The translations under genes were made by a program, and so were the position numbers. A stretch of 64,000 nucleotides of DNA, taken from positions 1 to 64,000 of the forward strand of contig JAJRRA010000028.1 in the NCBI GenBank assembly GCA_024279945.1. The letters run 5' to 3'. Positions within the stretch are counted from its first letter, which is position 1, and each line of letters begins with the position of its first letter. Below, piece after piece: positions 1 through 64,000 of this stretch. The DNA is from Gammaproteobacteria bacterium. Lineage in GTDB: Bacteria; Pseudomonadota; Gammaproteobacteria; Xanthomonadales; SZUA-36. The notes under the pieces are model-generated. The model worked only from the letters and a program-made list of their open reading frames with translations. It was not told the origin of the DNA and did not search any database.

Positions 1-99
1 ATGGATAAATTTTTTGGCGCCAGTCTTCCCGCAACGTGTTATCGCCGTAAGATCCTTACGCTCTTGCTCTGTCAAGGTAATTCGATATCTCGCTACCAT
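1..99 (-). CDS. IS630-family transposase, N-terminal part (cut by window edge)
   Basis: Reading from the ATG at 99 to the window edge gives 33 residues, beginning MVARYRITLTEQE and continuing RKDLTAITR. This resembles the DNA-binding N-terminus of IS630-type transposases. A strong ribosome binding site (AGGAGG) lies 5 nt before the ATG. The rest of the gene lies outside the window, so whether it is intact cannot be judged. It stands beside other insertion-sequence debris. Confidence 0.6.
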   Translation of the reverse strand, partial: MVARYRITLTEQERKDLTAITRCGKTGAKKFIH

Positions 100-153
100 A
101 GCAACCTCCTTTGGTTGCCATCAGTATATCAAAGGTTGGATGTTAGCGAAATA

Positions 154-456
154 TTAAATGTTACATGGTACTAGACTGGGCAGGCGTGCTTGGTCTGCCA
201 GCCAACGCAAGTGTTTTTTGCCCCAATTGGCCCAGCCTGAATAGTGAATATTATGACGCGGCAGAAAGGCCTTGAGTCGCTGTCGCGCGGCCTTTTGGAT
301 GATCATGGCATCTTCCCGGGCGCGGCTTAAATCCCGCATGGCCTCATCTTCCCGATCCGGCACATAAACCGGTGTGAGTTCACCGGTTTGGAATAAACGG
401 ACCAATTGAATGGCATCGCGTTTGTCCGTTTTGACTTTGTCACCTGGTTTCTTATG
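154..456 (-). pseudogene. IS110-family transposase fragment
   Basis: The translated piece contains [14 protein letters not shown], then [19 protein letters not shown], then [18 protein letters not shown]. This is the typical run from the middle of IS110-family (DEDD) transposases, after the first catalytic block. Only about 100 residues remain; there is an in-frame stop just upstream at 457-459 and a stop at 154, so both ends of the protein are missing. It is a remnant and not expected to be functional. Confidence 0.75.
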
Positions 457-470
457 TTAGATTTTGTCAT

Positions 471-564
471 GCCGACCTCCGATCCGGTTATTTAGTGGGT
501 GTTGAACCCTGAATGGTATGGCTCTGGCAGTATTACTGCTAATCCACGTAGGACGGAGGTCGGC
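471..564. repeat. 11-bp inverted repeat pair in an otherwise empty spacer
   Basis: GCCGACCTCCG at 471-481 is matched by its exact reverse complement CGGAGGTCGGC at 554-564. The arms are 72 bp apart and sit between the IS110 and IS91 remnants, so they may be ends of a small or deleted mobile element. From 565 to 804 nothing gene-like was recognised. Confidence 0.45.
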
Positions 565-804
565 ACTGGGTTAACGGGAAGTCATTATGTCTATATTGTC
601 AGAAATCCGAAGTACTTGAGTAGCCTGTTTTCCGGCCTGTTTTCCAGTTTCTCATCCAGTTTATTCGAAATCTCATTAAAATTAGCCGCCCGCGACTGAA
701 TCCATCCCTGAAAGGTATGCATTTCAAGCCAATTCTTGTCTGCAAGACGCAAGAGACCGCGCCGCCGTGGTCATAGCAGCCGATCGTTTGAATGGTGGGT
801 TTAC

Positions 805-1095
805 TTAAACAAGGCGTGGTGGGGCCCGGCATGGTGGCCGCAAATCCGATCCTGCCAGGGCTGCTTTTTCTTGCAAGTGATCGAGTATCTTCTTAAACAC
901 TAGCGGGTCTTCAATACAGGCGATGATTTTTACCGCACCGCCGCATTCGCTGCAGGTTTCAATATCGATATTGAATACTCGCTTCAATCGCTTTGCCCAA
1001 GTCATTAATACCCGGCGCTCAGCGGGTGTTTGCTCTGGTGTCTCCTCAGGCGTCCGGATCTTTCTACCCTGAGCGGTGGAAGAGTTAAGCTGCCG
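805..1095 (-). pseudogene. IS91-like transposase C-terminal fragment
   Basis: The minus-strand frame reads RKIRTPEETPEQTPAERR, then MTWAKRLKRVFNIDIETC, then SECGGAVKIIACIEDP, then KKILDHL. This is the conserved C-terminal zinc-ribbon tail (CxxCGG) of IS91-family transposases. The catalytic Y2 domain upstream is absent, and the extreme C-terminus appears shifted by one base. From about 1096 to the start of npdG nothing else was recognised. Confidence 0.65.
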
Positions 1096-1368
1096 GCTTC
1101 CTGTTTACCGAGGGTATTATCCAGGGGATGGAAGACATCCGGACCATGGCGTCCTGTGAAGAGACTCCGGGAGTGATGCGCATACAGTTGAAATCTCCTG
1201 AGTCTGTCAAGACCCGCCGCCGCAATGTTGTCATGACCAGTTCCTGCTGCTTCGCTGGCAGTCAACCGCTCCACCCTCCCGGGCAAGACGCCTTCCAGGC
1301 CGCTGACTATGCTTGAACCGTAGCACCACGCCATCAGGCGTACATAAAACCAGATTTCGGAGAGCGAC

Positions 1369-2052
1369 ATGCAAGAAGCACTTCCCAGGATCAGCATCAT
1401 CGGAGCCACCGGAGACCTCGGTTCCGGCATCGCTTATAAACTGGCCCGGGCCGGCTATAGCGTGACCATCGGTTCACGTTCCGCGGAAAAAGCGCAGAAA
1501 GCGGCCGCCGCGATGACGGAACGCACGGGCTGTCCCATCGCCGGGATGGAAAACGGAGCGGCCGCAGCAGCCTGTGACGTCGTCATTCTGACAGTGCCCT
1601 GGTCCAGTCATCGGGCCATGCTGGAAGCAGTCCGGGAGGGGGCGCAGGGAAAAATATTCGTTGATGCCACCGTGCCCCTGGTGCCACCTCGTGTCGCGCG
1701 AGTGCAGTTGCCGGCGGATGGGCCGGCAGCCAAACAGACCCAGGAATTTCTTGGCGAGGGCGTGCGGGTGGTCTCGGCCTTCCAGAACATCGCCGCCGCC
1801 CATTTGCAGGACGACGAGTCGCATGCCGCTGACTGCGATGTGCTGGTTTGCGGCAACGACCCCAAGGCGCGTGAAGTCGTGGTGCAGTTGGCCGCCGCCA
1901 TGGGTATGAATGCCTGGCACGCCGGGGCTATCGATAACTCGGCTGTGGCTGAAGCGTTGACCTCGGTGTTGATCTTCCTCAACAAGCGCTACAAAATCGA
2001 TGGCGCAGGTATTCGTATCACCGGTGTTCCCGGCTCTGCCGGAGGCAGCTGA
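1369..2052 (+). CDS. npdG: NADPH-dependent F420 reductase (F420H2:NADP+ oxidoreductase)
   Basis: This 227-residue protein would transfer hydride between NADP(H) and coenzyme F420 in the cytoplasm. An N-terminal Rossmann motif GATGDLGSG lies at residues 12-20, followed by TIGSRSAEKA, which suits binding of the NADP phosphate. The internal signature VSAFQNIAAAHL is typical of Fno/NpdG. The length matches the family. The ATG at 1369 follows a GGAG-like site. It opens a run of genes containing cofE, cofD and cofC on the same strand, which supports the F420 assignment over a generic NADP-binding protein. Confidence 0.85.
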   Translation: MQEALPRISIIGATGDLGSGIAYKLARAGYSVTIGSRSAEKAQKAAAAMTERTGCPIAGMENGAAAAACDVVILTVPWSSHRAMLEAVREGAQGKIFVDATVPLVPPRVARVQLPADGPAAKQTQEFLGEGVRVVSAFQNIAAAHLQDDESHAADCDVLVCGNDPKAREVVVQLAAAMGMNAWHAGAIDNSAVAEALTSVLIFLNKRYKIDGAGIRITGVPGSAGGS

Positions 2053-2075
2053 AAATATCCCGGGGTTCTGTTGCA

Positions 2076-3015
2076 GTGAATACACATGTCACCGCCCGCC
2101 CCGATGCCGGGGTAGAACGTTCCCCGATCGTGGCCTACCTGCTGCTGAGCCTTACCATGTTGTTTCTCGCCACCAATCACGTGATCGGTCGGGGCATTCA
2201 CCAGGAGATTCCGCCGATAGGGCTCTCTTTCTGGCGCTGGTTCGTTGGCGCCCTTGTATTGGCGCCCTTCGTCTTACGTAAGCCAGGTGTTTTGTCCCGG
2301 GTTTTCGGGGACCATGCCGGAGTCCTGTTGTTGCTGGGTTCTATGCTCGTTGGAAGCACGACATTGATCCTGGTGGCGCTCAATTCCACCACGGCCATCA
2401 ATATTTAGGTTATCAATGCGATTCAGCCTGCCTGGACTGTTCTGCTGGCCTGGATCATATTGAAGGAACCGATGAGCGGCAGGCAGTTACTGGGCGTTGC
2501 TGCGGCCTTCGCGGGTGTGCTGGTCATGTTGTCTGAAGGGCGTTGGCAGACCCTGGTCGGATTTGAGTTAAACAGCGGTGTCCTGATTGCGCTGCTGGCC
2601 ATGTGTGGTTTTGCGGGCTATGCCGTCAATCTGTTCCGGCTTCCACATGAGTTGAGTTTCCTCGAGTCTTTGTTCGGAATTATCGTCATGGGCAGCCTCG
2701 CTCTGCTGCCTTTTTATCTGATCGAATCATTTTTTGTCGAGGCGATGCCGCTGAACATGAAAACGCTCGGCGTCGTGTTCACCCTGGCGATGCTGGTTTC
2801 CGTGCTGGGCATGTTGATGTGGAACTTCGGCAACCGTCGCATCGGGCCAGGCCGGGCCGGAGTTTTTATCAACCTGATACCGGTATTCGGCGTGATTCTG
2901 GCTACCATTTTTCTGGGGGGAAACCATCCATGTGTACCACCTTGTCGGTGCCGCGTGCATTGTCGTGGGCATTCGCCTGGCGGTGAAAACGACGCCAGGC
3001 AGGCAAGAACACTGA
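2076..3015 (+). pseudogene. EamA/DMT-family permease, interrupted by an amber stop and a frameshift
   Basis: Translation from the GTG at 2076 gives a hydrophobic EamA-type drug/metabolite exporter of about ten membrane segments in three pieces. The first runs to STTAINI and then meets TAG at 2406-2408. The same frame continues at once with VINAIQPAWTVLLAW, the expected next segment. A run of six G at 2915-2920 holds one base too many: removing it restores LGETIHVYHLVGAACIVVG to a stop at 3013-3015. The substrate is unknown. Two independent lesions make it a probable pseudogene unless they are sequence errors. It lies 23 nt after npdG, inside the F420 gene run. Confidence 0.8.
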
Positions 3016-3082
3016 CAGACCCCGCCTGCTTACGTTATGCTCTGGACAATATGCCGGACAGGATAAATAGAGGAGCAATTCC

Positions 3083-4183
3083 ATGACACCTTCTGCCATT
3101 GTACCCAGGATCACCGGTCTTCTCGACAGGGCCGGACCAGCCAGGTTGTTTATCATCGGCGGTATGTTTCTGGTGATTGCCGGTATGATCTTTGGTGATC
3201 TTTTCGCCGTTTTCATCATGCATCCCAATAACGCCAATATCGGTGGTGAATTGGCTGCTGCCGTGGCCGCTGCCGCCGCCGGTGATCCGGATACCGTATT
3301 TAGCCATTTTGGCGTTATCGGTAGCCTGCTGGAAAACGCGGGCACCAAAAAAGATGCCCATGTGCACATCATCCACGCCGGCTACTTGGCGTTTGCGCTG
3401 GCCTTCCTGCAGCCCTGGGTGGCGTTGGGAAGGAAACATAAAATGCTGCTGGCCAAAACCTTTCTGTGGGCTTCAGTGGTGCTGCCGGTGCCTATTTTTC
3501 TGATTTATTACGTGGGTTTGGTTTTCAGCCCCTTGCAGAGCATCGGCTGGGCCAGCATATTTGCCGATCTATCCGGCCTGGTACTCATCGTTGTTCTGGC
3601 AGTCGAGTTGGTCGGAATGTGGCGCTACGCGCGGGGCACCAGTGAGCGTGATGGCGCCGTTTTGCGGCTTGATGGACGCAACAGCCGCACTCTGCTCGCC
3701 GGCGGTCTCCTGCTGGTGCTGGCAGGGTTTCTGTTCGGCGCCTTTTATGCGGGCGTTCACATGGAAGAGCACCAGAGTCGTGAGTTGATTATTCTGGCCG
3801 ATCTCATGGAACAGGCCGGCGTGCAGGATTCGGCAGCAATGAACCAGGGAATGATGGCTTATGGTGGCTTGCAGGCCGAACGGGGTGTGATGATTGCTGC
3901 TCATGCCCACGTCATCGAGTTTGGTTTGCTGGCCCTGATGATGGCTATTGTTCAGCCTTTCGTGTTTCTGAGTGCCGCCTGGCGCCGCCGCCTGGTATGG
4001 ATGATGCTGGTTGGTGGGACGGTGTTGCCCATCGCCGTTTATTCAGAGATGTGGTACGGATTGTTAACCGGTGCCGTGGCTGATCTTGCCGGCCTGATGG
4101 TGATTGTGTCCCTGTTTGGAATGCTGATCGGTGTATTGCGGTATACCGGAAAAGTGGATGTCGACGAAGGAGAGAAATCATGA
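3083..4183 (+). CDS. Integral membrane protein with two internal HxH modules, F420-linked
   Basis: This 366-residue protein is mostly membrane helices and I do not recognise a named family. It is an internal duplication. Module one (about 22-185) and module two (about 205-355) each hold a first helix, an extracytoplasmic loop, then a helix opening with an HxH motif (H93-V-H95, with H98; H274-A-H276), a QP pair, and a helix with VLP. His residues also recur after the first helix (H47; H226/H230). The paired histidines suggest heme or metal binding, which is inference. The stop overlaps the start of the next gene by 4 nt, and that gene encodes one further copy of the same module. Confidence 0.7.
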   Translation: MTPSAIVPRITGLLDRAGPARLFIIGGMFLVIAGMIFGDLFAVFIMHPNNANIGGELAAAVAAAAAGDPDTVFSHFGVIGSLLENAGTKKDAHVHIIHAGYLAFALAFLQPWVALGRKHKMLLAKTFLWASVVLPVPIFLIYYVGLVFSPLQSIGWASIFADLSGLVLIVVLAVELVGMWRYARGTSERDGAVLRLDGRNSRTLLAGGLLLVLAGFLFGAFYAGVHMEEHQSRELIILADLMEQAGVQDSAAMNQGMMAYGGLQAERGVMIAAHAHVIEFGLLALMMAIVQPFVFLSAAWRRRLVWMMLVGGTVLPIAVYSEMWYGLLTGAVADLAGLMVIVSLFGMLIGVLRYTGKVDVDEGEKS

Positions 4184-4680
4184 CGGGCTCACAAAAAATT
4201 CTGTTGTCCGCTGGTCTTGCCCTGGCTATTGTGGGCATGGCTTATGGTTTCTGGTACGCGGTGGCGGACGAGCATCCTACGCTGGAGCGCATGGGCGTGT
4301 CTCTGGCCAGTGCCTTTGCTGAGACTGCAAAGGGGGAAACGGATAAGGCTGATGAATTCCTGAAAGTTTACGGTGATACCCGCTTTGAGTACCTGCGCGA
4401 GGTACATTTTCACAGCCACCTCGTGGCGCTCAGTACCTTGCTCCTGATCCTGGGCATATTTTTCAGGCAGTTGGCTTTTTCTGAACGGACCCGGTTTTTG
4501 CTGGCCTCGCTCCTGGTCTTCGGTACGGTAGCCCTCCCGCTGGCCTCGCTGCTGGAGATTTTATTTACCGGTTCGTTTGCAAGGACAGTAGCCATGCTCG
4601 GCGCGGTATCCCTGATCGGGGGCCTGGGTGCAGTCATGGTCGGTTTCCTGCGGTCCGCTGAAGGGAGTCAGGTGGATTGA
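4180..4680 (+). CDS. Small membrane protein, single HxH module, F420-linked
   Basis: This 166-residue protein has about four membrane helices and aligns by eye with each half of the preceding 366-residue protein. It has an opening helix with GxxYG, the element DEHP at 30-33, a roughly 40-residue loop, then HFHSH (H76, H78, H80) at the start of the second helix, and a later VALPLAS helix. Together the two genes encode three copies of the module, perhaps a hetero-oligomeric membrane complex. Its start overlaps the previous stop (ATGA) and its stop overlaps the TTG start of cofE, so translation is probably coupled to F420 synthesis. The function is unknown. Confidence 0.65.
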   Translation: MTGSQKILLSAGLALAIVGMAYGFWYAVADEHPTLERMGVSLASAFAETAKGETDKADEFLKVYGDTRFEYLREVHFHSHLVALSTLLLILGIFFRQLAFSERTRFLLASLLVFGTVALPLASLLEILFTGSFARTVAMLGAVSLIGGLGAVMVGFLRSAEGSQVD

Positions 4681-5438
4681 CAAGTCACCGTCTGGAATTG
4701 TTTGCACCAACGGGGTTTCCATGGATTCGCCCGGGCGATCTCCTGGACAAAATAATTCTCGATACGCTGGAGCACAATAGCCTGTCCTTGCGTGATGGCG
4801 ATATCCTGGTCCTGGCCCAGAAAATCATTTCCAAGGCCGAGGGCTGCTATGTAAATCTCAGGGAAGTCACTGTCTCTCAAACAGCACGGGATGTGGCCAA
4901 ACAGTGCGAGAAGGATCCTCGCCTGGTGGAACTGATCCTGCGGGAATCCGAGCGGGTGGTGCGTTGTGCACCCGGTATCCTGATCGTTCGTCATCGCCTG
5001 GGGTTTGTACACGCCAACGCCGGCATCGACCGGTCCAATATTGAAGCGGGCGATGAGCAGGTACTCCTGCTGCCGGAGGATCCGGACGCCAGTGCAAAGC
5101 AGTTGCGCGAAAGTATTGGCGGGGCTAGCGGGACGGACATCGGGATTATGATCATCGACAGTTTTGGACGGCCCTGGCGAATTGGCACCTGTGGTGTGTG
5201 TATTGGCAGTGCCGGTGTGGAGGTAATCAATGACCGGCGGGGCCATCCGGACATGTACGGCAGAACCCTGGAAGTGACCGAGGTGGCCGTGGCGGACGAA
5301 CTGGCTGCTGCAGCTTCCCTGCTGATGGGCGGCGCGGATGAATCCAGGCCCATTGTGCTGGCCCGTGGGCTGGCCGGCGGTGGCGTGGGAACCGCACACG
5401 ACCTGTTGCGGCCGGTGGCCAAAGACCTGTTTCTGTGA
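4677..5438 (+). CDS. cofE: Coenzyme F420:L-glutamate ligase (CofE)
   Basis: CofE adds L-glutamate to F420-0 using GTP, forming F420-1 and higher forms with gamma-linked glutamates. This 253-residue cytoplasmic protein shows the family signatures PGDLLDKII, DILVLAQKIISKAEG, HANAGIDRSN and DSFGRPWRIG followed by GVCIGSAGV. It is the CofE domain only; the nitroreductase domain found in actinobacterial FbiB is absent. The likely start is TTG at 4677, overlapping the preceding stop. The stop overlaps the GTG proposed for cofD. Confidence 0.9.
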   Translation: MTSHRLELFAPTGFPWIRPGDLLDKIILDTLEHNSLSLRDGDILVLAQKIISKAEGCYVNLREVTVSQTARDVAKQCEKDPRLVELILRESERVVRCAPGILIVRHRLGFVHANAGIDRSNIEAGDEQVLLLPEDPDASAKQLRESIGGASGTDIGIMIIDSFGRPWRIGTCGVCIGSAGVEVINDRRGHPDMYGRTLEVTEVAVADELAAAASLLMGGADESRPIVLARGLAGGGVGTAHDLLRPVAKDLFL

Positions 5439-6439
5439 GTTGCACTGATTTCAATGACGAAAGAGCGCTGGAGGGGATGAAGCTGAAACCTGAACGCTAT
5501 CTGGCGCTTTGTGGCGGCGTGGGCGGCGCTAAGCTTGCGCTGGGCCTCAGCCACGTCCTGGATCCTTCGCAGCTGACCGTGGTGGTTAATACCGGCGATG
5601 ATTTTGAACATCTGGGGCTGCTGATTTGTCCTGATATAGATACCGTTTGCTACACGCTGGCCGGGCTTGTTGATCCGCAGCAGGGGTGGGGGCGCGCCGA
5701 TGAGAGCTGGAACGCCCTGACCGAGGTCAAACGCCTGGATGGTGAAACCTGGTTTCGGCTCGGGGACAAGGATCTTGGGCTGCATTTGCTTCGCCGGGCC
5801 TTACTGGATCAGGGCATGTCCCTCAGTGCGGTGACGGCACACATCAGCCGCCAGTTAGGCATCGCCCCGGAAATTCTGCCGATGAGTGACCAGGCCGTGC
5901 GTACCGAGGTGGAAACGGACCAGGGGAAGCTGGCGTTCCAGCACTATTTTGTACGGGAGCGTTGTGAACCCCGGGTTCGCAGCATCTGTTTCGCCGGTTC
6001 GCAGGCTGCAGAACCGGCCGAAGGCTTTGTCCGCATCTTGCAGGATCCGGCCCTGAAAGCTGTGATCATCTGCCCATCGAACCCCTTTCTGAGCGTTGAT
6101 CCCATTCTTTCGCTACCCGGGATTCGTGAAGCACTGAGCGATACGGACGTGCCGGTGATTGCCGTTTCTCCTGTGGTCGGGGGGCAGGCTGTCAAGGGAC
6201 CAACAGCCAAGATCATGCAGGAACTGGGTTTGCCGGTTACCGTGGAGGCAGTGGCTGACCACTATGCGGGGATGTTGACCGGCCTGGTGGTAGACCGTTG
6301 CGACAGCGATTCAGTCCAGGTGCTGGAAGGACGTCTGGCCGTGCATTGCTGTGACACGATTATGAAAAATACCCCTGACAAGGTCGCCCTGGCCAGGCAG
6401 TTGCTGGAGTTTATCTCATCGCTGGAAGACACCCCATGA
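5435..6439 (+). CDS. cofD: 2-phospho-L-lactate transferase (CofD)
   Basis: CofD joins the deazaflavin FO to the phospho-lactyl (or related) moiety supplied by CofC, giving F420-0 or its dehydro form. Signatures visible are the N-terminal loop GGVGGAKLALGL, NTGDDFEHLGL, a central SNPFLSVDPIL and SPVVGGQAVKGP. The length of 320-334 residues is normal. The start is uncertain: GTG at 5435 overlaps the cofE stop, while ATG at 5477 begins MKLKPERYLALCGG, closer to the usual family N-terminus, with GGAGG just before it. The stop overlaps the ATG of cofC. Confidence 0.9.
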   Translation: MSCTDFNDERALEGMKLKPERYLALCGGVGGAKLALGLSHVLDPSQLTVVVNTGDDFEHLGLLICPDIDTVCYTLAGLVDPQQGWGRADESWNALTEVKRLDGETWFRLGDKDLGLHLLRRALLDQGMSLSAVTAHISRQLGIAPEILPMSDQAVRTEVETDQGKLAFQHYFVRERCEPRVRSICFAGSQAAEPAEGFVRILQDPALKAVIICPSNPFLSVDPILSLPGIREALSDTDVPVIAVSPVVGGQAVKGPTAKIMQELGLPVTVEAVADHYAGMLTGLVVDRCDSDSVQVLEGRLAVHCCDTIMKNTPDKVALARQLLEFISSLEDTP

Positions 6440-7146
6440 ACGGGCTTTGGGTTCTGGTGCCCCTGAAACATTTGGCCGAAGCCAAACAGCGCCTTGCTCC
6501 CGTTCTGGAAGATCAATCACGAACGGAACTGGTGGTGTCCATGGCGACGGATGTGCTCTCCGCCCTGGTTCAGATCAAGACACTTGAGCGGGTACTGCTG
6601 GTAAGCGAAGATCCTGAAGCGGAACAGCTTGCCCTGGATGCGGGAGTTGAGTGGTTTCGCGTACCTCCGGGCGGTGGATTGAATTCAGACCTGGAGTGCG
6701 CCGCAGCCTTTGCAAAGGAGCAGGCTGCAGGGCAAGTGCTGATCGTTCACGCAGATCTGCCGTTTTTGAGACCGGAGCCTTTGCAGGATTTCATTGCCGA
6801 CAGATTCGGCCAAACGACCCGTCTGGCCGGGTGCAAGGGCGGCACCGGCACCAATATGTTGCTGACGTCTTTACCTCTGTCCTTTCCGCTGGTGTTCGGC
6901 AGTGACAGCCTGGCCCGGTTTCAGCGACTGCTGGGAAAGACGGCGCAGGTGGTACGGGATTCTGCCCTGGGTATGGATATCGATCATCCAGCGGATCTGA
7001 ACTGCCTGCTGATGCGCGAAACCGGTGGCGAATTACCCGGGAAAATGACCCGCGCCTGGGTCATCAAATACAGGCAACTCCTGCGGGCACTGCCAGTCAA
7101 CGCAGCCCGCTCGGACAGGCAAGACCTTGATTCTCTTCAGGAGTAA
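6436..7146 (+). CDS. cofC: 2-phospho-L-lactate guanylyltransferase (CofC)
   Basis: CofC is a nucleotidyltransferase-like enzyme that activates a three-carbon phosphoacid with GTP for CofD. The 236-residue sequence shows VPLKHLAEAKQRLAP, the acidic HADLPFL motif, GGTGTNML and FGSDSLARF. In different bacteria and archaea the substrate is phospholactate, phosphoenolpyruvate or 3-phosphoglycerate; which applies here cannot be read from motifs alone. The ATG overlaps the cofD stop. FO-synthase genes are not in the window and must lie elsewhere if the pathway is complete. Confidence 0.88.
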   Translation: MNGLWVLVPLKHLAEAKQRLAPVLEDQSRTELVVSMATDVLSALVQIKTLERVLLVSEDPEAEQLALDAGVEWFRVPPGGGLNSDLECAAAFAKEQAAGQVLIVHADLPFLRPEPLQDFIADRFGQTTRLAGCKGGTGTNMLLTSLPLSFPLVFGSDSLARFQRLLGKTAQVVRDSALGMDIDHPADLNCLLMRETGGELPGKMTRAWVIKYRQLLRALPVNAARSDRQDLDSLQE

Positions 7147-7220
7147 TTTCTGTTATTACCAAACCCGCAATCGATACGAAGTCTGTGATGCAGGATTTCT
7201 GAGCTGCGGAAGGGAAGCTT

Positions 7221-8159
7221 ATGAGCAATAACGAAGAGGCAGAGCAGGTGCAGGAACCGCCCTGTGAGCATTGTGGCATTTTTACACTGGGTGGGAATAT
7301 TCCCATCCAGGGCGTGTGGCGGGACATCACCTACACACCGGTGCGGGACAACATCTGGTCGGTAAGCGAAGGTATTTACCGCAGCATCTTTCTCCGCGGC
7401 CAACAGGGTGTGGTGGCTTTTGACACCCTGACCACCCCCGGTACCGCCCGCGCTTACGCTGGAGCAGTAGGCCGGGTGTATCCGGACAATCCAATCCATA
7501 CCCTCGTTTATTCCCACGATCATCTGGATCACACCGGTTACGCGGCGGACATGGCGCCTGATGCCCACATCATTGCCCATGATTTGTGCGACCGGGTGAT
7601 ACGGGCGCGTGGTTCCGATGGTCAGTTGCCGGCCACCGAAGTCTTCAGCGATGAGCGCAAGTCTTTCGAAATTGATGGCACCTGTTTCGAGCTGATCTAT
7701 CCGGGGCCAACCCATGGCGATGGCAACCTTGCAGTCTATCTGCCGCAAAGCAAGGTGCTTTTCATGGTCGATACGGTCATTCCCGGTGTCGGCTACACCT
7801 TTTTCCCCGACTGGCACCTGGTTCCGTATGTGCCGGTGATGAAGCGCCTGCTCAGCCTGGACTGGGATGTGTTTGTTCCCGGCCACTTTTGGATTACCGA
7901 CCGGAAAGGTTTCATCAAGAGCCTGGATTACTTCGATCGCATGTCGGACATCGCCCAGCAGGCGGTGATCTCCGGTCTGGACCCGCATGACTTTGCAGAG
8001 GTGGTGACATATACCGATGCCAATCTGAAACAGGAGTTTGGTGATCTGTTCCGCTACGGTGAATATTGCGCCATGAACCTGTCCCGCTACATGCAGCATT
8101 ATCTCACGGGCGGTTGGGGCATTGAGGGCAACTGGCAGCCGGATACCACACCGCTTTGA
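7221..8159 (+). CDS. MBL-fold hydrolase
   Basis: A 312-residue metallo-beta-lactamase fold protein with a complete set of likely metal ligands: H99-D-H101-L-D103-H104, then GPTHGDGN, VDT and VPGH. No signal peptide is seen, so it is probably cytoplasmic. The arrangement resembles alkylsulfatase-like and related MBL hydrolases, but the substrate is not recognisable. A GGAAGGGAAG site precedes the ATG. It lies 74 nt after cofC and is followed closely by a paralogue, so the pair could act in an F420-linked pathway; that is inference from position. Confidence 0.75.
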   Translation: MSNNEEAEQVQEPPCEHCGIFTLGGNIPIQGVWRDITYTPVRDNIWSVSEGIYRSIFLRGQQGVVAFDTLTTPGTARAYAGAVGRVYPDNPIHTLVYSHDHLDHTGYAADMAPDAHIIAHDLCDRVIRARGSDGQLPATEVFSDERKSFEIDGTCFELIYPGPTHGDGNLAVYLPQSKVLFMVDTVIPGVGYTFFPDWHLVPYVPVMKRLLSLDWDVFVPGHFWITDRKGFIKSLDYFDRMSDIAQQAVISGLDPHDFAEVVTYTDANLKQEFGDLFRYGEYCAMNLSRYMQHYLTGGWGIEGNWQPDTTPL

Positions 8160-8172
8160 GGGGAGGACAATC

Positions 8173-9087
8173 GTGAGCACGATAAATACCGGAATCTTCA
8201 CTGCCCCGAACGCCGGGGAATACCTGGAACGCGAACCCGACATGCAGGTGCAACAACTTGCGGGGCGACTTTGGACCGCTAGCGATGGGTTGCGGCGCAG
8301 CATTTTTCTGGAGGGCGATACCGGCGTCATTGCATTTGACACCTTCGGTACGCCGGGCGCCGCCCGCGCCTACGGCAAGGCGATCGCGCAAACCCTGCCT
8401 GAAAAACCCATCCACACCATTATCTACAGCCATGATCACCTGGACCATGCCGGTTTTTCCGATGACCTGGCACCGGATGCTGAGATCATCGCCGATGAAA
8501 TGTGCGCCAAAGTCATCAGTTTGCGCGGCGCCAAAGGTCAGTTGGAACCGACCCGACGTTTATCCGGTGCACATAATGAAATGGAGATTGACGGGGTCTC
8601 GTTCACTTTGCTCAATCCGGGGCCGACCCATGGCAGCGGTAATCTAAGCGCCTGGTTTGCCGAAGACAGGTTGCTGTTTTCCTCGGACACGATCCTGCCC
8701 AATGCCCGTTACGGGTTGATGCCGGATTATCATATCTGGAATTTCGTCCGCTTCATGCGCAGTTTCCTCGATCTGGACTGGGATACTTTTGTGCCGGGCC
8801 GCTATGAACTCACTGACCGCGCCCGCTTTGAGTTGGGCTGTGATTTCATAGAAGCAGTGCAGGAGGAATCACAAAAGGCCTTCGCTGAGTTCGTGCCGAT
8901 CTGGGTGCTTGATGCCATGCAGGGCTATGTCGGCGGCAAGCTCAAGGAGCGTTTCGGCTGCCTGGAAGGTTTCGACGAACACATTGGGTTAATAGCCGTT
9001 CGTATTGTGCACCATTACCTGATGGGAGGCTGGGGTCTGGAAGATACGCCCGAGCCGGGCGTAGTGCTGGCTGACGAGGTGGCATGA
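8173..9087 (+). CDS. MBL-fold hydrolase, paralogue of the preceding gene
   Basis: A 304-residue MBL protein clearly related to its upstream neighbour. It keeps H87-D-H89-L-D91-H92, GPTHGSGN and SDT, but the late VPGH histidine is replaced by Arg (VPGR), which should weaken the second metal site. I chose GTG at 8173 because GGGAGG lies just before it; the longer frame from 8122 would overlap the previous gene by 38 nt. It is probably in the same transcript as the upstream MBL gene. The substrate is unknown. Confidence 0.72.
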   Translation: MSTINTGIFTAPNAGEYLEREPDMQVQQLAGRLWTASDGLRRSIFLEGDTGVIAFDTFGTPGAARAYGKAIAQTLPEKPIHTIIYSHDHLDHAGFSDDLAPDAEIIADEMCAKVISLRGAKGQLEPTRRLSGAHNEMEIDGVSFTLLNPGPTHGSGNLSAWFAEDRLLFSSDTILPNARYGLMPDYHIWNFVRFMRSFLDLDWDTFVPGRYELTDRARFELGCDFIEAVQEESQKAFAEFVPIWVLDAMQGYVGGKLKERFGCLEGFDEHIGLIAVRIVHHYLMGGWGLEDTPEPGVVLADEVA

Positions 9088-9120
9088 TGCTGCCGGGTAT
9101 TTTTCTGTGAGAACCGCCCC

Positions 9121-9681
9121 ATGAATGATTTACCCGAGTTCGATCCGGCTACACATGCCCTGCTGCGTGGTTTTTTCGATGATTACCTGATTCAGTCCAT
9201 CGGGATCAGCATCGGCAGCGATATCCGTAACGACGCGGTCAGCCAGGTAGATATTCATTTCTTCAGAGAAGTCGGAAATGATGCTACGGCATATCTGGTT
9301 TCCTTCAAACTGCTCGACAGAGCGTCCGATGCCTACCGCTACCTGCGAAGTATCAGCAGTCAGAACACGAATTTCCAGGTACAGGCAGCAGAAGCCGGTC
9401 AGGGCCTGGGCAGTGATGCGCTGGCGCGCAAAGTGCGAAATTTCATTGCCGCTATCCGGGAGCGGGTAGAAAAAATCCACAAGGAACAGTCCATCCTGGG
9501 CACTCAGCCACTGGGCAAGACCTTTATTCTCAACAACAAATCCCGCTTCAAGGTCGTCGCCGATGACGGCGAGGGTCAGTTGACCATCGAAATCATGGAC
9601 CAGCAGGGCGGGCGTGAAGCCAGGCTGGGGATGAATGACTTGCTGGATGGCTTGTACACAGGCATGATCGCCGAAGAATAA
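9121..9681 (+). CDS. Hypothetical protein, end of the F420 gene run
   Basis: A 186-residue soluble protein, not recognised. It begins MNDLPEFDPATHALLRGFF, has no signal peptide or membrane helix, and its central part (about 100-125) is a charged helix. It lies 33 nt after the second MBL gene on the same strand and is probably the last gene of that run. No catalytic motif is visible. Confidence 0.6.
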   Translation: MNDLPEFDPATHALLRGFFDDYLIQSIGISIGSDIRNDAVSQVDIHFFREVGNDATAYLVSFKLLDRASDAYRYLRSISSQNTNFQVQAAEAGQGLGSDALARKVRNFIAAIRERVEKIHKEQSILGTQPLGKTFILNNKSRFKVVADDGEGQLTIEIMDQQGGREARLGMNDLLDGLYTGMIAEE

Positions 9682-9762
9682 ACCATCGGGCGGCGGCGCC
9701 AATGGCTTTTTGTAAAGAAGTCTCATGCGGGTTAATTCAGCTTTATATTTCATGTGCGGCGG

Positions 9763-9785
9763 CTGCTAACAGTTGCTGTTAGCAG
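9763..9785. repeat. Perfect 10-bp hairpin after the F420 gene run
   Basis: CTGCTAACAG, loop TTG, then CTGTTAGCAG. It lies 80 nt after the last gene of the run. No T-tract follows, so it is not a classical terminator, but it could stabilise the 3' end of the mRNA. Confidence 0.5.
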
Positions 9786-9802
9786 GTCTTATGACTGAAA
9801 TC

Positions 9803-9941
9803 TCCATAAGCCGTATCGGGCGGTTTATCTTAGAGAATCATCATCAATTATTATTTGAATGTGGCACAGTTAAAGAATACTTGAACTGCCATGAGCTGAA
9901 ATGAACCATACAATTCGTTCGAGAGCGTTCCGGCTTATGGA
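9803..9941. repeat. 11-bp inverted repeat enclosing 117 bp of intergenic DNA
   Basis: TCCATAAGCCG at 9803-9813 is the exact reverse complement of CGGCTTATGGA at 9931-9941. The enclosed AT-rich DNA shows no coding frame. It could be a small non-autonomous element or a long-range hairpin. Apart from this and the hairpin at 9763, the 318-bp spacer holds nothing recognised. Confidence 0.4.
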
Positions 9942-9999
9942 TATAGCGCCAGGTCAGCAAGGGCGTTAGGCGTACCCATTACAAAACTTGGAGAAATAA

Positions 10000-10824
10000 T
10001 TGAATCGCAAAATAATCTATACAAATTTTAGAAATATTGTTGGAATAGTTGTTATTTCATCAGTATTTATGGTGCCTGCTGTATTCGCACAAAGCAGTGA
10101 AGAACTGGCTAAAAAATTAGCCAACCCCATTGCATCGTTGATCAGTGTTCCATTCCAACTCAACTACGATACAGATATTGGAGCAAATGATGAGGGTGAT
10201 CGCTACCTGCTGAATATCCAGCCGGTAATCCCTTTATCCTTGAATGATGACTGGAATGTTATTTCCAGAACGATTCTACCGGTCCTTTCCCAGGACGATG
10301 TTTTTCCGGGCGAGGGTAGCCAATCGGGACTGGGTGATGTGGTGCAGAGCGTATTCTTTTCGCCCAAGCGACCGACAAAGAGCGGTTGGATATGGGGTGC
10401 TGGGCCAGTGTTTTTAGTGCCCACGGCAAGCGATAGTTTACTTGGAGCGAAAAAATGGGGACTCGGACCCACGGCAGTTGTACTTAAGCAAAATGGCCCC
10501 TGGACGTACGGTGCTTTAGCTAATCATATTTGGTCGGTGGCAGGGGAAAGTAAGCGACAGGATATCAACTCTACTTTTTTACAGCCTTTCTTGTCATACA
10601 CAACCAGAGGTGCTGTAACATTTTCACTGAATACTGAAACAACCTATGACTGGAAATCTGAACAGTGGGCTGTGCCCGTTAATGTAACAACAACTAAAGT
10701 CATGAGATTAGGAAATCAGCTTGTTAGTGTGGGCGGCGGTGTACGTTACTGGGCAGAAAGTACAAATGGCGGCCCCGAAGGACTGGGTGCGCGCTTGCTG
10801 ATTACTTTACTCTTTCCAAAATAG
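10000..10824 (+). CDS. Outer-membrane beta-barrel 'transporter' family protein
   Basis: A 274-residue exported protein. A signal peptide (hydrophobic stretch about 13-27, cleavage near VFA-QS) is followed by alternating beta strands ending in LLITLLFPK, which suits an outer-membrane barrel. The text LISVPFQLNYD, then NIQPVIPL, then GLGDVVQS and GPVFLVPTA matches the family often labelled 'transporter' or neuromedin-U-like in proteobacteria, whose function is not established. The start is TTG at 10000, with GGAG 6 nt upstream. Its codon use looks more AT-rich than its neighbours. Confidence 0.7.
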   Translation: MNRKIIYTNFRNIVGIVVISSVFMVPAVFAQSSEELAKKLANPIASLISVPFQLNYDTDIGANDEGDRYLLNIQPVIPLSLNDDWNVISRTILPVLSQDDVFPGEGSQSGLGDVVQSVFFSPKRPTKSGWIWGAGPVFLVPTASDSLLGAKKWGLGPTAVVLKQNGPWTYGALANHIWSVAGESKRQDINSTFLQPFLSYTTRGAVTFSLNTETTYDWKSEQWAVPVNVTTTKVMRLGNQLVSVGGGVRYWAESTNGGPEGLGARLLITLLFPK

Positions 10825-10876
10825 TAAATTACAGAAAAATTGCGATCGTCCGGGCGCTGCCAGGATAGAAGGGGAA

Positions 10877-11839
10877 TCAGTCCTGTAGCTGATCCCACAC
10901 TTCCTGGTCGCGCTCTGCTGTCCAGATGCGGGGCATGTCAATGCCGTCAAACTCATCCCACAGACGCTGTACGTCAAAGGGCAGGCAGTGCTCAAAAATA
11001 GGCCACTGCCCGAACTTTGGATGCAAGTGGGCGTAGGTCTTTTCAAAGGCTTCCTTCAGGCTGCCCTTGTTGCGGTGAACCTCACCAACGGTCTCGATCA
11101 TGGCAGTAAGAAAACCACGGGTCAATTCGATGGCGGCATCTACCGCCTCGCGGCCGCGGGCGACTTCTCCGCGTCCGCCCACCAGTTGCTCGGCTTCCAG
11201 CGCTTTGAGATTATCCAGGGTGCTTGTTGACCAGTCAAAGTGGGAGCCATCGCCGGTGTAGAGTGCAGCTTCCGCTTCCACCAGATCGCCGGCAAAGAGA
11301 ATTTTGTGTTTGGGCAGCCAGGCAACGATATCGCCGGGCGTATGGCCGCGGCCGCAATACTTGAGCACCAGATCACCGCGATCCCCACCCAGGGGGATTT
11401 CCATCTGATCAGTGAAGGTGATCGTGGGATGGGTCAGGCCGGGAATCTCATCAGGCTCGCGAAACAGGCGTGGCATGCGGCCGAACTCGCTGGCCCAGTC
11501 TGCTGCGCCCCGTTCATCAACCAGGCGGCGGGTGATGCTGCTGGTAATAATGTTTTCGGCGTTAAAAGCAGAAGCACCCAGTACCCGTACGGCGTGGTAG
11601 TGGGACAGCACTAGGTATTTTACCGGTTTATCGGTATACTCACGCAGCTTTTCCAGCCAGTCCCGACCCGCTTTGGGAGTAGCCAGCGCCTCAAAAGCTA
11701 CCAGGAAATCTTCCCCTTCTATGGCGCCTACATTGGGATCACCTTCGGCAGTCAGGGCGTAGACACCGTCCGCCAGAATTTCCAGGGATTCAACTTTCTC
11801 ACCGAGGTCGGCAGAGGATGCGAAGGGTTGTTTAGCCAT
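10877..11839 (-). CDS. MBL-fold protein with degenerate metal motif
   Basis: A 320-residue MBL-fold protein. The usual HxHxDH is H80-Y-H82-A-V84-R85, so the Asp-His half is missing. GRGHTPGD and AGD are retained, but the late PGH is replaced by GGRG. At most a partial metal site remains, so this may be a non-hydrolytic or binding paralogue. No signal peptide is seen. It stands alone, convergent with the barrel gene to its left, and is the third MBL protein in under 5 kb. Confidence 0.7.
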   Translation of the reverse strand: MAKQPFASSADLGEKVESLEILADGVYALTAEGDPNVGAIEGEDFLVAFEALATPKAGRDWLEKLREYTDKPVKYLVLSHYHAVRVLGASAFNAENIITSSITRRLVDERGAADWASEFGRMPRLFREPDEIPGLTHPTITFTDQMEIPLGGDRGDLVLKYCGRGHTPGDIVAWLPKHKILFAGDLVEAEAALYTGDGSHFDWSTSTLDNLKALEAEQLVGGRGEVARGREAVDAAIELTRGFLTAMIETVGEVHRNKGSLKEAFEKTYAHLHPKFGQWPIFEHCLPFDVQRLWDEFDGIDMPRIWTAERDQEVWDQLQD

Positions 11840-11957
11840 GAGTGCGTGTTACCTGTGTATTGAGTCAAGGGCCGCAGACCGTATCATAAAATTGTCGCAA
11901 ACAAAATTATTATCGGCAACGGTCAGGCCTGCAGATCTGCGGTGAGTATTCTGTGTT

Positions 11958-12875
11958 TCAGAGACGATGAATCGTCATGCCTTTGCTAACGTTGGCCGCT
12001 CGGCCTGTAGTAACCCTGGCAATAGACAGTTTCTCCTTGACCTGGTCAACCGTCAGGCGAGCGACTTCCGTCATGCTCTCGTCAAGGACCTCTCCCGTGT
12101 CCGGATCGCGTAAGACCTCAACTTCACCGACCATGAACGTCTGGCCAACGGTTACGCCTTCGCGGGCACCACGATTGATATATATTTTGTCTCCTTTTAC
12201 CAGAACAACGGAGCCCGTCCAGGGGATATTCGGTAACTGTTCAATCAGAAAAGAGACCGCTTCCGCCACGGCATCCTGTACAGCGAGCCCGACGTTATCC
12301 TTCTTGTTACCACCGAATGAAGTGCCCCAGTCCCCTGTTGCAAATCCGACATCCATCGATGAACGCTTGTGGGTGCCCACAACGCTCTTGGAGGCCAGTA
12401 CCTGACCGGTTGTGGAATCAACGACATAAATCGTAGCGTTTACTTCACCTGTGCCGCCACCACCACCAATTCTGAAACCCTTGAAGCGGATCCCGCCGCC
12501 CTTACTTCCCGTATCACCCTGAACGTGGGTGATGGCTCCTTTGACAAGTAATTGGGCCGGTGTCATTTGTCCGGTTACGGGGGCCTTTTTTCCCCCGGCA
12601 GTGCGCCCGGACGCGGCGAAATCCTGCTCACCCATCGCTGCGGCACGCATATCAGTTTCACCCAATACAATAAATTTGCCGGTTTGATTAAGCATATCGG
12701 TCATTACCGTACCCCAGGCATCACCAATATCCCAGGAGCCAACCCAGCCGGCACGATTCTCAAATTTTGTCACGGTGATTGAAAAGCGAAGACCGCCGGC
12801 AGCATCTTCCGCCTGCACAGGTGACACCATGCCGACAATGACCAGCAGTACAAATATTCTCAGAATTCCCCTCAT
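11958..12875 (-). CDS. CsgG-like exported protein
   Basis: A 305-residue protein with a signal peptide (about 1-22, ending PVQA) and no lipobox Cys, so it is probably periplasmic. The body has SITVTKFENRAGW, WGTVMTDMLNQTGKF, AQLLVKGAITHV and VDSTTGQVLASKSVVG, the pattern of the CsgG/curli-assembly domain. The C-terminal part (about 210-305: GSVVLVKGDKIYINRG, REGVTVGQTF) looks like a small beta domain related to FlgT-type C-termini. It lies 84 nt after the kinase gene on the same strand, and the kinase also has a CsgG/FlgT-like C-terminal region, so the two may work together. Confidence 0.75.
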   Translation of the reverse strand: MRGILRIFVLLVIVGMVSPVQAEDAAGGLRFSITVTKFENRAGWVGSWDIGDAWGTVMTDMLNQTGKFIVLGETDMRAAAMGEQDFAASGRTAGGKKAPVTGQMTPAQLLVKGAITHVQGDTGSKGGGIRFKGFRIGGGGGTGEVNATIYVVDSTTGQVLASKSVVGTHKRSSMDVGFATGDWGTSFGGNKKDNVGLAVQDAVAEAVSFLIEQLPNIPWTGSVVLVKGDKIYINRGAREGVTVGQTFMVGEVEVLRDPDTGEVLDESMTEVARLTVDQVKEKLSIARVTTGRAANVSKGMTIHRL

Positions 12876-12959
12876 GATTATCCTCCATTGTTTGAATACG
12901 ATAGTGATAAATAAAAAAACTGCGGATTTGTTTACGCCAGGCTTGACAAAAAAAGGCTT

Positions 12960-14981
12960 CTACTCCGAAAGATCTTCTGCAATGCGCCCGAATTCCGGCC
13001 TCAGAATGTCTTCAACCTTATTCTCGACACTTAGCTGCGTGTAGCCAACAGATGTATGGACTCCGGGACCAATCGGTCTGCCGTTAAGCAGATCCTGTGT
13101 ATCGAGATTCAGCCTGGCCTGAATTTCCCTGTCATACTGGCCCATATAGTACAGATTTCGTTCACCGGTGAAATCGGCACGGATAAAGACCAGATAACGC
13201 GCATGAGGCCGGAGCAGCTCCTCAATGGATCCACCGCCGTTTTCAAGTACGTCGGCCACACCTGGAATCGCCATTCCGTTAAAAACCACGATGCCATGCC
13301 GGGTGAGCGCCTGGCGCACATAATCCGCTGCAGTATCCGCTAAAAGGATTTCACCCACGCTGATCAGGGCAACACCGGTACCGATGGTTGGTTCGGGTGG
13401 AGGAAGCGGAGGTGCCGAATGAGCTTCAGAAAGCTGGGAAGAAGCATTTATCTGCTGTTCTCCATATGGGGCCTGACCGGGTTGCGTAGTGCTCATGTCT
13501 GGGGCGGTCACTATGGCCACTGCGGTATCGGAATCAAAACCTGGGACTTGCTTATCTTCAGCTATCGCCTCTGGAGAATTGGTCTGGTGAGCACTTATCA
13601 CTTCCGGGTAGTTGGTCTGGACGTTGGCAGTTACATCTTCCGGGTAGTTGGCCCGAGTATCGGCAGCTATTGTCTCCGGGTAGTCGGCTTGCATTTCAGT
13701 GGCTCCGGCTTCCGGATTACGGGTCTGAATATCTGCCGCTGAGTTATCTTGAGGTTCTGCAGTCTCATCCGCAAAGGATTCTTGCTCCGGTGGTTCGTCT
13801 ATCGGCGGCAGTATCAGTGCGTCGTTGCTGAAACTTTCCTTCGCGCTGTCATCGCTTGGATAATCACGGTTTGCCTCAACAGTGATGTCAGTACGCTCCC
13901 TTTCGGGAGTAATGAAATCCCGGGCGGTATCAACTGCACCAAAGCGCCAGGCAGCATAGCTGGCTCCTGCGAGCAGCAGCAGGCTGATGACAGTCGCTAT
14001 TACCGCGCGAGGTACCCGTGCGCCGCCGCCCTGTGAGGTATCAGTGCTTGATTTCGCCGCTATTTGAACACTATCCACATGCGCTGTTGCATCGGTATTG
14101 ATGCCGGGTGAAGGCACGACTACTGTTGCACCGGCGGCTGCGCTCACGACGGCTTTGGCGTTATTTGTTGTTGCCAGCCAGTTTTGAAGATCGACGGCCA
14201 GAGTCGAACAATCCGCATAACGGTCCGCAGGTTTCTTGGCCATCATTTTTCGCAGAATGGCCCGTAGAGCTTCCGGCACCTCGGGTCGGAGTTCACCCAC
14301 GTCCCTGGGCTCGACATCGATAATCTGACGCAGCAGGGCCAAAGGTGAATCCGCATTCAGGGGCGTGACCCCGGTCAGCATCTCATACAGGGTGACACCC
14401 AGTGAGTAAATATCTGTTCGCTGGTCGACGTCCTCGTCAAGGCACTGCTCAGGAGAAAGGTAACCCGGCGTGCCCATGAACATCCCGGTGGCGGTCAGAC
14501 GCGTGGTGCCGGCCGACAGCAGGGCGAGTCCGAAATCGGTTATTTTAACCAGTCCGCGTTCATCCACCATCAGGTTCGCCGGTTTGATATCCCGGTGAAC
14601 GATACCGTGACCATGTGCCGCACCCAGTCCTGCAGCCGCTTGCAGGATCAGCCGGCCGGAAGCCACCGGGTCCAGTGGGCCCTGACTCTTGATCATCTGT
14701 TGAATGGAAATTCCCTGAACATACTCCATGGCGAAGTAATGCTGTCCCTCGAATTCGTCAATAGAATAGATCTGTACGATGTTGGGATGATTCAGAGCGG
14801 CGGCACTTTGTGCCTCACGTTTGAACCGTTCGACGAAGCTCTCATCCTCCGACAAGTGCTTGCCGAGGACCTTGAGTGCAACGAAACGATTGAGGCTTTC
14901 TTCGTGGGCTTTGTAGACGACTCCCATGCCGCCGCGTCCCAATTCCGAGACTATAGAATAGTGGCCGATATATTCTTCCAT
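12960..14981 (-). CDS. Transmembrane Ser/Thr protein kinase with repeat linker
   Basis: A 673-residue kinase of the PknB type. The glycine loop GRGGMG is at 15-20, the ATP lysine K37, the catalytic HRDIKP at 129-134, DFG at 149-151 and GTPGYLSPEQ at 170-179, so the catalytic domain looks active. One membrane helix follows (about 326-346). The outer part has a low-complexity acidic linker with five imperfect 12-residue repeats of the type YPEx(I/V)xAxxQxN (about 422-478) and a folded C-terminal domain (about 535-673) that probably senses or binds an envelope component. It is likely co-transcribed with the CsgG-like gene. Confidence 0.88.
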   Translation of the reverse strand: MEEYIGHYSIVSELGRGGMGVVYKAHEESLNRFVALKVLGKHLSEDESFVERFKREAQSAAALNHPNIVQIYSIDEFEGQHYFAMEYVQGISIQQMIKSQGPLDPVASGRLILQAAAGLGAAHGHGIVHRDIKPANLMVDERGLVKITDFGLALLSAGTTRLTATGMFMGTPGYLSPEQCLDEDVDQRTDIYSLGVTLYEMLTGVTPLNADSPLALLRQIIDVEPRDVGELRPEVPEALRAILRKMMAKKPADRYADCSTLAVDLQNWLATTNNAKAVVSAAAGATVVVPSPGINTDATAHVDSVQIAAKSSTDTSQGGGARVPRAVIATVISLLLLAGASYAAWRFGAVDTARDFITPERERTDITVEANRDYPSDDSAKESFSNDALILPPIDEPPEQESFADETAEPQDNSAADIQTRNPEAGATEMQADYPETIAADTRANYPEDVTANVQTNYPEVISAHQTNSPEAIAEDKQVPGFDSDTAVAIVTAPDMSTTQPGQAPYGEQQINASSQLSEAHSAPPLPPPEPTIGTGVALISVGEILLADTAADYVRQALTRHGIVVFNGMAIPGVADVLENGGGSIEELLRPHARYLVFIRADFTGERNLYYMGQYDREIQARLNLDTQDLLNGRPIGPGVHTSVGYTQLSVENKVEDILRPEFGRIAEDLSE
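13548..13718 (-). repeat. 12-codon tandem repeat inside the kinase gene
   Basis: Five imperfect copies of a 36-bp unit encode RNPEAGATEMQAD, YPETIAADTRAN, YPEDVTANVQTN, YPEVISAHQTN and SPEAIAEDKQ. The DNA copies are also similar, which points to recent slippage or unit duplication in the extracytoplasmic linker. Confidence 0.7.
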
Positions 14982-15078
14982 GGCACTTCCTGTCTTACAC
15001 TCCTGTCCATACTAACCTGTCAGGGTGGCGCTGGCGTGATGCAGAGCAAAAACTACTGGATCAACTGACCCAGGTCGG

Positions 15079-15411
15079 TCAAGTCAGGTCGTCAATTGCG
15101 GCACCTGGCGCTGATTTGGCAACACTTTTCATGCCGTTATCACAACCTGATTCTGATGCATAGTTCTGGCTGGTGCCGATTACCTGGCCGTTTGTCGCCA
15201 TCAGGTTGAAGCGAAACTTGCCGCTGGCCGTTTCTTTTTTGACAAAAAGGTCCGGGTTGCTGCAATTTTTCTGTACAGATGCTATTCCATTGAGGCAACT
15301 TGCCTTGGCCTTGTATCCTTCGCTGGACAGAATTGCCTGGCCATTTGCAGCCTTCAGACGAAACCGGAAACTACCCGCTTTATCTCTGTAACACTCAAAT
15401 TTTCCTGCCAT
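15079..15411 (-). CDS. YegP-like DUF1508 protein
   Basis: A 110-residue protein made of two DUF1508 repeats: FECYRDKAGSFRFRLKAANG with ILSSEGY, and FVKKETASGKFRFNLMATNG with IGTSQNY. Each ends in a segment like C-x-NGIASV or CDNGMKSV. The family is small, soluble and of unknown role. It is a single gene upstream of, and divergent from, the antiporter gene. Confidence 0.85.
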   Translation of the reverse strand: MAGKFECYRDKAGSFRFRLKAANGQAILSSEGYKAKASCLNGIASVQKNCSNPDLFVKKETASGKFRFNLMATNGQVIGTSQNYASESGCDNGMKSVAKSAPGAAIDDLT

Positions 15412-15672
15412 TATTTTTCTCCCTGCCTTGGCAAACTAAATTAAAACCAGTGCTCAAAATATAACACTCTTGTTGGCAAAACGATGTTGCCAGTCCATTA
15501 AATACTATCAAACCGGATTTGCCCTGTCGCCATTTCCCCCATCTGTCTGCCATTTTGCGGGAACGATAAGAGCATCCCACGCCATTTGATACGCCCTGCG
15601 TCGCCGTATACTCTGAGGTTTGGTGTGCAGTAATGCACATCTAAAACTTTTTCAGGAGAAGGGTCCCGGGTT

Positions 15673-17556
15673 GTGGTTAACGAATTTTTCTTACAGGCTT
15701 TTGTCTACCTGGCTGCAGCCGTTCTGGCGGTGCCCCTGGCCAAGCGTCTGGGCCTGGGTTCCGCGCTGGGGTACTTGCTCGCCGGTCTGATTATCGGGCC
15801 TCACGTACTTGAACTGGTCGGCGAAGAAGGGCAGGACGTCATGCATTTCGCCGAATTCGGCGTGGGTCTGATGCTGTTTCTGATTGGCCTCGAGTTGGAG
15901 CCACGAGTGCTCTGGCGTATGCGGGTGCCCATTTTGGGTCTCGGAGGTTCCCAAGTTGGCCTGACTGCACTGGTGATTGGCGTTGCCGCCTTTGCATCCG
16001 GTCTGGAGTGGCAGACGTCAGTGGCGATTGGACTGACGCTTTCGCTGTCATCTACCGCGATGGTGTTGCAGACCCTTAATGAAAGGGGCTGGATAAACAC
16101 CGAGGCGGGTCGGGGTGGTTTCTCTGTGCTGCTGTTCCAGGACATTGCCGTGATTCCAATCCTCATGTTGCTGCCCTTTCTGAGCTTGCCGGATCTTGAT
16201 CTGCAGCTTATGGAGGATGTGGTGCCGGCAGTGAATGGTGCGCGTCCGGGTTGGTTGCAGGCTCTTCTGGTACTTGGGGTTGTTGCCGGGATTATTGTGG
16301 CGGGTCGTTTTCTGACCCGCCCGGTATTTCGCTGGATTGCTGATACCCGCAGCCGGGAAGTATTTATTGCAACCGCACTTGCGCTGGTTGTGGGCATCAC
16401 GCTGCTGATGCAGTACGTGGGTTTATCACCTGCACTGGGTACTTTCCTTGCGGGAGTGGTTTTAGCAGAAAGTGAGTATCGCCACGAACTGGAGTCCAAT
16501 ATCGAACCCTTCAAGGGCCTGTTGCTGGGGCTGTTTTTTATCGCGGTGGGTGCAAGTATTGATGTCAATATTGTCAGCGGTGAACCGGGTCTGGTTTTTT
16601 CTCTGGTATTTTTGCTGATTGTAAGCAAGTTTCTTGTATTGCTGTTTCTCGGCCGTGTTTTCCGGCTGAAACTGGTTGACAACCTGATGTTTTCTTTCGT
16701 CCTGGCGCAGGGTGGTGAGTTTGCCTTCCTCCTGTTTGCCTTTGCCACCCAAAACCACGTGATCGGGAGTGACCTGGCAAATCTGCTGCTTGTCGTTGTT
16801 GTGCTCACGATGATGATAACGCCGCTGTTGATCATTTTTTATGAACGGCTGATCCGGCCGCGTTTTACCGAATTGGTGCCCCCCCCGGAAGATGAGCAGA
16901 TTGATGCAGGCGACAACCCCGTGGTGGTTGCCGGTTATGGCCGCTTTGGGCAGATCGTATCCCGCCTGCTGAAAGCAGAAGGCTTTCAGACCACCTTGCT
17001 GGATCACGATGCTGGTCAGATTGAGCTGACCGGACGTTTTGGGTACAAGGTTTTTTATGGCGATGCCAGCCGGGTTGAGTTGCTGGAGGCAGCAGGGGCC
17101 GGCAGGGCACGTTTGCTGGTCATTGCGATTGACGAGCGGCGCAAAGCAGTACGGATGGTCCAAACGGCACAGCAGCATTTTCCGAATCTGGGAATACTGG
17201 CCCGTGCCTATGACCGATCTCATGCCTATGAATTGATGGAAGCAGGCGCAGACGTGATTACTCGCGAGACGTTCGGTTCCGCGTTGATTATGGGCGAAGA
17301 AGCGCTAAAACTTCTCGGTTACGAGGATGCCCAGGCCTATCGCGTGATGCACACTTTCAAACATCACGATGAGGCCGGGTTGCGCAAGCTATATGCCGTC
17401 TGGGGTGATGAACATGCCTATGGACTGAGGGTCCGCCAGAACCTGGAAGACCTGGAGAAAGTGCTGCAGGACGACACCGAGGAAGCCGATGCACACATCA
17501 GGGCGGCCTGGAAATATCTGCGCGGCGTCAAGGCAGATGACGAACCGGAAAGCTAA
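15673..17556 (+). CDS. Kef-type cation:proton antiporter (CPA2) with TrkA-N domain
   Basis: A 627-residue inner-membrane protein. About twelve helices (1-390) form a CPA2 exchanger (YLLAGLIIGPHVLEL, FGVGLMLFLIGLELEP, SLSSTAMVLQTL, LLFQDIAVIP), followed by a cytoplasmic nucleotide-binding TrkA-N/RCK domain beginning VVVAGYGRFGQIVSRLL at about 415. It is probably a K+/H+ antiporter of the KefB/KefC type; the exact ion is not determined. GTG at 15673 is chosen, with AGGAG about 14 nt upstream. The stop overlaps by 4 nt the stop of the convergent M20 peptidase gene. Confidence 0.88.
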   Translation: MVNEFFLQAFVYLAAAVLAVPLAKRLGLGSALGYLLAGLIIGPHVLELVGEEGQDVMHFAEFGVGLMLFLIGLELEPRVLWRMRVPILGLGGSQVGLTALVIGVAAFASGLEWQTSVAIGLTLSLSSTAMVLQTLNERGWINTEAGRGGFSVLLFQDIAVIPILMLLPFLSLPDLDLQLMEDVVPAVNGARPGWLQALLVLGVVAGIIVAGRFLTRPVFRWIADTRSREVFIATALALVVGITLLMQYVGLSPALGTFLAGVVLAESEYRHELESNIEPFKGLLLGLFFIAVGASIDVNIVSGEPGLVFSLVFLLIVSKFLVLLFLGRVFRLKLVDNLMFSFVLAQGGEFAFLLFAFATQNHVIGSDLANLLLVVVVLTMMITPLLIIFYERLIRPRFTELVPPPEDEQIDAGDNPVVVAGYGRFGQIVSRLLKAEGFQTTLLDHDAGQIELTGRFGYKVFYGDASRVELLEAAGAGRARLLVIAIDERRKAVRMVQTAQQHFPNLGILARAYDRSHAYELMEAGADVITRETFGSALIMGEEALKLLGYEDAQAYRVMHTFKHHDEAGLRKLYAVWGDEHAYGLRVRQNLEDLEKVLQDDTEEADAHIRAAWKYLRGVKADDEPES

Positions 17557-18965
17557 TCTTTTCGATGATAGTGATCAGCAATCACCTGCGCCACGCAGGC
17601 GGTCAGCTTGCGCGCAAAGGGAATGTGCAGGAACTCGTTCGGTCCGTGTGCGTTGGAGTTGGGTCCCAGCACGCCGGTGATCATGAACTGGGCGCGGGGG
17701 AAGAAGTCGCCGAGCATGGCCATGAATGGAATGGTGCCGCCCTCACCCATGTACATCACGCTTTGTCCGTAGGCAGCCTGTGAGGCTGTTTCCAGTGAGG
17801 CATCCAGCCAGGGTGCGATGTCCGGTGCATTCCAGCCCGATGCGGCAGGATCTGCCTCGAAACTTACCTGGGCATTGTGCGGCGGATTCGCTTCGAGGGT
17901 TTGTTTGATGTTCACCGTGGCCTCATTTCCATCCACGGTTGGGGGCAGGCGCATCGACAGTTTCAGTGCGGTATACGGGCGCAGCACATTACCCGCTGAG
18001 GCAAGAGTCGGCATCCCTTCTGCTCCGGTAACAGACAGTGCCGGGCGCCAGGTCCGGTTGAGGATACGTTCCAGGTTATTGTCTGCCTGAGGCTCCACGC
18101 CCGCACAAAACGGATAGGCCTCAAAGACTCCATCGCCCAGAGCATCCGCCATGCGCTGACTTTGCGCCATACGCTGTTCGGAGATATCGGCGTAAAGGTA
18201 GTCCGGCAGGACACGACCGCTATTTTCATCCTCCAGGCGGCTGATCAACTGGCGCAGGATACGGAAGCTGGAGGGTACGATACCGGACGCATAACCGGAG
18301 TGGACGCCTTCTTCGAGAATATCGGCGCGCAGGGTGCCGGCGACTAGGCCACGCAGGGAGACGGTCAGCCAGAGCTGATCATAATTGCCTGCTCCCGAAT
18401 CCAGGCACACCACCAGCGAAGGAGTACCGATTCGGTCCCTGAGGTGATCGATGTAATAGGGCAGGTCATAGCTGCCGGACTCCTCACAGGCCTCGATGAT
18501 GACCACGCAGCGCGCATGTGGCATTTTCTCACGCTGCAGCGCCATGATTGCGGTGAGTGATCCATAGGCGGCGTAGCCGTCATCAGCGCCGCCACGGCCA
18601 TACAATTTGCTGTCCTTGATCACTGGTGTCCAGGGCCCCAGGTCATCCGCCCAGCCATTCATTTCAGGCTGCTTGTCGAGGTGACCGTAAAGCAGAATGG
18701 TGTCGTCATTGTCACCGGGGATATCCATAAAGATCAGCGGTGTCCGCCCCGGAAGGCGCACAATTTCATATTCCATCCCGGCGATGTCCTGGGCTTTGCA
18801 CCAGGCAAAAATCTGTTGGACAGCATCTTCCAGATAGCCATTTTTTTCCCAGTCCGGGTCAAAATGTGGGGATTTGGCCGGAATTTTGATGTACTCAATG
18901 AGTTCCGGAACGATGGAGTCCATCCAGACTTCATCAACAAATTTTTGCACTGATGGGTGGTTCAT
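17553..18965 (-). CDS. M20-family metallopeptidase
   Basis: A 470-residue M20 di- or carboxypeptidase-like enzyme. Metal and catalytic elements are YGHLDKQPE (His and Asp), GRGGADDGY (bridging Asp) and EACEESGS (catalytic Glu with metal ligand Glu), with a C-terminal GPNSNAHGPNEFLHI carrying the last His ligand. No signal peptide is seen, so it is cytoplasmic. It probably cleaves peptides or N-acyl amino acids; the POT transporter nearby would fit peptide use. A REP-like palindrome lies just upstream of its start. Confidence 0.88.
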   Translation of the reverse strand: MNHPSVQKFVDEVWMDSIVPELIEYIKIPAKSPHFDPDWEKNGYLEDAVQQIFAWCKAQDIAGMEYEIVRLPGRTPLIFMDIPGDNDDTILLYGHLDKQPEMNGWADDLGPWTPVIKDSKLYGRGGADDGYAAYGSLTAIMALQREKMPHARCVVIIEACEESGSYDLPYYIDHLRDRIGTPSLVVCLDSGAGNYDQLWLTVSLRGLVAGTLRADILEEGVHSGYASGIVPSSFRILRQLISRLEDENSGRVLPDYLYADISEQRMAQSQRMADALGDGVFEAYPFCAGVEPQADNNLERILNRTWRPALSVTGAEGMPTLASAGNVLRPYTALKLSMRLPPTVDGNEATVNIKQTLEANPPHNAQVSFEADPAASGWNAPDIAPWLDASLETASQAAYGQSVMYMGEGGTIPFMAMLGDFFPRAQFMITGVLGPNSNAHGPNEFLHIPFARKLTACVAQVIADHYHRKD

Positions 18966-19011
18966 GAGCCTGCCTTGAGTAGCAATCCTGAAGATTGCTT
19001 CAGATTATGGC

Positions 19012-19076
19012 ATGTAAGAGCCCGCTTGCGGGCGAAATAAATGCTCTCTGGATCGCCCGCAAGCGGGCTCTTACAT
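19012..19076. repeat. REP-like palindrome, copy 1
   Basis: Arms TGTAAGAGCCCGCTTG plus CGGGCGA at 19013-19035 and their exact reverse complement at 19053-19075 (24 bp each counting the outer A/T pair), with a 17-bp loop. Each arm itself contains the small palindrome CCCGCTTGCGGG. It lies between the start of the M20 gene and the end of the CNNM gene. Confidence 0.85.
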
Positions 19077-19077
19077 T

Positions 19078-20160
19078 TTATTCAGGGTCTTTGCTCTGTT
19101 CCTGGATAAGGCCGTGCTTGCGGGCGCGTTGTTGCCATTTTTCCCTTGCCAGTGCCTGCATGTCTACCGTGTGATCGGCTTCATCAATGATCTCGGTGCC
19201 GAGCAGGGTTTCAATCACATCTTCCATGGTTACAATGCCGGCCATGCCTCCAAATTCATCCACCACCAGCGCTATGTGTTCCCGTTTTTCAAGGAATAGT
19301 TTGAACAGGTCCGGCACCGGAAGGGATTCGTGGATGATGATGATCTCACGCCGGATGGATTTGAGTGGTTCATCGCCCTTGTCATGCAGCAGGCTGGTGT
19401 GCAGTTTGTCTTTGAGGAAATAGCCTGAGACGTCTTCCCGGGAGTCCCCTTCGTACAATGGAATGCGGGAAAAGGGCAGGTCCTTGTTGGCTTCATAGAA
19501 GTTCAGGATGGTCATTTCCTCCGATGCAAGCTTAACGACCGGTCGGGGTGGCATGATGTCTTTGGCCTGAACGGTATGCAGCAGCAACAGGTTTTCGATT
19601 ACATCGGACTGCTGCTGTTCTACGTGCCCTTCCTCCACACCAATTTCAGCCATGGCAAGAAACTCGGAACGGGAGAACACGCTTTGTGATTTGTCCTTTT
19701 TCAGGGCACGGGTGATGAACTGACCCAGCCAGACCAGGGGGTACAGCAGGAAAATCATAAGCTGCAGCGATCTGACCGTGAACGGAACAAGCTTTTGCCA
19801 CTGGTTGGCGCCGATGGTTTTGGGAATGATTTCCGACAGGATCAGTATGCCCAGGGTCATGGTCGCAGGCACTGCGACGGAAGTGACCAACGGGTTGGCT
19901 TCAGCCCAGATGTGTGCGCCCTGTGCGCCTACACCGATAGCGCCGACCGTGTGGGCGATTGTGTTCAGCGTCAGAATGGCTGCCAGCGGTCGGTCAATGT
20001 TTTCCTTGAAGGACTGGAGTCGCAGACCGATACGACCGCCTTCCTTGAGCTTTACCTGGGCATAGCTGGGCGTGATGCTCAGCAGTACGGCTTCCCAAAG
20101 GGAACAAAAGAAAGACGTAATAATGGAAATCAGGAAAAATGTAATAAGCAGGGTATACAT
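19078..20160 (-). CDS. CNNM/CorC-type transporter with CBS pair (hemolysin family)
   Basis: A 360-residue membrane protein beginning MYTLLITFFLISIITSFF. An N-terminal DUF21/CNNM transmembrane domain (about 1-180, with TLGILILSEIIPKTIG) is followed by CBS domains (HTVQAKDIMPPRP; HIALVVDEFGGMAGIVT). The family is linked to Mg2+ or other divalent-ion efflux. A longer frame starts at 20403, but the ATG at 20160 begins directly at the first membrane helix and is preferred. The usual C-terminal CorC_HlyC domain is absent, making it shorter than many homologues. Confidence 0.82.
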   Translation of the reverse strand: MYTLLITFFLISIITSFFCSLWEAVLLSITPSYAQVKLKEGGRIGLRLQSFKENIDRPLAAILTLNTIAHTVGAIGVGAQGAHIWAEANPLVTSVAVPATMTLGILILSEIIPKTIGANQWQKLVPFTVRSLQLMIFLLYPLVWLGQFITRALKKDKSQSVFSRSEFLAMAEIGVEEGHVEQQQSDVIENLLLLHTVQAKDIMPPRPVVKLASEEMTILNFYEANKDLPFSRIPLYEGDSREDVSGYFLKDKLHTSLLHDKGDEPLKSIRREIIIIHESLPVPDLFKLFLEKREHIALVVDEFGGMAGIVTMEDVIETLLGTEIIDEADHTVDMQALAREKWQQRARKHGLIQEQSKDPE

Positions 20161-20314
20161 AGTTTCTTCGCAGTAGGCGGACCAAATACTCCGCAAAATC
20201 TGATTATCGGGCCAACAAGCCAAGTGTCTGTTATGCTTGCGGCACTTCGTTTTCCGGTACATACCGGAAAGATCAAAATCAACAATCAACCATGATAAAC
20301 CTCGGAGGGAATCA

Positions 20315-21841
20315 GTGACTACCCAAACCGATATGGCGAATACCCCGGGCATCCCGCCGGGTGAGTTTCTCGGACACCCCAAGGCACTTTGGCAGCTTTC
20401 CAATATTGAGATGTGGGAACGCTTTTCCTATTACGGTATGCGTGCCGTGCTGGCGGTTTATGTCGCAACGACTTTTTTCAGTCACATGGGTACCAATGCC
20501 AACTCAGAAGCGAGTCTGGTCTATGGCGGCTACACGGCGCTGGTATATGCAACGGGCATCATTGGCGGCTATATCGCGGATCATGTGCTGGGCTATCAGC
20601 GATCCATTTTACTGGGCGCCATTATTATGGCCGCAGGCTTGTTCGTATTACTGATTGAGGATCTGAACTGGTTCCTGGTGGGTCTGGCGCTGATTGTAGC
20701 GGGCAACGGCCTGTTCAAGCCCAACATCTCAACCATGATCGGCAAGTTGTACACCCCCGGTGATATACGGCGGGACTCGGGTTTTACGATTTTCTACATG
20801 GGTATCAATCTGGGCGCCCTGATTGCTCCACTGATTACTTCTGCCTGGATCGGCGCGACCTGGGGTCTCAAGTATGGATTTCTGGCGGCCGGTATCGGCA
20901 TGATCCTGTCCACGCTGTTCCTGGAAGTAGCCAAGAAGTCCCTGGGCCACATCGGCCTTCCACAGGAAGACAAGGATGGCTGGGGCCGGTTTTTCGCCGT
21001 TGGCGCCGGGGCCATTGCGATGGCTGGAGTGGTCTTTTTCCTGCTGTCGGAAAGTACGATTCTGGGCTACCTGCTGATCGGCATCATGCTGGCGTTGATG
21101 GCCTATTTCATCATTGCCGGAATTCGTTCCGGTGATAAAGTGCAGTTGCAACGCTATATTGCGATGCTGATTCTGTTCGTGGCCAACGCCTGTTTCTGGG
21201 CTCTGTTTGAGCAGGCCGGCAGCTCGATGAATTTCTTTGCGCGTGAATTCGTCACGCCGATGTTCGGTAGCATGGAAACCTGGCAGTCGGGTGGTTTCGG
21301 TATTTTCCAGTCACTCAATCCGCTGTACATCCTGTTGTTTGCCCCCTTGTTCGCGGCACTGTGGCCATGGCTTGAAAAGCGCGGTCTCAATCCTTCCATA
21401 CCGAGAAAATTTGCACTGGGACTGATTCAGGTTGCACTGGGTTTCTATGTGCTGGTGTTCGCAATCAATAACTTCCAGAACGCTGCCGGACTGGTGCCCT
21501 GGATTCTCCTGGCCCTGGTTTACCTGTTGCATACCAGCGGTGAGTTATGCCTGTCCCCGATCGGTTTGTCCATGGTTACGAAACTGGCCGCTGAGAAAGA
21601 GACTGGCATGGCCATGGGTGGCTGGTTCCTCTCCATTGCAATGGCGCAGTATGTGGCAGGTCTGATTGCCGCAGTTGCATCCGGTGGTACAGGTGGGCAT
21701 GGAGCAATTCCTGCGACTGCCGCCCCCATCGGCCAGTACGCCGATACCTACATGATGCTGTTCTGGATTGGCCTCGGCTTCGGTGTTGCCTATCTGGTGG
21801 TTGCACCGCTGATCAATAAGTTGATGCATGGCGTGAAATAG
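20315..21841 (+). CDS. POT/PTR2-family di-/tripeptide transporter
   Basis: A 508-residue, roughly 14-helix proton-coupled peptide transporter of the inner membrane. The N-terminal ExxERFSYYG motif (EMWERFSYYGM) and GGYIADHVLGYQR, GNGLFKPNIST and FYMGINLGALIAP are diagnostic. The start is GTG at 20315, preceded by GGAGGG; the frame extends upstream to 20237 but lacks a ribosome binding site. With the M20 peptidase and the DUF885 protein it suggests peptide uptake and breakdown. Confidence 0.9.
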   Translation: MTTQTDMANTPGIPPGEFLGHPKALWQLSNIEMWERFSYYGMRAVLAVYVATTFFSHMGTNANSEASLVYGGYTALVYATGIIGGYIADHVLGYQRSILLGAIIMAAGLFVLLIEDLNWFLVGLALIVAGNGLFKPNISTMIGKLYTPGDIRRDSGFTIFYMGINLGALIAPLITSAWIGATWGLKYGFLAAGIGMILSTLFLEVAKKSLGHIGLPQEDKDGWGRFFAVGAGAIAMAGVVFFLLSESTILGYLLIGIMLALMAYFIIAGIRSGDKVQLQRYIAMLILFVANACFWALFEQAGSSMNFFAREFVTPMFGSMETWQSGGFGIFQSLNPLYILLFAPLFAALWPWLEKRGLNPSIPRKFALGLIQVALGFYVLVFAINNFQNAAGLVPWILLALVYLLHTSGELCLSPIGLSMVTKLAAEKETGMAMGGWFLSIAMAQYVAGLIAAVASGGTGGHGAIPATAAPIGQYADTYMMLFWIGLGFGVAYLVVAPLINKLMHGVK

Positions 21842-21844
21842 ACG

Positions 21845-21920
21845 TGTAAGAGCCCGCTTGCGGGCGAATGTGCATCGCGTCCTGAGGGCGGAAATTTTCG
21901 CCCCCAAGCGGGCTCTTACA
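21845..21920. repeat. REP-like palindrome, copy 2
   Basis: The left arm (21845-21867) is identical to that of copy 1; the right arm (21898-21920) differs by one base (CCCCCAAG for CCCGCAAG), and the loop is 30 bp. It starts 3 nt after the POT transporter stop and may protect the mRNA end or terminate transcription. Confidence 0.85.
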
Positions 21921-21948
21921 AAACCTTGGTTTTCTTCGGAGGTTTTTG

Positions 21949-23748
21949 ATGAAATTATCCGGTTGGGGCGTTCCGCCCGTACTGTTTGCTGTATTCCTGT
22001 TGCTGCTGGCTGGCTGCAGTCCATCCGAAGCCCCGGAGTCTGCGGCGCCGGCGGTTTTTCCTTCCAGTGAGCTTGCGCATACGGACCAGGAAAAGCCTGC
22101 CAATGAATGGACCCGCTTTGTCGACCGCTACATCGAAGATTATTTTGCCGCCCATCCGGCGTTTGCTGTGGTCCAGGGGCGGCATGAGTATGACGGTCAG
22201 TTACCGGACTGGAGTGCTGAAGGCCTCGCAGGCGAAATTGCCCGCCTGCACGAGGCCCGTGAGAATGCCCTGAGTTTCAGTGATGAAGACCTCGGCGATG
22301 AGGGTCGGTATCAGCGGGAATACCTGTTGGCGGCAGTCGACCGGGCTCTGTTCTGGCTCGAAAAGTCCGAGTGGCCGTTTGTAAACCCGGCGTATTATTT
22401 CGACTGGATGTCGGATTCGCTGGATCCCAGCCCGTATATCACGCTGGACTACGCACCGTTGGAAGAGCGCATCAAATCATACACTCGGTATGCCCGGAAT
22501 GTCCCCCGGGCTGCGCAACAGATCCGGGCCAACCTGCGCATGCCTATGGCGCGAACCCGCCTGGCGTACGGTATCGATTCCTTCGGTGGTTTTGCGGATT
22601 ATTTCAGCAAAGATGTGCCGCTTGTTTTCGCCGCTGTAGAGGATGCAGAACTGCAGGCAGAATTTGCCGGGGCAAACACGGCGGCTGCAACGGCAATGAC
22701 AGAACTGACCGACTGGTTGAAATCCAATCTAGCTACGGCGACCGAAGACTTTGCACTGGGGCCGGAACTGTTCAGCCGAATGATTTATGACACGGAACGT
22801 GTTGATAGCACTCTGGAAGAACTCGAGGCGGTCGGCCAGGCAGATATGAAACGCAACCAGCTTGCACTGGGCGAAGCCTGTGCGGAGTTTGCTCCCGGTG
22901 AGAGCATTCACAGTTGCTTCTCTCGAATGGCAGGGCGCAAGCCGCCAGGGGGAGCGGTGGAAACGGCCCGGCGGCAGCTTAATGAGCTCAAAGCTTTTGT
23001 ACTTGAAAATAAGCTGGTAACGATTCCCGGTAATGAAGAAGTCCTGGTCGCTGAGGCGCCACCCTATGCCCGCTCCAATTTTGCCTATATCAATATTCCC
23101 GGCGCATTCGAGAAAAACCAGCCCTCGACCTATTACATTTCACCGCCAAATCCCGCCTGGCCGGAAGAAGTTCAACAGGCTTATATCGCCGGGGAATCCG
23201 ATCTGCTGTTTACCTCGGTGCATGAAGTCTGGCCGGGGCATTTCCTCAATTTCACCCACGCCAACCGCGCGGACTGGGATTTTGGGCGCGTATTCGTGAC
23301 CTACGCTTTCGGTGAAGGCTGGGCGCACTACAGCGAAGAAATGATGCTGGAGGCTGGTTTGCGTGGAGCTTCACCGGAAACCCGTATCGGGCAACTATCC
23401 AATGCACTGCTGCGCAATGCCCGTTTCCTTTCAGCCATCGGGCTGCACGCCAGGGGCATGACGGTTGAAGAAGCAGAAAAGTTCTTCATGGAAGAGGCCT
23501 ACCAGGATCAGGGAACCGCGCAGCAGCAGGCGGCACGGGGTACTTATGATCCTGCCTACCTCAACTACACCCTCGGTAAACTGATGATCCGGCAACTGCG
23601 TGATGACTGGACAGCCGGGCGTGGTGGGCGTGCGGCCTGGCGAGAATTCCACGATACTTTCCTGTCCTTCGGCGGGCCGCCGATTCCCCTGGTTCGGGCG
23701 CGGATGATGCGGACTCAGCCGGCAGCGGTATTTTACAAGCCGGAGTAG
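21949..23748 (+). CDS. DUF885-family lipoprotein
   Basis: A 599-residue lipoprotein: signal with lipobox LAGC (Cys at about 23), so anchored in the envelope. The body is a DUF885 protein with the metallopeptidase-like SVHEVWPGHFLNFTHANR motif and FGEGWAHYSEEM, the pattern of zinc-peptidase-like HExxxGH proteins. The biochemical role is not established. ATG at 21949 is preferred over TTG at 21946, as GGAGG lies 6 nt upstream of the ATG. Confidence 0.85.
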   Translation: MKLSGWGVPPVLFAVFLLLLAGCSPSEAPESAAPAVFPSSELAHTDQEKPANEWTRFVDRYIEDYFAAHPAFAVVQGRHEYDGQLPDWSAEGLAGEIARLHEARENALSFSDEDLGDEGRYQREYLLAAVDRALFWLEKSEWPFVNPAYYFDWMSDSLDPSPYITLDYAPLEERIKSYTRYARNVPRAAQQIRANLRMPMARTRLAYGIDSFGGFADYFSKDVPLVFAAVEDAELQAEFAGANTAAATAMTELTDWLKSNLATATEDFALGPELFSRMIYDTERVDSTLEELEAVGQADMKRNQLALGEACAEFAPGESIHSCFSRMAGRKPPGGAVETARRQLNELKAFVLENKLVTIPGNEEVLVAEAPPYARSNFAYINIPGAFEKNQPSTYYISPPNPAWPEEVQQAYIAGESDLLFTSVHEVWPGHFLNFTHANRADWDFGRVFVTYAFGEGWAHYSEEMMLEAGLRGASPETRIGQLSNALLRNARFLSAIGLHARGMTVEEAEKFFMEEAYQDQGTAQQQAARGTYDPAYLNYTLGKLMIRQLRDDWTAGRGGRAAWREFHDTFLSFGGPPIPLVRARMMRTQPAAVFYKPE

Positions 23749-23767
23749 TAAGGGGCCATCGAAACAG

Positions 23768-24271
23768 TTAAAGATCCATTGCCATGAAGCAATTGCAACT
23801 GCCGTGCCCGGTATTGCCCAGCGGCTTTTCGATGGGCTGAAATCCATGCTTGAGGTAAAGTTGTCTGGCCCGGGACATATTATCCATGGTCTCAAGATAG
23901 CAGTTTGTGTATCCGGCATCCCGGGCGGCCTTGAGCAGGATCGCCAGCAAGCGACTGCCGAGGCCGGAGCCGCGTAGTTCCTGCAGGAAATACATCTTGC
24001 GCAATTCACACACTCCTGGCTCGCCAGCGGTCAGGGGCGCAATTCCTCCACAGCCCTGCAAACGGTTATTATGTTCAATCACGTAGAAGGCGGAACCCGA
24101 AGTTGAATAGGCTTCGTACATTGAGTCGACTTCGCTGTCCTCAATGGAAAATCCGCATCCGACCGCGCCAAATTCGGTCATGACCTGCCGGATGATCTGC
24201 GCCACGGCCGGATTGTCTGCCGGGCGTATCAGCCGTATCCGGTCTTCCATGTGCTGTTCAGCTTGATTCAT
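23768..24271 (-). CDS. GNAT-family N-acetyltransferase
   Basis: A 167-residue GNAT enzyme. The acetyl-CoA motif is LRKMYFLQELRGSGLGSRLL (R-G-x-G-L-G) at about 90-110, followed by GYTNCYLETMDNMSRARQLY and KHGFQPIEKP. The substrate is unknown. The start overlaps by 14 nt the 3' end of the CaiB gene, so it is the last gene of the APC-CaiB-GNAT operon. Confidence 0.85.
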   Translation of the reverse strand: MNQAEQHMEDRIRLIRPADNPAVAQIIRQVMTEFGAVGCGFSIEDSEVDSMYEAYSTSGSAFYVIEHNNRLQGCGGIAPLTAGEPGVCELRKMYFLQELRGSGLGSRLLAILLKAARDAGYTNCYLETMDNMSRARQLYLKHGFQPIEKPLGNTGHGSCNCFMAMDL

Positions 24272-25325
24272 TAGTGCTGAAAGCGATTTGCTTCAAGCCG
24301 GGTAAACCATCGCTTTCCAGGACCATTCCTTTTGCCAGGCGGGTTTCAAATACGTCTTTCATATCGTTTACTGCACCTGCCGGAACGTGGCATTCATGGA
24401 GTCTAGCCATGAACTCATCCCGTTTCCAGGTTCTGATTTTGCTTCTCAGAATGGTCGTCAGTTCCTGGTTGTTAACCACGCGCTGCGGGTTCCGGCGAAA
24501 CTTCTCATTCTGTGCCAGTTCCACCATACCGAGCACATCACACAAGGCGGAGAATTGCCGGTCGGTTCCCACGGCGAGCACCAGCGGCTTTTCATCCTTG
24601 CTGAAAAAGACCGTGCCGTAAGGTGAGATATTCGGATGCCCGGAACCCAGGCGTTCAGGAATATGCCCTGCATAGAGCCAGTTGAGCGCCTGATTGGCCA
24701 GGGAAGCCACCGCCGATTCAAACAGGGAAACCTCGACCAGACTGCCTTTCCCGTTTTGTTCCCGGCGCAGCAGCGCCAGCAGCAAGCCTTCTTTCAACTG
24801 GTGTGCGGTGAGCACATCTATCAGCGCTACGGGCATCTTGGTCGGCAGGCTCTGGGGCTCACCATTCATGTACATAAAGCCTGATTCGGCTTGTATGATG
24901 GCATCGTAACCGGGACGTGCATTGTCTTTGCCGTAACCGGTAATGCTGCCGTAAATCAGCTTCGGGTTAATGGCGCTCAGCCGGGCGTAGTCGACCCTGA
25001 GTTTTTCTGCGTCACCTGGCTTGTAGCTGGTGATCAGCACATCAGCCTGTTTAACATGTTCCATCAATTGGGCGTAATCCGGTTCTTTCCTGATGTCCAG
25101 ATAGAGGTGCCGTTTACCCCAGTTTACCGACAGGAAGTACGCCGATTTATTCGATGTTTGATCTTCTCCGGGAAGTTTCCACGAACGTGTCACGTCCCCA
25201 TCGGTAGAGGGGTTTTCCACCTTGAGGACGGCGGCACCCAACTCCGCAAAAAATTGTCCGGCAGAGGGGCCGGCCAGTACCGAGGCAAGTTCAATCACTT
25301 TCAGTTTGTGCAGAATGCGGTCCAT
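24258..25325 (-). CDS. CaiB/BaiF-family (class III) CoA-transferase
   Basis: A 355-residue CoA-transferase. It begins with VIELASVLAGPSAGQFFAELGA and ENPSTDGDVTR, has NWGKRHLYLDIRKEPD, and holds SITGYG followed by GYDAIIQAESGFM, where the family's catalytic Asp lies. It moves CoA between acids, but the substrate is not evident. The stop of the APC permease lies 1 nt before its ATG, and the GNAT gene overlaps its end, so transport, activation and acetylation are likely linked. Confidence 0.87.
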   Translation of the reverse strand: MDRILHKLKVIELASVLAGPSAGQFFAELGAAVLKVENPSTDGDVTRSWKLPGEDQTSNKSAYFLSVNWGKRHLYLDIRKEPDYAQLMEHVKQADVLITSYKPGDAEKLRVDYARLSAINPKLIYGSITGYGKDNARPGYDAIIQAESGFMYMNGEPQSLPTKMPVALIDVLTAHQLKEGLLLALLRREQNGKGSLVEVSLFESAVASLANQALNWLYAGHIPERLGSGHPNISPYGTVFFSKDEKPLVLAVGTDRQFSALCDVLGMVELAQNEKFRRNPQRVVNNQELTTILRSKIRTWKRDEFMARLHECHVPAGAVNDMKDVFETRLAKGMVLESDGLPGLKQIAFSTNESS

Positions 25326-25326
25326 T

Positions 25327-26697
25327 TCAGCCTGCTCTCCTGGTTTCAGAATAACGGATCAGGATTTCCCCAATGGCGATCATCACCAGCGCGCCCAGGA
25401 TGACCGGGAACTGCAATCCTTCCCCCGGCGTATAGAGAAACAGCACGATGGAGAAGGTGAGCACCACGATGCAGACACAGGCCATAACGATGGCGAAAAA
25501 ATTTCCACCGGGTGCCCGGTATGGCCTGGGCACATCTGTGTCAAGGCGACGTGAGCGGATATAGGCCAGCAGCATGCCGATGTAGGGCAGCAGGAAGATT
25601 ACCGCGCTGAAGGCGAATAAAGCCCAGAACAGGTCCTCATTGGAGTTCGACAGGTAGCCATACAGTAAAAGAGTGATGGTGCCGAAGATACCCATCGCGA
25701 TGGCGGCGCCGTAGGGTGTTCCCAGGCGCTTGCTCTCCAGGCCGAACAGTCCGGGCAGTTCGCCTTCCTGCCCCGCTTCGGCTGCAGCACGATTGCAACC
25801 CAGCGCCCAGGTCACACCGTTGGAGAAGAAGGTATAGAGTGCGGCGATGCCGAGAATCAGGACGAAGATACAACCGTTTCCATCGTTTTCGAAAAACAGG
25901 GCCAGCGTATCGATCAGGCCTTCAACCAGGTCGATTTCGGTAGTTGGCAGGGCGGCGAGCACGGCAACCGTTGCTGCCGTGTACAGGACGATAATGATGA
26001 ATCCGGAAATGAAAATGGATCGCGGGACATCCCGTGCCGGGTCAATCATTTCGTCGCTGCTGGCGCTGATCAGTTCGAAACCAAGCATCCCATAAATGAT
26101 CGCCGGAATGAATTTTGCGCTTGAATTCCAATTCGGCGCCAGCGTCTCCAACGAGATTTCATTCGCCATGCCGTGATCCTGAACGTAAAGGATGGCGCCG
26201 GTGATGACGGCTATAAAAACCAGGATTTTGAACACCGCGCCCAGGTTCGGCACCCACTTGCCAACGTCCAGGGTTACTGCATTGAGCGCAACTGTTATCC
26301 ACAGCAGGGTGATACCGATGGCAATCTGCCCGTTCAGCGAAAGGCCGGGCAGAAGGAGTTGTTTTAATACGCCGGCAAACATGATGTAAATCGCCGGGAT
26401 CCAGACCGCTGTGTTGACCCAGTAACCCCAACTGATCCTGTAGCCCCAGCGCTGGCCGAAAGCATTCCGCACCCAGGCGTAAATACCGCCCTGTTCCGGG
26501 TAGGTGCAGCCCATTTCGGCACAGATCATTGCAAAGGGTACAAAGAAAATCAGCCCCAGAAACAACCACCAGAATATGCTTGACGCTCCGATGGAAGCGG
26601 CCGCAGCCAGTGTATCCAACAGGAGGATGGCGGAGACGGTAAACAGCACCATGTCCGTTCTTCCCAGCGTTTTACGGCGAACAATGGTTTGGTTCAT
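25327..26697 (-). CDS. APC-family amino acid/amine permease
   Basis: A 456-residue, 12-helix APC-superfamily transporter. The N-terminus has FTVSAILLLDTLAAAASIG, then FVPFAMICAEMGCTYPEQGG and IYAWVRNAFG; later come GFELISASSDEMIDPARDVP and YIRSRRLDTDVPRPYRAPGG near the C-terminus. Substrates of this type are amino acids or polyamines; which one cannot be told. It is the first gene of a minus-strand operon, divergent from the sulfotransferase gene; the spacer holds a TACCC...GGGTA palindrome. Confidence 0.85.
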   Translation of the reverse strand: MNQTIVRRKTLGRTDMVLFTVSAILLLDTLAAAASIGASSIFWWLFLGLIFFVPFAMICAEMGCTYPEQGGIYAWVRNAFGQRWGYRISWGYWVNTAVWIPAIYIMFAGVLKQLLLPGLSLNGQIAIGITLLWITVALNAVTLDVGKWVPNLGAVFKILVFIAVITGAILYVQDHGMANEISLETLAPNWNSSAKFIPAIIYGMLGFELISASSDEMIDPARDVPRSIFISGFIIIVLYTAATVAVLAALPTTEIDLVEGLIDTLALFFENDGNGCIFVLILGIAALYTFFSNGVTWALGCNRAAAEAGQEGELPGLFGLESKRLGTPYGAAIAMGIFGTITLLLYGYLSNSNEDLFWALFAFSAVIFLLPYIGMLLAYIRSRRLDTDVPRPYRAPGGNFFAIVMACVCIVVLTFSIVLFLYTPGEGLQFPVILGALVMIAIGEILIRYSETRRAG

Positions 26698-26885
26698 GAA
26701 TTGACCCGACTGTATTTTTTCAAAGGCTTTCCCGCCCTGCCCTGTTCCGCCAACAGTGTCCTTTCGGGTGACAAAATATCACGTTCGACAAATCCGTATC
26801 CAGGTCCACCCCGAATCGATACGGCTAAATGGTGCGGGAGTGCCGGCACCCCATCTATATTGACATCGTGGCATCATAATTGCCG

Positions 26886-26900
26886 TACCCCTAAAGGGTA
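26886..26900. promoter_or_regulatory. Candidate operator TACCC-N5-GGGTA, copy 1
   Basis: TACCCCTAAAGGGTA lies in the 280-bp spacer between the divergent APC permease operon and the sulfotransferase gene. A closely similar palindrome stands upstream of the TonB receptor gene at 28617. No binding protein is proven; the LuxR-type gene at 32462 is the nearest candidate. Confidence 0.5.
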
Positions 26901-26977
26901 GCTATGAAAAAACCACCGTGCGGTGTTTGGCCATCGGGGCTATCATGTTCATTCTTCGATGGCTGTTTATTCGGTAG

Positions 26978-28567
26978 ATGGTGTCCAGTACAGAAACCCA
27001 ACAGACTGAATTGCTCCAGGCGCTATTACAGCAGGGATTTCGATTGCTGTCTCAGGGGCGCATCAGGGAAGCGGCTGAATGTTGCAAGCGGGCGTTGGCG
27101 ATCAAGCCGGGTCTGGTGCAGGGACATTTCCTGATCGGTCTGGTTGCGCTCGAAGCAAAGGACCGCAAGACCGCGTTGCGGGCATTTGGCTCCGTCACCC
27201 GTCTGGACCGGGGGCATTCAGCAGCCTGGGCTCAGTTGGCGAAATTGTTTATGAGCGACGGTCAGGCGAACCGTGCCGACGCAGCGCTGGTCGAAGCGAT
27301 CAAGAACAATCCGGACGACCCCCTGGTGCAGGATCTGGTCGGTTCCGTCTATTCCATGATGGGGGAACACGGACTGGCCGGGAACTGGTTTGGGAAAGCG
27401 AACGCAGGGCGACCCGGTCACGTTCCCTTCATGCTCAACCGGGCAAACAACCTCGTTTACCACGGTGAAACGGCGAAAGCGCAGGCACTCCTGCACAAGA
27501 TCATTGTGCTTCAGCCGAATAGTCCCCAGGCGCACTGGTCGCTTGCCGGTACTCGCAGGGCACGGAATCACGCTCACATCGAACAGATGCGTGCGTTGGT
27601 GAAAAGTGCGGGGCAGCAGCCGCGAAGCCGGGCCTTTTATTACTATGGCATCGGCAAGGAACTGGAAGACTTGCAGCAATGGGACGAGGCATTCGATGCA
27701 TTCAGCCGAGGTGCCGCTGAGCGGCGGAAAACCGTCGAATACGATGAGGCGGCTGAAGTGGATCTGTTTCACTTTCTCAAGGAGAACTTTACGGCGGATT
27801 GGCTCAAGGAGGGCGATACAGGCCATGATTCATCGGCGCCGGTGTTTGTGCTGGGTCAGCCCAGAACCGGCACCACGCTGGTCGAGCGTATTATCAGCAG
27901 TCATTCACAAGTGGAATCAGCAGGCGAATTACAGCAGTTCGGCCTGGCGATCCGGCGCTTGAGCAACCACCAGGACCCACGGCGGTTCTCGTCCGGGTAT
28001 TTTGCGGCAGCGCTTGGTCTCGAATGCAGGAAAATGGGTGGTTTGTACCTGGAATCCACCCGCCGCATGAGAGGCGATGCTCCGAGGTTCGTGGACAAAT
28101 TGCCGCAAAACTACCTGCACATACCACTGATTCTCAAGGCGCTGCCAAACGCAAAAATTGTTCATTTGACCCGAAATCCGATGGATTCCTGTTTCGCCAG
28201 CTACAAGCAGTTGTTTGCCGATGCCTACCTGCATTCCTACGACCTGGAGGAAATGGCGCGACACCATTGCCGTTACCGGGATTTAATGGACCTTTGGCGG
28301 GAACGCTTTCCGGGACGTTTTTATGATATTTCCTATGAACAAACAGTTGCAGATCTGGAGGTCAACGCCCGGAAGCTGTTGCGTTTTCTCGAGTTGCCCT
28401 GGGAAGAGGCCTGTCTGCGCTTTTATGAGCAGGACAGTGCAGTTTCAACCGCCAGTGCAGCCCAGGTACGAGAACCGGTGCACACACGGTCCGTCGGCCG
28501 GTGGCGAAAATACGAAAGGCAGCTTGAACCGATGCTTGAAACGCTGAATCAGCACGGCCTGGCGTAG
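26978..28567 (+). CDS. TPR-repeat sulfotransferase-family protein
   Basis: A 529-residue two-part protein. The N-terminal half (about 1-260) is a run of tetratricopeptide-like helices (RIREAAECCKRALAIKPG, GLVALEAKDRKTALRAFG, AALVEAIKNNPDDPLVQD). The C-terminal half is a sulfotransferase fold with the PAPS-binding loop VLGQPRTGTTLVERI (about 288-302) and IVHLTRNPMDSCFASY as the 3'-phosphate element. The acceptor is unknown. ATG at 26978. It is alone between two palindrome-bearing spacers. Confidence 0.85.
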   Translation: MVSSTETQQTELLQALLQQGFRLLSQGRIREAAECCKRALAIKPGLVQGHFLIGLVALEAKDRKTALRAFGSVTRLDRGHSAAWAQLAKLFMSDGQANRADAALVEAIKNNPDDPLVQDLVGSVYSMMGEHGLAGNWFGKANAGRPGHVPFMLNRANNLVYHGETAKAQALLHKIIVLQPNSPQAHWSLAGTRRARNHAHIEQMRALVKSAGQQPRSRAFYYYGIGKELEDLQQWDEAFDAFSRGAAERRKTVEYDEAAEVDLFHFLKENFTADWLKEGDTGHDSSAPVFVLGQPRTGTTLVERIISSHSQVESAGELQQFGLAIRRLSNHQDPRRFSSGYFAAALGLECRKMGGLYLESTRRMRGDAPRFVDKLPQNYLHIPLILKALPNAKIVHLTRNPMDSCFASYKQLFADAYLHSYDLEEMARHHCRYRDLMDLWRERFPGRFYDISYEQTVADLEVNARKLLRFLELPWEEACLRFYEQDSAVSTASAAQVREPVHTRSVGRWRKYERQLEPMLETLNQHGLA

Positions 28568-28616
28568 GTCCAGTTATAAAATTCCGACCCCACTTTCCAT
28601 GTTTCTACGGTAGTTG

Positions 28617-28632
28617 TACCCCCTTGGGGGTA
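28617..28632. promoter_or_regulatory. Candidate operator TACCCCC-TT-GGGGGTA, copy 2
   Basis: A perfect palindrome with 7-bp arms and a 2-bp centre, 116 nt upstream of the TonB receptor start. It shares the TACCC...GGGTA ends with the site at 26886. A weak terminator for the preceding sulfotransferase gene is the alternative reading, but the T-tract is short (ATTTCC). Confidence 0.5.
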
Positions 28633-28747
28633 TTTCCGATCTGATGCAGATTCGCTATTTTTAACTGAACACTATATTTTTATTAAAAACCAATAGACTG
28701 GGATTTCACCCGGCAGAAATTCGACCTTTATTTTTCGGGGAAACAGC

Positions 28748-31114
28748 ATGGTACACAGACTACAAAGCAGGCATCTTCGTTTACTGAAACGCCGTCCGGT
28801 ATTCGTGGCCGTCAGTACAGCCATTTTGTCCATTACACTGGCTTCGCCGGCCGTTGCACAGGAACTCGAAGAAGTTATCGTTACCGCAACAAAACGGAGC
28901 GAATCCGTGCAGGATGTGCCCTTGGCGATCACGGCCCTGTCCGGTCACTTCACGGAATCAGTAAATCTCAATGATGTTAAAGACCTGATTTCTTTTACTC
29001 CGGGCATCACCGGAAACAGCCAGGACAGCTTTATCGACGCCGTTAGTGTCCGTGGTGTGCGAACCCAGGATTTCGGTGTCGGTGGCGATCCCTCTGCCGC
29101 AATTTTCAAGAACGATTTGTATGAAGGGCGAAACGGCGCGGCGGTTACCAGTCTTTACGATATTCAACGCTCGGAAGTTTTGCGCGGTCCCCAGGGTTTT
29201 CTGTTCGGGCGCAATGCCATTGGCGGTGCGATCAGTATTCATACCCGCAGGGCGGAGGTCGGGGACAAGGTGACCGGTTACTTTGATCTTGATCTGGCTG
29301 AACGGGGACATGTTGTCGCTGAGGGCGCCGTAAACATACCTGTTTCCGACATTTTTGCCATGCGTTTTGCCGTTTATTCTTCAAATGAAGACGGATTTGT
29401 GACCAATTTATATGACGGCCGGGATCTGATTGAGCACGATAAAAAGGCCATCCGCTGGTCGACGGCCCTTGAAGTCGATAAATGGTCGGTCTACACGCAG
29501 GTCGAATACGAGACACGCGAACAGTCCGGTTCGGTTTACCGGGCGGTTACTGAAGGTGACACCTGGGACACGCTGGGGGGTGTTTTTGGCGATGCCATCG
29601 TTCTGGGCGGCGGTCGCAGAGACGCAGATTCTGATCAATCCCTGGGTGATAACGATGACGCTGATATCCTGACCCTGGGCATGCGTATTGATTATGATCT
29701 CGATTGGGCGACATTGACCTCCAATACCGGCTACAAGGATCATGATTTCTTCTATACCGAGGATTATGATGGCACGCCGCTCAATATCAACAATTATCAA
29801 CAGGACCAGACCGGTAATTATTTCCAGCAGGAGCTGCGGCTGGTGTCGAACGGTGACGGACCGTTCTCATGGTACGCAGGTGTTTCCTATTACAAGGAAA
29901 ATATCGATACCGTGTTTAACTCGTCCGGACTGGAAGACGTTTTTTGTAACTATTACGGTAACTACTACTACCCCGGTAATGACATTTCAGACTGTGCCAG
30001 CCTGTATGCCTATTACGGCTCGCCCTGGTCACCGAGTCCCGATGGTTTGCTGACTGAGCCCGGCCGCGTGAGGGGGGAATTTAGCGGTTGGGCCGCCTAT
30101 GTCGATTTGAACTATCAGGTCACGGACAAACTGGATATTTCCCTGGGCGCCCGCTACACGGATGACAAGAAAGATTTCAACCTCAATGTGCCAATGCCCG
30201 AAAGCCAGCTCGCACCGTATTTTGCTTACGGCTTTACCACCGATGGCGATATCAAATCCTCAAAGAGTTGGTCGGATACACAGCTTCGTGCCGTTGGCCG
30301 ATACTGGATCAGTGATGACCACATGGTTTATGCGAGCTATACCGAGGGGTTCAAGTCCGGCGGTTTCGGCAGTTTTTCACTGGTTGACGCCAACGGCGAC
30401 CGGATCGGGTGCTGTACTACCGATGTGACTCAGTCCTCGGGCGCACGCTCAAAAAGTTTTGAACCGGAACAGGTGAAGTCTTACGAGTTCGGCTACAAGG
30501 CAACAGTTCTTGGCGGCACAACCAATCTTGATCTTGTTGGGTTCATTTATGATTACAAGGATCTCCAGATCAGCTTCTTCGATACCGATTTTGGTGCAAA
30601 CACGGTAGAAAATGTCGGCCAGGTCGATGGCAAAGGCATTGAGGCGTCGATCACAACCCAGTTCAATGACAACTGGGGTTTGTACCTGGCATTGAGTTGG
30701 CTCGATACCAAAACGATCGGTGTACAGCAGGTCTGTGATGGGGATACACCGGACAGTTGTGAAGGCAGAAAATTGTTCTGGGCTCCTGATTGGTCCGGCG
30801 CCGCTGTGTTACATGCCACTTATCCGGTGGGTAACGGTGCGATCAGCGGTAGCCTGGAGGCTTTCGGGGAGTCGAAGCGTGGTGGTGGTTGGGGTAACTG
30901 GCCGGAAACCATTATCGGCTCCTATGTGGAAATGGCCATTCGTCTTAATTACGAATCCAGTGGGAACTGGACAGCCGGCGTCTATGTGGAGAACCTGACG
31001 AACGAGTTTACTTATGACGGCCAGAACAATAACGGCGGGATTCTGCCGTCTCATTTTTTCGGACACAAGAGACCGCGAACTTTCGGTGCTCGGTTCCGTT
31101 ATGACTGGTTCTGA
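28748..31114 (+). CDS. TonB-dependent outer-membrane receptor
   Basis: A 788-residue receptor. The signal peptide ends near VAQE (about residue 38); the TonB-box-like EEVIVTATKRSESVQDVP is at about 40-57, followed by a plug domain with VRGVRTQDFGVGGDPS and VLRGPQGFLFGRNAIGGAI, then a 22-strand-type barrel ending in the aromatic YDWF. The ligand is not predictable; the neighbouring ligase and permease point to a small organic compound rather than iron. Its stop overlaps the start of the ligase gene. Confidence 0.9.
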   Translation: MVHRLQSRHLRLLKRRPVFVAVSTAILSITLASPAVAQELEEVIVTATKRSESVQDVPLAITALSGHFTESVNLNDVKDLISFTPGITGNSQDSFIDAVSVRGVRTQDFGVGGDPSAAIFKNDLYEGRNGAAVTSLYDIQRSEVLRGPQGFLFGRNAIGGAISIHTRRAEVGDKVTGYFDLDLAERGHVVAEGAVNIPVSDIFAMRFAVYSSNEDGFVTNLYDGRDLIEHDKKAIRWSTALEVDKWSVYTQVEYETREQSGSVYRAVTEGDTWDTLGGVFGDAIVLGGGRRDADSDQSLGDNDDADILTLGMRIDYDLDWATLTSNTGYKDHDFFYTEDYDGTPLNINNYQQDQTGNYFQQELRLVSNGDGPFSWYAGVSYYKENIDTVFNSSGLEDVFCNYYGNYYYPGNDISDCASLYAYYGSPWSPSPDGLLTEPGRVRGEFSGWAAYVDLNYQVTDKLDISLGARYTDDKKDFNLNVPMPESQLAPYFAYGFTTDGDIKSSKSWSDTQLRAVGRYWISDDHMVYASYTEGFKSGGFGSFSLVDANGDRIGCCTTDVTQSSGARSKSFEPEQVKSYEFGYKATVLGGTTNLDLVGFIYDYKDLQISFFDTDFGANTVENVGQVDGKGIEASITTQFNDNWGLYLALSWLDTKTIGVQQVCDGDTPDSCEGRKLFWAPDWSGAAVLHATYPVGNGAISGSLEAFGESKRGGGWGNWPETIIGSYVEMAIRLNYESSGNWTAGVYVENLTNEFTYDGQNNNGGILPSHFFGHKRPRTFGARFRYDWF

Positions 31115-32471
31115 AACCCCATCAGGGCAATGGCCGGAGCAACTGACCGAGTTGCTGGCTGCTTATCCTGATACGGAAATTTTTGAAGTACTGCTGTCGG
31201 ATATCAATGCCCGCTTGCGGGGAAAATGGGTCAGCCGTTCCAATATTGGAAAAGTGTTCAATGGGGGGCTGAAATTACCCCTGACGACCCTGAGCTTCGA
31301 TATATGGGGCAGGGATCCGCTGGGCTGGATGTTTGATGGCGGAGATGTAGACGGTATCTGTAATCCGGATGTGCGAACACTGGCGCCAGTGCCCTGGCTG
31401 GAACGCCCGACCGCGCAGGTTTTGTTGTCCCTGAACGATGTAGGGGGGCGCCCCTGCGAATACGATCCAAGATCGATCGTCCGACAACTGTCTGAGCGCT
31501 TCAGTCAGCATGGGCTGACCCCGGTTTTGGCCACCGAGCTGGAATTTTTTCTTTTCCGTAAAGAATGTGACGCCCGGGGCAGGCCGGTGCATTCGCAAAC
31601 GGGCCACGGCGGAGAGGACCTGATTGGTGGTCAAACCTACGGCATTGAAGCGATGCAGGATGTCTCTGAATTCATGCATGGCGTCCGCGATGCTTGCCAG
31701 GCACAGAATCTGCCGGTTGATACTTTGATTACCGAGGCCGCCGCTTCACAATACGAGATCAATCTGTATCATCAGCCGGATCCGCTGCTGGCAGCGGACC
31801 AGGGCTTGCTGTTGCAGCGGGCGATCAAAGGTGTTGCATCCCGGCACGGCATGCGTGCTTCGTTCATGGCCAAGCCGTTTGGCGATCAGGCTGGAAACGG
31901 CATGCATGTGCATTGCAGCTTGATCGATAAGGACAGCCGGAACACGTTTGCTAACGATACGGATGAAGGTAATGAGTTGTTGAGACAGGCCATTGCGGGC
32001 TGCCTGGCGACGATGTCCGACAGTATGTTGCTGTTTGCACCGCATCTGAACTCCTACCGCCGGCTTAGCCCGGAAAACCACGCACCAACGGCGCCGACCT
32101 GGGGCTACGACAATCGAACTGTCGCCATCCGGGTTCCGGCAGACAACCATAAAGCCATGCGTCTGGAACACCGTGTGGCCGGCGCGGACGCAAGCCCACA
32201 CCTGGTCATAGCCGCGATTATTGCCGGCATGCTCTATGGGATTGAGAACAAGTTGGAAGCGCCTGTACCGGTTGTCGGTGATGCGTACAAACAATTTAAG
32301 CCGCAGCTACCCGGCAGTTGGCCGGATGCGCTGGGTAAATTCAGCGGGTCAGCATTTATCCGTGACTATCTCGGGGCTGAATTTCAGCGTGTCTACACTG
32401 CTACCAAGCAACAGGAAATAGACGAATTCAACAAACACATTACGCCTCTGGAATACCAGTCCTACCTTTGA
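31101..32471 (+). CDS. Glutamine synthetase-family ligase (PuuA-like)
   Basis: A 456-residue GS-family enzyme that would join glutamate or a related acid to ammonia or an amine using ATP. Motifs: LATELEFFLF (metal Glu), GNGMHVHCSL (catalytic His region), ENHAPTAPTWGYDNRTVAIRVP and RLEHRVAGADASPHL. Overall it resembles gamma-glutamylpolyamine synthetases (PuuA) more than GlnA. The ATG at 31101 lies within the last codons of the TonB receptor gene, showing coupling. Its end overlaps the LuxR gene by 10 nt on the opposite strand. Confidence 0.82.
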   Translation: MTGSETPSGQWPEQLTELLAAYPDTEIFEVLLSDINARLRGKWVSRSNIGKVFNGGLKLPLTTLSFDIWGRDPLGWMFDGGDVDGICNPDVRTLAPVPWLERPTAQVLLSLNDVGGRPCEYDPRSIVRQLSERFSQHGLTPVLATELEFFLFRKECDARGRPVHSQTGHGGEDLIGGQTYGIEAMQDVSEFMHGVRDACQAQNLPVDTLITEAAASQYEINLYHQPDPLLAADQGLLLQRAIKGVASRHGMRASFMAKPFGDQAGNGMHVHCSLIDKDSRNTFANDTDEGNELLRQAIAGCLATMSDSMLLFAPHLNSYRRLSPENHAPTAPTWGYDNRTVAIRVPADNHKAMRLEHRVAGADASPHLVIAAIIAGMLYGIENKLEAPVPVVGDAYKQFKPQLPGSWPDALGKFSGSAFIRDYLGAEFQRVYTATKQQEIDEFNKHITPLEYQSYL

Positions 32472-33340
32472 TACACGGAACGTGTCGCCCTGATTGCCTT
32501 TGAATTCATCGCTTGAGCGGGTTTTTGCAAATAGGCGACCAGTGGGTCATTACCGCTGTAGCCATCGGCACTTTTCAATGAGTCAATAAACAGGTGGAAT
32601 AATTCTGATTGTGTGCTGATGTCGAGTTTTTTGTATGCATGCTTGCGGTGAAGTTTTACAGTTTCAGGCGATATTTCCAGCACTTCAGCCAGCTTTCTTG
32701 TGGTATGCCCGAGCAGAACCAGGTTAACGACCTGGCTTTCCCGCCGGGTTAAGACGCTGGTTCCAAAGCACTTCAGCGCGGATTCAAGTGTTCCCCGTAA
32801 GTTGGTTTTTGGTTGCTTGTCCTGTGATTTCTGTCGCCAGTGCATGCGGCAAAGCATCGTAACCAGCGGTTCAATATTCCGTAACAGTGTTATGTGAGAC
32901 CCTGAATATGCCCTGGAAACGGTTTTCCCAAGCGCGAGGTTGATAAATCCGCCGTCTTCGAGCGGAATCAGGTAACCGCATTCATCACGAAGTCCCGATT
33001 GCCGGTAATAGATACGGTAGTACTCACTGCGGCGAAAACCGCCAGGAGCCAATTCACGCAACGGGAAAAATCCACTCTTGCGCATTTCTGTTGCCGCCAC
33101 GTAATAAGGGTCCAGCAAAAAAGCGCCATTCAAAAAAACCTCAAGGTTCGGTTGGAAGCGCACGTGGGGGTCGGCAAAATCGATCACCGGCAGGTTGGCG
33201 GTGTGGTAGACAATGATCGTGGCCTCATCGACCGGAACAAGACCCCGGATGGCAGCGATCAGCCGCTTCGAAAAATCCAGACTGCCCAACTCGGCCAGGA
33301 GACTGGCGAGGAGCCGACTGTAAATCTTGATCGCTGACAT
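32462..33340 (-). CDS. LuxR-family transcriptional regulator
   Basis: A 292-residue regulator. The C-terminal LuxR helix-turn-helix (about 205-260) reads LTRRESQVVNLVLLG, HTTRKLAEVLEISPETV and KLHRKHAYKKL. The N-terminal 190 residues form an unrecognised sensor-like domain; I see no clear receiver or autoinducer motif. The gene ends against the GS-like gene and could control the permease, TonB and ligase block, whose promoters share a palindrome. Confidence 0.8.
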   Translation of the reverse strand: MSAIKIYSRLLASLLAELGSLDFSKRLIAAIRGLVPVDEATIIVYHTANLPVIDFADPHVRFQPNLEVFLNGAFLLDPYYVAATEMRKSGFFPLRELAPGGFRRSEYYRIYYRQSGLRDECGYLIPLEDGGFINLALGKTVSRAYSGSHITLLRNIEPLVTMLCRMHWRQKSQDKQPKTNLRGTLESALKCFGTSVLTRRESQVVNLVLLGHTTRKLAEVLEISPETVKLHRKHAYKKLDISTQSELFHLFIDSLKSADGYSGNDPLVAYLQKPAQAMNSKAIRATRSVYQR

Positions 33341-33563
33341 ATTGGGCGCTGAGTCTGTATTTTACCGTGCTCACTGTACCATTCCTTTTGCCTGGTTTTT
33401 GTATTTACTGCAAGCCGTGTGCAAAAAATCGCCGCATAGACCCGTTGCATGCCTGCGTGCGTTTTAGCCCGTTGCGGTCTTTGCTTTGAGCTTATTTTGT
33501 AAACGGAACCTGGCGATCTCTGCCGGAATTGCAGGGAGTGTTGACTTTATAAGGTGAACTGTG

Positions 33564-33590
33564 ATTCACTTCTTTAATCAAGAAGTGAAT
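33564..33590. promoter_or_regulatory. Perfect 11-bp inverted repeat, candidate TetR operator
   Basis: ATTCACTTCTT, a 5-bp spacer TAATC, then AAGAAGTGAAT. It ends 14 bp before the ATG of the TetR-type gene, the usual place for an autoregulatory operator. Confidence 0.75.
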
Positions 33591-33604
33591 ATGAATTCAT
33601 ATCT

Positions 33605-34228
33605 ATGGTATATCGAGTAACTGCCAAAACCGAAGCGCGCCGCGTCAATACACGCCAGGGCATACTGGACGCCACTCGGGAACTGGTCCTGTCGGGCGGC
33701 TTTGCCGGGGTTTCCATGAGTGCAGTCGCGCTACGCGCCGGCGTGGCTACCGGTACGCTGTACCGGCATTTTCACAGCAAGGGTGAATTGTGCACCGAAC
33801 TGTTTCGCGATGCATCCCGCGATGAGGTTGAGCAGGTGCGACGGTCTACGCGGGGCGAGGGAAATGCGGCAGAACGACTGGCTCAAACCACGCGGCTTTT
33901 CGCACACCGTGCCTTTCGTGGTCGTCACCTGGCTTATGCTCTGATTGCCGAACCGCTGGATCCGGTGCTTGAGCAGGAACGCCTTGATTTCCGCCGTGCC
34001 TATGCGGAAGTATTTTGTAGCCTGCTTGAAGAAGGTGTGGCCAGCGGGGATTTCGCCCCCTTGGATCCCCGTATCGCATCCACCGCACTGGTCGGCCTGT
34101 TGGCTGAATCGCTGGTTGGGCCGCTGGCTCCGTCCAGCGTCCTGAGTCAGAAAGATCAGCAACATTTAATTGATGAAATTTGCCGGTTTGCCCTGCGGGC
34201 GGCCGGCTGCAAGAGGATTCCGCAATGA
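33605..34228 (+). CDS. TetR-family transcriptional regulator
   Basis: A 207-residue regulator. The N-terminal helix-turn-helix is TRQGILDATRELVLSGGF, then GVSMSAVALRAGVATGTLYRHF at about residues 35-60. The C-terminal ligand domain is not diagnostic. The ATG lies 14 bp after a perfect palindrome, so self-repression is likely. Its TGA overlaps the ATG of the AidB-like gene (ATGA), so the two are one operon and the ligand may be an acyl-CoA or related compound. Confidence 0.88.
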   Translation: MVYRVTAKTEARRVNTRQGILDATRELVLSGGFAGVSMSAVALRAGVATGTLYRHFHSKGELCTELFRDASRDEVEQVRRSTRGEGNAAERLAQTTRLFAHRAFRGRHLAYALIAEPLDPVLEQERLDFRRAYAEVFCSLLEEGVASGDFAPLDPRIASTALVGLLAESLVGPLAPSSVLSQKDQQHLIDEICRFALRAAGCKRIPQ

Positions 34229-35928
34229 AGCAATATCCGCAAGCCGAAGCCTGTTCAGCCAGTACTCACGTGGTTGAGAATATGCCGCCTGTGCTGGAGA
34301 ACTACAATATGTTGTCCAGTGATATCACCCTGAATGAAGCCGTAAACCGTGAAGGCGGCGAATGGGCCATTGAGAACCTCACCGAGTTTGGCCGTCTCTG
34401 CGGCAGTGCGGAGTGGATTTTGCGTGGTATTGAGGCCAATCGCGTCAAGCCGGTGCTGGCAACCCACGACCGTTACGGCACGCGCAGCGACCTGGTGACC
34501 TTCCACCCGGCTTATCATGAAATGATGAGCGCCTCCATGGCCCAGGGCCTTGCCGGCTCACCCTGGGCGGAACCTGGCCCCGGCGCTCACGTGGCCAGAG
34601 CAGCGGGCAGCTACCTGGTTTGCCAGGTGGAAGCGGGACACTGCTGCCCTGTCACCATGACTTTTGCCTGTGTGCCCACGCTGCAAAAGCAGCCGGATAT
34701 TGCCCGGGAATGGTTGCCCAAGGTGCTGTCCAGGGCTTATGACCCGCGTAATGTTCCCCACACGGAAAAAGAAAGCGTCACCATTGGCATGGCGATGACC
34801 GAAAAGCAGGGCGGTAGCGATGTACGCAGCAATTCCACCCGTGCTTATCCCATTGCTCAGGCAGGTCCCGGAGCAGACTACGAACTGGTCGGCCATAAGT
34901 TTTTTGTCTCGGCGCCCATGAGTGATGCCTTCCTGATGCTGGCTCAGGCCGAAGGTGGTCTGTCCTGTTTCCTGGTGCCACGCTGGCGCCCGGACGGCAG
35001 CAAAAACCCGCTGCAAATACAACAACTGAAAGACAAAATGGGCAATGCGTCCAACGCTTCGTGCGAAACCGAGTTGCGCGGGGCACTGGGCTGGCTGATC
35101 GGTGACGAGGGGCGCGGTGTCGCCAACATCCTGGAAATGGTGGCGATGACGCGCTTTGACTGCCTGGTTGCCTCTGCCGGCGCCATGCGCCAACACCTGA
35201 CTCAGGTTATTCATCACGCCAGCCACCGCAAGGCATTCGGAAATCTCCTCGACCGGCAACCCTTGATGCAGAATGTACTGGCAGACCTGGAACTGGAAAC
35301 CGAAGCCGCGACGCACATGGCATTCCGGGTTGCCCGGGCGCTCGATGCGGCCTCTGCCGGTGATGAGCGCGAAGCGAGTCTGGCCCGCATCGCAACGCCT
35401 ATCGGCAAATACTGGGTTTGCAAGCGCCAACCTGGTCATGCCTATGAGGCGATGGAGTGTATTGGCGGATCAGCCGTCATGGAAAACAGCATCATGCCCC
35501 GTTTCTACCGTGAAGCACCGATTAACACCATCTGGGAAGGTTCCGGTAATGTGCAATGTCTGGATGTGTTGCGGGCCATGCGCAAAGATCCTGAGTCCCT
35601 GGAAGCTTTCCTCGATGAGCTTGGCCTGGCCATCGGCCGGGATGATCGGTTTGACAGCCGGCTTTCAAGCCTGCAGGCGGAGTTGGGCGATTTGCAGAAT
35701 GTCGAATATCGTGCACGCGCTATCGTTGAAAAAATGGCCTTGCTGATGCAGGGCTCCCTGCTCCTGCGCCAGGCGCCGGCTGTAGTGGCCCGGGCATTCT
35801 GTGCCGGGCGCCTGGGAGATATTTCCGGTAATACCTATGGTTTACTCCCTGTGGAGGTGGATTGCGCTGCACTGATTGACCGAGGCCGGATTCACCGCCA
35901 GACTGACGATGATGCGTCCGTGGATTAG
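34225..35928 (+). CDS. AidB-like acyl-CoA dehydrogenase
   Basis: A 567-residue flavoprotein of the AidB branch of acyl-CoA dehydrogenases. Signatures: PGPGAHVARAAGSYLVCQ, GMAMTEKQGGSDVRSNST, GHKFFVSAPMSDAFL, LKDKMGNASNASCE, and FYREAPINTIWEGSGNV with the usual catalytic-region Glu. E. coli AidB is induced by alkylation, but many relatives act on branched acyl-CoA. ATG at 34225 overlaps the TetR stop. Confidence 0.9.
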   Translation: MKQYPQAEACSASTHVVENMPPVLENYNMLSSDITLNEAVNREGGEWAIENLTEFGRLCGSAEWILRGIEANRVKPVLATHDRYGTRSDLVTFHPAYHEMMSASMAQGLAGSPWAEPGPGAHVARAAGSYLVCQVEAGHCCPVTMTFACVPTLQKQPDIAREWLPKVLSRAYDPRNVPHTEKESVTIGMAMTEKQGGSDVRSNSTRAYPIAQAGPGADYELVGHKFFVSAPMSDAFLMLAQAEGGLSCFLVPRWRPDGSKNPLQIQQLKDKMGNASNASCETELRGALGWLIGDEGRGVANILEMVAMTRFDCLVASAGAMRQHLTQVIHHASHRKAFGNLLDRQPLMQNVLADLELETEAATHMAFRVARALDAASAGDEREASLARIATPIGKYWVCKRQPGHAYEAMECIGGSAVMENSIMPRFYREAPINTIWEGSGNVQCLDVLRAMRKDPESLEAFLDELGLAIGRDDRFDSRLSSLQAELGDLQNVEYRARAIVEKMALLMQGSLLLRQAPAVVARAFCAGRLGDISGNTYGLLPVEVDCAALIDRGRIHRQTDDDASVD

Positions 35929-35930
35929 CA

Positions 35931-36635
35931 ATGAAAATATCAGCAGAACAAATCGAAATAACGTGTCCTGAAGCCGAAATATACAATAGCCTGCTGTCGC
36001 TGGATGGTAAACACATCCTGGAGTTGGGTTGTGGTGGTGCCGAAATTACCCGGAATATCGCGACATCCGGAACTGATCGAACCATAAGCGCGCTGGAAGT
36101 AGACCCTATTGCCCACGAAAAGAACCTGCAGATTACGGATTTGCCCAATGTGACCTTTGTTCTGGCAGGGGCGCAGGACATTCCGCTGGAGGATAACTCA
36201 GTCGATGTTGTTTTTATGTTCAAGTCCCTGCACCACGTACCGTTGGAATTGATGGAACCATCAATGCTTGAAATACGGCGGGTGCTGAAGCCGGGTGGTT
36301 TTGCCTATATATCCGAGCCGGTATTCGAAGGTGATTTCAATGAGATTCTGCGTTTATTCCATGACGAACAAAAAGTCCGTGAAGCTGCGTTCGATACGAT
36401 AAAGAAGGCGGTCGACAAGAACTGGTTCCGCCTGGTGAATGAAGTCTTTTTTAATTCACCGCGAAAATTTGAAGATTTTTCCGAGTTTGAAACTCATACC
36501 ATCAAGGCCACACACAGTCACCACACACTGGACGACAATCTATATAGACGGGTCAAACAACGTTTTGAACAGCATATGGGTGATGATGGCGCCCAGTTTT
36601 TGATGCCTATTCGGGTCGATTTGTTGCAGAAGTAA
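35931..36635 (+). CDS. Class I SAM-dependent methyltransferase
   Basis: A 234-residue methyltransferase. SAM motif I is ILELGCGGAE at about 29-38, motif II-like VTFVLAGAQDIPLEDNSVDVVF at about 75-95, and LKPGGFAYISEP at about 125. The substrate is unknown. It follows the AidB-like stop by 2 nt, so may be in that operon. Its base composition is visibly more AT-rich than the AidB-like gene, which could mean a different origin. Confidence 0.83.
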   Translation: MKISAEQIEITCPEAEIYNSLLSLDGKHILELGCGGAEITRNIATSGTDRTISALEVDPIAHEKNLQITDLPNVTFVLAGAQDIPLEDNSVDVVFMFKSLHHVPLELMEPSMLEIRRVLKPGGFAYISEPVFEGDFNEILRLFHDEQKVREAAFDTIKKAVDKNWFRLVNEVFFNSPRKFEDFSEFETHTIKATHSHHTLDDNLYRRVKQRFEQHMGDDGAQFLMPIRVDLLQK

Positions 36636-36726
36636 TATCAGACTGCTGGCCACTCGTTAAAGTATCCACTTATAATGGAAGTCTTTGTTACGGTGAAAAC
36701 AGGCGATAGACCGGCAACGCTGAATA

Positions 36727-39700
36727 TTGTATTTCTTACCCCGGCAACATCTCCTTTATAGACTATTGAAAATTCCAAATAATCAAGTCAGGCACAGTAA
36801 AACTCGTGTAAAGAGCGGGCTGAATAGCCCATTGCAGAAGAATAATGGCCTCTACCATCGTGGGCTTGATCACGATTCCTGCGGGATCGGGTTCGTCGCC
36901 GACATCAAAGGCCGCAAGAGCCACCAGATCGTCGAACAGGGCTTGACCGTGCTCGCTAACCTTACTCATAGGGGTGCGGTTGGCGCCGATCCGCTGGCGG
37001 GTGATGGCGCCGGGATGTTGCTGCAGGTGCCGGACGGATTTTTTCGACCGGAAATGTTTGAACAGGGAATTGATCTCCCGCAGGCGGGTCACTACGGCGT
37101 TGGGATGGTATTTTTGCCTCAGGATCCCGCTGATCGGATGATGTGCGAGAACCTGATCACAGAGCTGGTAATCCGGGAGGGCCAGGAACTGCTCGGGTGG
37201 CGTGATGTTCCGGTAGACTCATCGTGCCTCGGTGACAGCGTGAAGCTGATCGAGCCCGTGATACGCCAGCTTTTTGTCGCACAAGGTGATGGCATCACGG
37301 ACGCTGATGATTTCGAGCGCAAGCTTTTCGTGATTCGCAAACAGGCTCACATCCAGTTGGAAAACCGTGCTCCTGACCTGATGGATCGAGGCAGGTTCTA
37401 CGTTGCCTCGATGTCGGCGCGAACGATCACCTACAAGGGCATGATGCTGGCTGAAAACCTTGCTGCATATTACACAGAACTGACCGACAATCGGGTCGAG
37501 TCAGCCCTGGCGCTTATCCACCAGCGATTCTCAACCAACACATCACCTTCGTGGCGCCTCGCGCAGCCGTTCCGGTATCTCTGTCACAACGGTGAGATCA
37601 ATACAGTTCAAGGCAATATCAACTGGATGATGGCTCGCCGTCAGAATATGTCGTCCGAAATCATCGGCGATGACCTCGACAAACTCTGGCCGCTGATCGG
37701 GGACGGATCATCGGACTCCGCGACATTCGACAACGCCCTCGAACTGCTGTTGGCCGGTGGGTATTCGCTCGGTCATGCCATGATGCTGATGATCCCGGAA
37801 GCGTGGGCGGACAACCCACTGATGGATGCAGGACGCAAGGCGTTCTACGAGTATCACGCGGCGCTGATGGAACCCTGGGACGGGCCGGCGGCGGTGACCT
37901 TTACTGACGGCAAGCAGATCGGCGCAACGCTGGACCGTAATGGGCTTCGTCCTGCCCGCTACCTCATCACCGATGACGACCTGGTTGTAATGGCTTCGGA
38001 GATGGGCGTGCTCGACATCCCGGAAGAGAAGATTGTGAAGAAATGGCGCCTGCAGCCGGGCAAAATGCTGCTGATTGATCTCGAGCAGGGTCGTATCATT
38101 GAAGATGCTGAACTCAAGGACTCTCTTTCGGGAGAAAAGCCCTATCAGCGCTGGCTCGACGAGACGCAGATTCATATCGCTGAACTGCCACCCGAAGTAG
38201 CGGCTATGGGTCCGGATCCCCACACTCTGGCTACTGCCCAAAAAGCTTTTGGCTATACCCGCGAAGACATCGAGTTTTTCCTCAAACCGATGGCGGCCAG
38301 CGGACAGGAACCGATCGGGTCGATGGGCAGGGACACACCGGCCGCAGTCCTGTCCGACCGCCCCAAGATGCTATACGACTACTTCAAGCAAAGGTTTGCG
38401 CAGGTCACAAATCCTCCCATCGATCCGATCCGGGAAGAGACCGTGATGTCCCTGGTGTCCCTGATCGGACCCCGGCCCAATCTGCTCGATCTCAACACCG
38501 GCGGAACCCACAAGCGGCTTGAAGTAACCCACCCGATCCTCACTGATGTGGATCTGGAACGCGTTCGCCGTATTGAGAATCACGTCGATAATGCATTCAG
38601 AACCCGCAAGCTGGGCATTTGCTACCCGGCAACGGCGGGTGCGGGGGGTATGAAGAAAGCCTTGGCGAGACTCTGCGAAAGGGCCACCGAAACGGTTGCG
38701 GCAGGCTACAATATTCTCATATTGTCGGATCGGCATCTGGATGTGGACCGAATCGCCATTCCGGCCTTGCTGGCTACTGCTGCGGTTCATCACCACCTGA
38801 TCAATACCGGTCTTCGAACCGAAGTGGGTCTTGTCGTCGAGACCGGTGAGGCCAGACAGGTTCATGATTTTTGTCTGCTCGGCGGCTATGGCGCCGAGGC
38901 GATCAACCCCTACCTTGCCTTCGACAGCATCCATGCGGCAGTCAACGACATTCCCGGTAAGCCTTCCCTCGACGAGGCGGAACGGAACTACATAAAAGCC
39001 ATCAATAAAGGGATGCTCAAGGTGATGTCGAAGATGGGTATTTCGACATTCCAGTCCTATTGCGGTGCCCAGATCTTCGATGCCATCGGCCTGAATGACA
39101 GCTTCATCGACGCCTACTTCACGGGCACACCTTCGGTGATCGCCGGTATCGGCCTTGATGAGATAGCTACCGAAACGGTCAGGAGACATGAATCTGCGTT
39201 TGCCAAGCAGACCTTCCATACTGCTGAACTTGATGTCGGTGGAGACTATGCATTCCGCCTTCGTGGCGAAGAGCACGTCTGGACTCCCGAAACCATCTCC
39301 ACGCTCCAGCACGCCGTGCGCTCAGATGACTACGAACTGTTCCGCAAGTACAGCGCAACAGTGAATGATCAGACTCGTAAGCTGAAGAACCTGCGAGGGC
39401 TGTTTGAGTTCCACAGGCCTGACCGGCCTGTCCCGCTTGAGGAGGTCGAATCTGCCAGCGAGATCGTGAAACGATTTGCAACCGGCGCCATGTCTTTCGG
39501 TTCGATTTCATGGGAGGCGCACACCAATCTCGCCATTGCGATGAATCGTCTTGGGGCCCGGTCCAACACTGGTGAAGGCGGCGAGGAACCAAAAAGATAT
39601 ATACCTCTCGAGAACGGCGATTCCATGCGTTCTGCGGTTAAACAGGTGGCGTCCGGGCGTTTCGGGGTAACGACGGAGTACCTGGTAAACGCCCAGGACA

Positions 39701-41421
39701 TCCAGATAAAGATGGCACAGGGCGCCAAACCGGGTGAAGGTGGCCAACTTCCCGGCCACAAGGTGAATGCATGGATCGCCGAAGTACGCCATTCCACGCC
39801 AGGCGTTGGCCTGATCTCGCCGCCGCCCCACCATGACATCTACTCGATCGAGGATCTCAAGCAACTCATCCTCGACCTCAAGAGTGTCAATCCGCAGGCT
39901 CGTATCAGCGTCAAGCTGGTATCCGAGGTCGGGGTTGGCACCATTGCGGCGGGTGTTGCCAAGGCGTATGCCGATCATGTGCTTATATCCGGCTATGACG
40001 GTGGCACCGGCGCCAGCCCACTCACCTCCGTGATGCAGGCCGGTTCACACTGGGAGATCGGTCTTGCCGAAACGCATCAAACTCTGGTCGCAAACGGATT
40101 GAGGGGACGGATTGCCGTGCAAACCGACGGTGGTATCCGCACTGGCCGTGATGTCGTGATCGCTGCACTGCTGGGTGCCGACGAGCTTGGTTTTGGCACG
40201 GGCGCCCTTATCGCGGAGGGCTGCATCATGACACGCAAGTGCCATCTCAACACCTGCCCGGTCGGTGTAGCCACTCAAGATCCTGAGCTGCGCAAACTTT
40301 TTCCGGGGACGCCGCAGCACGTGGTTAATTTCTTCATGTTCATCGCCCGGGAAACCCGGGAGATTATGGCTGAGCTTGGCTTTCGCAGCTACGCCGAGAT
40401 GATCGGACACAGTGAATGTATCAGCACCAGAAAGGCGATCAAGCACTGGAAAGCCTGTGGCCTGGACTTCTCGAAAGTGCTGTACAAGCCTCAGCCGGCT
40501 GCTGGGGTCGCGACCAGCAACACGGAACGGCAACAACATAATTTGCAGCGCTCAATCGATAACGGTTTCATCGAAAAAGCGATGCCGGCTTTGGAAAACC
40601 GACAGCCCGTGTCGATTGAGTCTGCAGTGAACAACACCAACCTGGCGGTCGGTGCAATGCTCTCGGGTGAAGTCGTGCGTCGTTATGGGCATGCCGGTCT
40701 CCCGGATGACTCGATTCACATCAAGTTGAATGGGACTGCCGGGCAGAGCTTCGGTGCCTGGCTTGCACATGGTGTGACGATTCACCTTGAGGGTGATGCC
40801 AACGACTACGTTGGCAAGGGCTTGTCGGGCGGCCGCCTGATTATCGAGGCTAAACCAAGCGGACCCTATGTTCCACGTGAGAACGTTATCATCGGCAACA
40901 CCGTGTTGTACGGCGCCGTCACAGGTGAGTGCTACTTCAATGGGGGCGCAGGAGAGCGCTTTGCCGTGCGCAACTCCGGCGCTATCGCTGTCGTTGAACG
41001 AATTGGGGATCATGGATGTGAGTACATGACCGGTGGGTGTGTGGTCGTGATCGGCAAGGCCGGCAGAAATTTTGGTGCCGGAATGAGTGGTGGGATTGCC
41101 TATGTGATCGACGATGCCGGTGACTTTGAACAACGGGTGAACCACGAAATGGTCGAGATCGAAAGAGTGGTTGCAGACGATGGTCTACCCTGCAACAAAT
41201 CGGATGACCCCACCCGGGATGAACTCCTGGCAGATCCTCTGGGTAATGACGTATGGCGGCTCAAGACGCTTATCACACGGCACGCCCGCCTTACAAACAG
41301 CTCTCGTGCCCAGGAGATTCTTGACAATTTCGACCTGTACCTGCCGAAGTTTTACAAGGTAGTGCCGTTGGAATTTCGCCGGGCCATCAAGAAACCTGCA
41401 GTTGAGACAAGGAGCACATAG
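36727..41421 (+). CDS. gltB: Glutamate synthase large subunit
   Basis: The 1564-residue frame is the large subunit of NADPH-type glutamate synthase, converting 2-oxoglutarate and glutamine to two glutamates with GltD. An N-terminal nucleophile amidotransferase opens at the Cys in [13 protein letters not shown] (C52 in this frame); the central region and FMN-binding domain hold GGTGASPL and the Cys cluster CHLNTCPVG; the C-terminal beta-helix has repeated GGxxV strands. The 5' end is uncertain: no ATG is seen, and the frame starts at TTG 36727 or a later TTG. Residues before the nucleophile Cys are a propeptide in this family. Confidence 0.92.
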
Positions 41422-42860
41422 TGGGCTCACCAACAGGATTCCAGGATATTCAGCGCCAGGAACGCGGCTATCAGGCGGTGGAGGATCGGCTCACGCATTA
41501 CCGTGAGATATCTATTCCACTTACCTACAAATCGGTGTCCAAACAGGGAGCCAGATGCATCGACTGCGGAATCCCGTATTGTCACTCCGGTTGTCCTGTC
41601 GACAACATCATTCCCGAATGGAACGACCTGGTATACAAGGGCAACTGGCGCAGAGCGGTTGATGTGTTGCATTCGACAAACAATTTTCCGGAATTCACCG
41701 GCAGGGTCTGTCCGGCTCCGTGCGAGGAGGCATGTACGCTCAATCTCCACGATGCCCCGGTGACAATCAAGATGATCGAGTGTTCGATCATCGAAAAAGC
41801 CTGGCAGAATCGATGGATTGAGCCCAGGATACCTCGTAGTCACACCGACAAGTCAGTCGCCATTGTCGGCTCAGGACCTGCCGGTCTGGCGGCTGCTCAA
41901 CAGTTGGCGCGGGCGGGTCATCAGGTTGAGGTGTACGAGAAGAACGCCAGGATTGGTGGTCTGCTCCGCTACGGTATCCCTGACTTCAAACTCGATAAAT
42001 CGACCATTGATCGCCGCATGTCGCAGATGCAGGCGGAGGGTGTCGAGTTTCGTGTCAACAGCCATGTTGGTGTGAACGTGACTGTGGAGCGTCTGATCAA
42101 CAAGTATGACGCTATTGTGCTGGCAGCCGGCTGTGAACAGCCACGGGATCTCGAAATCCCGGGGCGTGGCCTGGCTGGGGTTCACTTTGCGATGCCATTT
42201 CTTACCCAGCAGAATCGAAGGATTGGCGGTGAGTCGCTCAACAGTGACGATCCGATCACAGCCCAGGGCAAGCACGTCGTTGTCATCGGTGGTGGCGACA
42301 CTGGTTCCGACTGTGTCGGGACGGCAAACCGTCAGGGTGCGGCCTCCGTCACGCAGCTTGAACTTCTGCCCTGCCCCCCGGAGCATCCGGACAAGATGCT
42401 CATCTGGCCCGATTGGCCAAACAAGCTACGAACTTCAACCTCTCACGATGAGGGTTGTGAGCGTTTGTGGTCTGTTTCGACCACGGCGTTTGAGGGCTCG
42501 CACGGGCAGGTGGAGAGGCTCAAGGTGGTCCGTGTCGAGTGGCAGCAGACAGATGACCGGTGGGCGATGACCACCGTCGCCGGAAGCGAGTTTGAACTTG
42601 AAGCGGACCTGGTGCTGTTGGCAACAGGCTTTGTCAGCCCGGTTCGTGACGGCCTGCTTGACGCACTGCGAGTTGAACTCGACCACAGCGGCAATGTAGC
42701 TGCTGACACCGACAGCTACGGCACAACTGTGCCGGGAGTCTTCGCCGCCGGCGATATGCGGCGGGGCCAGTCGCTCGTGGTGTGGGCTATTCGCGAGGGA
42801 CGACAATGTGCACGCGCGGTTGATGAATACCTCATGGGCCACAGTGAGCTACCGCGCTGA
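41421..42860 (+). CDS. gltD: Glutamate synthase small subunit
   Basis: A 479-residue NADPH-oxidising subunit. The N-terminal Cys motifs ([29 protein letters not shown]) bind iron-sulfur clusters; an FAD loop [14 protein letters not shown] lies at about 148-161 and an NADPH loop [12 protein letters not shown] at about 285-296. The GTG start overlaps the gltB stop by 1 nt, so the two are coupled. Confidence 0.93.
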
Positions 42861-42902
42861 TTTACGCAGCCAGGTCATTTATCACAGCAGCCACCACTTG
42901 GC

Positions 42903-42935
42903 GGAATTTACCAGGAATTTACCAGGAATTTTCCA
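42903..42935. repeat. Three tandem 11-bp units upstream of sodB
   Basis: GGAATTTACCA occurs twice and GGAATTTTCCA once, head to tail. The period equals about one helical turn. A TATAAT-like -10 element follows at 42958-42963, so this may be a promoter control region. Confidence 0.55.
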
Positions 42936-42992
42936 TTTTCCACCTGCCTGGAAACTTTATAATCAGATATTGAAACAGAAGGAGCAAATCAC

Positions 42993-43571
42993 ATGAAACA
43001 TGAACTTCCCACTTTACCGTATGCTGCTAACGCGCTTGAGCCCGTAATATCGGCTGAAACCATTGAGTACCACTATGGCAAGCACCATCAGGCCTATGTA
43101 AGCAACCTGAACAATCTGCTTCCCGGAACAGAGTTCGAAAATGCCTCGCTGGAGGAAATCATTTTGAAATCAGATGGCGGCATTTTTAACAATGCGGCAC
43201 AGGTTTGGAATCATACCTTTTACTGGAACGGCCTGAGTCCTGCAGGTGGTGGTGAGCCACAAGGTGCGCTGGCGGCGGCAATCAACGCAGCTTTCGGGTC
43301 GTTCGATGGCTTCAAAGACGCGTTCGTCAAGTCGGCAGTTGGCAATTTCGGATCCGGCTGGACCTGGTTGGTGGAAAAGGATGACGGTTCAGTGGAAATC
43401 GTCAACACATCGAATGCCGCTAACCCGATGCGCGATGGCAAGACACCGTTACTGACGATTGACGTGTGGGAACATGCCTATTATATCGACTACCGTAACG
43501 CCCGGCCGAAATACCTGGGTGAGATCTGGTCATTGCTTAACTGGGATTTTGTCGCTGCAAATTACGGTTGA
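42993..43571 (+). CDS. sodB: Iron superoxide dismutase
   Basis: A 192-residue Fe/Mn-type superoxide dismutase converting superoxide to peroxide and oxygen in the cytoplasm. Metal ligands are visible in [11 protein letters not shown] (His), WNHTFYW (His) and [13 protein letters not shown] (Asp, His). The gap region [10 protein letters not shown] favours the iron type. GGAG lies 8 nt before the ATG. It stands alone, convergent with the his operon end. Confidence 0.93.
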
Positions 43572-43628
43572 TCTGAAGCAATAGGCACTCGACCCCGATT
43601 GGTGATTTGCTGCGTTCTTTACGGAAAG

Positions 43629-44273
43629 TTAAGTGCCATGGCGTGCTGTCAGGGTCTCAACCACCCCGGCCAGTGACAGATCGCGGGCTTTCAGCAACAC
43701 CAGCAGGTGGTACAGCAGGTCGGCGGACTCGTTCAGGACTTCCTCCCGATCACCAGCAGTGGCTGCCAGTGCAGTTTCCACACCTTCTTCACCCACTTTT
43801 TGTGCGATACGCTTGACGCCGGCTTCGAAGAGTTTTGTGGTGTAGCTGCCCTTGGGGCGCTGTGCTTCTCGTTCCTGAATCAGGCGTTCCAGCCCGGCCA
43901 GGAACGACAATCCCGGTGCAACGCGCTGGCTGTCAACTGCCGATGTACTGTCAAACCAGGTGTCGGTCCCACGGTGACAGCTTGGCCCGTGTGGGTGTGC
44001 GAGCACCAGGATACAGTCCGAGTCGCAGTCGGCATGTACGGCAATCAGTTCCAGGGTGTTTCCGGAGGTCTCGCCCTTGGTCTAGAGCGCCTCGCGGCTG
44101 CGACTCCAGAAGGTCACACAGCCGGTTTCAAGACTGCTGCGCAGAGCCTGGCGATTCATGTAGGCCTGCATCAGCACTCGTCCATCGAATGCATCCTGCA
44201 CGATGGCGGGCAACAGTCCGTTCATTTTTTGCCAGGCCAGTGTGTCGATGTCATTGTCGTTGTGGATCAGCAT
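43629..44273 (-). pseudogene. hisI: hisIE with an in-frame amber stop
   Basis: Bifunctional phosphoribosyl-AMP cyclohydrolase / phosphoribosyl-ATP pyrophosphatase, split by TAG. The N-terminal piece from 44273 ends ...[11 protein letters not shown], then TAG where the family has Trp, then in the same frame TKGETSGNTLELIAV, HADCDSDC (zinc ligands), and a normal HisE domain (EGVETALAATAGDREEV) to a stop at 43629. A single TGG-to-TAG change explains it. HisI would lose its metal site; HisE could still be made from the GTG at 44006. It is the last gene of the his operon. Confidence 0.85.
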
Positions 44274-45058
44274 GGGCGAACCTCGATGCCAGCGGAGGCC
44301 AGCAATTGTTTCAGGCCGGGGATCGGGATCTGGCCAGAGTGGAAGACCGTTGCCGCCAGTGCGGCGTCGACATCGGCTTGTTCAAATACCTCGATGAAAT
44401 GGTCCGCAACTCCGGCACCGCCAGAGGCCACCAGTGGGACGGGCAAGCGTTTGCGGGCCTCGGCCAATTGGCGGATATCATAACCGTCCCGCGTTCCGTC
44501 CGAAGACATACAGTTCAGCACGACCTCTCCGGCGCCGCGCGCCACCACCTCGCTTAACCAGTCCAGGGTATCCCGGCCCGGCGTTTTCATAGCGTCGGGT
44601 GTGCCGGTGTGAGAGCGGACAGTATAGCTGTCACCATCGGCAATTGAGTCCACGCCGATGACCACGCACTGGCTGCCAAAGGCCTGAACCAGTTCATCAA
44701 TCAGGCCCGGGCGTTCCAGAGCGGGTGTGTTGATTGAAATTTTGTCGGCACCCTGTTCCAGTACGCGCCCCGCACTCCCGATACTGCGGATACCGCCTGC
44801 TACACAGAAGGGAATATCGATGGTTTCCGACACCCGGCGGACCCAGTCGATATCCACACTGCGACCTTCCGGGCTGGCCGTGATGTCATAGAACACCAGT
44901 TCATCCGCGCCTTCATCGCGGTAGCGTCCCGCCAGTTCAATAATGTCGCCGATGACGCGGTGATTGCGGAACTTCACGCCTTTGACCACCTGGCCATCGC
45001 GGACATCCAGGCAGGGGACGATGCGGCGGGCGACCCGGACAGGCAGGGGCGTGTTCAT
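44267..45058 (-). CDS. hisF: Imidazole glycerol-phosphate synthase, cyclase subunit
   Basis: A 263-residue TIM-barrel. It makes IGP and AICAR from PRFAR with ammonia from HisH. Motifs: [17 protein letters not shown] (first catalytic Asp), [21 protein letters not shown] with the second Asp on strand 5, and [13 protein letters not shown]. The start overlaps hisA by 4 nt and the stop overlaps hisI by 7 nt. Confidence 0.95.
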
Positions 45059-45795
45059 GCCAGGGCTTCCATCGCATCACGCACGGTAAAACAGCCCTCA
45101 AGCAGCGCTTTGCCGCTAATCGCCGCCGCAACGCCGGTTCGCGGTAATAGTTGCAGGTCCGCCAGGCTGCTTACTCCACCGGATGCCTGGACAAAAAGGT
45201 CCGGGTATCTGCGGACCACTTCGCGGTACAGGCCCAGGTTGGGGCCGGTCATGGCGCCGTCACGCGCGATGTCAGTGCACAACAGGTGGCGCAGACCCTT
45301 GTCATTGAGGAAATCCAGCAATTCCCACAGGCTCAGTGCGGAAGCCTGGGTCCAGCCGTGCGTGCGCGGCCACGGTACGCCGGCATCATCGATCTGAACA
45401 TCCAGCGCTGCTACGATCCGGTCCGGGCCAAACTCACCGAGCCAGGCCGCAAACCGTTCCGGTTGAGTCACGCTGATGCTGCCTACGACCACCCGGTCAG
45501 CACCGTTATCCAATCGCAGTTGTACATCCGTTTCATCCCGCACGCCACCTCCGGTTTGAACCGATTGCGGGGCACTTTGGAGCAAGCTCAGCAGGGGGTT
45601 GATGTTTGCCGCGGCCCCATCGCGGGAAGCGGCCAGGTCAACAACATGTAACCAACGGGCTCCTGCGCCGGCGTAGTTCTCAGCCAATTCAAGCGGATCG
45701 GCAGAGTAGTTTTTGCGCTGGTCGAAGTCACCATACTTCAGCCGCACGCAGCCACCGTCAAGCAGGTCAATCGCTGGAATGATTTGTATGCTCAT
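45055..45795 (-). CDS. hisA: ProFAR isomerase
   Basis: A 246-residue TIM-barrel isomerase acting on the ProFAR intermediate. Motifs: [19 protein letters not shown] (first Asp), [26 protein letters not shown] (second Asp) and [13 protein letters not shown]. It overlaps hisH and hisF by 4 nt each. Confidence 0.95.
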
Positions 45796-46391
45796 AGCGA
45801 AGGAATCCCCATGAAATTGCGCAACAACTCAGCCCCGCCTTTGGCGGAGCGCTCGGGATGGAATTGTGACCCGAAAAAATTGTCTTTGCGCACGATGGCG
45901 CTGAAAGTCTGGCCGTGGGTGCTGCTGGACAAGGTCCAGTCGCCCACAGGCGCCGCATAGGAATGTACGAAATAGAACCATTTGCCCGCCAGCCCGGAAG
46001 TAAGGGGGTCGGAAGCCGTGTTGCGGATGGCATTCCAGCCCATGTGGGGTATCCGCAAACCGGCCTTGTCGGGTAAACGTTCCAGTCTCGCGGGTATCAG
46101 GCCCAGCAAGCGGGTATCATCTTCTGCCGAAGAATCAAACAACAATTGCATACCAAGGCAGATGCCGAGAACGGGCTGCGTCAAACTCCTGATCACTTCA
46201 GTCAGTCCGTGCGCGCGAAGTGTCTCCATGGCGCTGCCCGCAGCCCCGACGCCGGGCAGGATGACGCGGTCCGCAGCGCGGATTACGTTGGCATCAGCGG
46301 TAAACTCAGGTTCCGTGCCCAGACGTTTCAAAGCATGCAGCACCGAGGAAATATTGGCGCCGCCGCTGTTGACGACTGCCACCGACATCAA
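45792..46391 (-). CDS. hisH: Imidazole glycerol-phosphate synthase, amidotransferase subunit
   Basis: A 199-residue class I glutamine amidotransferase. The nucleophile Cys lies in VLGICLGMQLLF, and the His-Glu pair in QFHPERSAKGG near the C-terminus. It feeds ammonia to HisF. It overlaps both neighbours by 4 nt. Confidence 0.95.
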   Translation of the reverse strand: MMSVAVVNSGGANISSVLHALKRLGTEPEFTADANVIRAADRVILPGVGAAGSAMETLRAHGLTEVIRSLTQPVLGICLGMQLLFDSSAEDDTRLLGLIPARLERLPDKAGLRIPHMGWNAIRNTASDPLTSGLAGKWFYFVHSYAAPVGDWTLSSSTHGQTFSAIVRKDNFFGSQFHPERSAKGGAELLRNFMGIPSL

Positions 46392-47470
46392 AGCACGCCC
46401 TTGGTGCTGGGTAATTTCGTTCCCTGCCGTGCCAGTGCCGGTTTCAGGGCGCGGCCGGTGCCTTTGAACAAGGCCTCAATCATATGGTGCGTATTGTCGC
46501 CGGTAACTTTGAGGTGCAGGGATGCCCCGAGAGACTGGCTTAGGGAGGCAAAAAAATGTTGCACCATTTCGGTCGAAAAATTACCAACATTTTCACGCGG
46601 AAAATCTGCTGAAAACACGATGGCAGGGCGCCCCGACAGGTCTATCGCAACCTGTGCAAGTGATTCATCCATGGGCAGCAGGAAGCCATAACGACCGATA
46701 CCGCGGCGTTCGCCCAGCGCCAGGTTCAGTGCATGGCCCAGTGCCAGAGCGCAGTCTTCCACCGTATGGTGTTCGTCAATTTTAAGATCGCCCTGGCAGC
46801 ACAGTTCCAGCAGGAAATCGCCGTGGCTGGCCAACTGGTCGAGCATATGGTCAAAAAAGCCAATTCCGGTTTCGACCTGGCTGCCGCCACCTGCATCGAG
46901 ATCGACAAAAACACGGATATCGGTCTCATTGGTCATGCGATCTACCTTTGCGCGGCGTGGCTGGTTCACCAGGCGATGAGCGATGGATGCCCAGTCTTCG
47001 GCCATGTCGCCTATTCTCAAGCCGCCGATACCCAGATTCTCAGCCAGTTCCAGGTCGGTTTCGCGGTCGCCAATAACCCAACTATCCTCGCGGTCCATGT
47101 CACCTGATTTCAGGTAACTCAGCAGCATGCCGATACCCGGTTTACGGGTCGGGGCATTCTGGTGCTCAAAGTGGGGGTCAATGTGAACGGCGCTGAATGA
47201 AATACCCTGTGATTCGAACAGGGCGAGCATTTTCTGCTGTGGAATTTCAAAATTCTGTAGCGGGTAGGCATCGGTGCCCAGGCCATCCTGGTTGCTGACA
47301 ATAACCAGTTCATACCCCGCATCACGCAGTTCCAGCAGAGCGGGTATGACTCCCGGCATCAATTCAAGCTTCTCGAGCGAGTCGACCTGCTGGTCATCCG
47401 GCTCAGCGATCAGAGTGCCATCGCGGTCAATAAACAGAATATGTCTTTTTCTGCTGCTCAAAGTTTTCAC
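46388..47470 (-). CDS. hisB: Bifunctional histidinol-phosphatase / IGP dehydratase
   Basis: A 360-residue fusion. The N-terminal HAD phosphatase begins IDRDGTLIAEPDDQ (D15, D17); the C-terminal IGP dehydratase starts around 175 with HLxD-like EDCALALGHALN and RFGYGFL-like GRYGFLLPMDESLAQV. The fused form is typical of Gammaproteobacteria. It overlaps hisC and hisH by 4 nt. Confidence 0.95.
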   Translation of the reverse strand: MKTLSSRKRHILFIDRDGTLIAEPDDQQVDSLEKLELMPGVIPALLELRDAGYELVIVSNQDGLGTDAYPLQNFEIPQQKMLALFESQGISFSAVHIDPHFEHQNAPTRKPGIGMLLSYLKSGDMDREDSWVIGDRETDLELAENLGIGGLRIGDMAEDWASIAHRLVNQPRRAKVDRMTNETDIRVFVDLDAGGGSQVETGIGFFDHMLDQLASHGDFLLELCCQGDLKIDEHHTVEDCALALGHALNLALGERRGIGRYGFLLPMDESLAQVAIDLSGRPAIVFSADFPRENVGNFSTEMVQHFFASLSQSLGASLHLKVTGDNTHHMIEALFKGTGRALKPALARQGTKLPSTKGVL

Positions 47471-48582
47471 GATAAAATACCCCTAAGCTTTATTTCCCAT
47501 TCATCCAGGACCGTTTTCAGTGCGGAAAGTTCATCCTTGCTACCGACCGAGATTCGAATACAGCCTTGCAGCAGCGGTTCGCTGGAAAACCCACGTAAAA
47601 CAATGCCTTGTTCGGCACAAAAACTCAACAACTCTTCCGCCTTGCGAGCCCGGAACAACACGAAATTAGCCTCACCGGGCCAGATATTTTGGATGAAGGA
47701 ACGGCCTGTCAGCAGCTTGAGCAAGTACCCCTTATTTTCCTGCATGTCTTCAAGCATTTGCTGCTGTCGGCCGGACATGTCATCGGACAGCATGTGCAAT
47801 GCCAGTGAAATGACTGGGCTGGCCAGTGGATAGGGTGCGATGATTCGCCGCAGCAGAGAGATAATTTCTTCCTGCGCCAGCGCTGCGCCGCAGCGTAACC
47901 CGGCCGCGCCCCATGCTTTGGACAGCGTTCGCAGTACCACCAGGTTTTCGTAGCGATTGACCAGTTCGCTGGCTGATGGCTGGCGGCTAAATTCCGCATA
48001 GGCTTCATCCAGCACGACGATTGCTTTGCCGTTGGCTGCTTCAAGCAGGTCGAGCAGCAGTCCTCGGTCGATGAGGTCCCCGCTTGGGTTATTCGGTGAG
48101 GTCAGGAACAGCAGCTTGATGCGCGGATCCATTTCCAGTGCTGCCAGCAGTTGATCCCCATCCATGCGGAAGTCATTATCGGCCTGCCTGGGTATTGAGA
48201 CGATAGCAGCGCCTTGCGTTTGTGCTGCGATGCGGTACATTCCGAAGTTCGGCGGGCATTGCGCAATAGCGTCTTTACCTGCCCTGCAAAATACCCGGGT
48301 CAGCAGGTCAATGCCTTCGTCACTGCCGCGCGTGACCAGCACCCGCTGTTCGGACACGCCATACAGCTTTGCCAGGGCGGAAACCAGCTTAAAGGGCTGA
48401 GGGTCCGGATAGCGGTTCAGCTCGCTAACCGCTGTGCTGTCTGCCGGCCCTGCATCGCTCAGCAATGACCAGGGCGACTCATTCGCGTTGAGCAGGATGC
48501 CGCGGCCGGGGGCTTCGGTGCGAGCTGAGGAGTAGGGCTTCATCGCCACGATTTCCGGGCGGGCGAGAGGAAGGATGCTCAT
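47467..48582 (-). CDS. hisC: Histidinol-phosphate aminotransferase
   Basis: A 371-residue PLP enzyme. LFLTSPNNPSGD holds the conserved Asn, VVLDEAYAEFS the Asp and Tyr, and LRTLSKAWGAAGLRCG the PLP lysine. It overlaps hisD and hisB by 4 nt each. Confidence 0.95.
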   Translation of the reverse strand: MSILPLARPEIVAMKPYSSARTEAPGRGILLNANESPWSLLSDAGPADSTAVSELNRYPDPQPFKLVSALAKLYGVSEQRVLVTRGSDEGIDLLTRVFCRAGKDAIAQCPPNFGMYRIAAQTQGAAIVSIPRQADNDFRMDGDQLLAALEMDPRIKLLFLTSPNNPSGDLIDRGLLLDLLEAANGKAIVVLDEAYAEFSRQPSASELVNRYENLVVLRTLSKAWGAAGLRCGAALAQEEIISLLRRIIAPYPLASPVISLALHMLSDDMSGRQQQMLEDMQENKGYLLKLLTGRSFIQNIWPGEANFVLFRARKAEELLSFCAEQGIVLRGFSSEPLLQGCIRISVGSKDELSALKTVLDEWEIKLRGILS

Positions 48583-49904
48583 GTCGCTTCCCTTGCCTGG
48601 CGAAGTCGCACCGTCACGGCCATCCCATGTGCTTCAAGACCTTCTACGGCCGCCAGGGTCTGCGCTGTCGGCCCCACTTCCATCAGCGCGCTTCGGCTGG
48701 CCTGCTGCAGCGTCATTCTGCGCATGAAATCGCTCACACCCAGTGCTCCGAAGGAACGGGCCCAGCCGTAGGTGGGCAATACATGGTTGGGGCCGGAACA
48801 ATAATCGCCCAGGGACTCGGGGGTCCAGGGACCGATGAATACCGACCCGGCGTTTTCAACCTGTTCTGCCAGCACTGCGGCTTCTGTGGTATTGATGATC
48901 AGGTGCTCGGGCGCGTAGGCATTGGAAATCCGAACTGCCTCGGACAGGTCGTCTACCCGTATGAACCGGGCCTCGGCCAGCGATTTTTCAAGGATGGCGG
49001 CACGGTTTGTCCCGGGTGCCAGGGTCTGTAGTTTTTCAATAACTGCGTGGGCGAGTTCGGTGCTGTCCGTAAGCAGCAGTACCTGGGAATCCGGCCCGTG
49101 TTCAGCCTGTGACAGCAAGTCCCAGGCGATGAATTCAGGATCGGCCTGGCGGTCGGCAATCACCAGTACCTCTGATGGACCCGCCGGCATATCGATGGCT
49201 GCACCTTGTGGGTCTTGCGACACCTGTTGCTTGGCTTCGGTCACCCAGGCGTTGCCGGGACCAAATACCTTTGCGCAACGGGGAATAGTTTCAGTGCCAT
49301 AGGCCAGGGCGGCTACGGCCTGTGCACCTCCGGCGCAAAATACCCGGTCAACGCCGCAAATGTGTGCTGCCGCCAGTATCTCGGGTGGAATTTCACCGTT
49401 AGCGGCAGGCGGAGAGCATATGATGACTTCCCGGCAAGCTGCCAGCCTGGCTGGAATCGCCAGCATCAACACGGTCGAAACCAGCGGGGCGCTACCACCG
49501 GGTATGTAGAGTCCAACCGGCGACAGCGCCTGGTATCGGATCTCGCAGTTGAGTCCTGCGGCGGTTTCCACACTGCGCCTGGAAGGGATGTCCGCCGCGT
49601 GAAAGGCCCCGATTCGGGACGTGGCGTCGCGAATGGCCTGTTCCAGTTTTGGCTCAATTGATTCCAGGGCTATCTGCATTTGGGTGGAGCCCAGTTCGGC
49701 CTGCAATGGTTCAACCCGGTCCAGTTGGAGGGTCAGTTTCTGCAGTGCGCAATCGCCGCCGCTGCGTACCTGGCGAATGATTGCAGCAACTGACTCGCCG
49801 AGCTCTGCCTGACGTGATACCGGTCTTTGCAGCAGGTTTTGCCGGTCCTCAGGCATCAGGCTGGACCAGTGAACTATTTTCAGCTTTTTGCCGATGCCAG
49901 TCAT
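48579..49904 (-). CDS. hisD: Histidinol dehydrogenase
   Basis: A 441-residue zinc enzyme oxidising histidinol to histidine with two NAD+. Recognisable blocks: YIPGGSAPLVSTVLML, DMPAGPSEVLVIAD, and AEHGPDSQVLLL with the zinc-site residues, then GPNHVLPTYGWARSF. The frame is open to 50126, but that extension overlaps hisG; the ATG at 49904 begins MTGIGKKLKIVHWSSL and fits. Confidence 0.94.
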   Translation of the reverse strand: MTGIGKKLKIVHWSSLMPEDRQNLLQRPVSRQAELGESVAAIIRQVRSGGDCALQKLTLQLDRVEPLQAELGSTQMQIALESIEPKLEQAIRDATSRIGAFHAADIPSRRSVETAAGLNCEIRYQALSPVGLYIPGGSAPLVSTVLMLAIPARLAACREVIICSPPAANGEIPPEILAAAHICGVDRVFCAGGAQAVAALAYGTETIPRCAKVFGPGNAWVTEAKQQVSQDPQGAAIDMPAGPSEVLVIADRQADPEFIAWDLLSQAEHGPDSQVLLLTDSTELAHAVIEKLQTLAPGTNRAAILEKSLAEARFIRVDDLSEAVRISNAYAPEHLIINTTEAAVLAEQVENAGSVFIGPWTPESLGDYCSGPNHVLPTYGWARSFGALGVSDFMRRMTLQQASRSALMEVGPTAQTLAAVEGLEAHGMAVTVRLRQAREAT

Positions 49905-49935
49905 TCCAACATATCCATTCAGATGAGCCGCGATA

Positions 49936-50829
49936 TCAGGCCAGCATTTTTTCGACAGGAAGCACCAGGATTGCCGAGGCGCCGGCGGCCTTGAGCGCCT
50001 CCAGGTGTTCCCAGAATACCGTTTCGCCACAAACTGCGTGGATGGCGATACGATCCGTACCTTCAAGTGGCATGATCGAAGGATGTTCGACACCAGGCAG
50101 TAATTCAGTAATTTTTTCCAGCGCATTCCTGGGTGCGTGTAACATTACGTACTTGCTTTCCGATGCCTGCATCACGCCTTCCAGTCGGGCCAACAGCCGA
50201 TCCAGCAGCAGTTGGCGTTGTGTGGAAATAGCACCATCGCGGCCATACAGACTTGCCTGACTTTCAAACAGTACTTCGAGTTCGCGCAGGTGATTTGCCC
50301 GCAGTGTGGTGCCGGTGGAAACCAGATCTGAAATGGCATCCGCGGTACCCAGCCCCGGCGCGATTTCAACCGAGCCGGCCAACTCAACAATTTCAGTGTT
50401 GATACCCTTTTTGTCCAGCAGGTGCCGCGTCAGTGCCGGGTACGAAGTCGCAATTCGTTTCCCTTCCAGTTCCGCGCTGTCCGTGATGTCCATGTCTTCC
50501 GGCACGGCGATGCACAGGCGGCATTGCCCGAAGCCCAGTTGACGCAGTGGGCGCAAACCTTCGCCACCATTACGCTCCAGCATCACTTCCATGGCAATAT
50601 TTTCACCCACGAAACCGAGATCGCAGACGCCGTCCAGTAGCAGCCGCGGAATATCATCGTCACGCACCAGCAGCAAATCTACAGGGAAATCTTTCCCGTA
50701 CCAGAATAACTTGTCCTTGCTGCGGGCAAATTGCAGACCGCAATTTTTCAGAAGATCCAGAGACCGCTCAGATAAGCGTCCTGATTTCTGGATGGCTACT
50801 CTTAAACGGTTTTCACGGGATGTGCTCAT
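49936..50829 (-). CDS. hisG: ATP phosphoribosyltransferase (long form)
   Basis: The 297-residue first enzyme of histidine synthesis. It begins MSTSRENRLRVAIQKSGRL, with SYPALTRHLLDKKGI and GTADAISDLVSTGTTLRAN binding PRPP. The C-terminal ACT-like regulatory domain (about 225-297: GVEHPSIMPLEG) makes this the long, histidine-inhibited form. ATG at 50829 is preferred; the longer frame to 50949 would overlap the regulator gene. Confidence 0.94.
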   Translation of the reverse strand: MSTSRENRLRVAIQKSGRLSERSLDLLKNCGLQFARSKDKLFWYGKDFPVDLLLVRDDDIPRLLLDGVCDLGFVGENIAMEVMLERNGGEGLRPLRQLGFGQCRLCIAVPEDMDITDSAELEGKRIATSYPALTRHLLDKKGINTEIVELAGSVEIAPGLGTADAISDLVSTGTTLRANHLRELEVLFESQASLYGRDGAISTQRQLLLDRLLARLEGVMQASESKYVMLHAPRNALEKITELLPGVEHPSIMPLEGTDRIAIHAVCGETVFWEHLEALKAAGASAILVLPVEKMLA

Positions 50830-50854
50830 TTGGCTTGTACTCCTGCAGTCCTGT

Positions 50855-51169
50855 TCATGGTTTCTTGCTTCCCAGTCGTTCCAGGGCCGTGCGATAACCA
50901 CCGGTACCCATTTCAATGTAACGTGCAACACGGCCAGTAGTGGTGACACTGACCTTGGTCATTTCCCGGATATCGCGGTAGGAATAACCCTGATCCAGCA
51001 ATTGCGCCACCCGCCAGCGATCCACCATGGCTTCTATTTCTGCCGGAGTGCAAAGGTCTTCAAGAAACTGTTTCACTTCGGCTGCGGTTTGCAGGCACAA
51101 AAGAGCTTCAGATAGTGATTTCGCTGCAGATCTGAGTTCTTTCTTCTGTGATTGACTGTGATGTTTCAT
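50855..51169 (-). CDS. hisR: TrpR/YerC/YecD-family regulator, likely histidine repressor
   Basis: A 104-residue TrpR-fold regulator. The HTH is EIEAMVDRWRVAQLLDQGYSY, then RDIREMTKVSVTTTGRVARYI at about 43-86. It lies 25 nt before hisG on the same strand, so it is the first gene of the his operon. A TrpR-family protein in this position has been called HisR in comparative genomics of Gammaproteobacteria. The role as a histidine-responsive repressor is inferred from position. Confidence 0.8.
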   Translation of the reverse strand: MKHHSQSQKKELRSAAKSLSEALLCLQTAAEVKQFLEDLCTPAEIEAMVDRWRVAQLLDQGYSYRDIREMTKVSVTTTGRVARYIEMGTGGYRTALERLGSKKP

Positions 51170-51177
51170 GAGTTAAT

Positions 51178-51195
51178 GTACTAGTGCGTTAATAC
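51178..51195. promoter_or_regulatory. Candidate his-operon operator
   Basis: GTACTAG-TGCG-TTAATAC, an imperfect palindrome (5 of 7 arm bases pair) 8 nt upstream of the ATG of the TrpR-like gene. The placement suits autoregulation of the whole operon. Confidence 0.45.
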
Positions 51196-51223
51196 GTTTG
51201 GATTGTAGACCAGAAGTGCAGCT

Positions 51224-51338
51224 ATGGCAAGCAGGGAAGTGATCTATTATTACTTCGGGATACAATCTGTTTTTATCTGCGATCATCGAACAGATGGAAC
51301 CGGACTATTGGCACTGGTTTAAACCAAAGCCACGCTGA
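51224..51338 (+). pseudogene. Possible TetR-family remnant
   Basis: Two frames of about 12 and 22 codons can be read: MASREVIYYYFG, as at the end of a TetR helix-turn-helix, then, one frame over, FLSAIIEQMEPDYWHWF to a stop at 51336-51338. Both look like TetR protein text and meet near 51260. This is a weak call on a short stretch. Confidence 0.3.
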
Positions 51339-51397
51339 TACCATCCAATGTTGTGAATTTGCTATTTGTTATTAATCAATCAAAAAGGACCAGCAAG

Positions 51398-52189
51398 ATG
51401 GGTTCTGAAAAAATGGGATCCATAAAAATGAGATCTGTAAAACTGCTGGGTGTTGCTTTCCTGTTACTGGCTTCGTTTGCCGTAGCGGACGTCACGGAAA
51501 CCGAAGAATTTTCTTTTGCTATCGATCCGGACGGTCGCATCAGTCTCGAGAATATCAACGGTGATATCGAGATTAGCGGAAATGAGGGTGACACAGTCAA
51601 CATTGTCGCCTTCAAGAAAGCCGACAGGCAGGAATACCTGGATGAACTGAAAGTCGTGGTGGATGCAGACTCCAATTACATTCGTATTGAGACCCGGCAT
51701 CCGAGCAACAAGAGTAGCTGGTTTAACTGGGGAAACAGCCACAGCGGTAGTGTGTCCTATGAATTGACGGTGCCTGCCAGCGTCAATCTGGATAAGATTT
51801 CAACCGTCAACGGGAATATTGAAATACATTCAATCAGCGGCAAAGTGAAAGCGGAAACGGTGAACGGAAACCTGATTGCCACCGGTCTGGTGGCCGACGT
51901 TGGCCTGGAAACAGTGAATGGCAGGGTAAGTGCCGTATTTGATTCGCTGGGGAATAATCAACGCGTATCAGCCGAAACTGTGAATGGCAAGATTGTGCTT
52001 GAATTGCCTGCTGACAGCAGTGCACGCGTTCATGCGGAGACGGTGAATGGCAGTATGGACGCCGACGATTTTGGCCTGGAGATAGAGAAAGGTTTCGTTG
52101 GCCGTGAATGCGATGGCCAGATTGGAAATGGAGATGCACGCATCTCGCTTGATACCGTGAACGGTTCCATCCGTATTGTCAAAAAATAG
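51398..52189 (+). CDS. Exported DUF4097-type repeat protein
   Basis: A 263-residue protein with a signal peptide (hydrophobic stretch about 14-30, ending SFAVA) and a beta-helix-like body built on five to six copies of ETVNG or STVNG (about 130-255), typical of DUF4097/putative adhesin proteins. No enzyme motif is seen. I chose ATG at 51398 because AAAAGGA lies just upstream. A rho-independent terminator follows. Confidence 0.78.
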   Translation: MGSEKMGSIKMRSVKLLGVAFLLLASFAVADVTETEEFSFAIDPDGRISLENINGDIEISGNEGDTVNIVAFKKADRQEYLDELKVVVDADSNYIRIETRHPSNKSSWFNWGNSHSGSVSYELTVPASVNLDKISTVNGNIEIHSISGKVKAETVNGNLIATGLVADVGLETVNGRVSAVFDSLGNNQRVSAETVNGKIVLELPADSSARVHAETVNGSMDADDFGLEIEKGFVGRECDGQIGNGDARISLDTVNGSIRIVKK

Positions 52190-52230
52190 CTCGAATCCAA
52201 ACTGCTGATCACATTGAAGGAGCATTGGAA

Positions 52231-52258
52231 CCCGGTTCCGTAAGACCGGGATTTTTTC
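52231..52258 (+). terminator. Rho-independent terminator
   Basis: Stem CCCGGT / ACCGGG (52231-52236, 52245-52250) with loop TCCGTAAG, followed by ATTTTTTC. It lies 42 nt after the DUF4097 gene. Confidence 0.8.
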
Positions 52259-52290
52259 GTGGGCCGGGGTATATATTTTTTCCTGCTTTG

Positions 52291-52300
52291 TGATATATCA
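52291..52300. promoter_or_regulatory. Candidate GntR operator TGATATATCA
   Basis: A 10-bp perfect palindrome 36 nt upstream of the first gene of an operon that contains a GntR regulator. AT-rich palindromes of this sort are used by FCD-type GntR proteins. Chance occurrence is possible because the site is short. Confidence 0.35.
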
Positions 52301-52335
52301 TAGCGGAATCAATCTGCCCGCCACAAAGGATTCCC

Positions 52336-53235
52336 GTGACAGACGTGCAATGGCGAGGGGTATTCCCAGCCCTGACGACAAAATTTACTGCCAGTGATGA
52401 AATAGACTGGGCGGCCATGGAGCGTCACCTGGAGTTTCAGCTCGAGGCCGGGGTTCATGGCCTGATTATCCTGGGTTCCCTGGGCGAGACTTCCACTCTT
52501 CGCCCGGCAGAAAAGCTGGCGTTGGTGAAGTTTTTCTCTCAGATGGACCGCAGCGGGCGCCCATTGCTGGCTTGCGTCGCCGAATGTTCCACCCGTGATG
52601 CAAAAGAGTTTGCCGTTGCCGCAGAGCAGGCCGGCGCGGATGGACTCATGCTGTTGCCGCCAATGCGTTATCACAGCGATGGGCGCGAAACTATGATTTT
52701 TCTGAATGAAGTGGCATCGGCTACCTCGTTGCCGATCATGTTGTACAACAATCCGGTGGCCTACGGCATCGATATCAGTCCGGATGACATCGCTCGCCTG
52801 GCGGAAAATCCAAAATTTCAGGCCGTCAAGGAGTCATCCATGGACACGCGGCGAATTCCTGAAATACGCAAACGCGTAGGCGATCGCATGGCCATATTCT
52901 GTGGTGTTGATGATCTGGCCTTCGAGTGTTTTGCGCTCGGTGCAGTGGGCTGGGTCGCCGGACTGGTAGACGCTTTTCCCCGCGAAACCGTACGACTATG
53001 GAAATTAACCCAGGCGGGCCGCTGGGATGAAGCCAGGGAACTGTACCAGTGGTTCCTGCCCTTGCTGCACCTGGATGTCGGTCCAAAGTTCATTCAGCAG
53101 ATCAAGCTGGTTGAAGCCCTGGTTGGAGTGGGCAGCGCGAAGGTTCGTGCGCCTCGCCTCCAATTGACTGAAAAGGAAGCATCCGCTGTAGAGAATACCC
53201 TGAATCATGTCCTCGAAAATCGGCCTCAGGTCTGA
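52336..53235 (+). CDS. DHDPS/NAL-family lyase or deaminase, hydroxyproline-type
   Basis: A 299-residue TIM-barrel Schiff-base enzyme: Tyr137 in LYNNP and Lys165 in AVKESSMD. The GSLGET loop at 48-52 is as in the family. Its operon (GntR, D-amino-acid oxidase, 4-hydroxyproline epimerase start) fits 1-pyrroline-4-hydroxy-2-carboxylate deaminase of hydroxyproline breakdown. Sequence alone does not exclude another oxo-acid substrate. Start GTG at 52336. Confidence 0.78.
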   Translation: MTDVQWRGVFPALTTKFTASDEIDWAAMERHLEFQLEAGVHGLIILGSLGETSTLRPAEKLALVKFFSQMDRSGRPLLACVAECSTRDAKEFAVAAEQAGADGLMLLPPMRYHSDGRETMIFLNEVASATSLPIMLYNNPVAYGIDISPDDIARLAENPKFQAVKESSMDTRRIPEIRKRVGDRMAIFCGVDDLAFECFALGAVGWVAGLVDAFPRETVRLWKLTQAGRWDEARELYQWFLPLLHLDVGPKFIQQIKLVEALVGVGSAKVRAPRLQLTEKEASAVENTLNHVLENRPQV

Positions 53236-53279
53236 TCCCGCATGGTCGTCCGGCTCTGATTATTGGAAATAACACGCAC

Positions 53280-53921
53280 ATGAACAAACAAACTGCCAGC
53301 TTTGCCGAACGCGCATACTACCTGCTGGAAGAAAAACTGGTGACACTGGCCCTTGTTCCGGGAGCAATGGTATCTGAGGGTGAGTTGATCGAGATGACCG
53401 GGTTTGGGCGAACCCCTGTCCGTGAAGCGATTCAGCGCCTGGCGCACCAGAAATTCTTTGACATCGTGCCCCGCAGAGGCTTGTTGGTGACAGCGGTGAT
53501 TCGTTCTAATATATTGCACGTTCTCGAAGCGCGAAAACCCCTGGAGCGCTTGATTATTTACCGGGCATCACTCAATGCGAAGGATGCGCAACGCGGCGAC
53601 CTTGCAGCGATTGCCCGGGGACTGACCATTGCTCATGACCGCTTTGAAGAGTTCCTGAAGCTGGATCGAAAACTGGATGAATTGGTGGATACCTGCGCGG
53701 GCAACCCCTTCGCGGTAGCTGCTGTCTCGCCGTTGCGCAGTCACTGCCGCCGTCTCTTGTTCTTCCACCGGGCGCGGGCGCAATTAACCGATTCCATCTC
53801 TGCCGATTCCAAGATGGCGCGTCTGGTTGCAAGGCGTGAATTCCGCGGCGCCCAGAAGGCATCGGATGGCAGGATCGCCGTGCTGGAAAGAGTAGTTTCC
53901 AACGTTGACCGCCTGGACTGA
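53280..53921 (+). CDS. GntR-family (FCD) transcriptional regulator
   Basis: A 213-residue regulator. The winged helix is GAMVSEGELIEMTGFGRTPV, then REAIQRLAHQKFFDIVPRRG at about 28-67; the C-terminal FCD effector domain is all-helical with the family-like FLKLDRKLDELVDTCAGN (about 122-139). It lies in the hydroxyproline-type operon and probably controls it. Confidence 0.87.
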   Translation: MNKQTASFAERAYYLLEEKLVTLALVPGAMVSEGELIEMTGFGRTPVREAIQRLAHQKFFDIVPRRGLLVTAVIRSNILHVLEARKPLERLIIYRASLNAKDAQRGDLAAIARGLTIAHDRFEEFLKLDRKLDELVDTCAGNPFAVAAVSPLRSHCRRLLFFHRARAQLTDSISADSKMARLVARREFRGAQKASDGRIAVLERVVSNVDRLD

Positions 53922-53965
53922 GTCTGGTGCACGAAGGGTACGCTCCGAATCCAATCAGGGCTGAT

Positions 53966-55228
53966 ATGAACCCACAAAAAAGGAGCCCCCGCTGCATCGT
54001 GATCGGTGCAGGAATCGTGGGGTCCTCCTGCGCCTGGCACCTGGCCAGGAAAGGGGCTCAAGTCACGCTCATTGATTCTGAACAGCCGGGGCAGGCAGCC
54101 AGTTTTGGTAATGCCGGATGCATATGTAAATCTTCCATTTTTCCATTTTCCCACCCAGGTGCTATTCGTAAAGTACCCGCCTGGCTGCTCGCTCCGAATG
54201 GGCCGATGCGCATCCGCTGGTCCCAATTCCTGCCTTCGATGCCCTGGCTGTATCACTTTTGGCGTGCCGGTAAAGCCAGCCGAGTGGAGGAGATCATTAG
54301 CGCACAGATCGCGCTGATGAACACAGTGATCGAAGATTTTGATGAAATCCTTGCCCAGACGCGCGGTGAGGCTTTGCGTAAATCAGACGGGATGATCCTG
54401 CTGTATGACAGCCGGAAGGACTTTGCCAGGGACGCGTGGAAGTATGAGTCCAGAGAACGCCTTGGCTTCCCCTGGCAAAGACTGACCCACGATGAACTCA
54501 GATCCATGGAACCCTGTATTCGCCTGGGTGATGGCGTTGCCGTCTTTGAGCCGGAATGGCAACACCTGCTTGATCCGGGAGTCGCTACCCGGTGGATTGC
54601 CGACGCCGCGTTTGAGCGTGGCGTCCGGTGGCTGAATGACCGGGTTCAAATGGTTTCTGCCGGCGCGGATAGTGTCTCGATTGTTACTGAGTCTGGCCGC
54701 TTACTGCAGGCTGAGCGGCTGATCATTGCGGCTGGTGTGTGGTCCAGAGCCCTTGTCGGGCAGTTGGGATACAAGGTTCCGCTGATCTCCAAGAGAGGCT
54801 ACCACAGCATGATCGGCCAGCCGAACCTGGCAATTCACCACCCCATCATGTCGGCATCCCGTCATGTGCTGCTGACACCAATGCAGGCAGGTCTGCGGGT
54901 GTCCGGTACAGCGGAGTTCGCCGGGCTGGATACCCCCCCGGATTACCGCCGGGCGAAAGCCTTGATGCAAAATGCACGCTATTATGCGCCGGGTCTTGCG
55001 GGTGAAACGATCACCGAATGGATGGGGCAGCGCCCGATGCTTCCTGATTCCCTGCCGGTGCTTGGCCCCCTGGCTGAGCAACACAATGTTCTGTGTGCAT
55101 TCGGCCACGGCCATTATGGACTGACCCAGGGGCCGACCACGGGGAGGATTATCAGCGAACTGGTGTTCGGTGAAGATCTCGGTATTGACCTTTCGCCATT
55201 CTCCATCAGCCGGTTTAGAAGCCCATGA
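53966..55228 (+). CDS. FAD-dependent D-amino-acid oxidase/dehydrogenase
   Basis: A 420-residue DadA-type oxidoreductase. The FAD dinucleotide loop is [17 protein letters not shown] at about 11-27; the C-terminus has [19 protein letters not shown] and [12 protein letters not shown]. In this operon it would oxidise D-hydroxyproline to a pyrroline. ATG at 53966 has AGGG upstream; a GTG at 53927 gives a longer frame. Its stop overlaps the ATG of the epimerase remnant (ATGA). Confidence 0.82.
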
Positions 55229-55528
55229 GTGGAAAAAAGAGTACGTTTTATTGCATCGATGCCCACACTTGCGGTAATCCGGTGCGCCTGGTCTGCCGGG
55301 GTGGCCCTGAGTTGGAGGGCGATACCATGTTCGAACGGCGGCTACACTTTCTGGCAGAGTACGACTGGATCCGGACATCGCTGATGTTTGAGCCGCGAGG
55401 GCATGCCATGATGTCCGGCAGTATCCTTTACCCGACCACTCGCGATGACTGTGATATCGCCGTGCTGTTCATCGAAACATCCGGTTGTTTGCCCATGTGC
55501 GGACACGGCACCATCGGAACGGTCACTA
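55225..55528 (+). pseudogene. 4-hydroxyproline 2-epimerase, N-terminal remnant
   Basis: Residues 1-101 match the proline racemase / hydroxyproline epimerase family: [41 protein letters not shown], and the first catalytic Cys in [10 protein letters not shown] (C92). The second catalytic Cys and the rest of the enzyme are missing. The gene is the fourth of the operon and is broken at about 55528. Confidence 0.85.
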
Positions 55529-57057
55529 CCGAATACTATCGTGTCATGGCTTTCGCGCAACTGACCTACCGCGAAAGCTTGCGCGATATCGAAGCCTGTT
55601 TGTCGGCCCAGCCCGCCAAGCTCTACCACATGGGATTTCGCGAACCGATCAGGCGCTCGACACTGGCCGATGCTAACGAACTGCGCGATTGGCGTATTTA
55701 CGCCGATTTCGCCCAGAGGCTGATTGCTCAGGCACGCAGGCTTTACGCCACCGAAAGCCTGGGGCTGGAACTGACCAATACGGTCTATGCCTTGGACTCG
55801 ACGACCATCGACCTGTGTCTGTCGGTGTTTCCATGGGCATCGTTCCGTGCCACCAAGGCGGCGGTGAAGATGCACACTCTGCTCGATCTGCGTGGACCCA
55901 TTCCAAGCTTCATTCATATCTCAGACGGCAAACTCCACGACGTCAACGTCCTCGACCTGCTGGCCACGGAGGCGGGAGCGATCTACGTTATGGATCGCGC
56001 GTATGTGGACTTTGCTCGTCTTCATGTTTTACATCAGGCTGGCGCTTTTTTCGTCATTCGCGCCAAGTCGAATCTAGATGCCCATCGGGTCTACTCCGCG
56101 CCCACAGACCGGGCCAGCGGCATCATCTGCGACCAAACCATCGCCCTGGATGGCTTTTATACCAAACGGGATTATCCCGGTCATCTGCGGCGCATCCGTT
56201 TCAAGGACCCCGAAACTGGCAAGACACTGGTGTTTCTGACCAACCAGACCACGCTTCCCGCGCTGACTATCTGCGCCCTTTACAAGTGTCGCTGGCAGGT
56301 GGAACTGTTTTTCAAGTGGATCAAACAACATCTTCGCATCAAACGGTTCTTCGGCACTTCCCAGGATACAGTGAAGACTCAGACCTGGATCTCCGTGTCG
56401 GTTTACGTCCTGGTGGCCATTGTCCGCAAGCATCTCAATCTGGAAATCTCGCTGTACACAAAGCTACAGATATTCTCCGTCATGCCTTTCGAGAAAATTA
56501 CGCTACAACAAGCACTTACCATTAACCAAAGGAGCTCTGAACAGATGAATACAGATATACAATTGAATCTATTCGAGTTTCATCCGGACAAGACCCAGAT
56601 CGTTTGTTGTCACGTCGGTAAACAGCAAAACACTCAGGTTGCCAAGAGGTTTGACTTCCTGAGCTATTGCTTCCGAGCTCGCTTGGTCCGCAGTCGGGAT
56701 GGCAAGATGTTTGTGGGTTTTACGCCCGCCATCAGTCCCCGCTCGGCCAAGAAGATCAGGCAGCAGGCTCGGCGTTGGCGGATCCATCTTCGCACCAGTC
56801 AGTCGTTGGATGATATTGCGCGAGCCGCTAATCCAGCTATTCGTGGCTGGGTGAATTACTACGGTGCATATCAACGGTCATCGCTGGATCCCGTTTTGCG
56901 GCACATCAACAGCCATTTACTAAAATGGGTTAAGCGGAAATACAAGAAGCGAGGCCGCTCCACCAAGCGTGCCATGGCATTGCTCGAGTCGGTTGCTTAT
57001 CATCGCCCCGAGCTCTTTGTACATTGGCAGTTTGGGGTTGGCTTTACGGCTGGATGA
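55225..57057 (+). CDS. In-frame chimera: hydroxyproline epimerase / IS4 transposase / group II intron maturase
   Basis: One uninterrupted 610-codon frame joins three unrelated protein pieces. Residues 1 to about 101 are the N-terminus of a 4-hydroxyproline 2-epimerase, about 102 to 450 a transposase lacking its first part, and about 452 to 610 the C-terminus of a maturase. None of the three is complete. Details of each piece are in the next three entries. The frame appears to be the accident of two junctions; whether any product is made is unknown. Confidence 0.75.
55529..56577 (+). mobile_element. IS4-family transposase, N-terminally truncated
   Basis: From [20 protein letters not shown] onward the frame matches IS4 transposases: D191 in [14 protein letters not shown]257 in [10 protein letters not shown], and E360 in [16 protein letters not shown]. 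The normal first 40-50 residues and the left end are missing; the right side ends at the usual C-terminal text QLNLFEF, without the expected stop. Terminal repeats were not identified. Confidence 0.85.
56578..57057 (+). mobile_element. Group II intron maturase, C-terminal remnant
   Basis: The text [22 protein letters not shown], then [14 protein letters not shown] and [18 protein letters not shown] is that of the maturase (X) domain of bacterial group II intron reverse transcriptases. The polymerase domain with YADD is absent. It runs to TGA at 57055, just before intron domain V. Confidence 0.88.
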
Positions 57058-57060
57058 TGG

Positions 57061-57135
57061 GAGCCGTATGAGTGGAGACGTTCACGTACGGTTCTGCGAG
57101 GGCCTTGGGGTGAAATTCCCCAGGGCTACTCTCCC
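57061..57135 (+). ncRNA. Group II intron domains V and VI
   Basis: Domain V is a 34-nt hairpin at 57061-57094 opening GAGCCGTATG and closing CACGTACGGTTC, with the expected AGC near its 5' end. Domain VI follows with the stem GGGCCTTGGGG / TTCCCCAGGGC around TGAAA. The exact 3' end is not fixed. The 5' half of the intron is not present. Confidence 0.8.
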
Positions 57136-57415
57136 TTGGCGTGGGCTACTCACCGACATTTACCCAAAATGTAGCGACGTACAAAGTGACTATGCTTAAT
57201 GATTGATCCAATGGCTCAAGTCCGACAGCTTGCTAGGCTCGACTGAAGACCAAATGGCATAATTTGAATTGATGACCAAGCACGAAAAATCAATTTGAAG
57301 ATATAAGTCAGGTCTGCAATGCTAAGCAGGCTTAGGTCAGGATCACGACAGGGATCACAAACCTAAGGGCCCAGAATCACGGGTGAGTTGAATACAAACT
57401 AGGAGTCATTCTGTT
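57136..57415. other. Spacer after the intron end, nothing recognised
   Basis: About 280 bp of AT-rich DNA. No gene, no second half of the epimerase and no clear insertion-sequence end was found. A ribosome binding site (AGGAG) lies near its right end for the next gene. Confidence 0.5.
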
Positions 57416-58246
57416 ATGAGCCTCGCAAACATGAAAGGATATTCCGTGCCCTTTTCCCCGGGTGGGACCGCTCAAATCGTGGGTGGCCTGCCGTGGAACT
57501 TCGGGGTCGATATTCTCTCCATTCAATACCGCACCAATCCTGTTGAGATCGCCAAGATTCTTCCCGAGCCACTGGAATTGTCTAAAGAGGAACCGGATGT
57601 CGCCTACGTTTGGTTTGGTGACTGGCAAGGCCTGTGGGCCGGTAACGGCGGCATGCTCGGTGTCAACCCCGAACGCACACAATATACGGAGTGCCTGATT
57701 GGCGTGCGTTGTAGCCACAACGGCGTTGAAGGCCATCGGGTCGTCTATATCTGGGTAGACAAGGACTTCAGCCTGTCCCGAGGCTGGTTCATGGGCTTCC
57801 CCAAGAAAATCGGCATAGTGCACATGGGTACCAGGAACCGCTTTCTGCACGATCTAAACCCAGGCATGCAAAGCTGCGGTCCCGGTTCAAAATACGCAGC
57901 CTACTGTGAATCCCACGGTGAGCGGCTGGTCACAGGATCAATCACAGTGAAGGAAAGAATTACCCAAAAGCAACTACCCATGCCCTTTGGAACGGACCTT
58001 TTTCACACTATCCACTTCCCCACTGCGGAGCTCAATAGTGATAAACCGCTGGTGCACCAACTGGTGCAAACCGTCAGCAGTAATATAAAGTTCGGAGAAC
58101 TGTGGGCTGGAGATGGAGAACTGAATTACAATAAATCGCTATTCGAAGAACACACGGCCATCGCACCAAAAGAAATTCTGGGTGCGTACATGATACCGGT
58201 CGGTTTCAGAATAGAAGGCACCAAGCTACTCCATTCCTACGTGTAA
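57416..58246 (+). CDS. Acetoacetate decarboxylase-family protein
   Basis: A 276-residue protein of the acetoacetate-decarboxylase-like superfamily. The pair Lys130-Lys131 in GWFMGFPKKIG matches the position of the family's Schiff-base Lys. It has DVAYVWFGDWQGLW and RTQYTECLIGVRC. The true substrate is uncertain; it is followed after 27 nt by a UbiD-family decarboxylase, so the two may act in one pathway. Confidence 0.78.
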   Translation: MSLANMKGYSVPFSPGGTAQIVGGLPWNFGVDILSIQYRTNPVEIAKILPEPLELSKEEPDVAYVWFGDWQGLWAGNGGMLGVNPERTQYTECLIGVRCSHNGVEGHRVVYIWVDKDFSLSRGWFMGFPKKIGIVHMGTRNRFLHDLNPGMQSCGPGSKYAAYCESHGERLVTGSITVKERITQKQLPMPFGTDLFHTIHFPTAELNSDKPLVHQLVQTVSSNIKFGELWAGDGELNYNKSLFEEHTAIAPKEILGAYMIPVGFRIEGTKLLHSYV

Positions 58247-58273
58247 CTGAACTGCTGACAGTGAGAATGTAAA

Positions 58274-59914
58274 ATGTCTTTTCCATGGAAATCTATGCGT
58301 GAATGGATCGAAGACGAAGAGAAGCTTGGCAACGTGTTTCGCTTCAAAACACCGATCAAGGCGGGTGATCCCAACTCCATCGTTGACGCTGTGCCAGCAG
58401 ACCTGAAGGCCGAACACCTGGAGGTCATTAACTGCGCCGGCGCCAATGGCAAGGTCATGGAAACGGAACTGCGCGCTGCGTGCCGCTTTCTGCATACGCT
58501 GCCGAATAACCCGATGGGCGTCATTGAGCAGCCAGTCAATAACCTCCCGGATGTCCCGATCGTGATCAATCCATGGTCCACTCGCGAGCGGGTACTGAGG
58601 ATGTGTGGCGTGAGCAGCAAGGAAGAGTTGTGTGCCAAAATCCGCACGCTGAAAACTAACCTAATTCCGCCGGTGCAGATCGACAAGGCTAAGGCACCCA
58701 TAAAAGAAGTCATCATCCACGAAAAAGACATCGATCTTTACAAGCAATGCCCCCGCAACTGGGTCGAGTTCGAAACCGTGCCCTGGAGTCCCTGCGGGGG
58801 CGGCCAGTTCATCATTCTGGACCCAGAAACGAACACCCACGACCTCGGCATATGGCGCGGCGGGTTTTTTGAATGGGACGATGGTGACCCCAGCAAACCT
58901 CTACCGGAAGACCGACGTAAGAGCCACATGTGCGTTGCCATGATCTACGACGGCCCGATCGCCAGTGACGGTGGAACATACTACCGAAAGAATTTCCGTA
59001 AATTCGACAAACCTATGCCTGCAGCTTATGCCATGTGCAATGAGCCCGTAATACCAGCAATTTCAGCTATCCGCAGTGGCCTAGTTTGGCCACAGGATGG
59101 TGTCGACGAATTCGCGGTGGTTGGCGGATTCAATGGTGAGCCCGTAGAGGTCGTTGAAGCCGAAACCATACCCGGTTTGATGGTGCCGGCGCATGCCGAG
59201 TACGTGCTGGAGGGCGAGTTCCTGCCAGAAGATTATTTCGTTCCCAAGTATGCAGAAGGTGTTTACCAGGGACATTTACTGGGCAACCATGAAATGCCGG
59301 TTTTCCGGGTCAAGTGCATCACCCATCGCAAGAAACCGATGTGGATGACCACTTGGTCTGGCAGCGGCTTCAACCACGAAGGCCCGCACACTGCTTTCGC
59401 TGATCTGTTTTTCGAAACGGAAGCGCTTAATTACCTGCGTGACAACGACTTCAAGGTCAAGGATGTGGTTTCCTACGATCTGGAAACCATTATCGTGCAG
59501 ACTGAAGTAGATGGAATGCAAAAACCGCCGCACTACGGCAAACAGGTGCTCAACGCGGTGTATGCCTGTCCGCACGGTTACATTGGCAACGGCAGCAAGT
59601 ACTACATCGTTGTCGGTCCGGACATAGATCCCTACAATCTGCGCGACGTGATGTGGGCGCTCGGCACCCGTGCACAACCGGTACGAGATTCCATTGTCAT
59701 CAACGATGGCCTGTGCGCCTGGGGCGACCCCTCCGGCATTCCAGGGCCTTTGGGCTGGCGGGCCTATGGCCAACAGGTGATGATTGACGCTCTAATCAAA
59801 GTGCCGGAGCATCGCACCGAGTGGGAACCACGTACCGAGCCGCGCCAGTGGGAAATCGATGCGATTGAGCGGATCAGGCAAAAGGTGGAAAGCCAGGGTC
59901 GAAACTTGGTGTAA
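58274..59914 (+). CDS. UbiD-family decarboxylase
   Basis: A 546-residue UbiD-type enzyme, which uses prenylated FMN to add or remove CO2 on aromatic or unsaturated acids. Family text: WSPCGGGQFIILDPETN, NEPVIPAISAIRSGL, EYVLEGEFLPEDY, GPDIDPYNLRDVMWALGTR. The specific substrate cannot be assigned. Its usual partner, UbiX, is represented here only by a C-terminal remnant at 61413. Confidence 0.85.
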   Translation: MSFPWKSMREWIEDEEKLGNVFRFKTPIKAGDPNSIVDAVPADLKAEHLEVINCAGANGKVMETELRAACRFLHTLPNNPMGVIEQPVNNLPDVPIVINPWSTRERVLRMCGVSSKEELCAKIRTLKTNLIPPVQIDKAKAPIKEVIIHEKDIDLYKQCPRNWVEFETVPWSPCGGGQFIILDPETNTHDLGIWRGGFFEWDDGDPSKPLPEDRRKSHMCVAMIYDGPIASDGGTYYRKNFRKFDKPMPAAYAMCNEPVIPAISAIRSGLVWPQDGVDEFAVVGGFNGEPVEVVEAETIPGLMVPAHAEYVLEGEFLPEDYFVPKYAEGVYQGHLLGNHEMPVFRVKCITHRKKPMWMTTWSGSGFNHEGPHTAFADLFFETEALNYLRDNDFKVKDVVSYDLETIIVQTEVDGMQKPPHYGKQVLNAVYACPHGYIGNGSKYYIVVGPDIDPYNLRDVMWALGTRAQPVRDSIVINDGLCAWGDPSGIPGPLGWRAYGQQVMIDALIKVPEHRTEWEPRTEPRQWEIDAIERIRQKVESQGRNLV

Positions 59915-59931
59915 AAATTACGGAATCCCTC

Positions 59932-60429
59932 TCACCTGGGTAACGAGACCTGGAATCGCGTTCCTTTGCCCTGCACACTCTCTACCTCTATCTCCGCGCC
60001 GATAAGCCTGGCCGATTTATTGACAATGGCCAACCCCATGCCCGTACCTGGTAGATCGCCAACGTTACTGGCCCGGTAAAAAGGCGAAAAAAGTTCTTCC
60101 AATTCTGCTTGCGGAATACCGATACCTTGATTAGCAACTGAAATCACAGCCTGGCCCTCGTCTGCCGCCAGGCTGATCCGCACCTCGCTGCCAGGACTCG
60201 AGTACTTGAGCGCGTTCTGCAACAGATTTACAACGATGTACTTCAGATGTTTGCGGTCGCTGCGAACCGCCACCGCTCCTGTGACGGCCCGGAAAACCAA
60301 CCGGTCGCCTGCTCCCGCCGCCAGGCAAAATTCATCGACCTCCTGGCGCAGTACCGCGTGCAGGTCTAGATTCTCAGGCAGAAAGTCTATGCCACCTGGG
60401 TAATACTTGCCAAATTTCCCAAAAGCCAC
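59932..60429 (-). CDS. Sensor histidine kinase ATPase-domain fragment
   Basis: A 165-residue frame holding only the HATPase_c part: VVNLLQNALKYSS (N box), VANQGIGIPQAEL (G1), FSPFYRAS and GTGMGLAIVNK (G2). The dimerisation/His domain and any sensor domain are absent, so it is probably a truncated gene, or rarely a stand-alone ATPase. It is divergent from the LysR gene. Confidence 0.75.
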   Translation of the reverse strand: MAFGKFGKYYPGGIDFLPENLDLHAVLRQEVDEFCLAAGAGDRLVFRAVTGAVAVRSDRKHLKYIVVNLLQNALKYSSPGSEVRISLAADEGQAVISVANQGIGIPQAELEELFSPFYRASNVGDLPGTGMGLAIVNKSARLIGAEIEVESVQGKGTRFQVSLPR

Positions 60430-60501
60430 AATTTTCTAGTCCCATAAAAATATGATATGGTATATTAGGAATTATAATCATTTTTTCTATGCCTCTGCAA
60501 C

Positions 60502-61398
60502 ATGGACTCCCGAGACCTTAAGCGATTTTTAGCGGTTTACAAAATGGGTAGTATTGGCGCTGCCGCTGAGTCGCTGTATCTGAGCCAGCCCGCGCTGAGC
60601 AAGTGCATTCGTCTGCTGGAAGAGCAACTTGGAACCCGCTTGTTCGAACGTACACCGACCGGGACCATACCCACAAAATTCGGGGACTCCCTGTCACTAC
60701 ACGCCAAGGTTATCGAAGCGGAGCTCCGCAACGCGGAGCGTGAAATCTCGATGCTGATCGGTGCGACCAAAGGTGAAGTATCGATCGGCGTTACTCCAAG
60801 TGTCGCCGCTGCCATCATGCCACGCGTGGTTCAGAAGATTCATGCAGATCGCCCCGGGATTCACTTGAAAATATGCGAGGGGCTGATGGAGAACAATATT
60901 CCTGCGCTCCGGCTCGGTGAACTCGACATGGTCATCGGGGGCTGGACCCAGGGCATGCATGCAAAACTGATCACGGAGCCGGTCATACGAGATGGGGTTG
61001 GTGTATTCTGCAGTAAGAACCACCCCCTCAGCGGCAAGAAAGTGAACCTAAGGGCGCTGAGTGAGTATCCGTGGGTAATGGCGCCTCATACGCAGTTCTG
61101 GCTGGAAATGTTTGAAAGAGTGTTCATCACCCATGGGCTGAATCCGCCATTGGCCAATATCACCGCAAACTCCACCCTGTTCATCAAGGAACTCTTACTG
61201 GGCAATGAGTTCCTCACATTTTTACCCACTATGCTCCTGACCAGGGACATCAAACTGGGTTTGGTTGTGCCTCTGGAGACGGACCAGATATCGGTGAAAA
61301 TTGACGTCATGGTCTGTTACCGCGAACGCGAGGCTCAACCGTCTCTCTTTAACGTAGTACTGTCGAGTCTGAAGGAAGTCTGTGATCTGAGCACGTGA
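60502..61398 (+). CDS. LysR-family transcriptional regulator
   Basis: A 298-residue LysR regulator. N-terminal HTH: MDSRDLKRFLAVYKMGSIG, then AAAESLYLSQPALSKCIRLL at about 1-40. The C-terminal effector domain begins near 92 (EVSIGVTPSVAAAIMP). TATAAT at 60473 may be its -10 element. It could regulate the UbiD or aldehyde dehydrogenase genes. Confidence 0.88.
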   Translation: MDSRDLKRFLAVYKMGSIGAAAESLYLSQPALSKCIRLLEEQLGTRLFERTPTGTIPTKFGDSLSLHAKVIEAELRNAEREISMLIGATKGEVSIGVTPSVAAAIMPRVVQKIHADRPGIHLKICEGLMENNIPALRLGELDMVIGGWTQGMHAKLITEPVIRDGVGVFCSKNHPLSGKKVNLRALSEYPWVMAPHTQFWLEMFERVFITHGLNPPLANITANSTLFIKELLLGNEFLTFLPTMLLTRDIKLGLVVPLETDQISVKIDVMVCYREREAQPSLFNVVLSSLKEVCDLST

Positions 61399-61412
61399 AT
61401 CAGTGTCCTTAC

Positions 61413-61550
61413 CCGGCCTTCTACAACAAGTCATAATCCCTGGACGATATCGTCAACCATACGGTGGGAAAAGTCATCGGCTTGCTCAGCAAGGACAGTG
61501 GCATTGTTAAACGTTGGCGTGACAGCGACTCTGACCCCACGAACAGCTGA
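61413..61550 (+). pseudogene. ubiX (flavin prenyltransferase) C-terminal remnant
   Basis: Codons from 61413 read PAFYNKS, then TAA, then in the same frame SLDDIVNHTVGKVIGLLS and KDSGIVKRW to a stop at 61548. This is the C-terminal tail of UbiX-type flavin prenyltransferases (consensus PAFYNKPQSLDDIVNHTVG). The rest of the gene is missing and one stop interrupts the tail. Confidence 0.7.
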
Positions 61551-61670
61551 CCGCCTCAGTGGTTTATTCGAAACCAGCGCCAGCAGGTGCAGCCGCGGCG
61601 GCACGTTTCGAGTTTGGAATGATCCCCGTCCAATTTTGCATGAGTGATCTAAAACTGGATGTTTATGATG

Positions 61671-61695
61671 GAATAAGTCATTTGATGACTTATTC
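61671..61695. promoter_or_regulatory. Perfect 10-bp inverted repeat, candidate operator
   Basis: GAATAAGTCA, spacer TTTGA, then TGACTTATTC, ending 14 bp before the GTG of the aldehyde dehydrogenase gene. The 25-bp size and position fit a dimeric repressor such as a GntR or TetR protein. Upstream in the 311-bp spacer lies only the ubiX remnant. Confidence 0.7.
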
Positions 61696-61709
61696 TCGAA
61701 GGTAGCAAA

Positions 61710-63152
61710 GTGCAGGAATATTCATTGTTTATCAGTGGTCAATGGGTCCCGTCCAGTGACAACACGGTCATCGACGACATCAACCCCGCGAACGGAGAAG
61801 TCTACGCACGGGTGCACGAGGGTTCCGGACAGGACCTGGAGTCGGCGGTCGATGCGGCCCACGCTGCTTTCCAGACCTGGGGCCGAATGCTGGCGAAGGA
61901 ACGGGGAGGGTTCTTGCTGGCGGCCGCAGATGAATTGCAAAGGCGCATTCCCGAATTTGCCGATGTCCTGATCGACGAAGGCGGTTCACCGTTCGGCAAG
62001 GCCATGTTCGAAGCGGAATTTTGCGCCAACATGCTGCGTAGCGCAGCCGGTGAATGCCGGCACATTCATGGTGAAACCATACCCTCGGACAGTCCCAACA
62101 TGTTTTCCATGAGCATACGCCGGCCGCTGGGCGTAGTCGCCGCAATCTCGCCATTCAATTTTCCCTTCCTTCTGGCTTTGAAAAAGGTCTGCATGTCCAT
62201 AGCAGCCGGCAACACAGTGGTGTTGAAACCTGCCGGTACGACGCCGGTCATTGGGCTCAAGATTACTGAGCTGTTCGACAGAGTTGGTTTGCCTGCCGGC
62301 GTAGTCAACGTCGTGCCTTCCAAGGGTCCAACAGCTGGAGAAGTGTTCACTTCACAACCCCGCATCCGGTTGGTGACGTTTACCGGTTCAAACAGCGTCG
62401 GCCGTGGCCTAGCGGCCAAGGCAGCGGCCAACCTGAAAAAATGCACGCTCGAACTGGGTGGAAAGAGTCCACTCGTGGTGTTGCGCGATGCGGACATAGA
62501 CTATGCCGTCAACACCTCGGCTTTCAGCGTCTTCCTGCACCAGGGCCAGGTCTGCATGGCCGGTTCCCAGATTATCGTGGAAGAGCCGATCTACGATGAG
62601 TTTGTAAAAAAACTGGTAATGAAAGCGGCCAAGTTGAAAGTCGGTAATCCGCAGGAACCGGACACCGTGATCGGCCCGTTGATCAGCGCGAACCAGTGCA
62701 AATTTATCGACGGCCAAGTCGCGGACGCGAAGGAGAAAGGTGCGACAGTTCATACCGGAGGGACCTCGGATGGCAATTTCTACCAGCCAACGGTGATTTC
62801 TGGCGTCAAGCCCGGCATGTCCGTGTACTCCGAGGAGAGTTTTGGGCCGGTCGTTTCAGTCATCGCGGTGAAGGGTCATGAGGAAGCGCTGGCAGTAGCC
62901 AACGATACCGCCTACGGCTTGTCTGCGGCCGTGATCACCAACGACCTGCAGCGTGCGATGGAATTGGCCCAAAATATCGAGTCCGGCATGGTGTACATCA
63001 ATCACAGTACCGCCTATGACGAACCGCATGTACCGTTTGGCGGCACCAAGGATAGCGGCATGGGCCGCGAAGGCGGTCATTATTCCATGGAGGAAATGAC
63101 CGAACTGAAATGGATCACGGTGCAGATGGGCGAACGGCATTATCCGTTTTGA
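61710..63152 (+). CDS. Aldehyde dehydrogenase (aromatic-aldehyde type likely)
   Basis: A 480-residue NAD(P)-dependent aldehyde dehydrogenase. Cofactor and catalytic residues: ISPFNFP, VLKPAG, FTGSNSVGRGLA, general base E248 in LELGGKSP, nucleophile C282 in GQVCMAGSQ. The text resembles benzaldehyde/vanillin dehydrogenases; a 2-oxoglutarate semialdehyde dehydrogenase for hydroxyproline breakdown is a less likely alternative. The start is GTG at 61710. Confidence 0.87.
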   Translation: MQEYSLFISGQWVPSSDNTVIDDINPANGEVYARVHEGSGQDLESAVDAAHAAFQTWGRMLAKERGGFLLAAADELQRRIPEFADVLIDEGGSPFGKAMFEAEFCANMLRSAAGECRHIHGETIPSDSPNMFSMSIRRPLGVVAAISPFNFPFLLALKKVCMSIAAGNTVVLKPAGTTPVIGLKITELFDRVGLPAGVVNVVPSKGPTAGEVFTSQPRIRLVTFTGSNSVGRGLAAKAAANLKKCTLELGGKSPLVVLRDADIDYAVNTSAFSVFLHQGQVCMAGSQIIVEEPIYDEFVKKLVMKAAKLKVGNPQEPDTVIGPLISANQCKFIDGQVADAKEKGATVHTGGTSDGNFYQPTVISGVKPGMSVYSEESFGPVVSVIAVKGHEEALAVANDTAYGLSAAVITNDLQRAMELAQNIESGMVYINHSTAYDEPHVPFGGTKDSGMGREGGHYSMEEMTELKWITVQMGERHYPF

Positions 63153-63205
63153 TCAGCTTTCAGAATGGAGGTTAGCCCAAACCGTGTAGCCTTAATGCGC
63201 CGGGT

Positions 63206-64000
63206 TTAGTTTACCGGGGTCAGAAGTGGTTCGCCGCGAAAAAACGCCAACAGATTGTCGACCACCAGCTGGGCCATGGCTTGGCGGGATTCAGCGGTGC
63301 CGCTGCCCACGTGTGGTTGCAGAACGACTGAATTGAGGGTCAACAGGGCTGGTGGCACATTGGGTTCATCCGCGAATACATCCAGTCCGGCGCCGCCGAG
63401 CTGCCCCGCCGCAAGCAGGTCGACCAGAGCTTCCTCGTCGACCACTGAACCGCGCGAGACGTTGATTAGAATTCCATTGTTTTCTGCCAACGCCGTCAAT
63501 ATTTTGCGGCTGATCAGGCCTCGTGTTTCCTGGTCCCCCGGAACCAATACGACAAGCAGGTCAACATGACGCGCCAATTCCTCGAGATCGCAGTAGTAGC
63601 AAAAAGCCTGATCCGGCTGCTTCTGGCGGCCATGGTAGGCAATATCAAGACCGAAACCGGTGGCGCGCTTAGCCACCGCCTTGCCGATCCGGCCCAGCCC
63701 GACAATACCCAGGTGCTTACCGCTGAGCCTTGCCGTCAGCGGAAACGGGCCTTCAAGCCATTTCCCCGTCCGAACGAAACGGTCCGCATGGGCGATTCGC
63801 CGGCAGACCCCGAGCATCAGACCAAGGATCAGGTCAGCCACATCCTCATCCAGCACACCGGGGGTATTGGTGATCCGGATTGAGCGCGATTGTGCATACT
63901 CGACATCAACGCTGTCGTATCCCACACCACAATTAACCACCAGCTCCAGCTTGGGTAGCGCCGACATCAGGGCCCGGTCAGCACCGGTGAATGCATCTGT
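63206..64000 (-). CDS. D-2-hydroxyacid dehydrogenase, 5' end beyond the window
   Basis: The frame is open from the stop at 63206 to the window edge (about 264 residues). NAD loop GIVGLGRIGKAVAKR, then LLVVLVPGDQETRGLI, NVSRGSVVDEEAL and the catalytic-region PHVGSGTAESR identify the glyoxylate/hydroxypyruvate or related dehydrogenase family. The N-terminal start is not in the window. The ATG at 63967 is internal. Confidence 0.85.
   Translation of the reverse strand, partial: TDAFTGADRALMSALPKLELVVNCGVGYDSVDVEYAQSRSIRITNTPGVLDEDVADLILGLMLGVCRRIAHADRFVRTGKWLEGPFPLTARLSGKHLGIVGLGRIGKAVAKRATGFGLDIAYHGRQKQPDQAFCYYCDLEELARHVDLLVVLVPGDQETRGLISRKILTALAENNGILINVSRGSVVDEEALVDLLAAGQLGGAGLDVFADEPNVPPALLTLNSVVLQPHVGSGTAESRQAMAQLVVDNLLAFFRGEPLLTPVN

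Follow-up and report, generated by a model that had tools for sequence, protein, structure and literature searches.

Palindromes placed in front of transporter genes raise the question of whether a regulator reads them and, if so, which one. In the stretch of gammaproteobacterial DNA analysed here (the window, 64 kb in length), two palindromes with TACCC and GGGTA arms lie within an uptake gene cluster that also encodes a LuxR-type regulator. The two sites are probably operators of that regulator, a predicted local and ligand-responsive activator encoded at 32462-33340. The features that enter this reading are as follows.

24258-25325, minus strand: CoA-transferase family III (PF02515, 1.3e-90), directly behind the APC gene
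25327-26697, minus strand: APC-family amino acid permease (PF13520, 3.1e-52), putative target from site A
26886-26900, no strand assigned: site A, TACCCCTAAAGGGTA, 15 bp, proposed LuxR-type operator
26978-28567, plus strand: TPR-containing sulfotransferase (PF13469, 1.5e-48)
28617-28632, no strand assigned: site B, TACCCCCTTGGGGGTA, 16 bp, proposed LuxR-type operator
28748-31114, plus strand: TonB-dependent receptor (PF00593, 3e-30, and PF07715), putative target from site B
31014-32471 (ORF as listed), plus strand: glutamine-synthetase-like (PuuA-like) ligase (PF00120, 3.4e-96, and NCBIfam)
32462-33340, minus strand: LuxR-type regulator, 292 aa, VqsR-like ligand-binding domain and GerE helix-turn-helix

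The palindromes and their surroundings

Read directly, site A has the arms TACCCCT and AAGGGTA, with one mismatch and a 1-bp centre, and site B has a perfect 7-bp pair around a TT centre. Expressed as heptamers, site A combines TACCCCT and TACCCTT, and site B consists of inverted TACCCCC with a 2-bp centre, its last base being C where the pattern TACYYMT has T. These are the only two matches to TACCC-N3-8-GGGTA within the window, where 0.12 are expected, and two were reached in none of 100 shuffles. The original prediction that the sites are shared, near-identical palindromes is borne out in that both are real and commoner than chance in the window, but their spacing differs by 1 bp (15 against 16 bp; 14 to 17 at other loci). 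The exact form that it proposed, TACCCC-N2-3-GGGGTA, does not fit, as site A has only three G and site B reads TACCCC-N4-GGGGTA.

Site A lies between the divergent genes for the APC permease (start at 26697, minus strand) and the TPR-sulfotransferase (start at 26978, plus strand). Site B lies between the sulfotransferase and TonB receptor genes, 49 bp past the sulfotransferase stop and with its end 115 bp before the receptor start at 28748. The ligase gene has no palindrome of its own, and none stands in front of the window's own luxR gene. Comparison with a related locus, L062, places the true ligase start probably near 31101, overlapping the end of the TonB gene. The ligase scored 214.2 bits with the PuuA equivalog model (gamma-glutamylputrescine synthetase), below the cut-off of 650, and is PuuA-like only.

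Beside the cluster, at 17553-23748, the window also encodes a POT-family peptide transporter (PF00854), together with a peptidase of the M20 type and a further large ORF, both recognized by eye only. Their presence beside the cluster suggests that the region serves the scavenging of peptides or amino acids.

The LuxR-type regulator

The C terminus of the regulator carries a GerE helix-turn-helix (PF00196, 6.5e-13, residues 195-250), and its recognition helix TVKLHRKHAYKK aligns with TVKVHVKHMLKK of NarL, making the DNA-binding part NarL-like. For the N-terminal part, the match is to the VqsR ligand-binding domain (PDB 5xhx), at 3.8e-13 by sequence and at 3.3e-30 by profile. The same structure is the top fold match of a predicted model with a mean pLDDT of 75.8, built from three sequences (E 2.4e-8, target-normalised TM 0.78, 25% identity in the fold alignment). 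On both sequence and model, the N terminus is a predicted VqsR/LuxR ligand-binding fold, and the protein is probably ligand-responsive. The idea that the VqsR-like domain senses a substrate of the cluster is conjectural.

In a search for relatives of this protein among 151 genomes of near relatives, only the window genome itself gave a match at 1e-20, and across the order 6 of 398 genomes did so at 1e-8, the window genome included and the others weak. No relative was found in the viral contigs searched.

Orthologous TonB receptor loci

Close relatives of the TonB receptor are encoded at 12 loci, 10 from the genome collection and two from genomes related to that of the window. The sulfotransferase gene adjoins the receptor gene in 11 of these 12 orthologous loci, the exception being L070, a 4-kb contig. 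The TPR-sulfotransferase/TonB receptor pair (window 26978-31114; L062-L069 and L071-L073) is conserved with or without LuxR.

Within the stretches read, a LuxR relative accompanies the pair in L062 (63% identity) and in L069 from Microbulbifer donghaiensis (34%). L062 has the gene order of the window (sulfotransferase, TonB, ligase, LuxR), and its palindromes occupy the places of sites A and B, with TACCCCAATCGGGTA before the sulfotransferase gene and TAACCCTTTCGGGGTA before the TonB gene. In L069, TACCCCATTTGGGGA lies between the LuxR and TonB genes. The short contig L071 carries TACCCTAAAGGGTA at the place of site A, with an aminotransferase fragment on one side and the sulfotransferase gene on the other; on another contig of the same genome, the remainder of a TonB gene has a LuxR relative as its neighbour.

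The eight TonB loci without LuxR in the stretch read (L063-L068, L072, and L073) gave no TACCCC-N2-5-GGGGTA with up to one mismatch; permuted arms averaged 0.86 there, so that the zero count is weak alone. For seven of these loci, all but L067, the absence of LuxR refers to a search of the whole genome, and all of the genomes are drafts. Five of the seven searched genomes hold only a different LuxR clade, matching at 1e-50 to 1e-52, and two have no LuxR at 1e-20.

Loci of LuxR relatives

A profile built from three LuxR proteins, applied at a threshold of 1e-70 to 120 genomes of the M. donghaiensis family, recovered 16 loci in 15 genomes. The locus of L069 was excluded, and the remaining 15 loci, of 3 to 19 kb each and 264 kb in total, served as the motif sample. 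Most of them contain a TonB receptor gene (13/15), and many an aminotransferase (10/15) or an APC permease (9/15); the GS-like ligase is present in only seven and the sulfotransferase in one. Some of the TonB receptors are merely 24-25% identical to that of the window, and the aminotransferases of L062 and L108 are of the class III type by domain check.

The palindrome recurs in these loci well beyond its controls. TACCCC-N2-5-GGGGTA with up to one mismatch gave 14 matches in 10 of the 15 loci, where 29 permuted arms averaged 1.66 and never exceeded 6. With the shorter arms TACCC and GGGTA, again allowing one mismatch, 20 intergenic matches fell in 12 loci, against an average of 6.5 matches in 4.8 loci, and a maximum of 13 matches or 8 loci, for 19 permuted arms. 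An inverted-repeat scan covered all 6-bp repeats in the intergenic DNA up to 6 kb from LuxR, 23.4 kb in all; L108, L110, and L112 are near-copies, and two were dropped to leave 13 loci. TACCCC ranked first (8/13 loci), and the best arm that was not a shift of it reached 4/13. Without the intergenic filter, TACCCC did not stand out: it tied for first near LuxR and fell outside the top 12 over whole loci.

Several loci carry weaker versions of the site. Only degenerate sites were found in L111, L114, and L119, and a single site with two mismatches in its 6-bp arms in L109; the proteins of L109, L111, and L114 are among the nearest to the window LuxR by identity after that of L062. In both L114 and L117, the region between the divergent aminotransferase and TonB genes carries a pair of partly degenerate sites, spaced about 60 bp from each other. 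When 35 LuxR proteins were placed in a tree by a quick method, the rows with sites clustered, with 4 changes and none of 500 shuffles as low; they do not form one clade, and the tree has several long branches.

More distant LuxR loci, with the window's own locus excluded, served as a test once the motif was fixed. These seven loci, from six genomes of other families, gave no match with 6-bp arms (permuted average 0.48), and the operator claim is therefore limited to the nearer LuxR relatives. With 5-bp arms and one mismatch, four intergenic look-alikes appeared in the same seven loci; one of these, TACCCCGCAAATGGTA in L135, follows a LuxR gene immediately.

Among fourteen loci of other LuxR homologues there were two matches, one of them from L020/L023, where a palindrome lies beside two LuxR-like genes. 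This locus was considered as support and set aside, as the match to the window LuxR covers the GerE domain only. The palindrome in L023, a locus from another family, lies at 8351-8366 (TACCCCAAATGGGGTA) between a LuxR-like gene and a gene for a leucine-rich-repeat-like protein, named by eye.

Promoter layout

Hexamers resembling a -10 element tend to recur at a similar distance from the palindromes. Across 27 site-directions, their peak lies 30-36 bp downstream of the palindrome centre, and 7 of 5,000 permutations were as good. None of 5,000 was as good for the 22 directions that remain without those facing LuxR, or for the 11 TonB-facing directions, whose peak lies at 28-34 bp. Many TonB-facing sites are related sequences, so these permutation tests overstate independence. 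The sample omits the near-copies L110/L112, the site in L071, all degenerate sites in L111, L114, and L119, the second of the two L117 sites, and directions with no clear target gene; target labels were taken from gene order, and those of aminotransferases were confirmed afterwards. It replaced an earlier test on 15 hand-picked promoters, which had included neither the sulfotransferase side of site A nor any L062 site. A uniform spacing of about 51 bp between site and -10 element was considered and abandoned once further loci gave 30-36 bp. Examples of the hexamers are TATGAT at 30, TAGGAT at 33, and TAGTAT at 34. The candidates in the window are as follows.

26854-26859, minus strand: -10-like TATAGA (weak), toward APC, 36.5 bp from the site A centre
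26941-26946, plus strand: -10-like TATCAT, toward the sulfotransferase, 50.5 bp from the site A centre
28656-28661, plus strand: -10-like TATTTT, 34 bp from the site B centre

Each has a counterpart in L062: CATAAT at 36.5, toward an aminotransferase, for TATAGA; TATCAT at 51.5 for the sulfotransferase-facing hexamer of site A, which at 50.5 bp is outside the 30-36 range; and TAGTTT (weak) at 34 for TATTTT. Site B has an alternative -10-like hexamer, TATATT, at 51. If a -10 element is centred at about -9.5, a spacing of 30-36.5 bp places the palindrome at roughly -40 to -46, where it overlaps the -35 region. NarL at the ogt promoter is positioned at -44.5, according to an excerpt of PMC7419079, and this likeness in placement makes activation by LuxR likelier than repression.

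Proposed mechanism

The LuxR relatives often have these palindromes beside similar genes, and for this reason sites A and B are most likely landing sites of the LuxR-type protein. A dimer of GerE domains would recognize the inverted TACCCC half-sites much as NarL does on a 7-2-7 site, and the VqsR-like domain at the N terminus would respond to a small molecule, probably an amine or amino acid that serves the cluster as a substrate. From site B, the protein would switch on the TonB receptor gene, with the PuuA-like ligase transcribed by read-through; from site A, it would do the same for the APC/CoA-transferase operon and perhaps also for the sulfotransferase gene. Binding, activation rather than repression, the operons, and the ligand are all predicted elements of this scheme.

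The suggestion in the original prediction that the nearby LuxR protein reads both sites gains support from the recurrence of palindromes beside similar genes in the loci of LuxR relatives, from the eight orthologous TonB loci in which LuxR was not seen, none of which carries the palindrome, and from the activator-like distance to the -10 hexamers. The uptake regulon that it envisaged, joining permease, CoA-transferase, receptor, and ligase, stands as one local cluster but not as a set of scattered targets.

Distribution of the motif across whole genomes

The window genome (3.92 Mb in 91 contigs, estimated completeness 96.98) contains the loose pattern at 22 places, compared with 26 for a reversed control, and thus shows no excess. 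The expectation that a genome-wide scan would place sites before TonB, APC, and GS-like genes failed on these counts. Likewise, exact TACCCC-N3-5-GGGGTA occurs at 10 places in the 16 genomes that hold this LuxR type, against 19 for the control. A genome-wide regulon was therefore rejected, and since the counts do not top the control, the palindromes, if meaningful, act locally. An order-wide scan found a match in 91 of 398 genomes, a raw figure with no total against a control.

Six of the 22 places in the window genome are copies of a single sequence, TACCCAATGTCGGGTA, on contigs C8, C32, C38, C56, C77, and C79. The copies read (L001, L008, and L010) have near-identical flanks, and three copies lie less than 100 bp from a contig end. 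This sequence is a dispersed repeat and perhaps the end of an insertion element. In another genome, G266, TACCCC-N1-6-GGGGTA occurs 10 times over several contigs, against none for the control, and among the matches listed (five) all read TACCCC(T/A)GGGGTA.

Alternative explanations

Recognition of the same sites by another protein has to be weighed, above all by a response regulator of the NarL/NarP type, or another one with a GerE domain, whose gene lies elsewhere and which responds to nitrate or another signal. Sites A and B resemble the TACYYMT 7-2-7 pattern of NarL, five NarL-like response regulators are encoded in the window genome at E <= 1e-20, and in another genome an exact TACCCCCAAAGGGGTA (G429:C1:780227-780242) is followed after about 70 bp by a NarL gene. 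NarL itself, however, exceeds its curated cut-off in only three of nine genomes tested; it was not found in the window genome, where the best score is 169.9 bits against a cut-off of 250, nor above the cut-off in the site-bearing genomes G398, G460, G501, G523, and G423. The palindromes moreover track the LuxR gene from locus to locus, and this explanation is considered unlikely. Metal-repressor boxes of the CsoR type also look alike, as in TATACCCnnnnnGGGTATA and ATACCCCnnnGGGGTAT from PMC5057107, and about 150 bp separate an exact TACCCCTAGGGGGTA at G398:C51:50624-50638 from a CsoR-family gene. That sites A and B are such boxes is scarcely credible, given that no CsoR/RcnR-family match (PF02583) was obtained in the window genome, at the completeness given above, or in seven of eight others tested, and that the domain-checked neighbours are not metal genes.

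The sites might instead owe nothing to a regulator. Site B, with its position 49 bp past the sulfotransferase stop and its ability to fold as a 7-bp hairpin, could be the intrinsic terminator of the sulfotransferase message, with site A as a chance look-alike. A terminator at 28617 had been named as one outcome that would undo the original prediction, and the evidence does not support it: TTTCCG follows the palindrome, with just three T and no T-run, the site is absent from the five sites of a terminator scan, and its folding is ordinary (z -1.21, with 25 of 200 shuffles as good). The motif is also found between genes that diverge, a setting that calls for no terminator, and termination is a very improbable account of the pair. 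Chance alone, with no regulator at all, would agree with the genome-wide counts, both of which fall below their controls (22 against 26 and 10 against 19), but it leaves unexplained the same placement in L062 and, for site A, in L071, the association with LuxR relatives, and the -10 spacing; it too is rated very improbable. Operators of the LuxR-type protein at 32462-33340 thus remain the preferred reading of sites A and B.

Relation to known systems

NarL/NarP of Escherichia coli offers the nearest likeness in DNA recognition. The NarL consensus heptamer is given as TACYYMT in an excerpt of PMC4886647, and an engineered NarL site, TACCCCTAAAGGGGTA, in an excerpt of PMC4549865 differs from site A by one additional G. 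Site B has heptamers of the TACCCC type inverted around a 2-bp centre, the GerE-domain recognition helices are much alike, and NarL activates from -44.5 (excerpts of PMC7419079, PMC4549865, and PMC4886647). Unlike NarL, the putative regulator has no receiver domain and carries a VqsR-like ligand-binding domain, the centre of site A is 1 bp, and the targets here are uptake genes. With VqsR of Pseudomonas aeruginosa, a quorum-sensing and virulence regulator according to the title of a reference in PMC4211393, the protein shares its N-terminal domain by sequence and fold (5xhx); it differs in the placement of its gene in an uptake cluster and is only 25% identical in the fold alignment. The CsoR boxes, in the excerpt cited above, share the TACCC...GGGTA palindrome, whereas CsoR repressors form a family of their own, unrelated to LuxR, to which the window genome gave no match.

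The exact sites beside a NarL gene in G429 and a CsoR-family gene in G398 indicate that the motif is probably common to at least two other regulator types. This suggests one code, TACCCC...GGGGTA, common to NarL, CsoR, and this LuxR group, and serves as a warning for motif-only annotation. For a group of LuxR-type regulators, the analysis predicts an operator and its target genes and describes a promoter layout of the activator-like kind, along with a hint that regulators of this group serve nutrient uptake rather than quorum sensing. Among the papers listed by a literature search, with most subscription journals outside its scope, none dealt with this operator and this LuxR type together. A broader and speculative proposal, to which only limited credence is given, is that a family of VqsR-like LuxR activators not encountered in that literature search, sensing a substrate and not a quorum signal, governs TonB-dependent uptake and gamma-glutamyl/aminotransferase breakdown of a nitrogen compound in gammaproteobacteria, using the operator code of NarL; in the genomes with both regulators, G399, G414, and G429, nitrate control may be cross-wired with this uptake system.

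The combination of a PuuA-like ligase and an APC permease is shared with puu-type polyamine catabolism. The cluster departs from that pathway in a ligase far under the equivalog cut-off and in the addition of a TonB receptor and a LuxR regulator. A further likeness is seen in L120 and L121, where genes for an FAD-dependent oxidase-like protein and an aldehyde or semialdehyde dehydrogenase are present.
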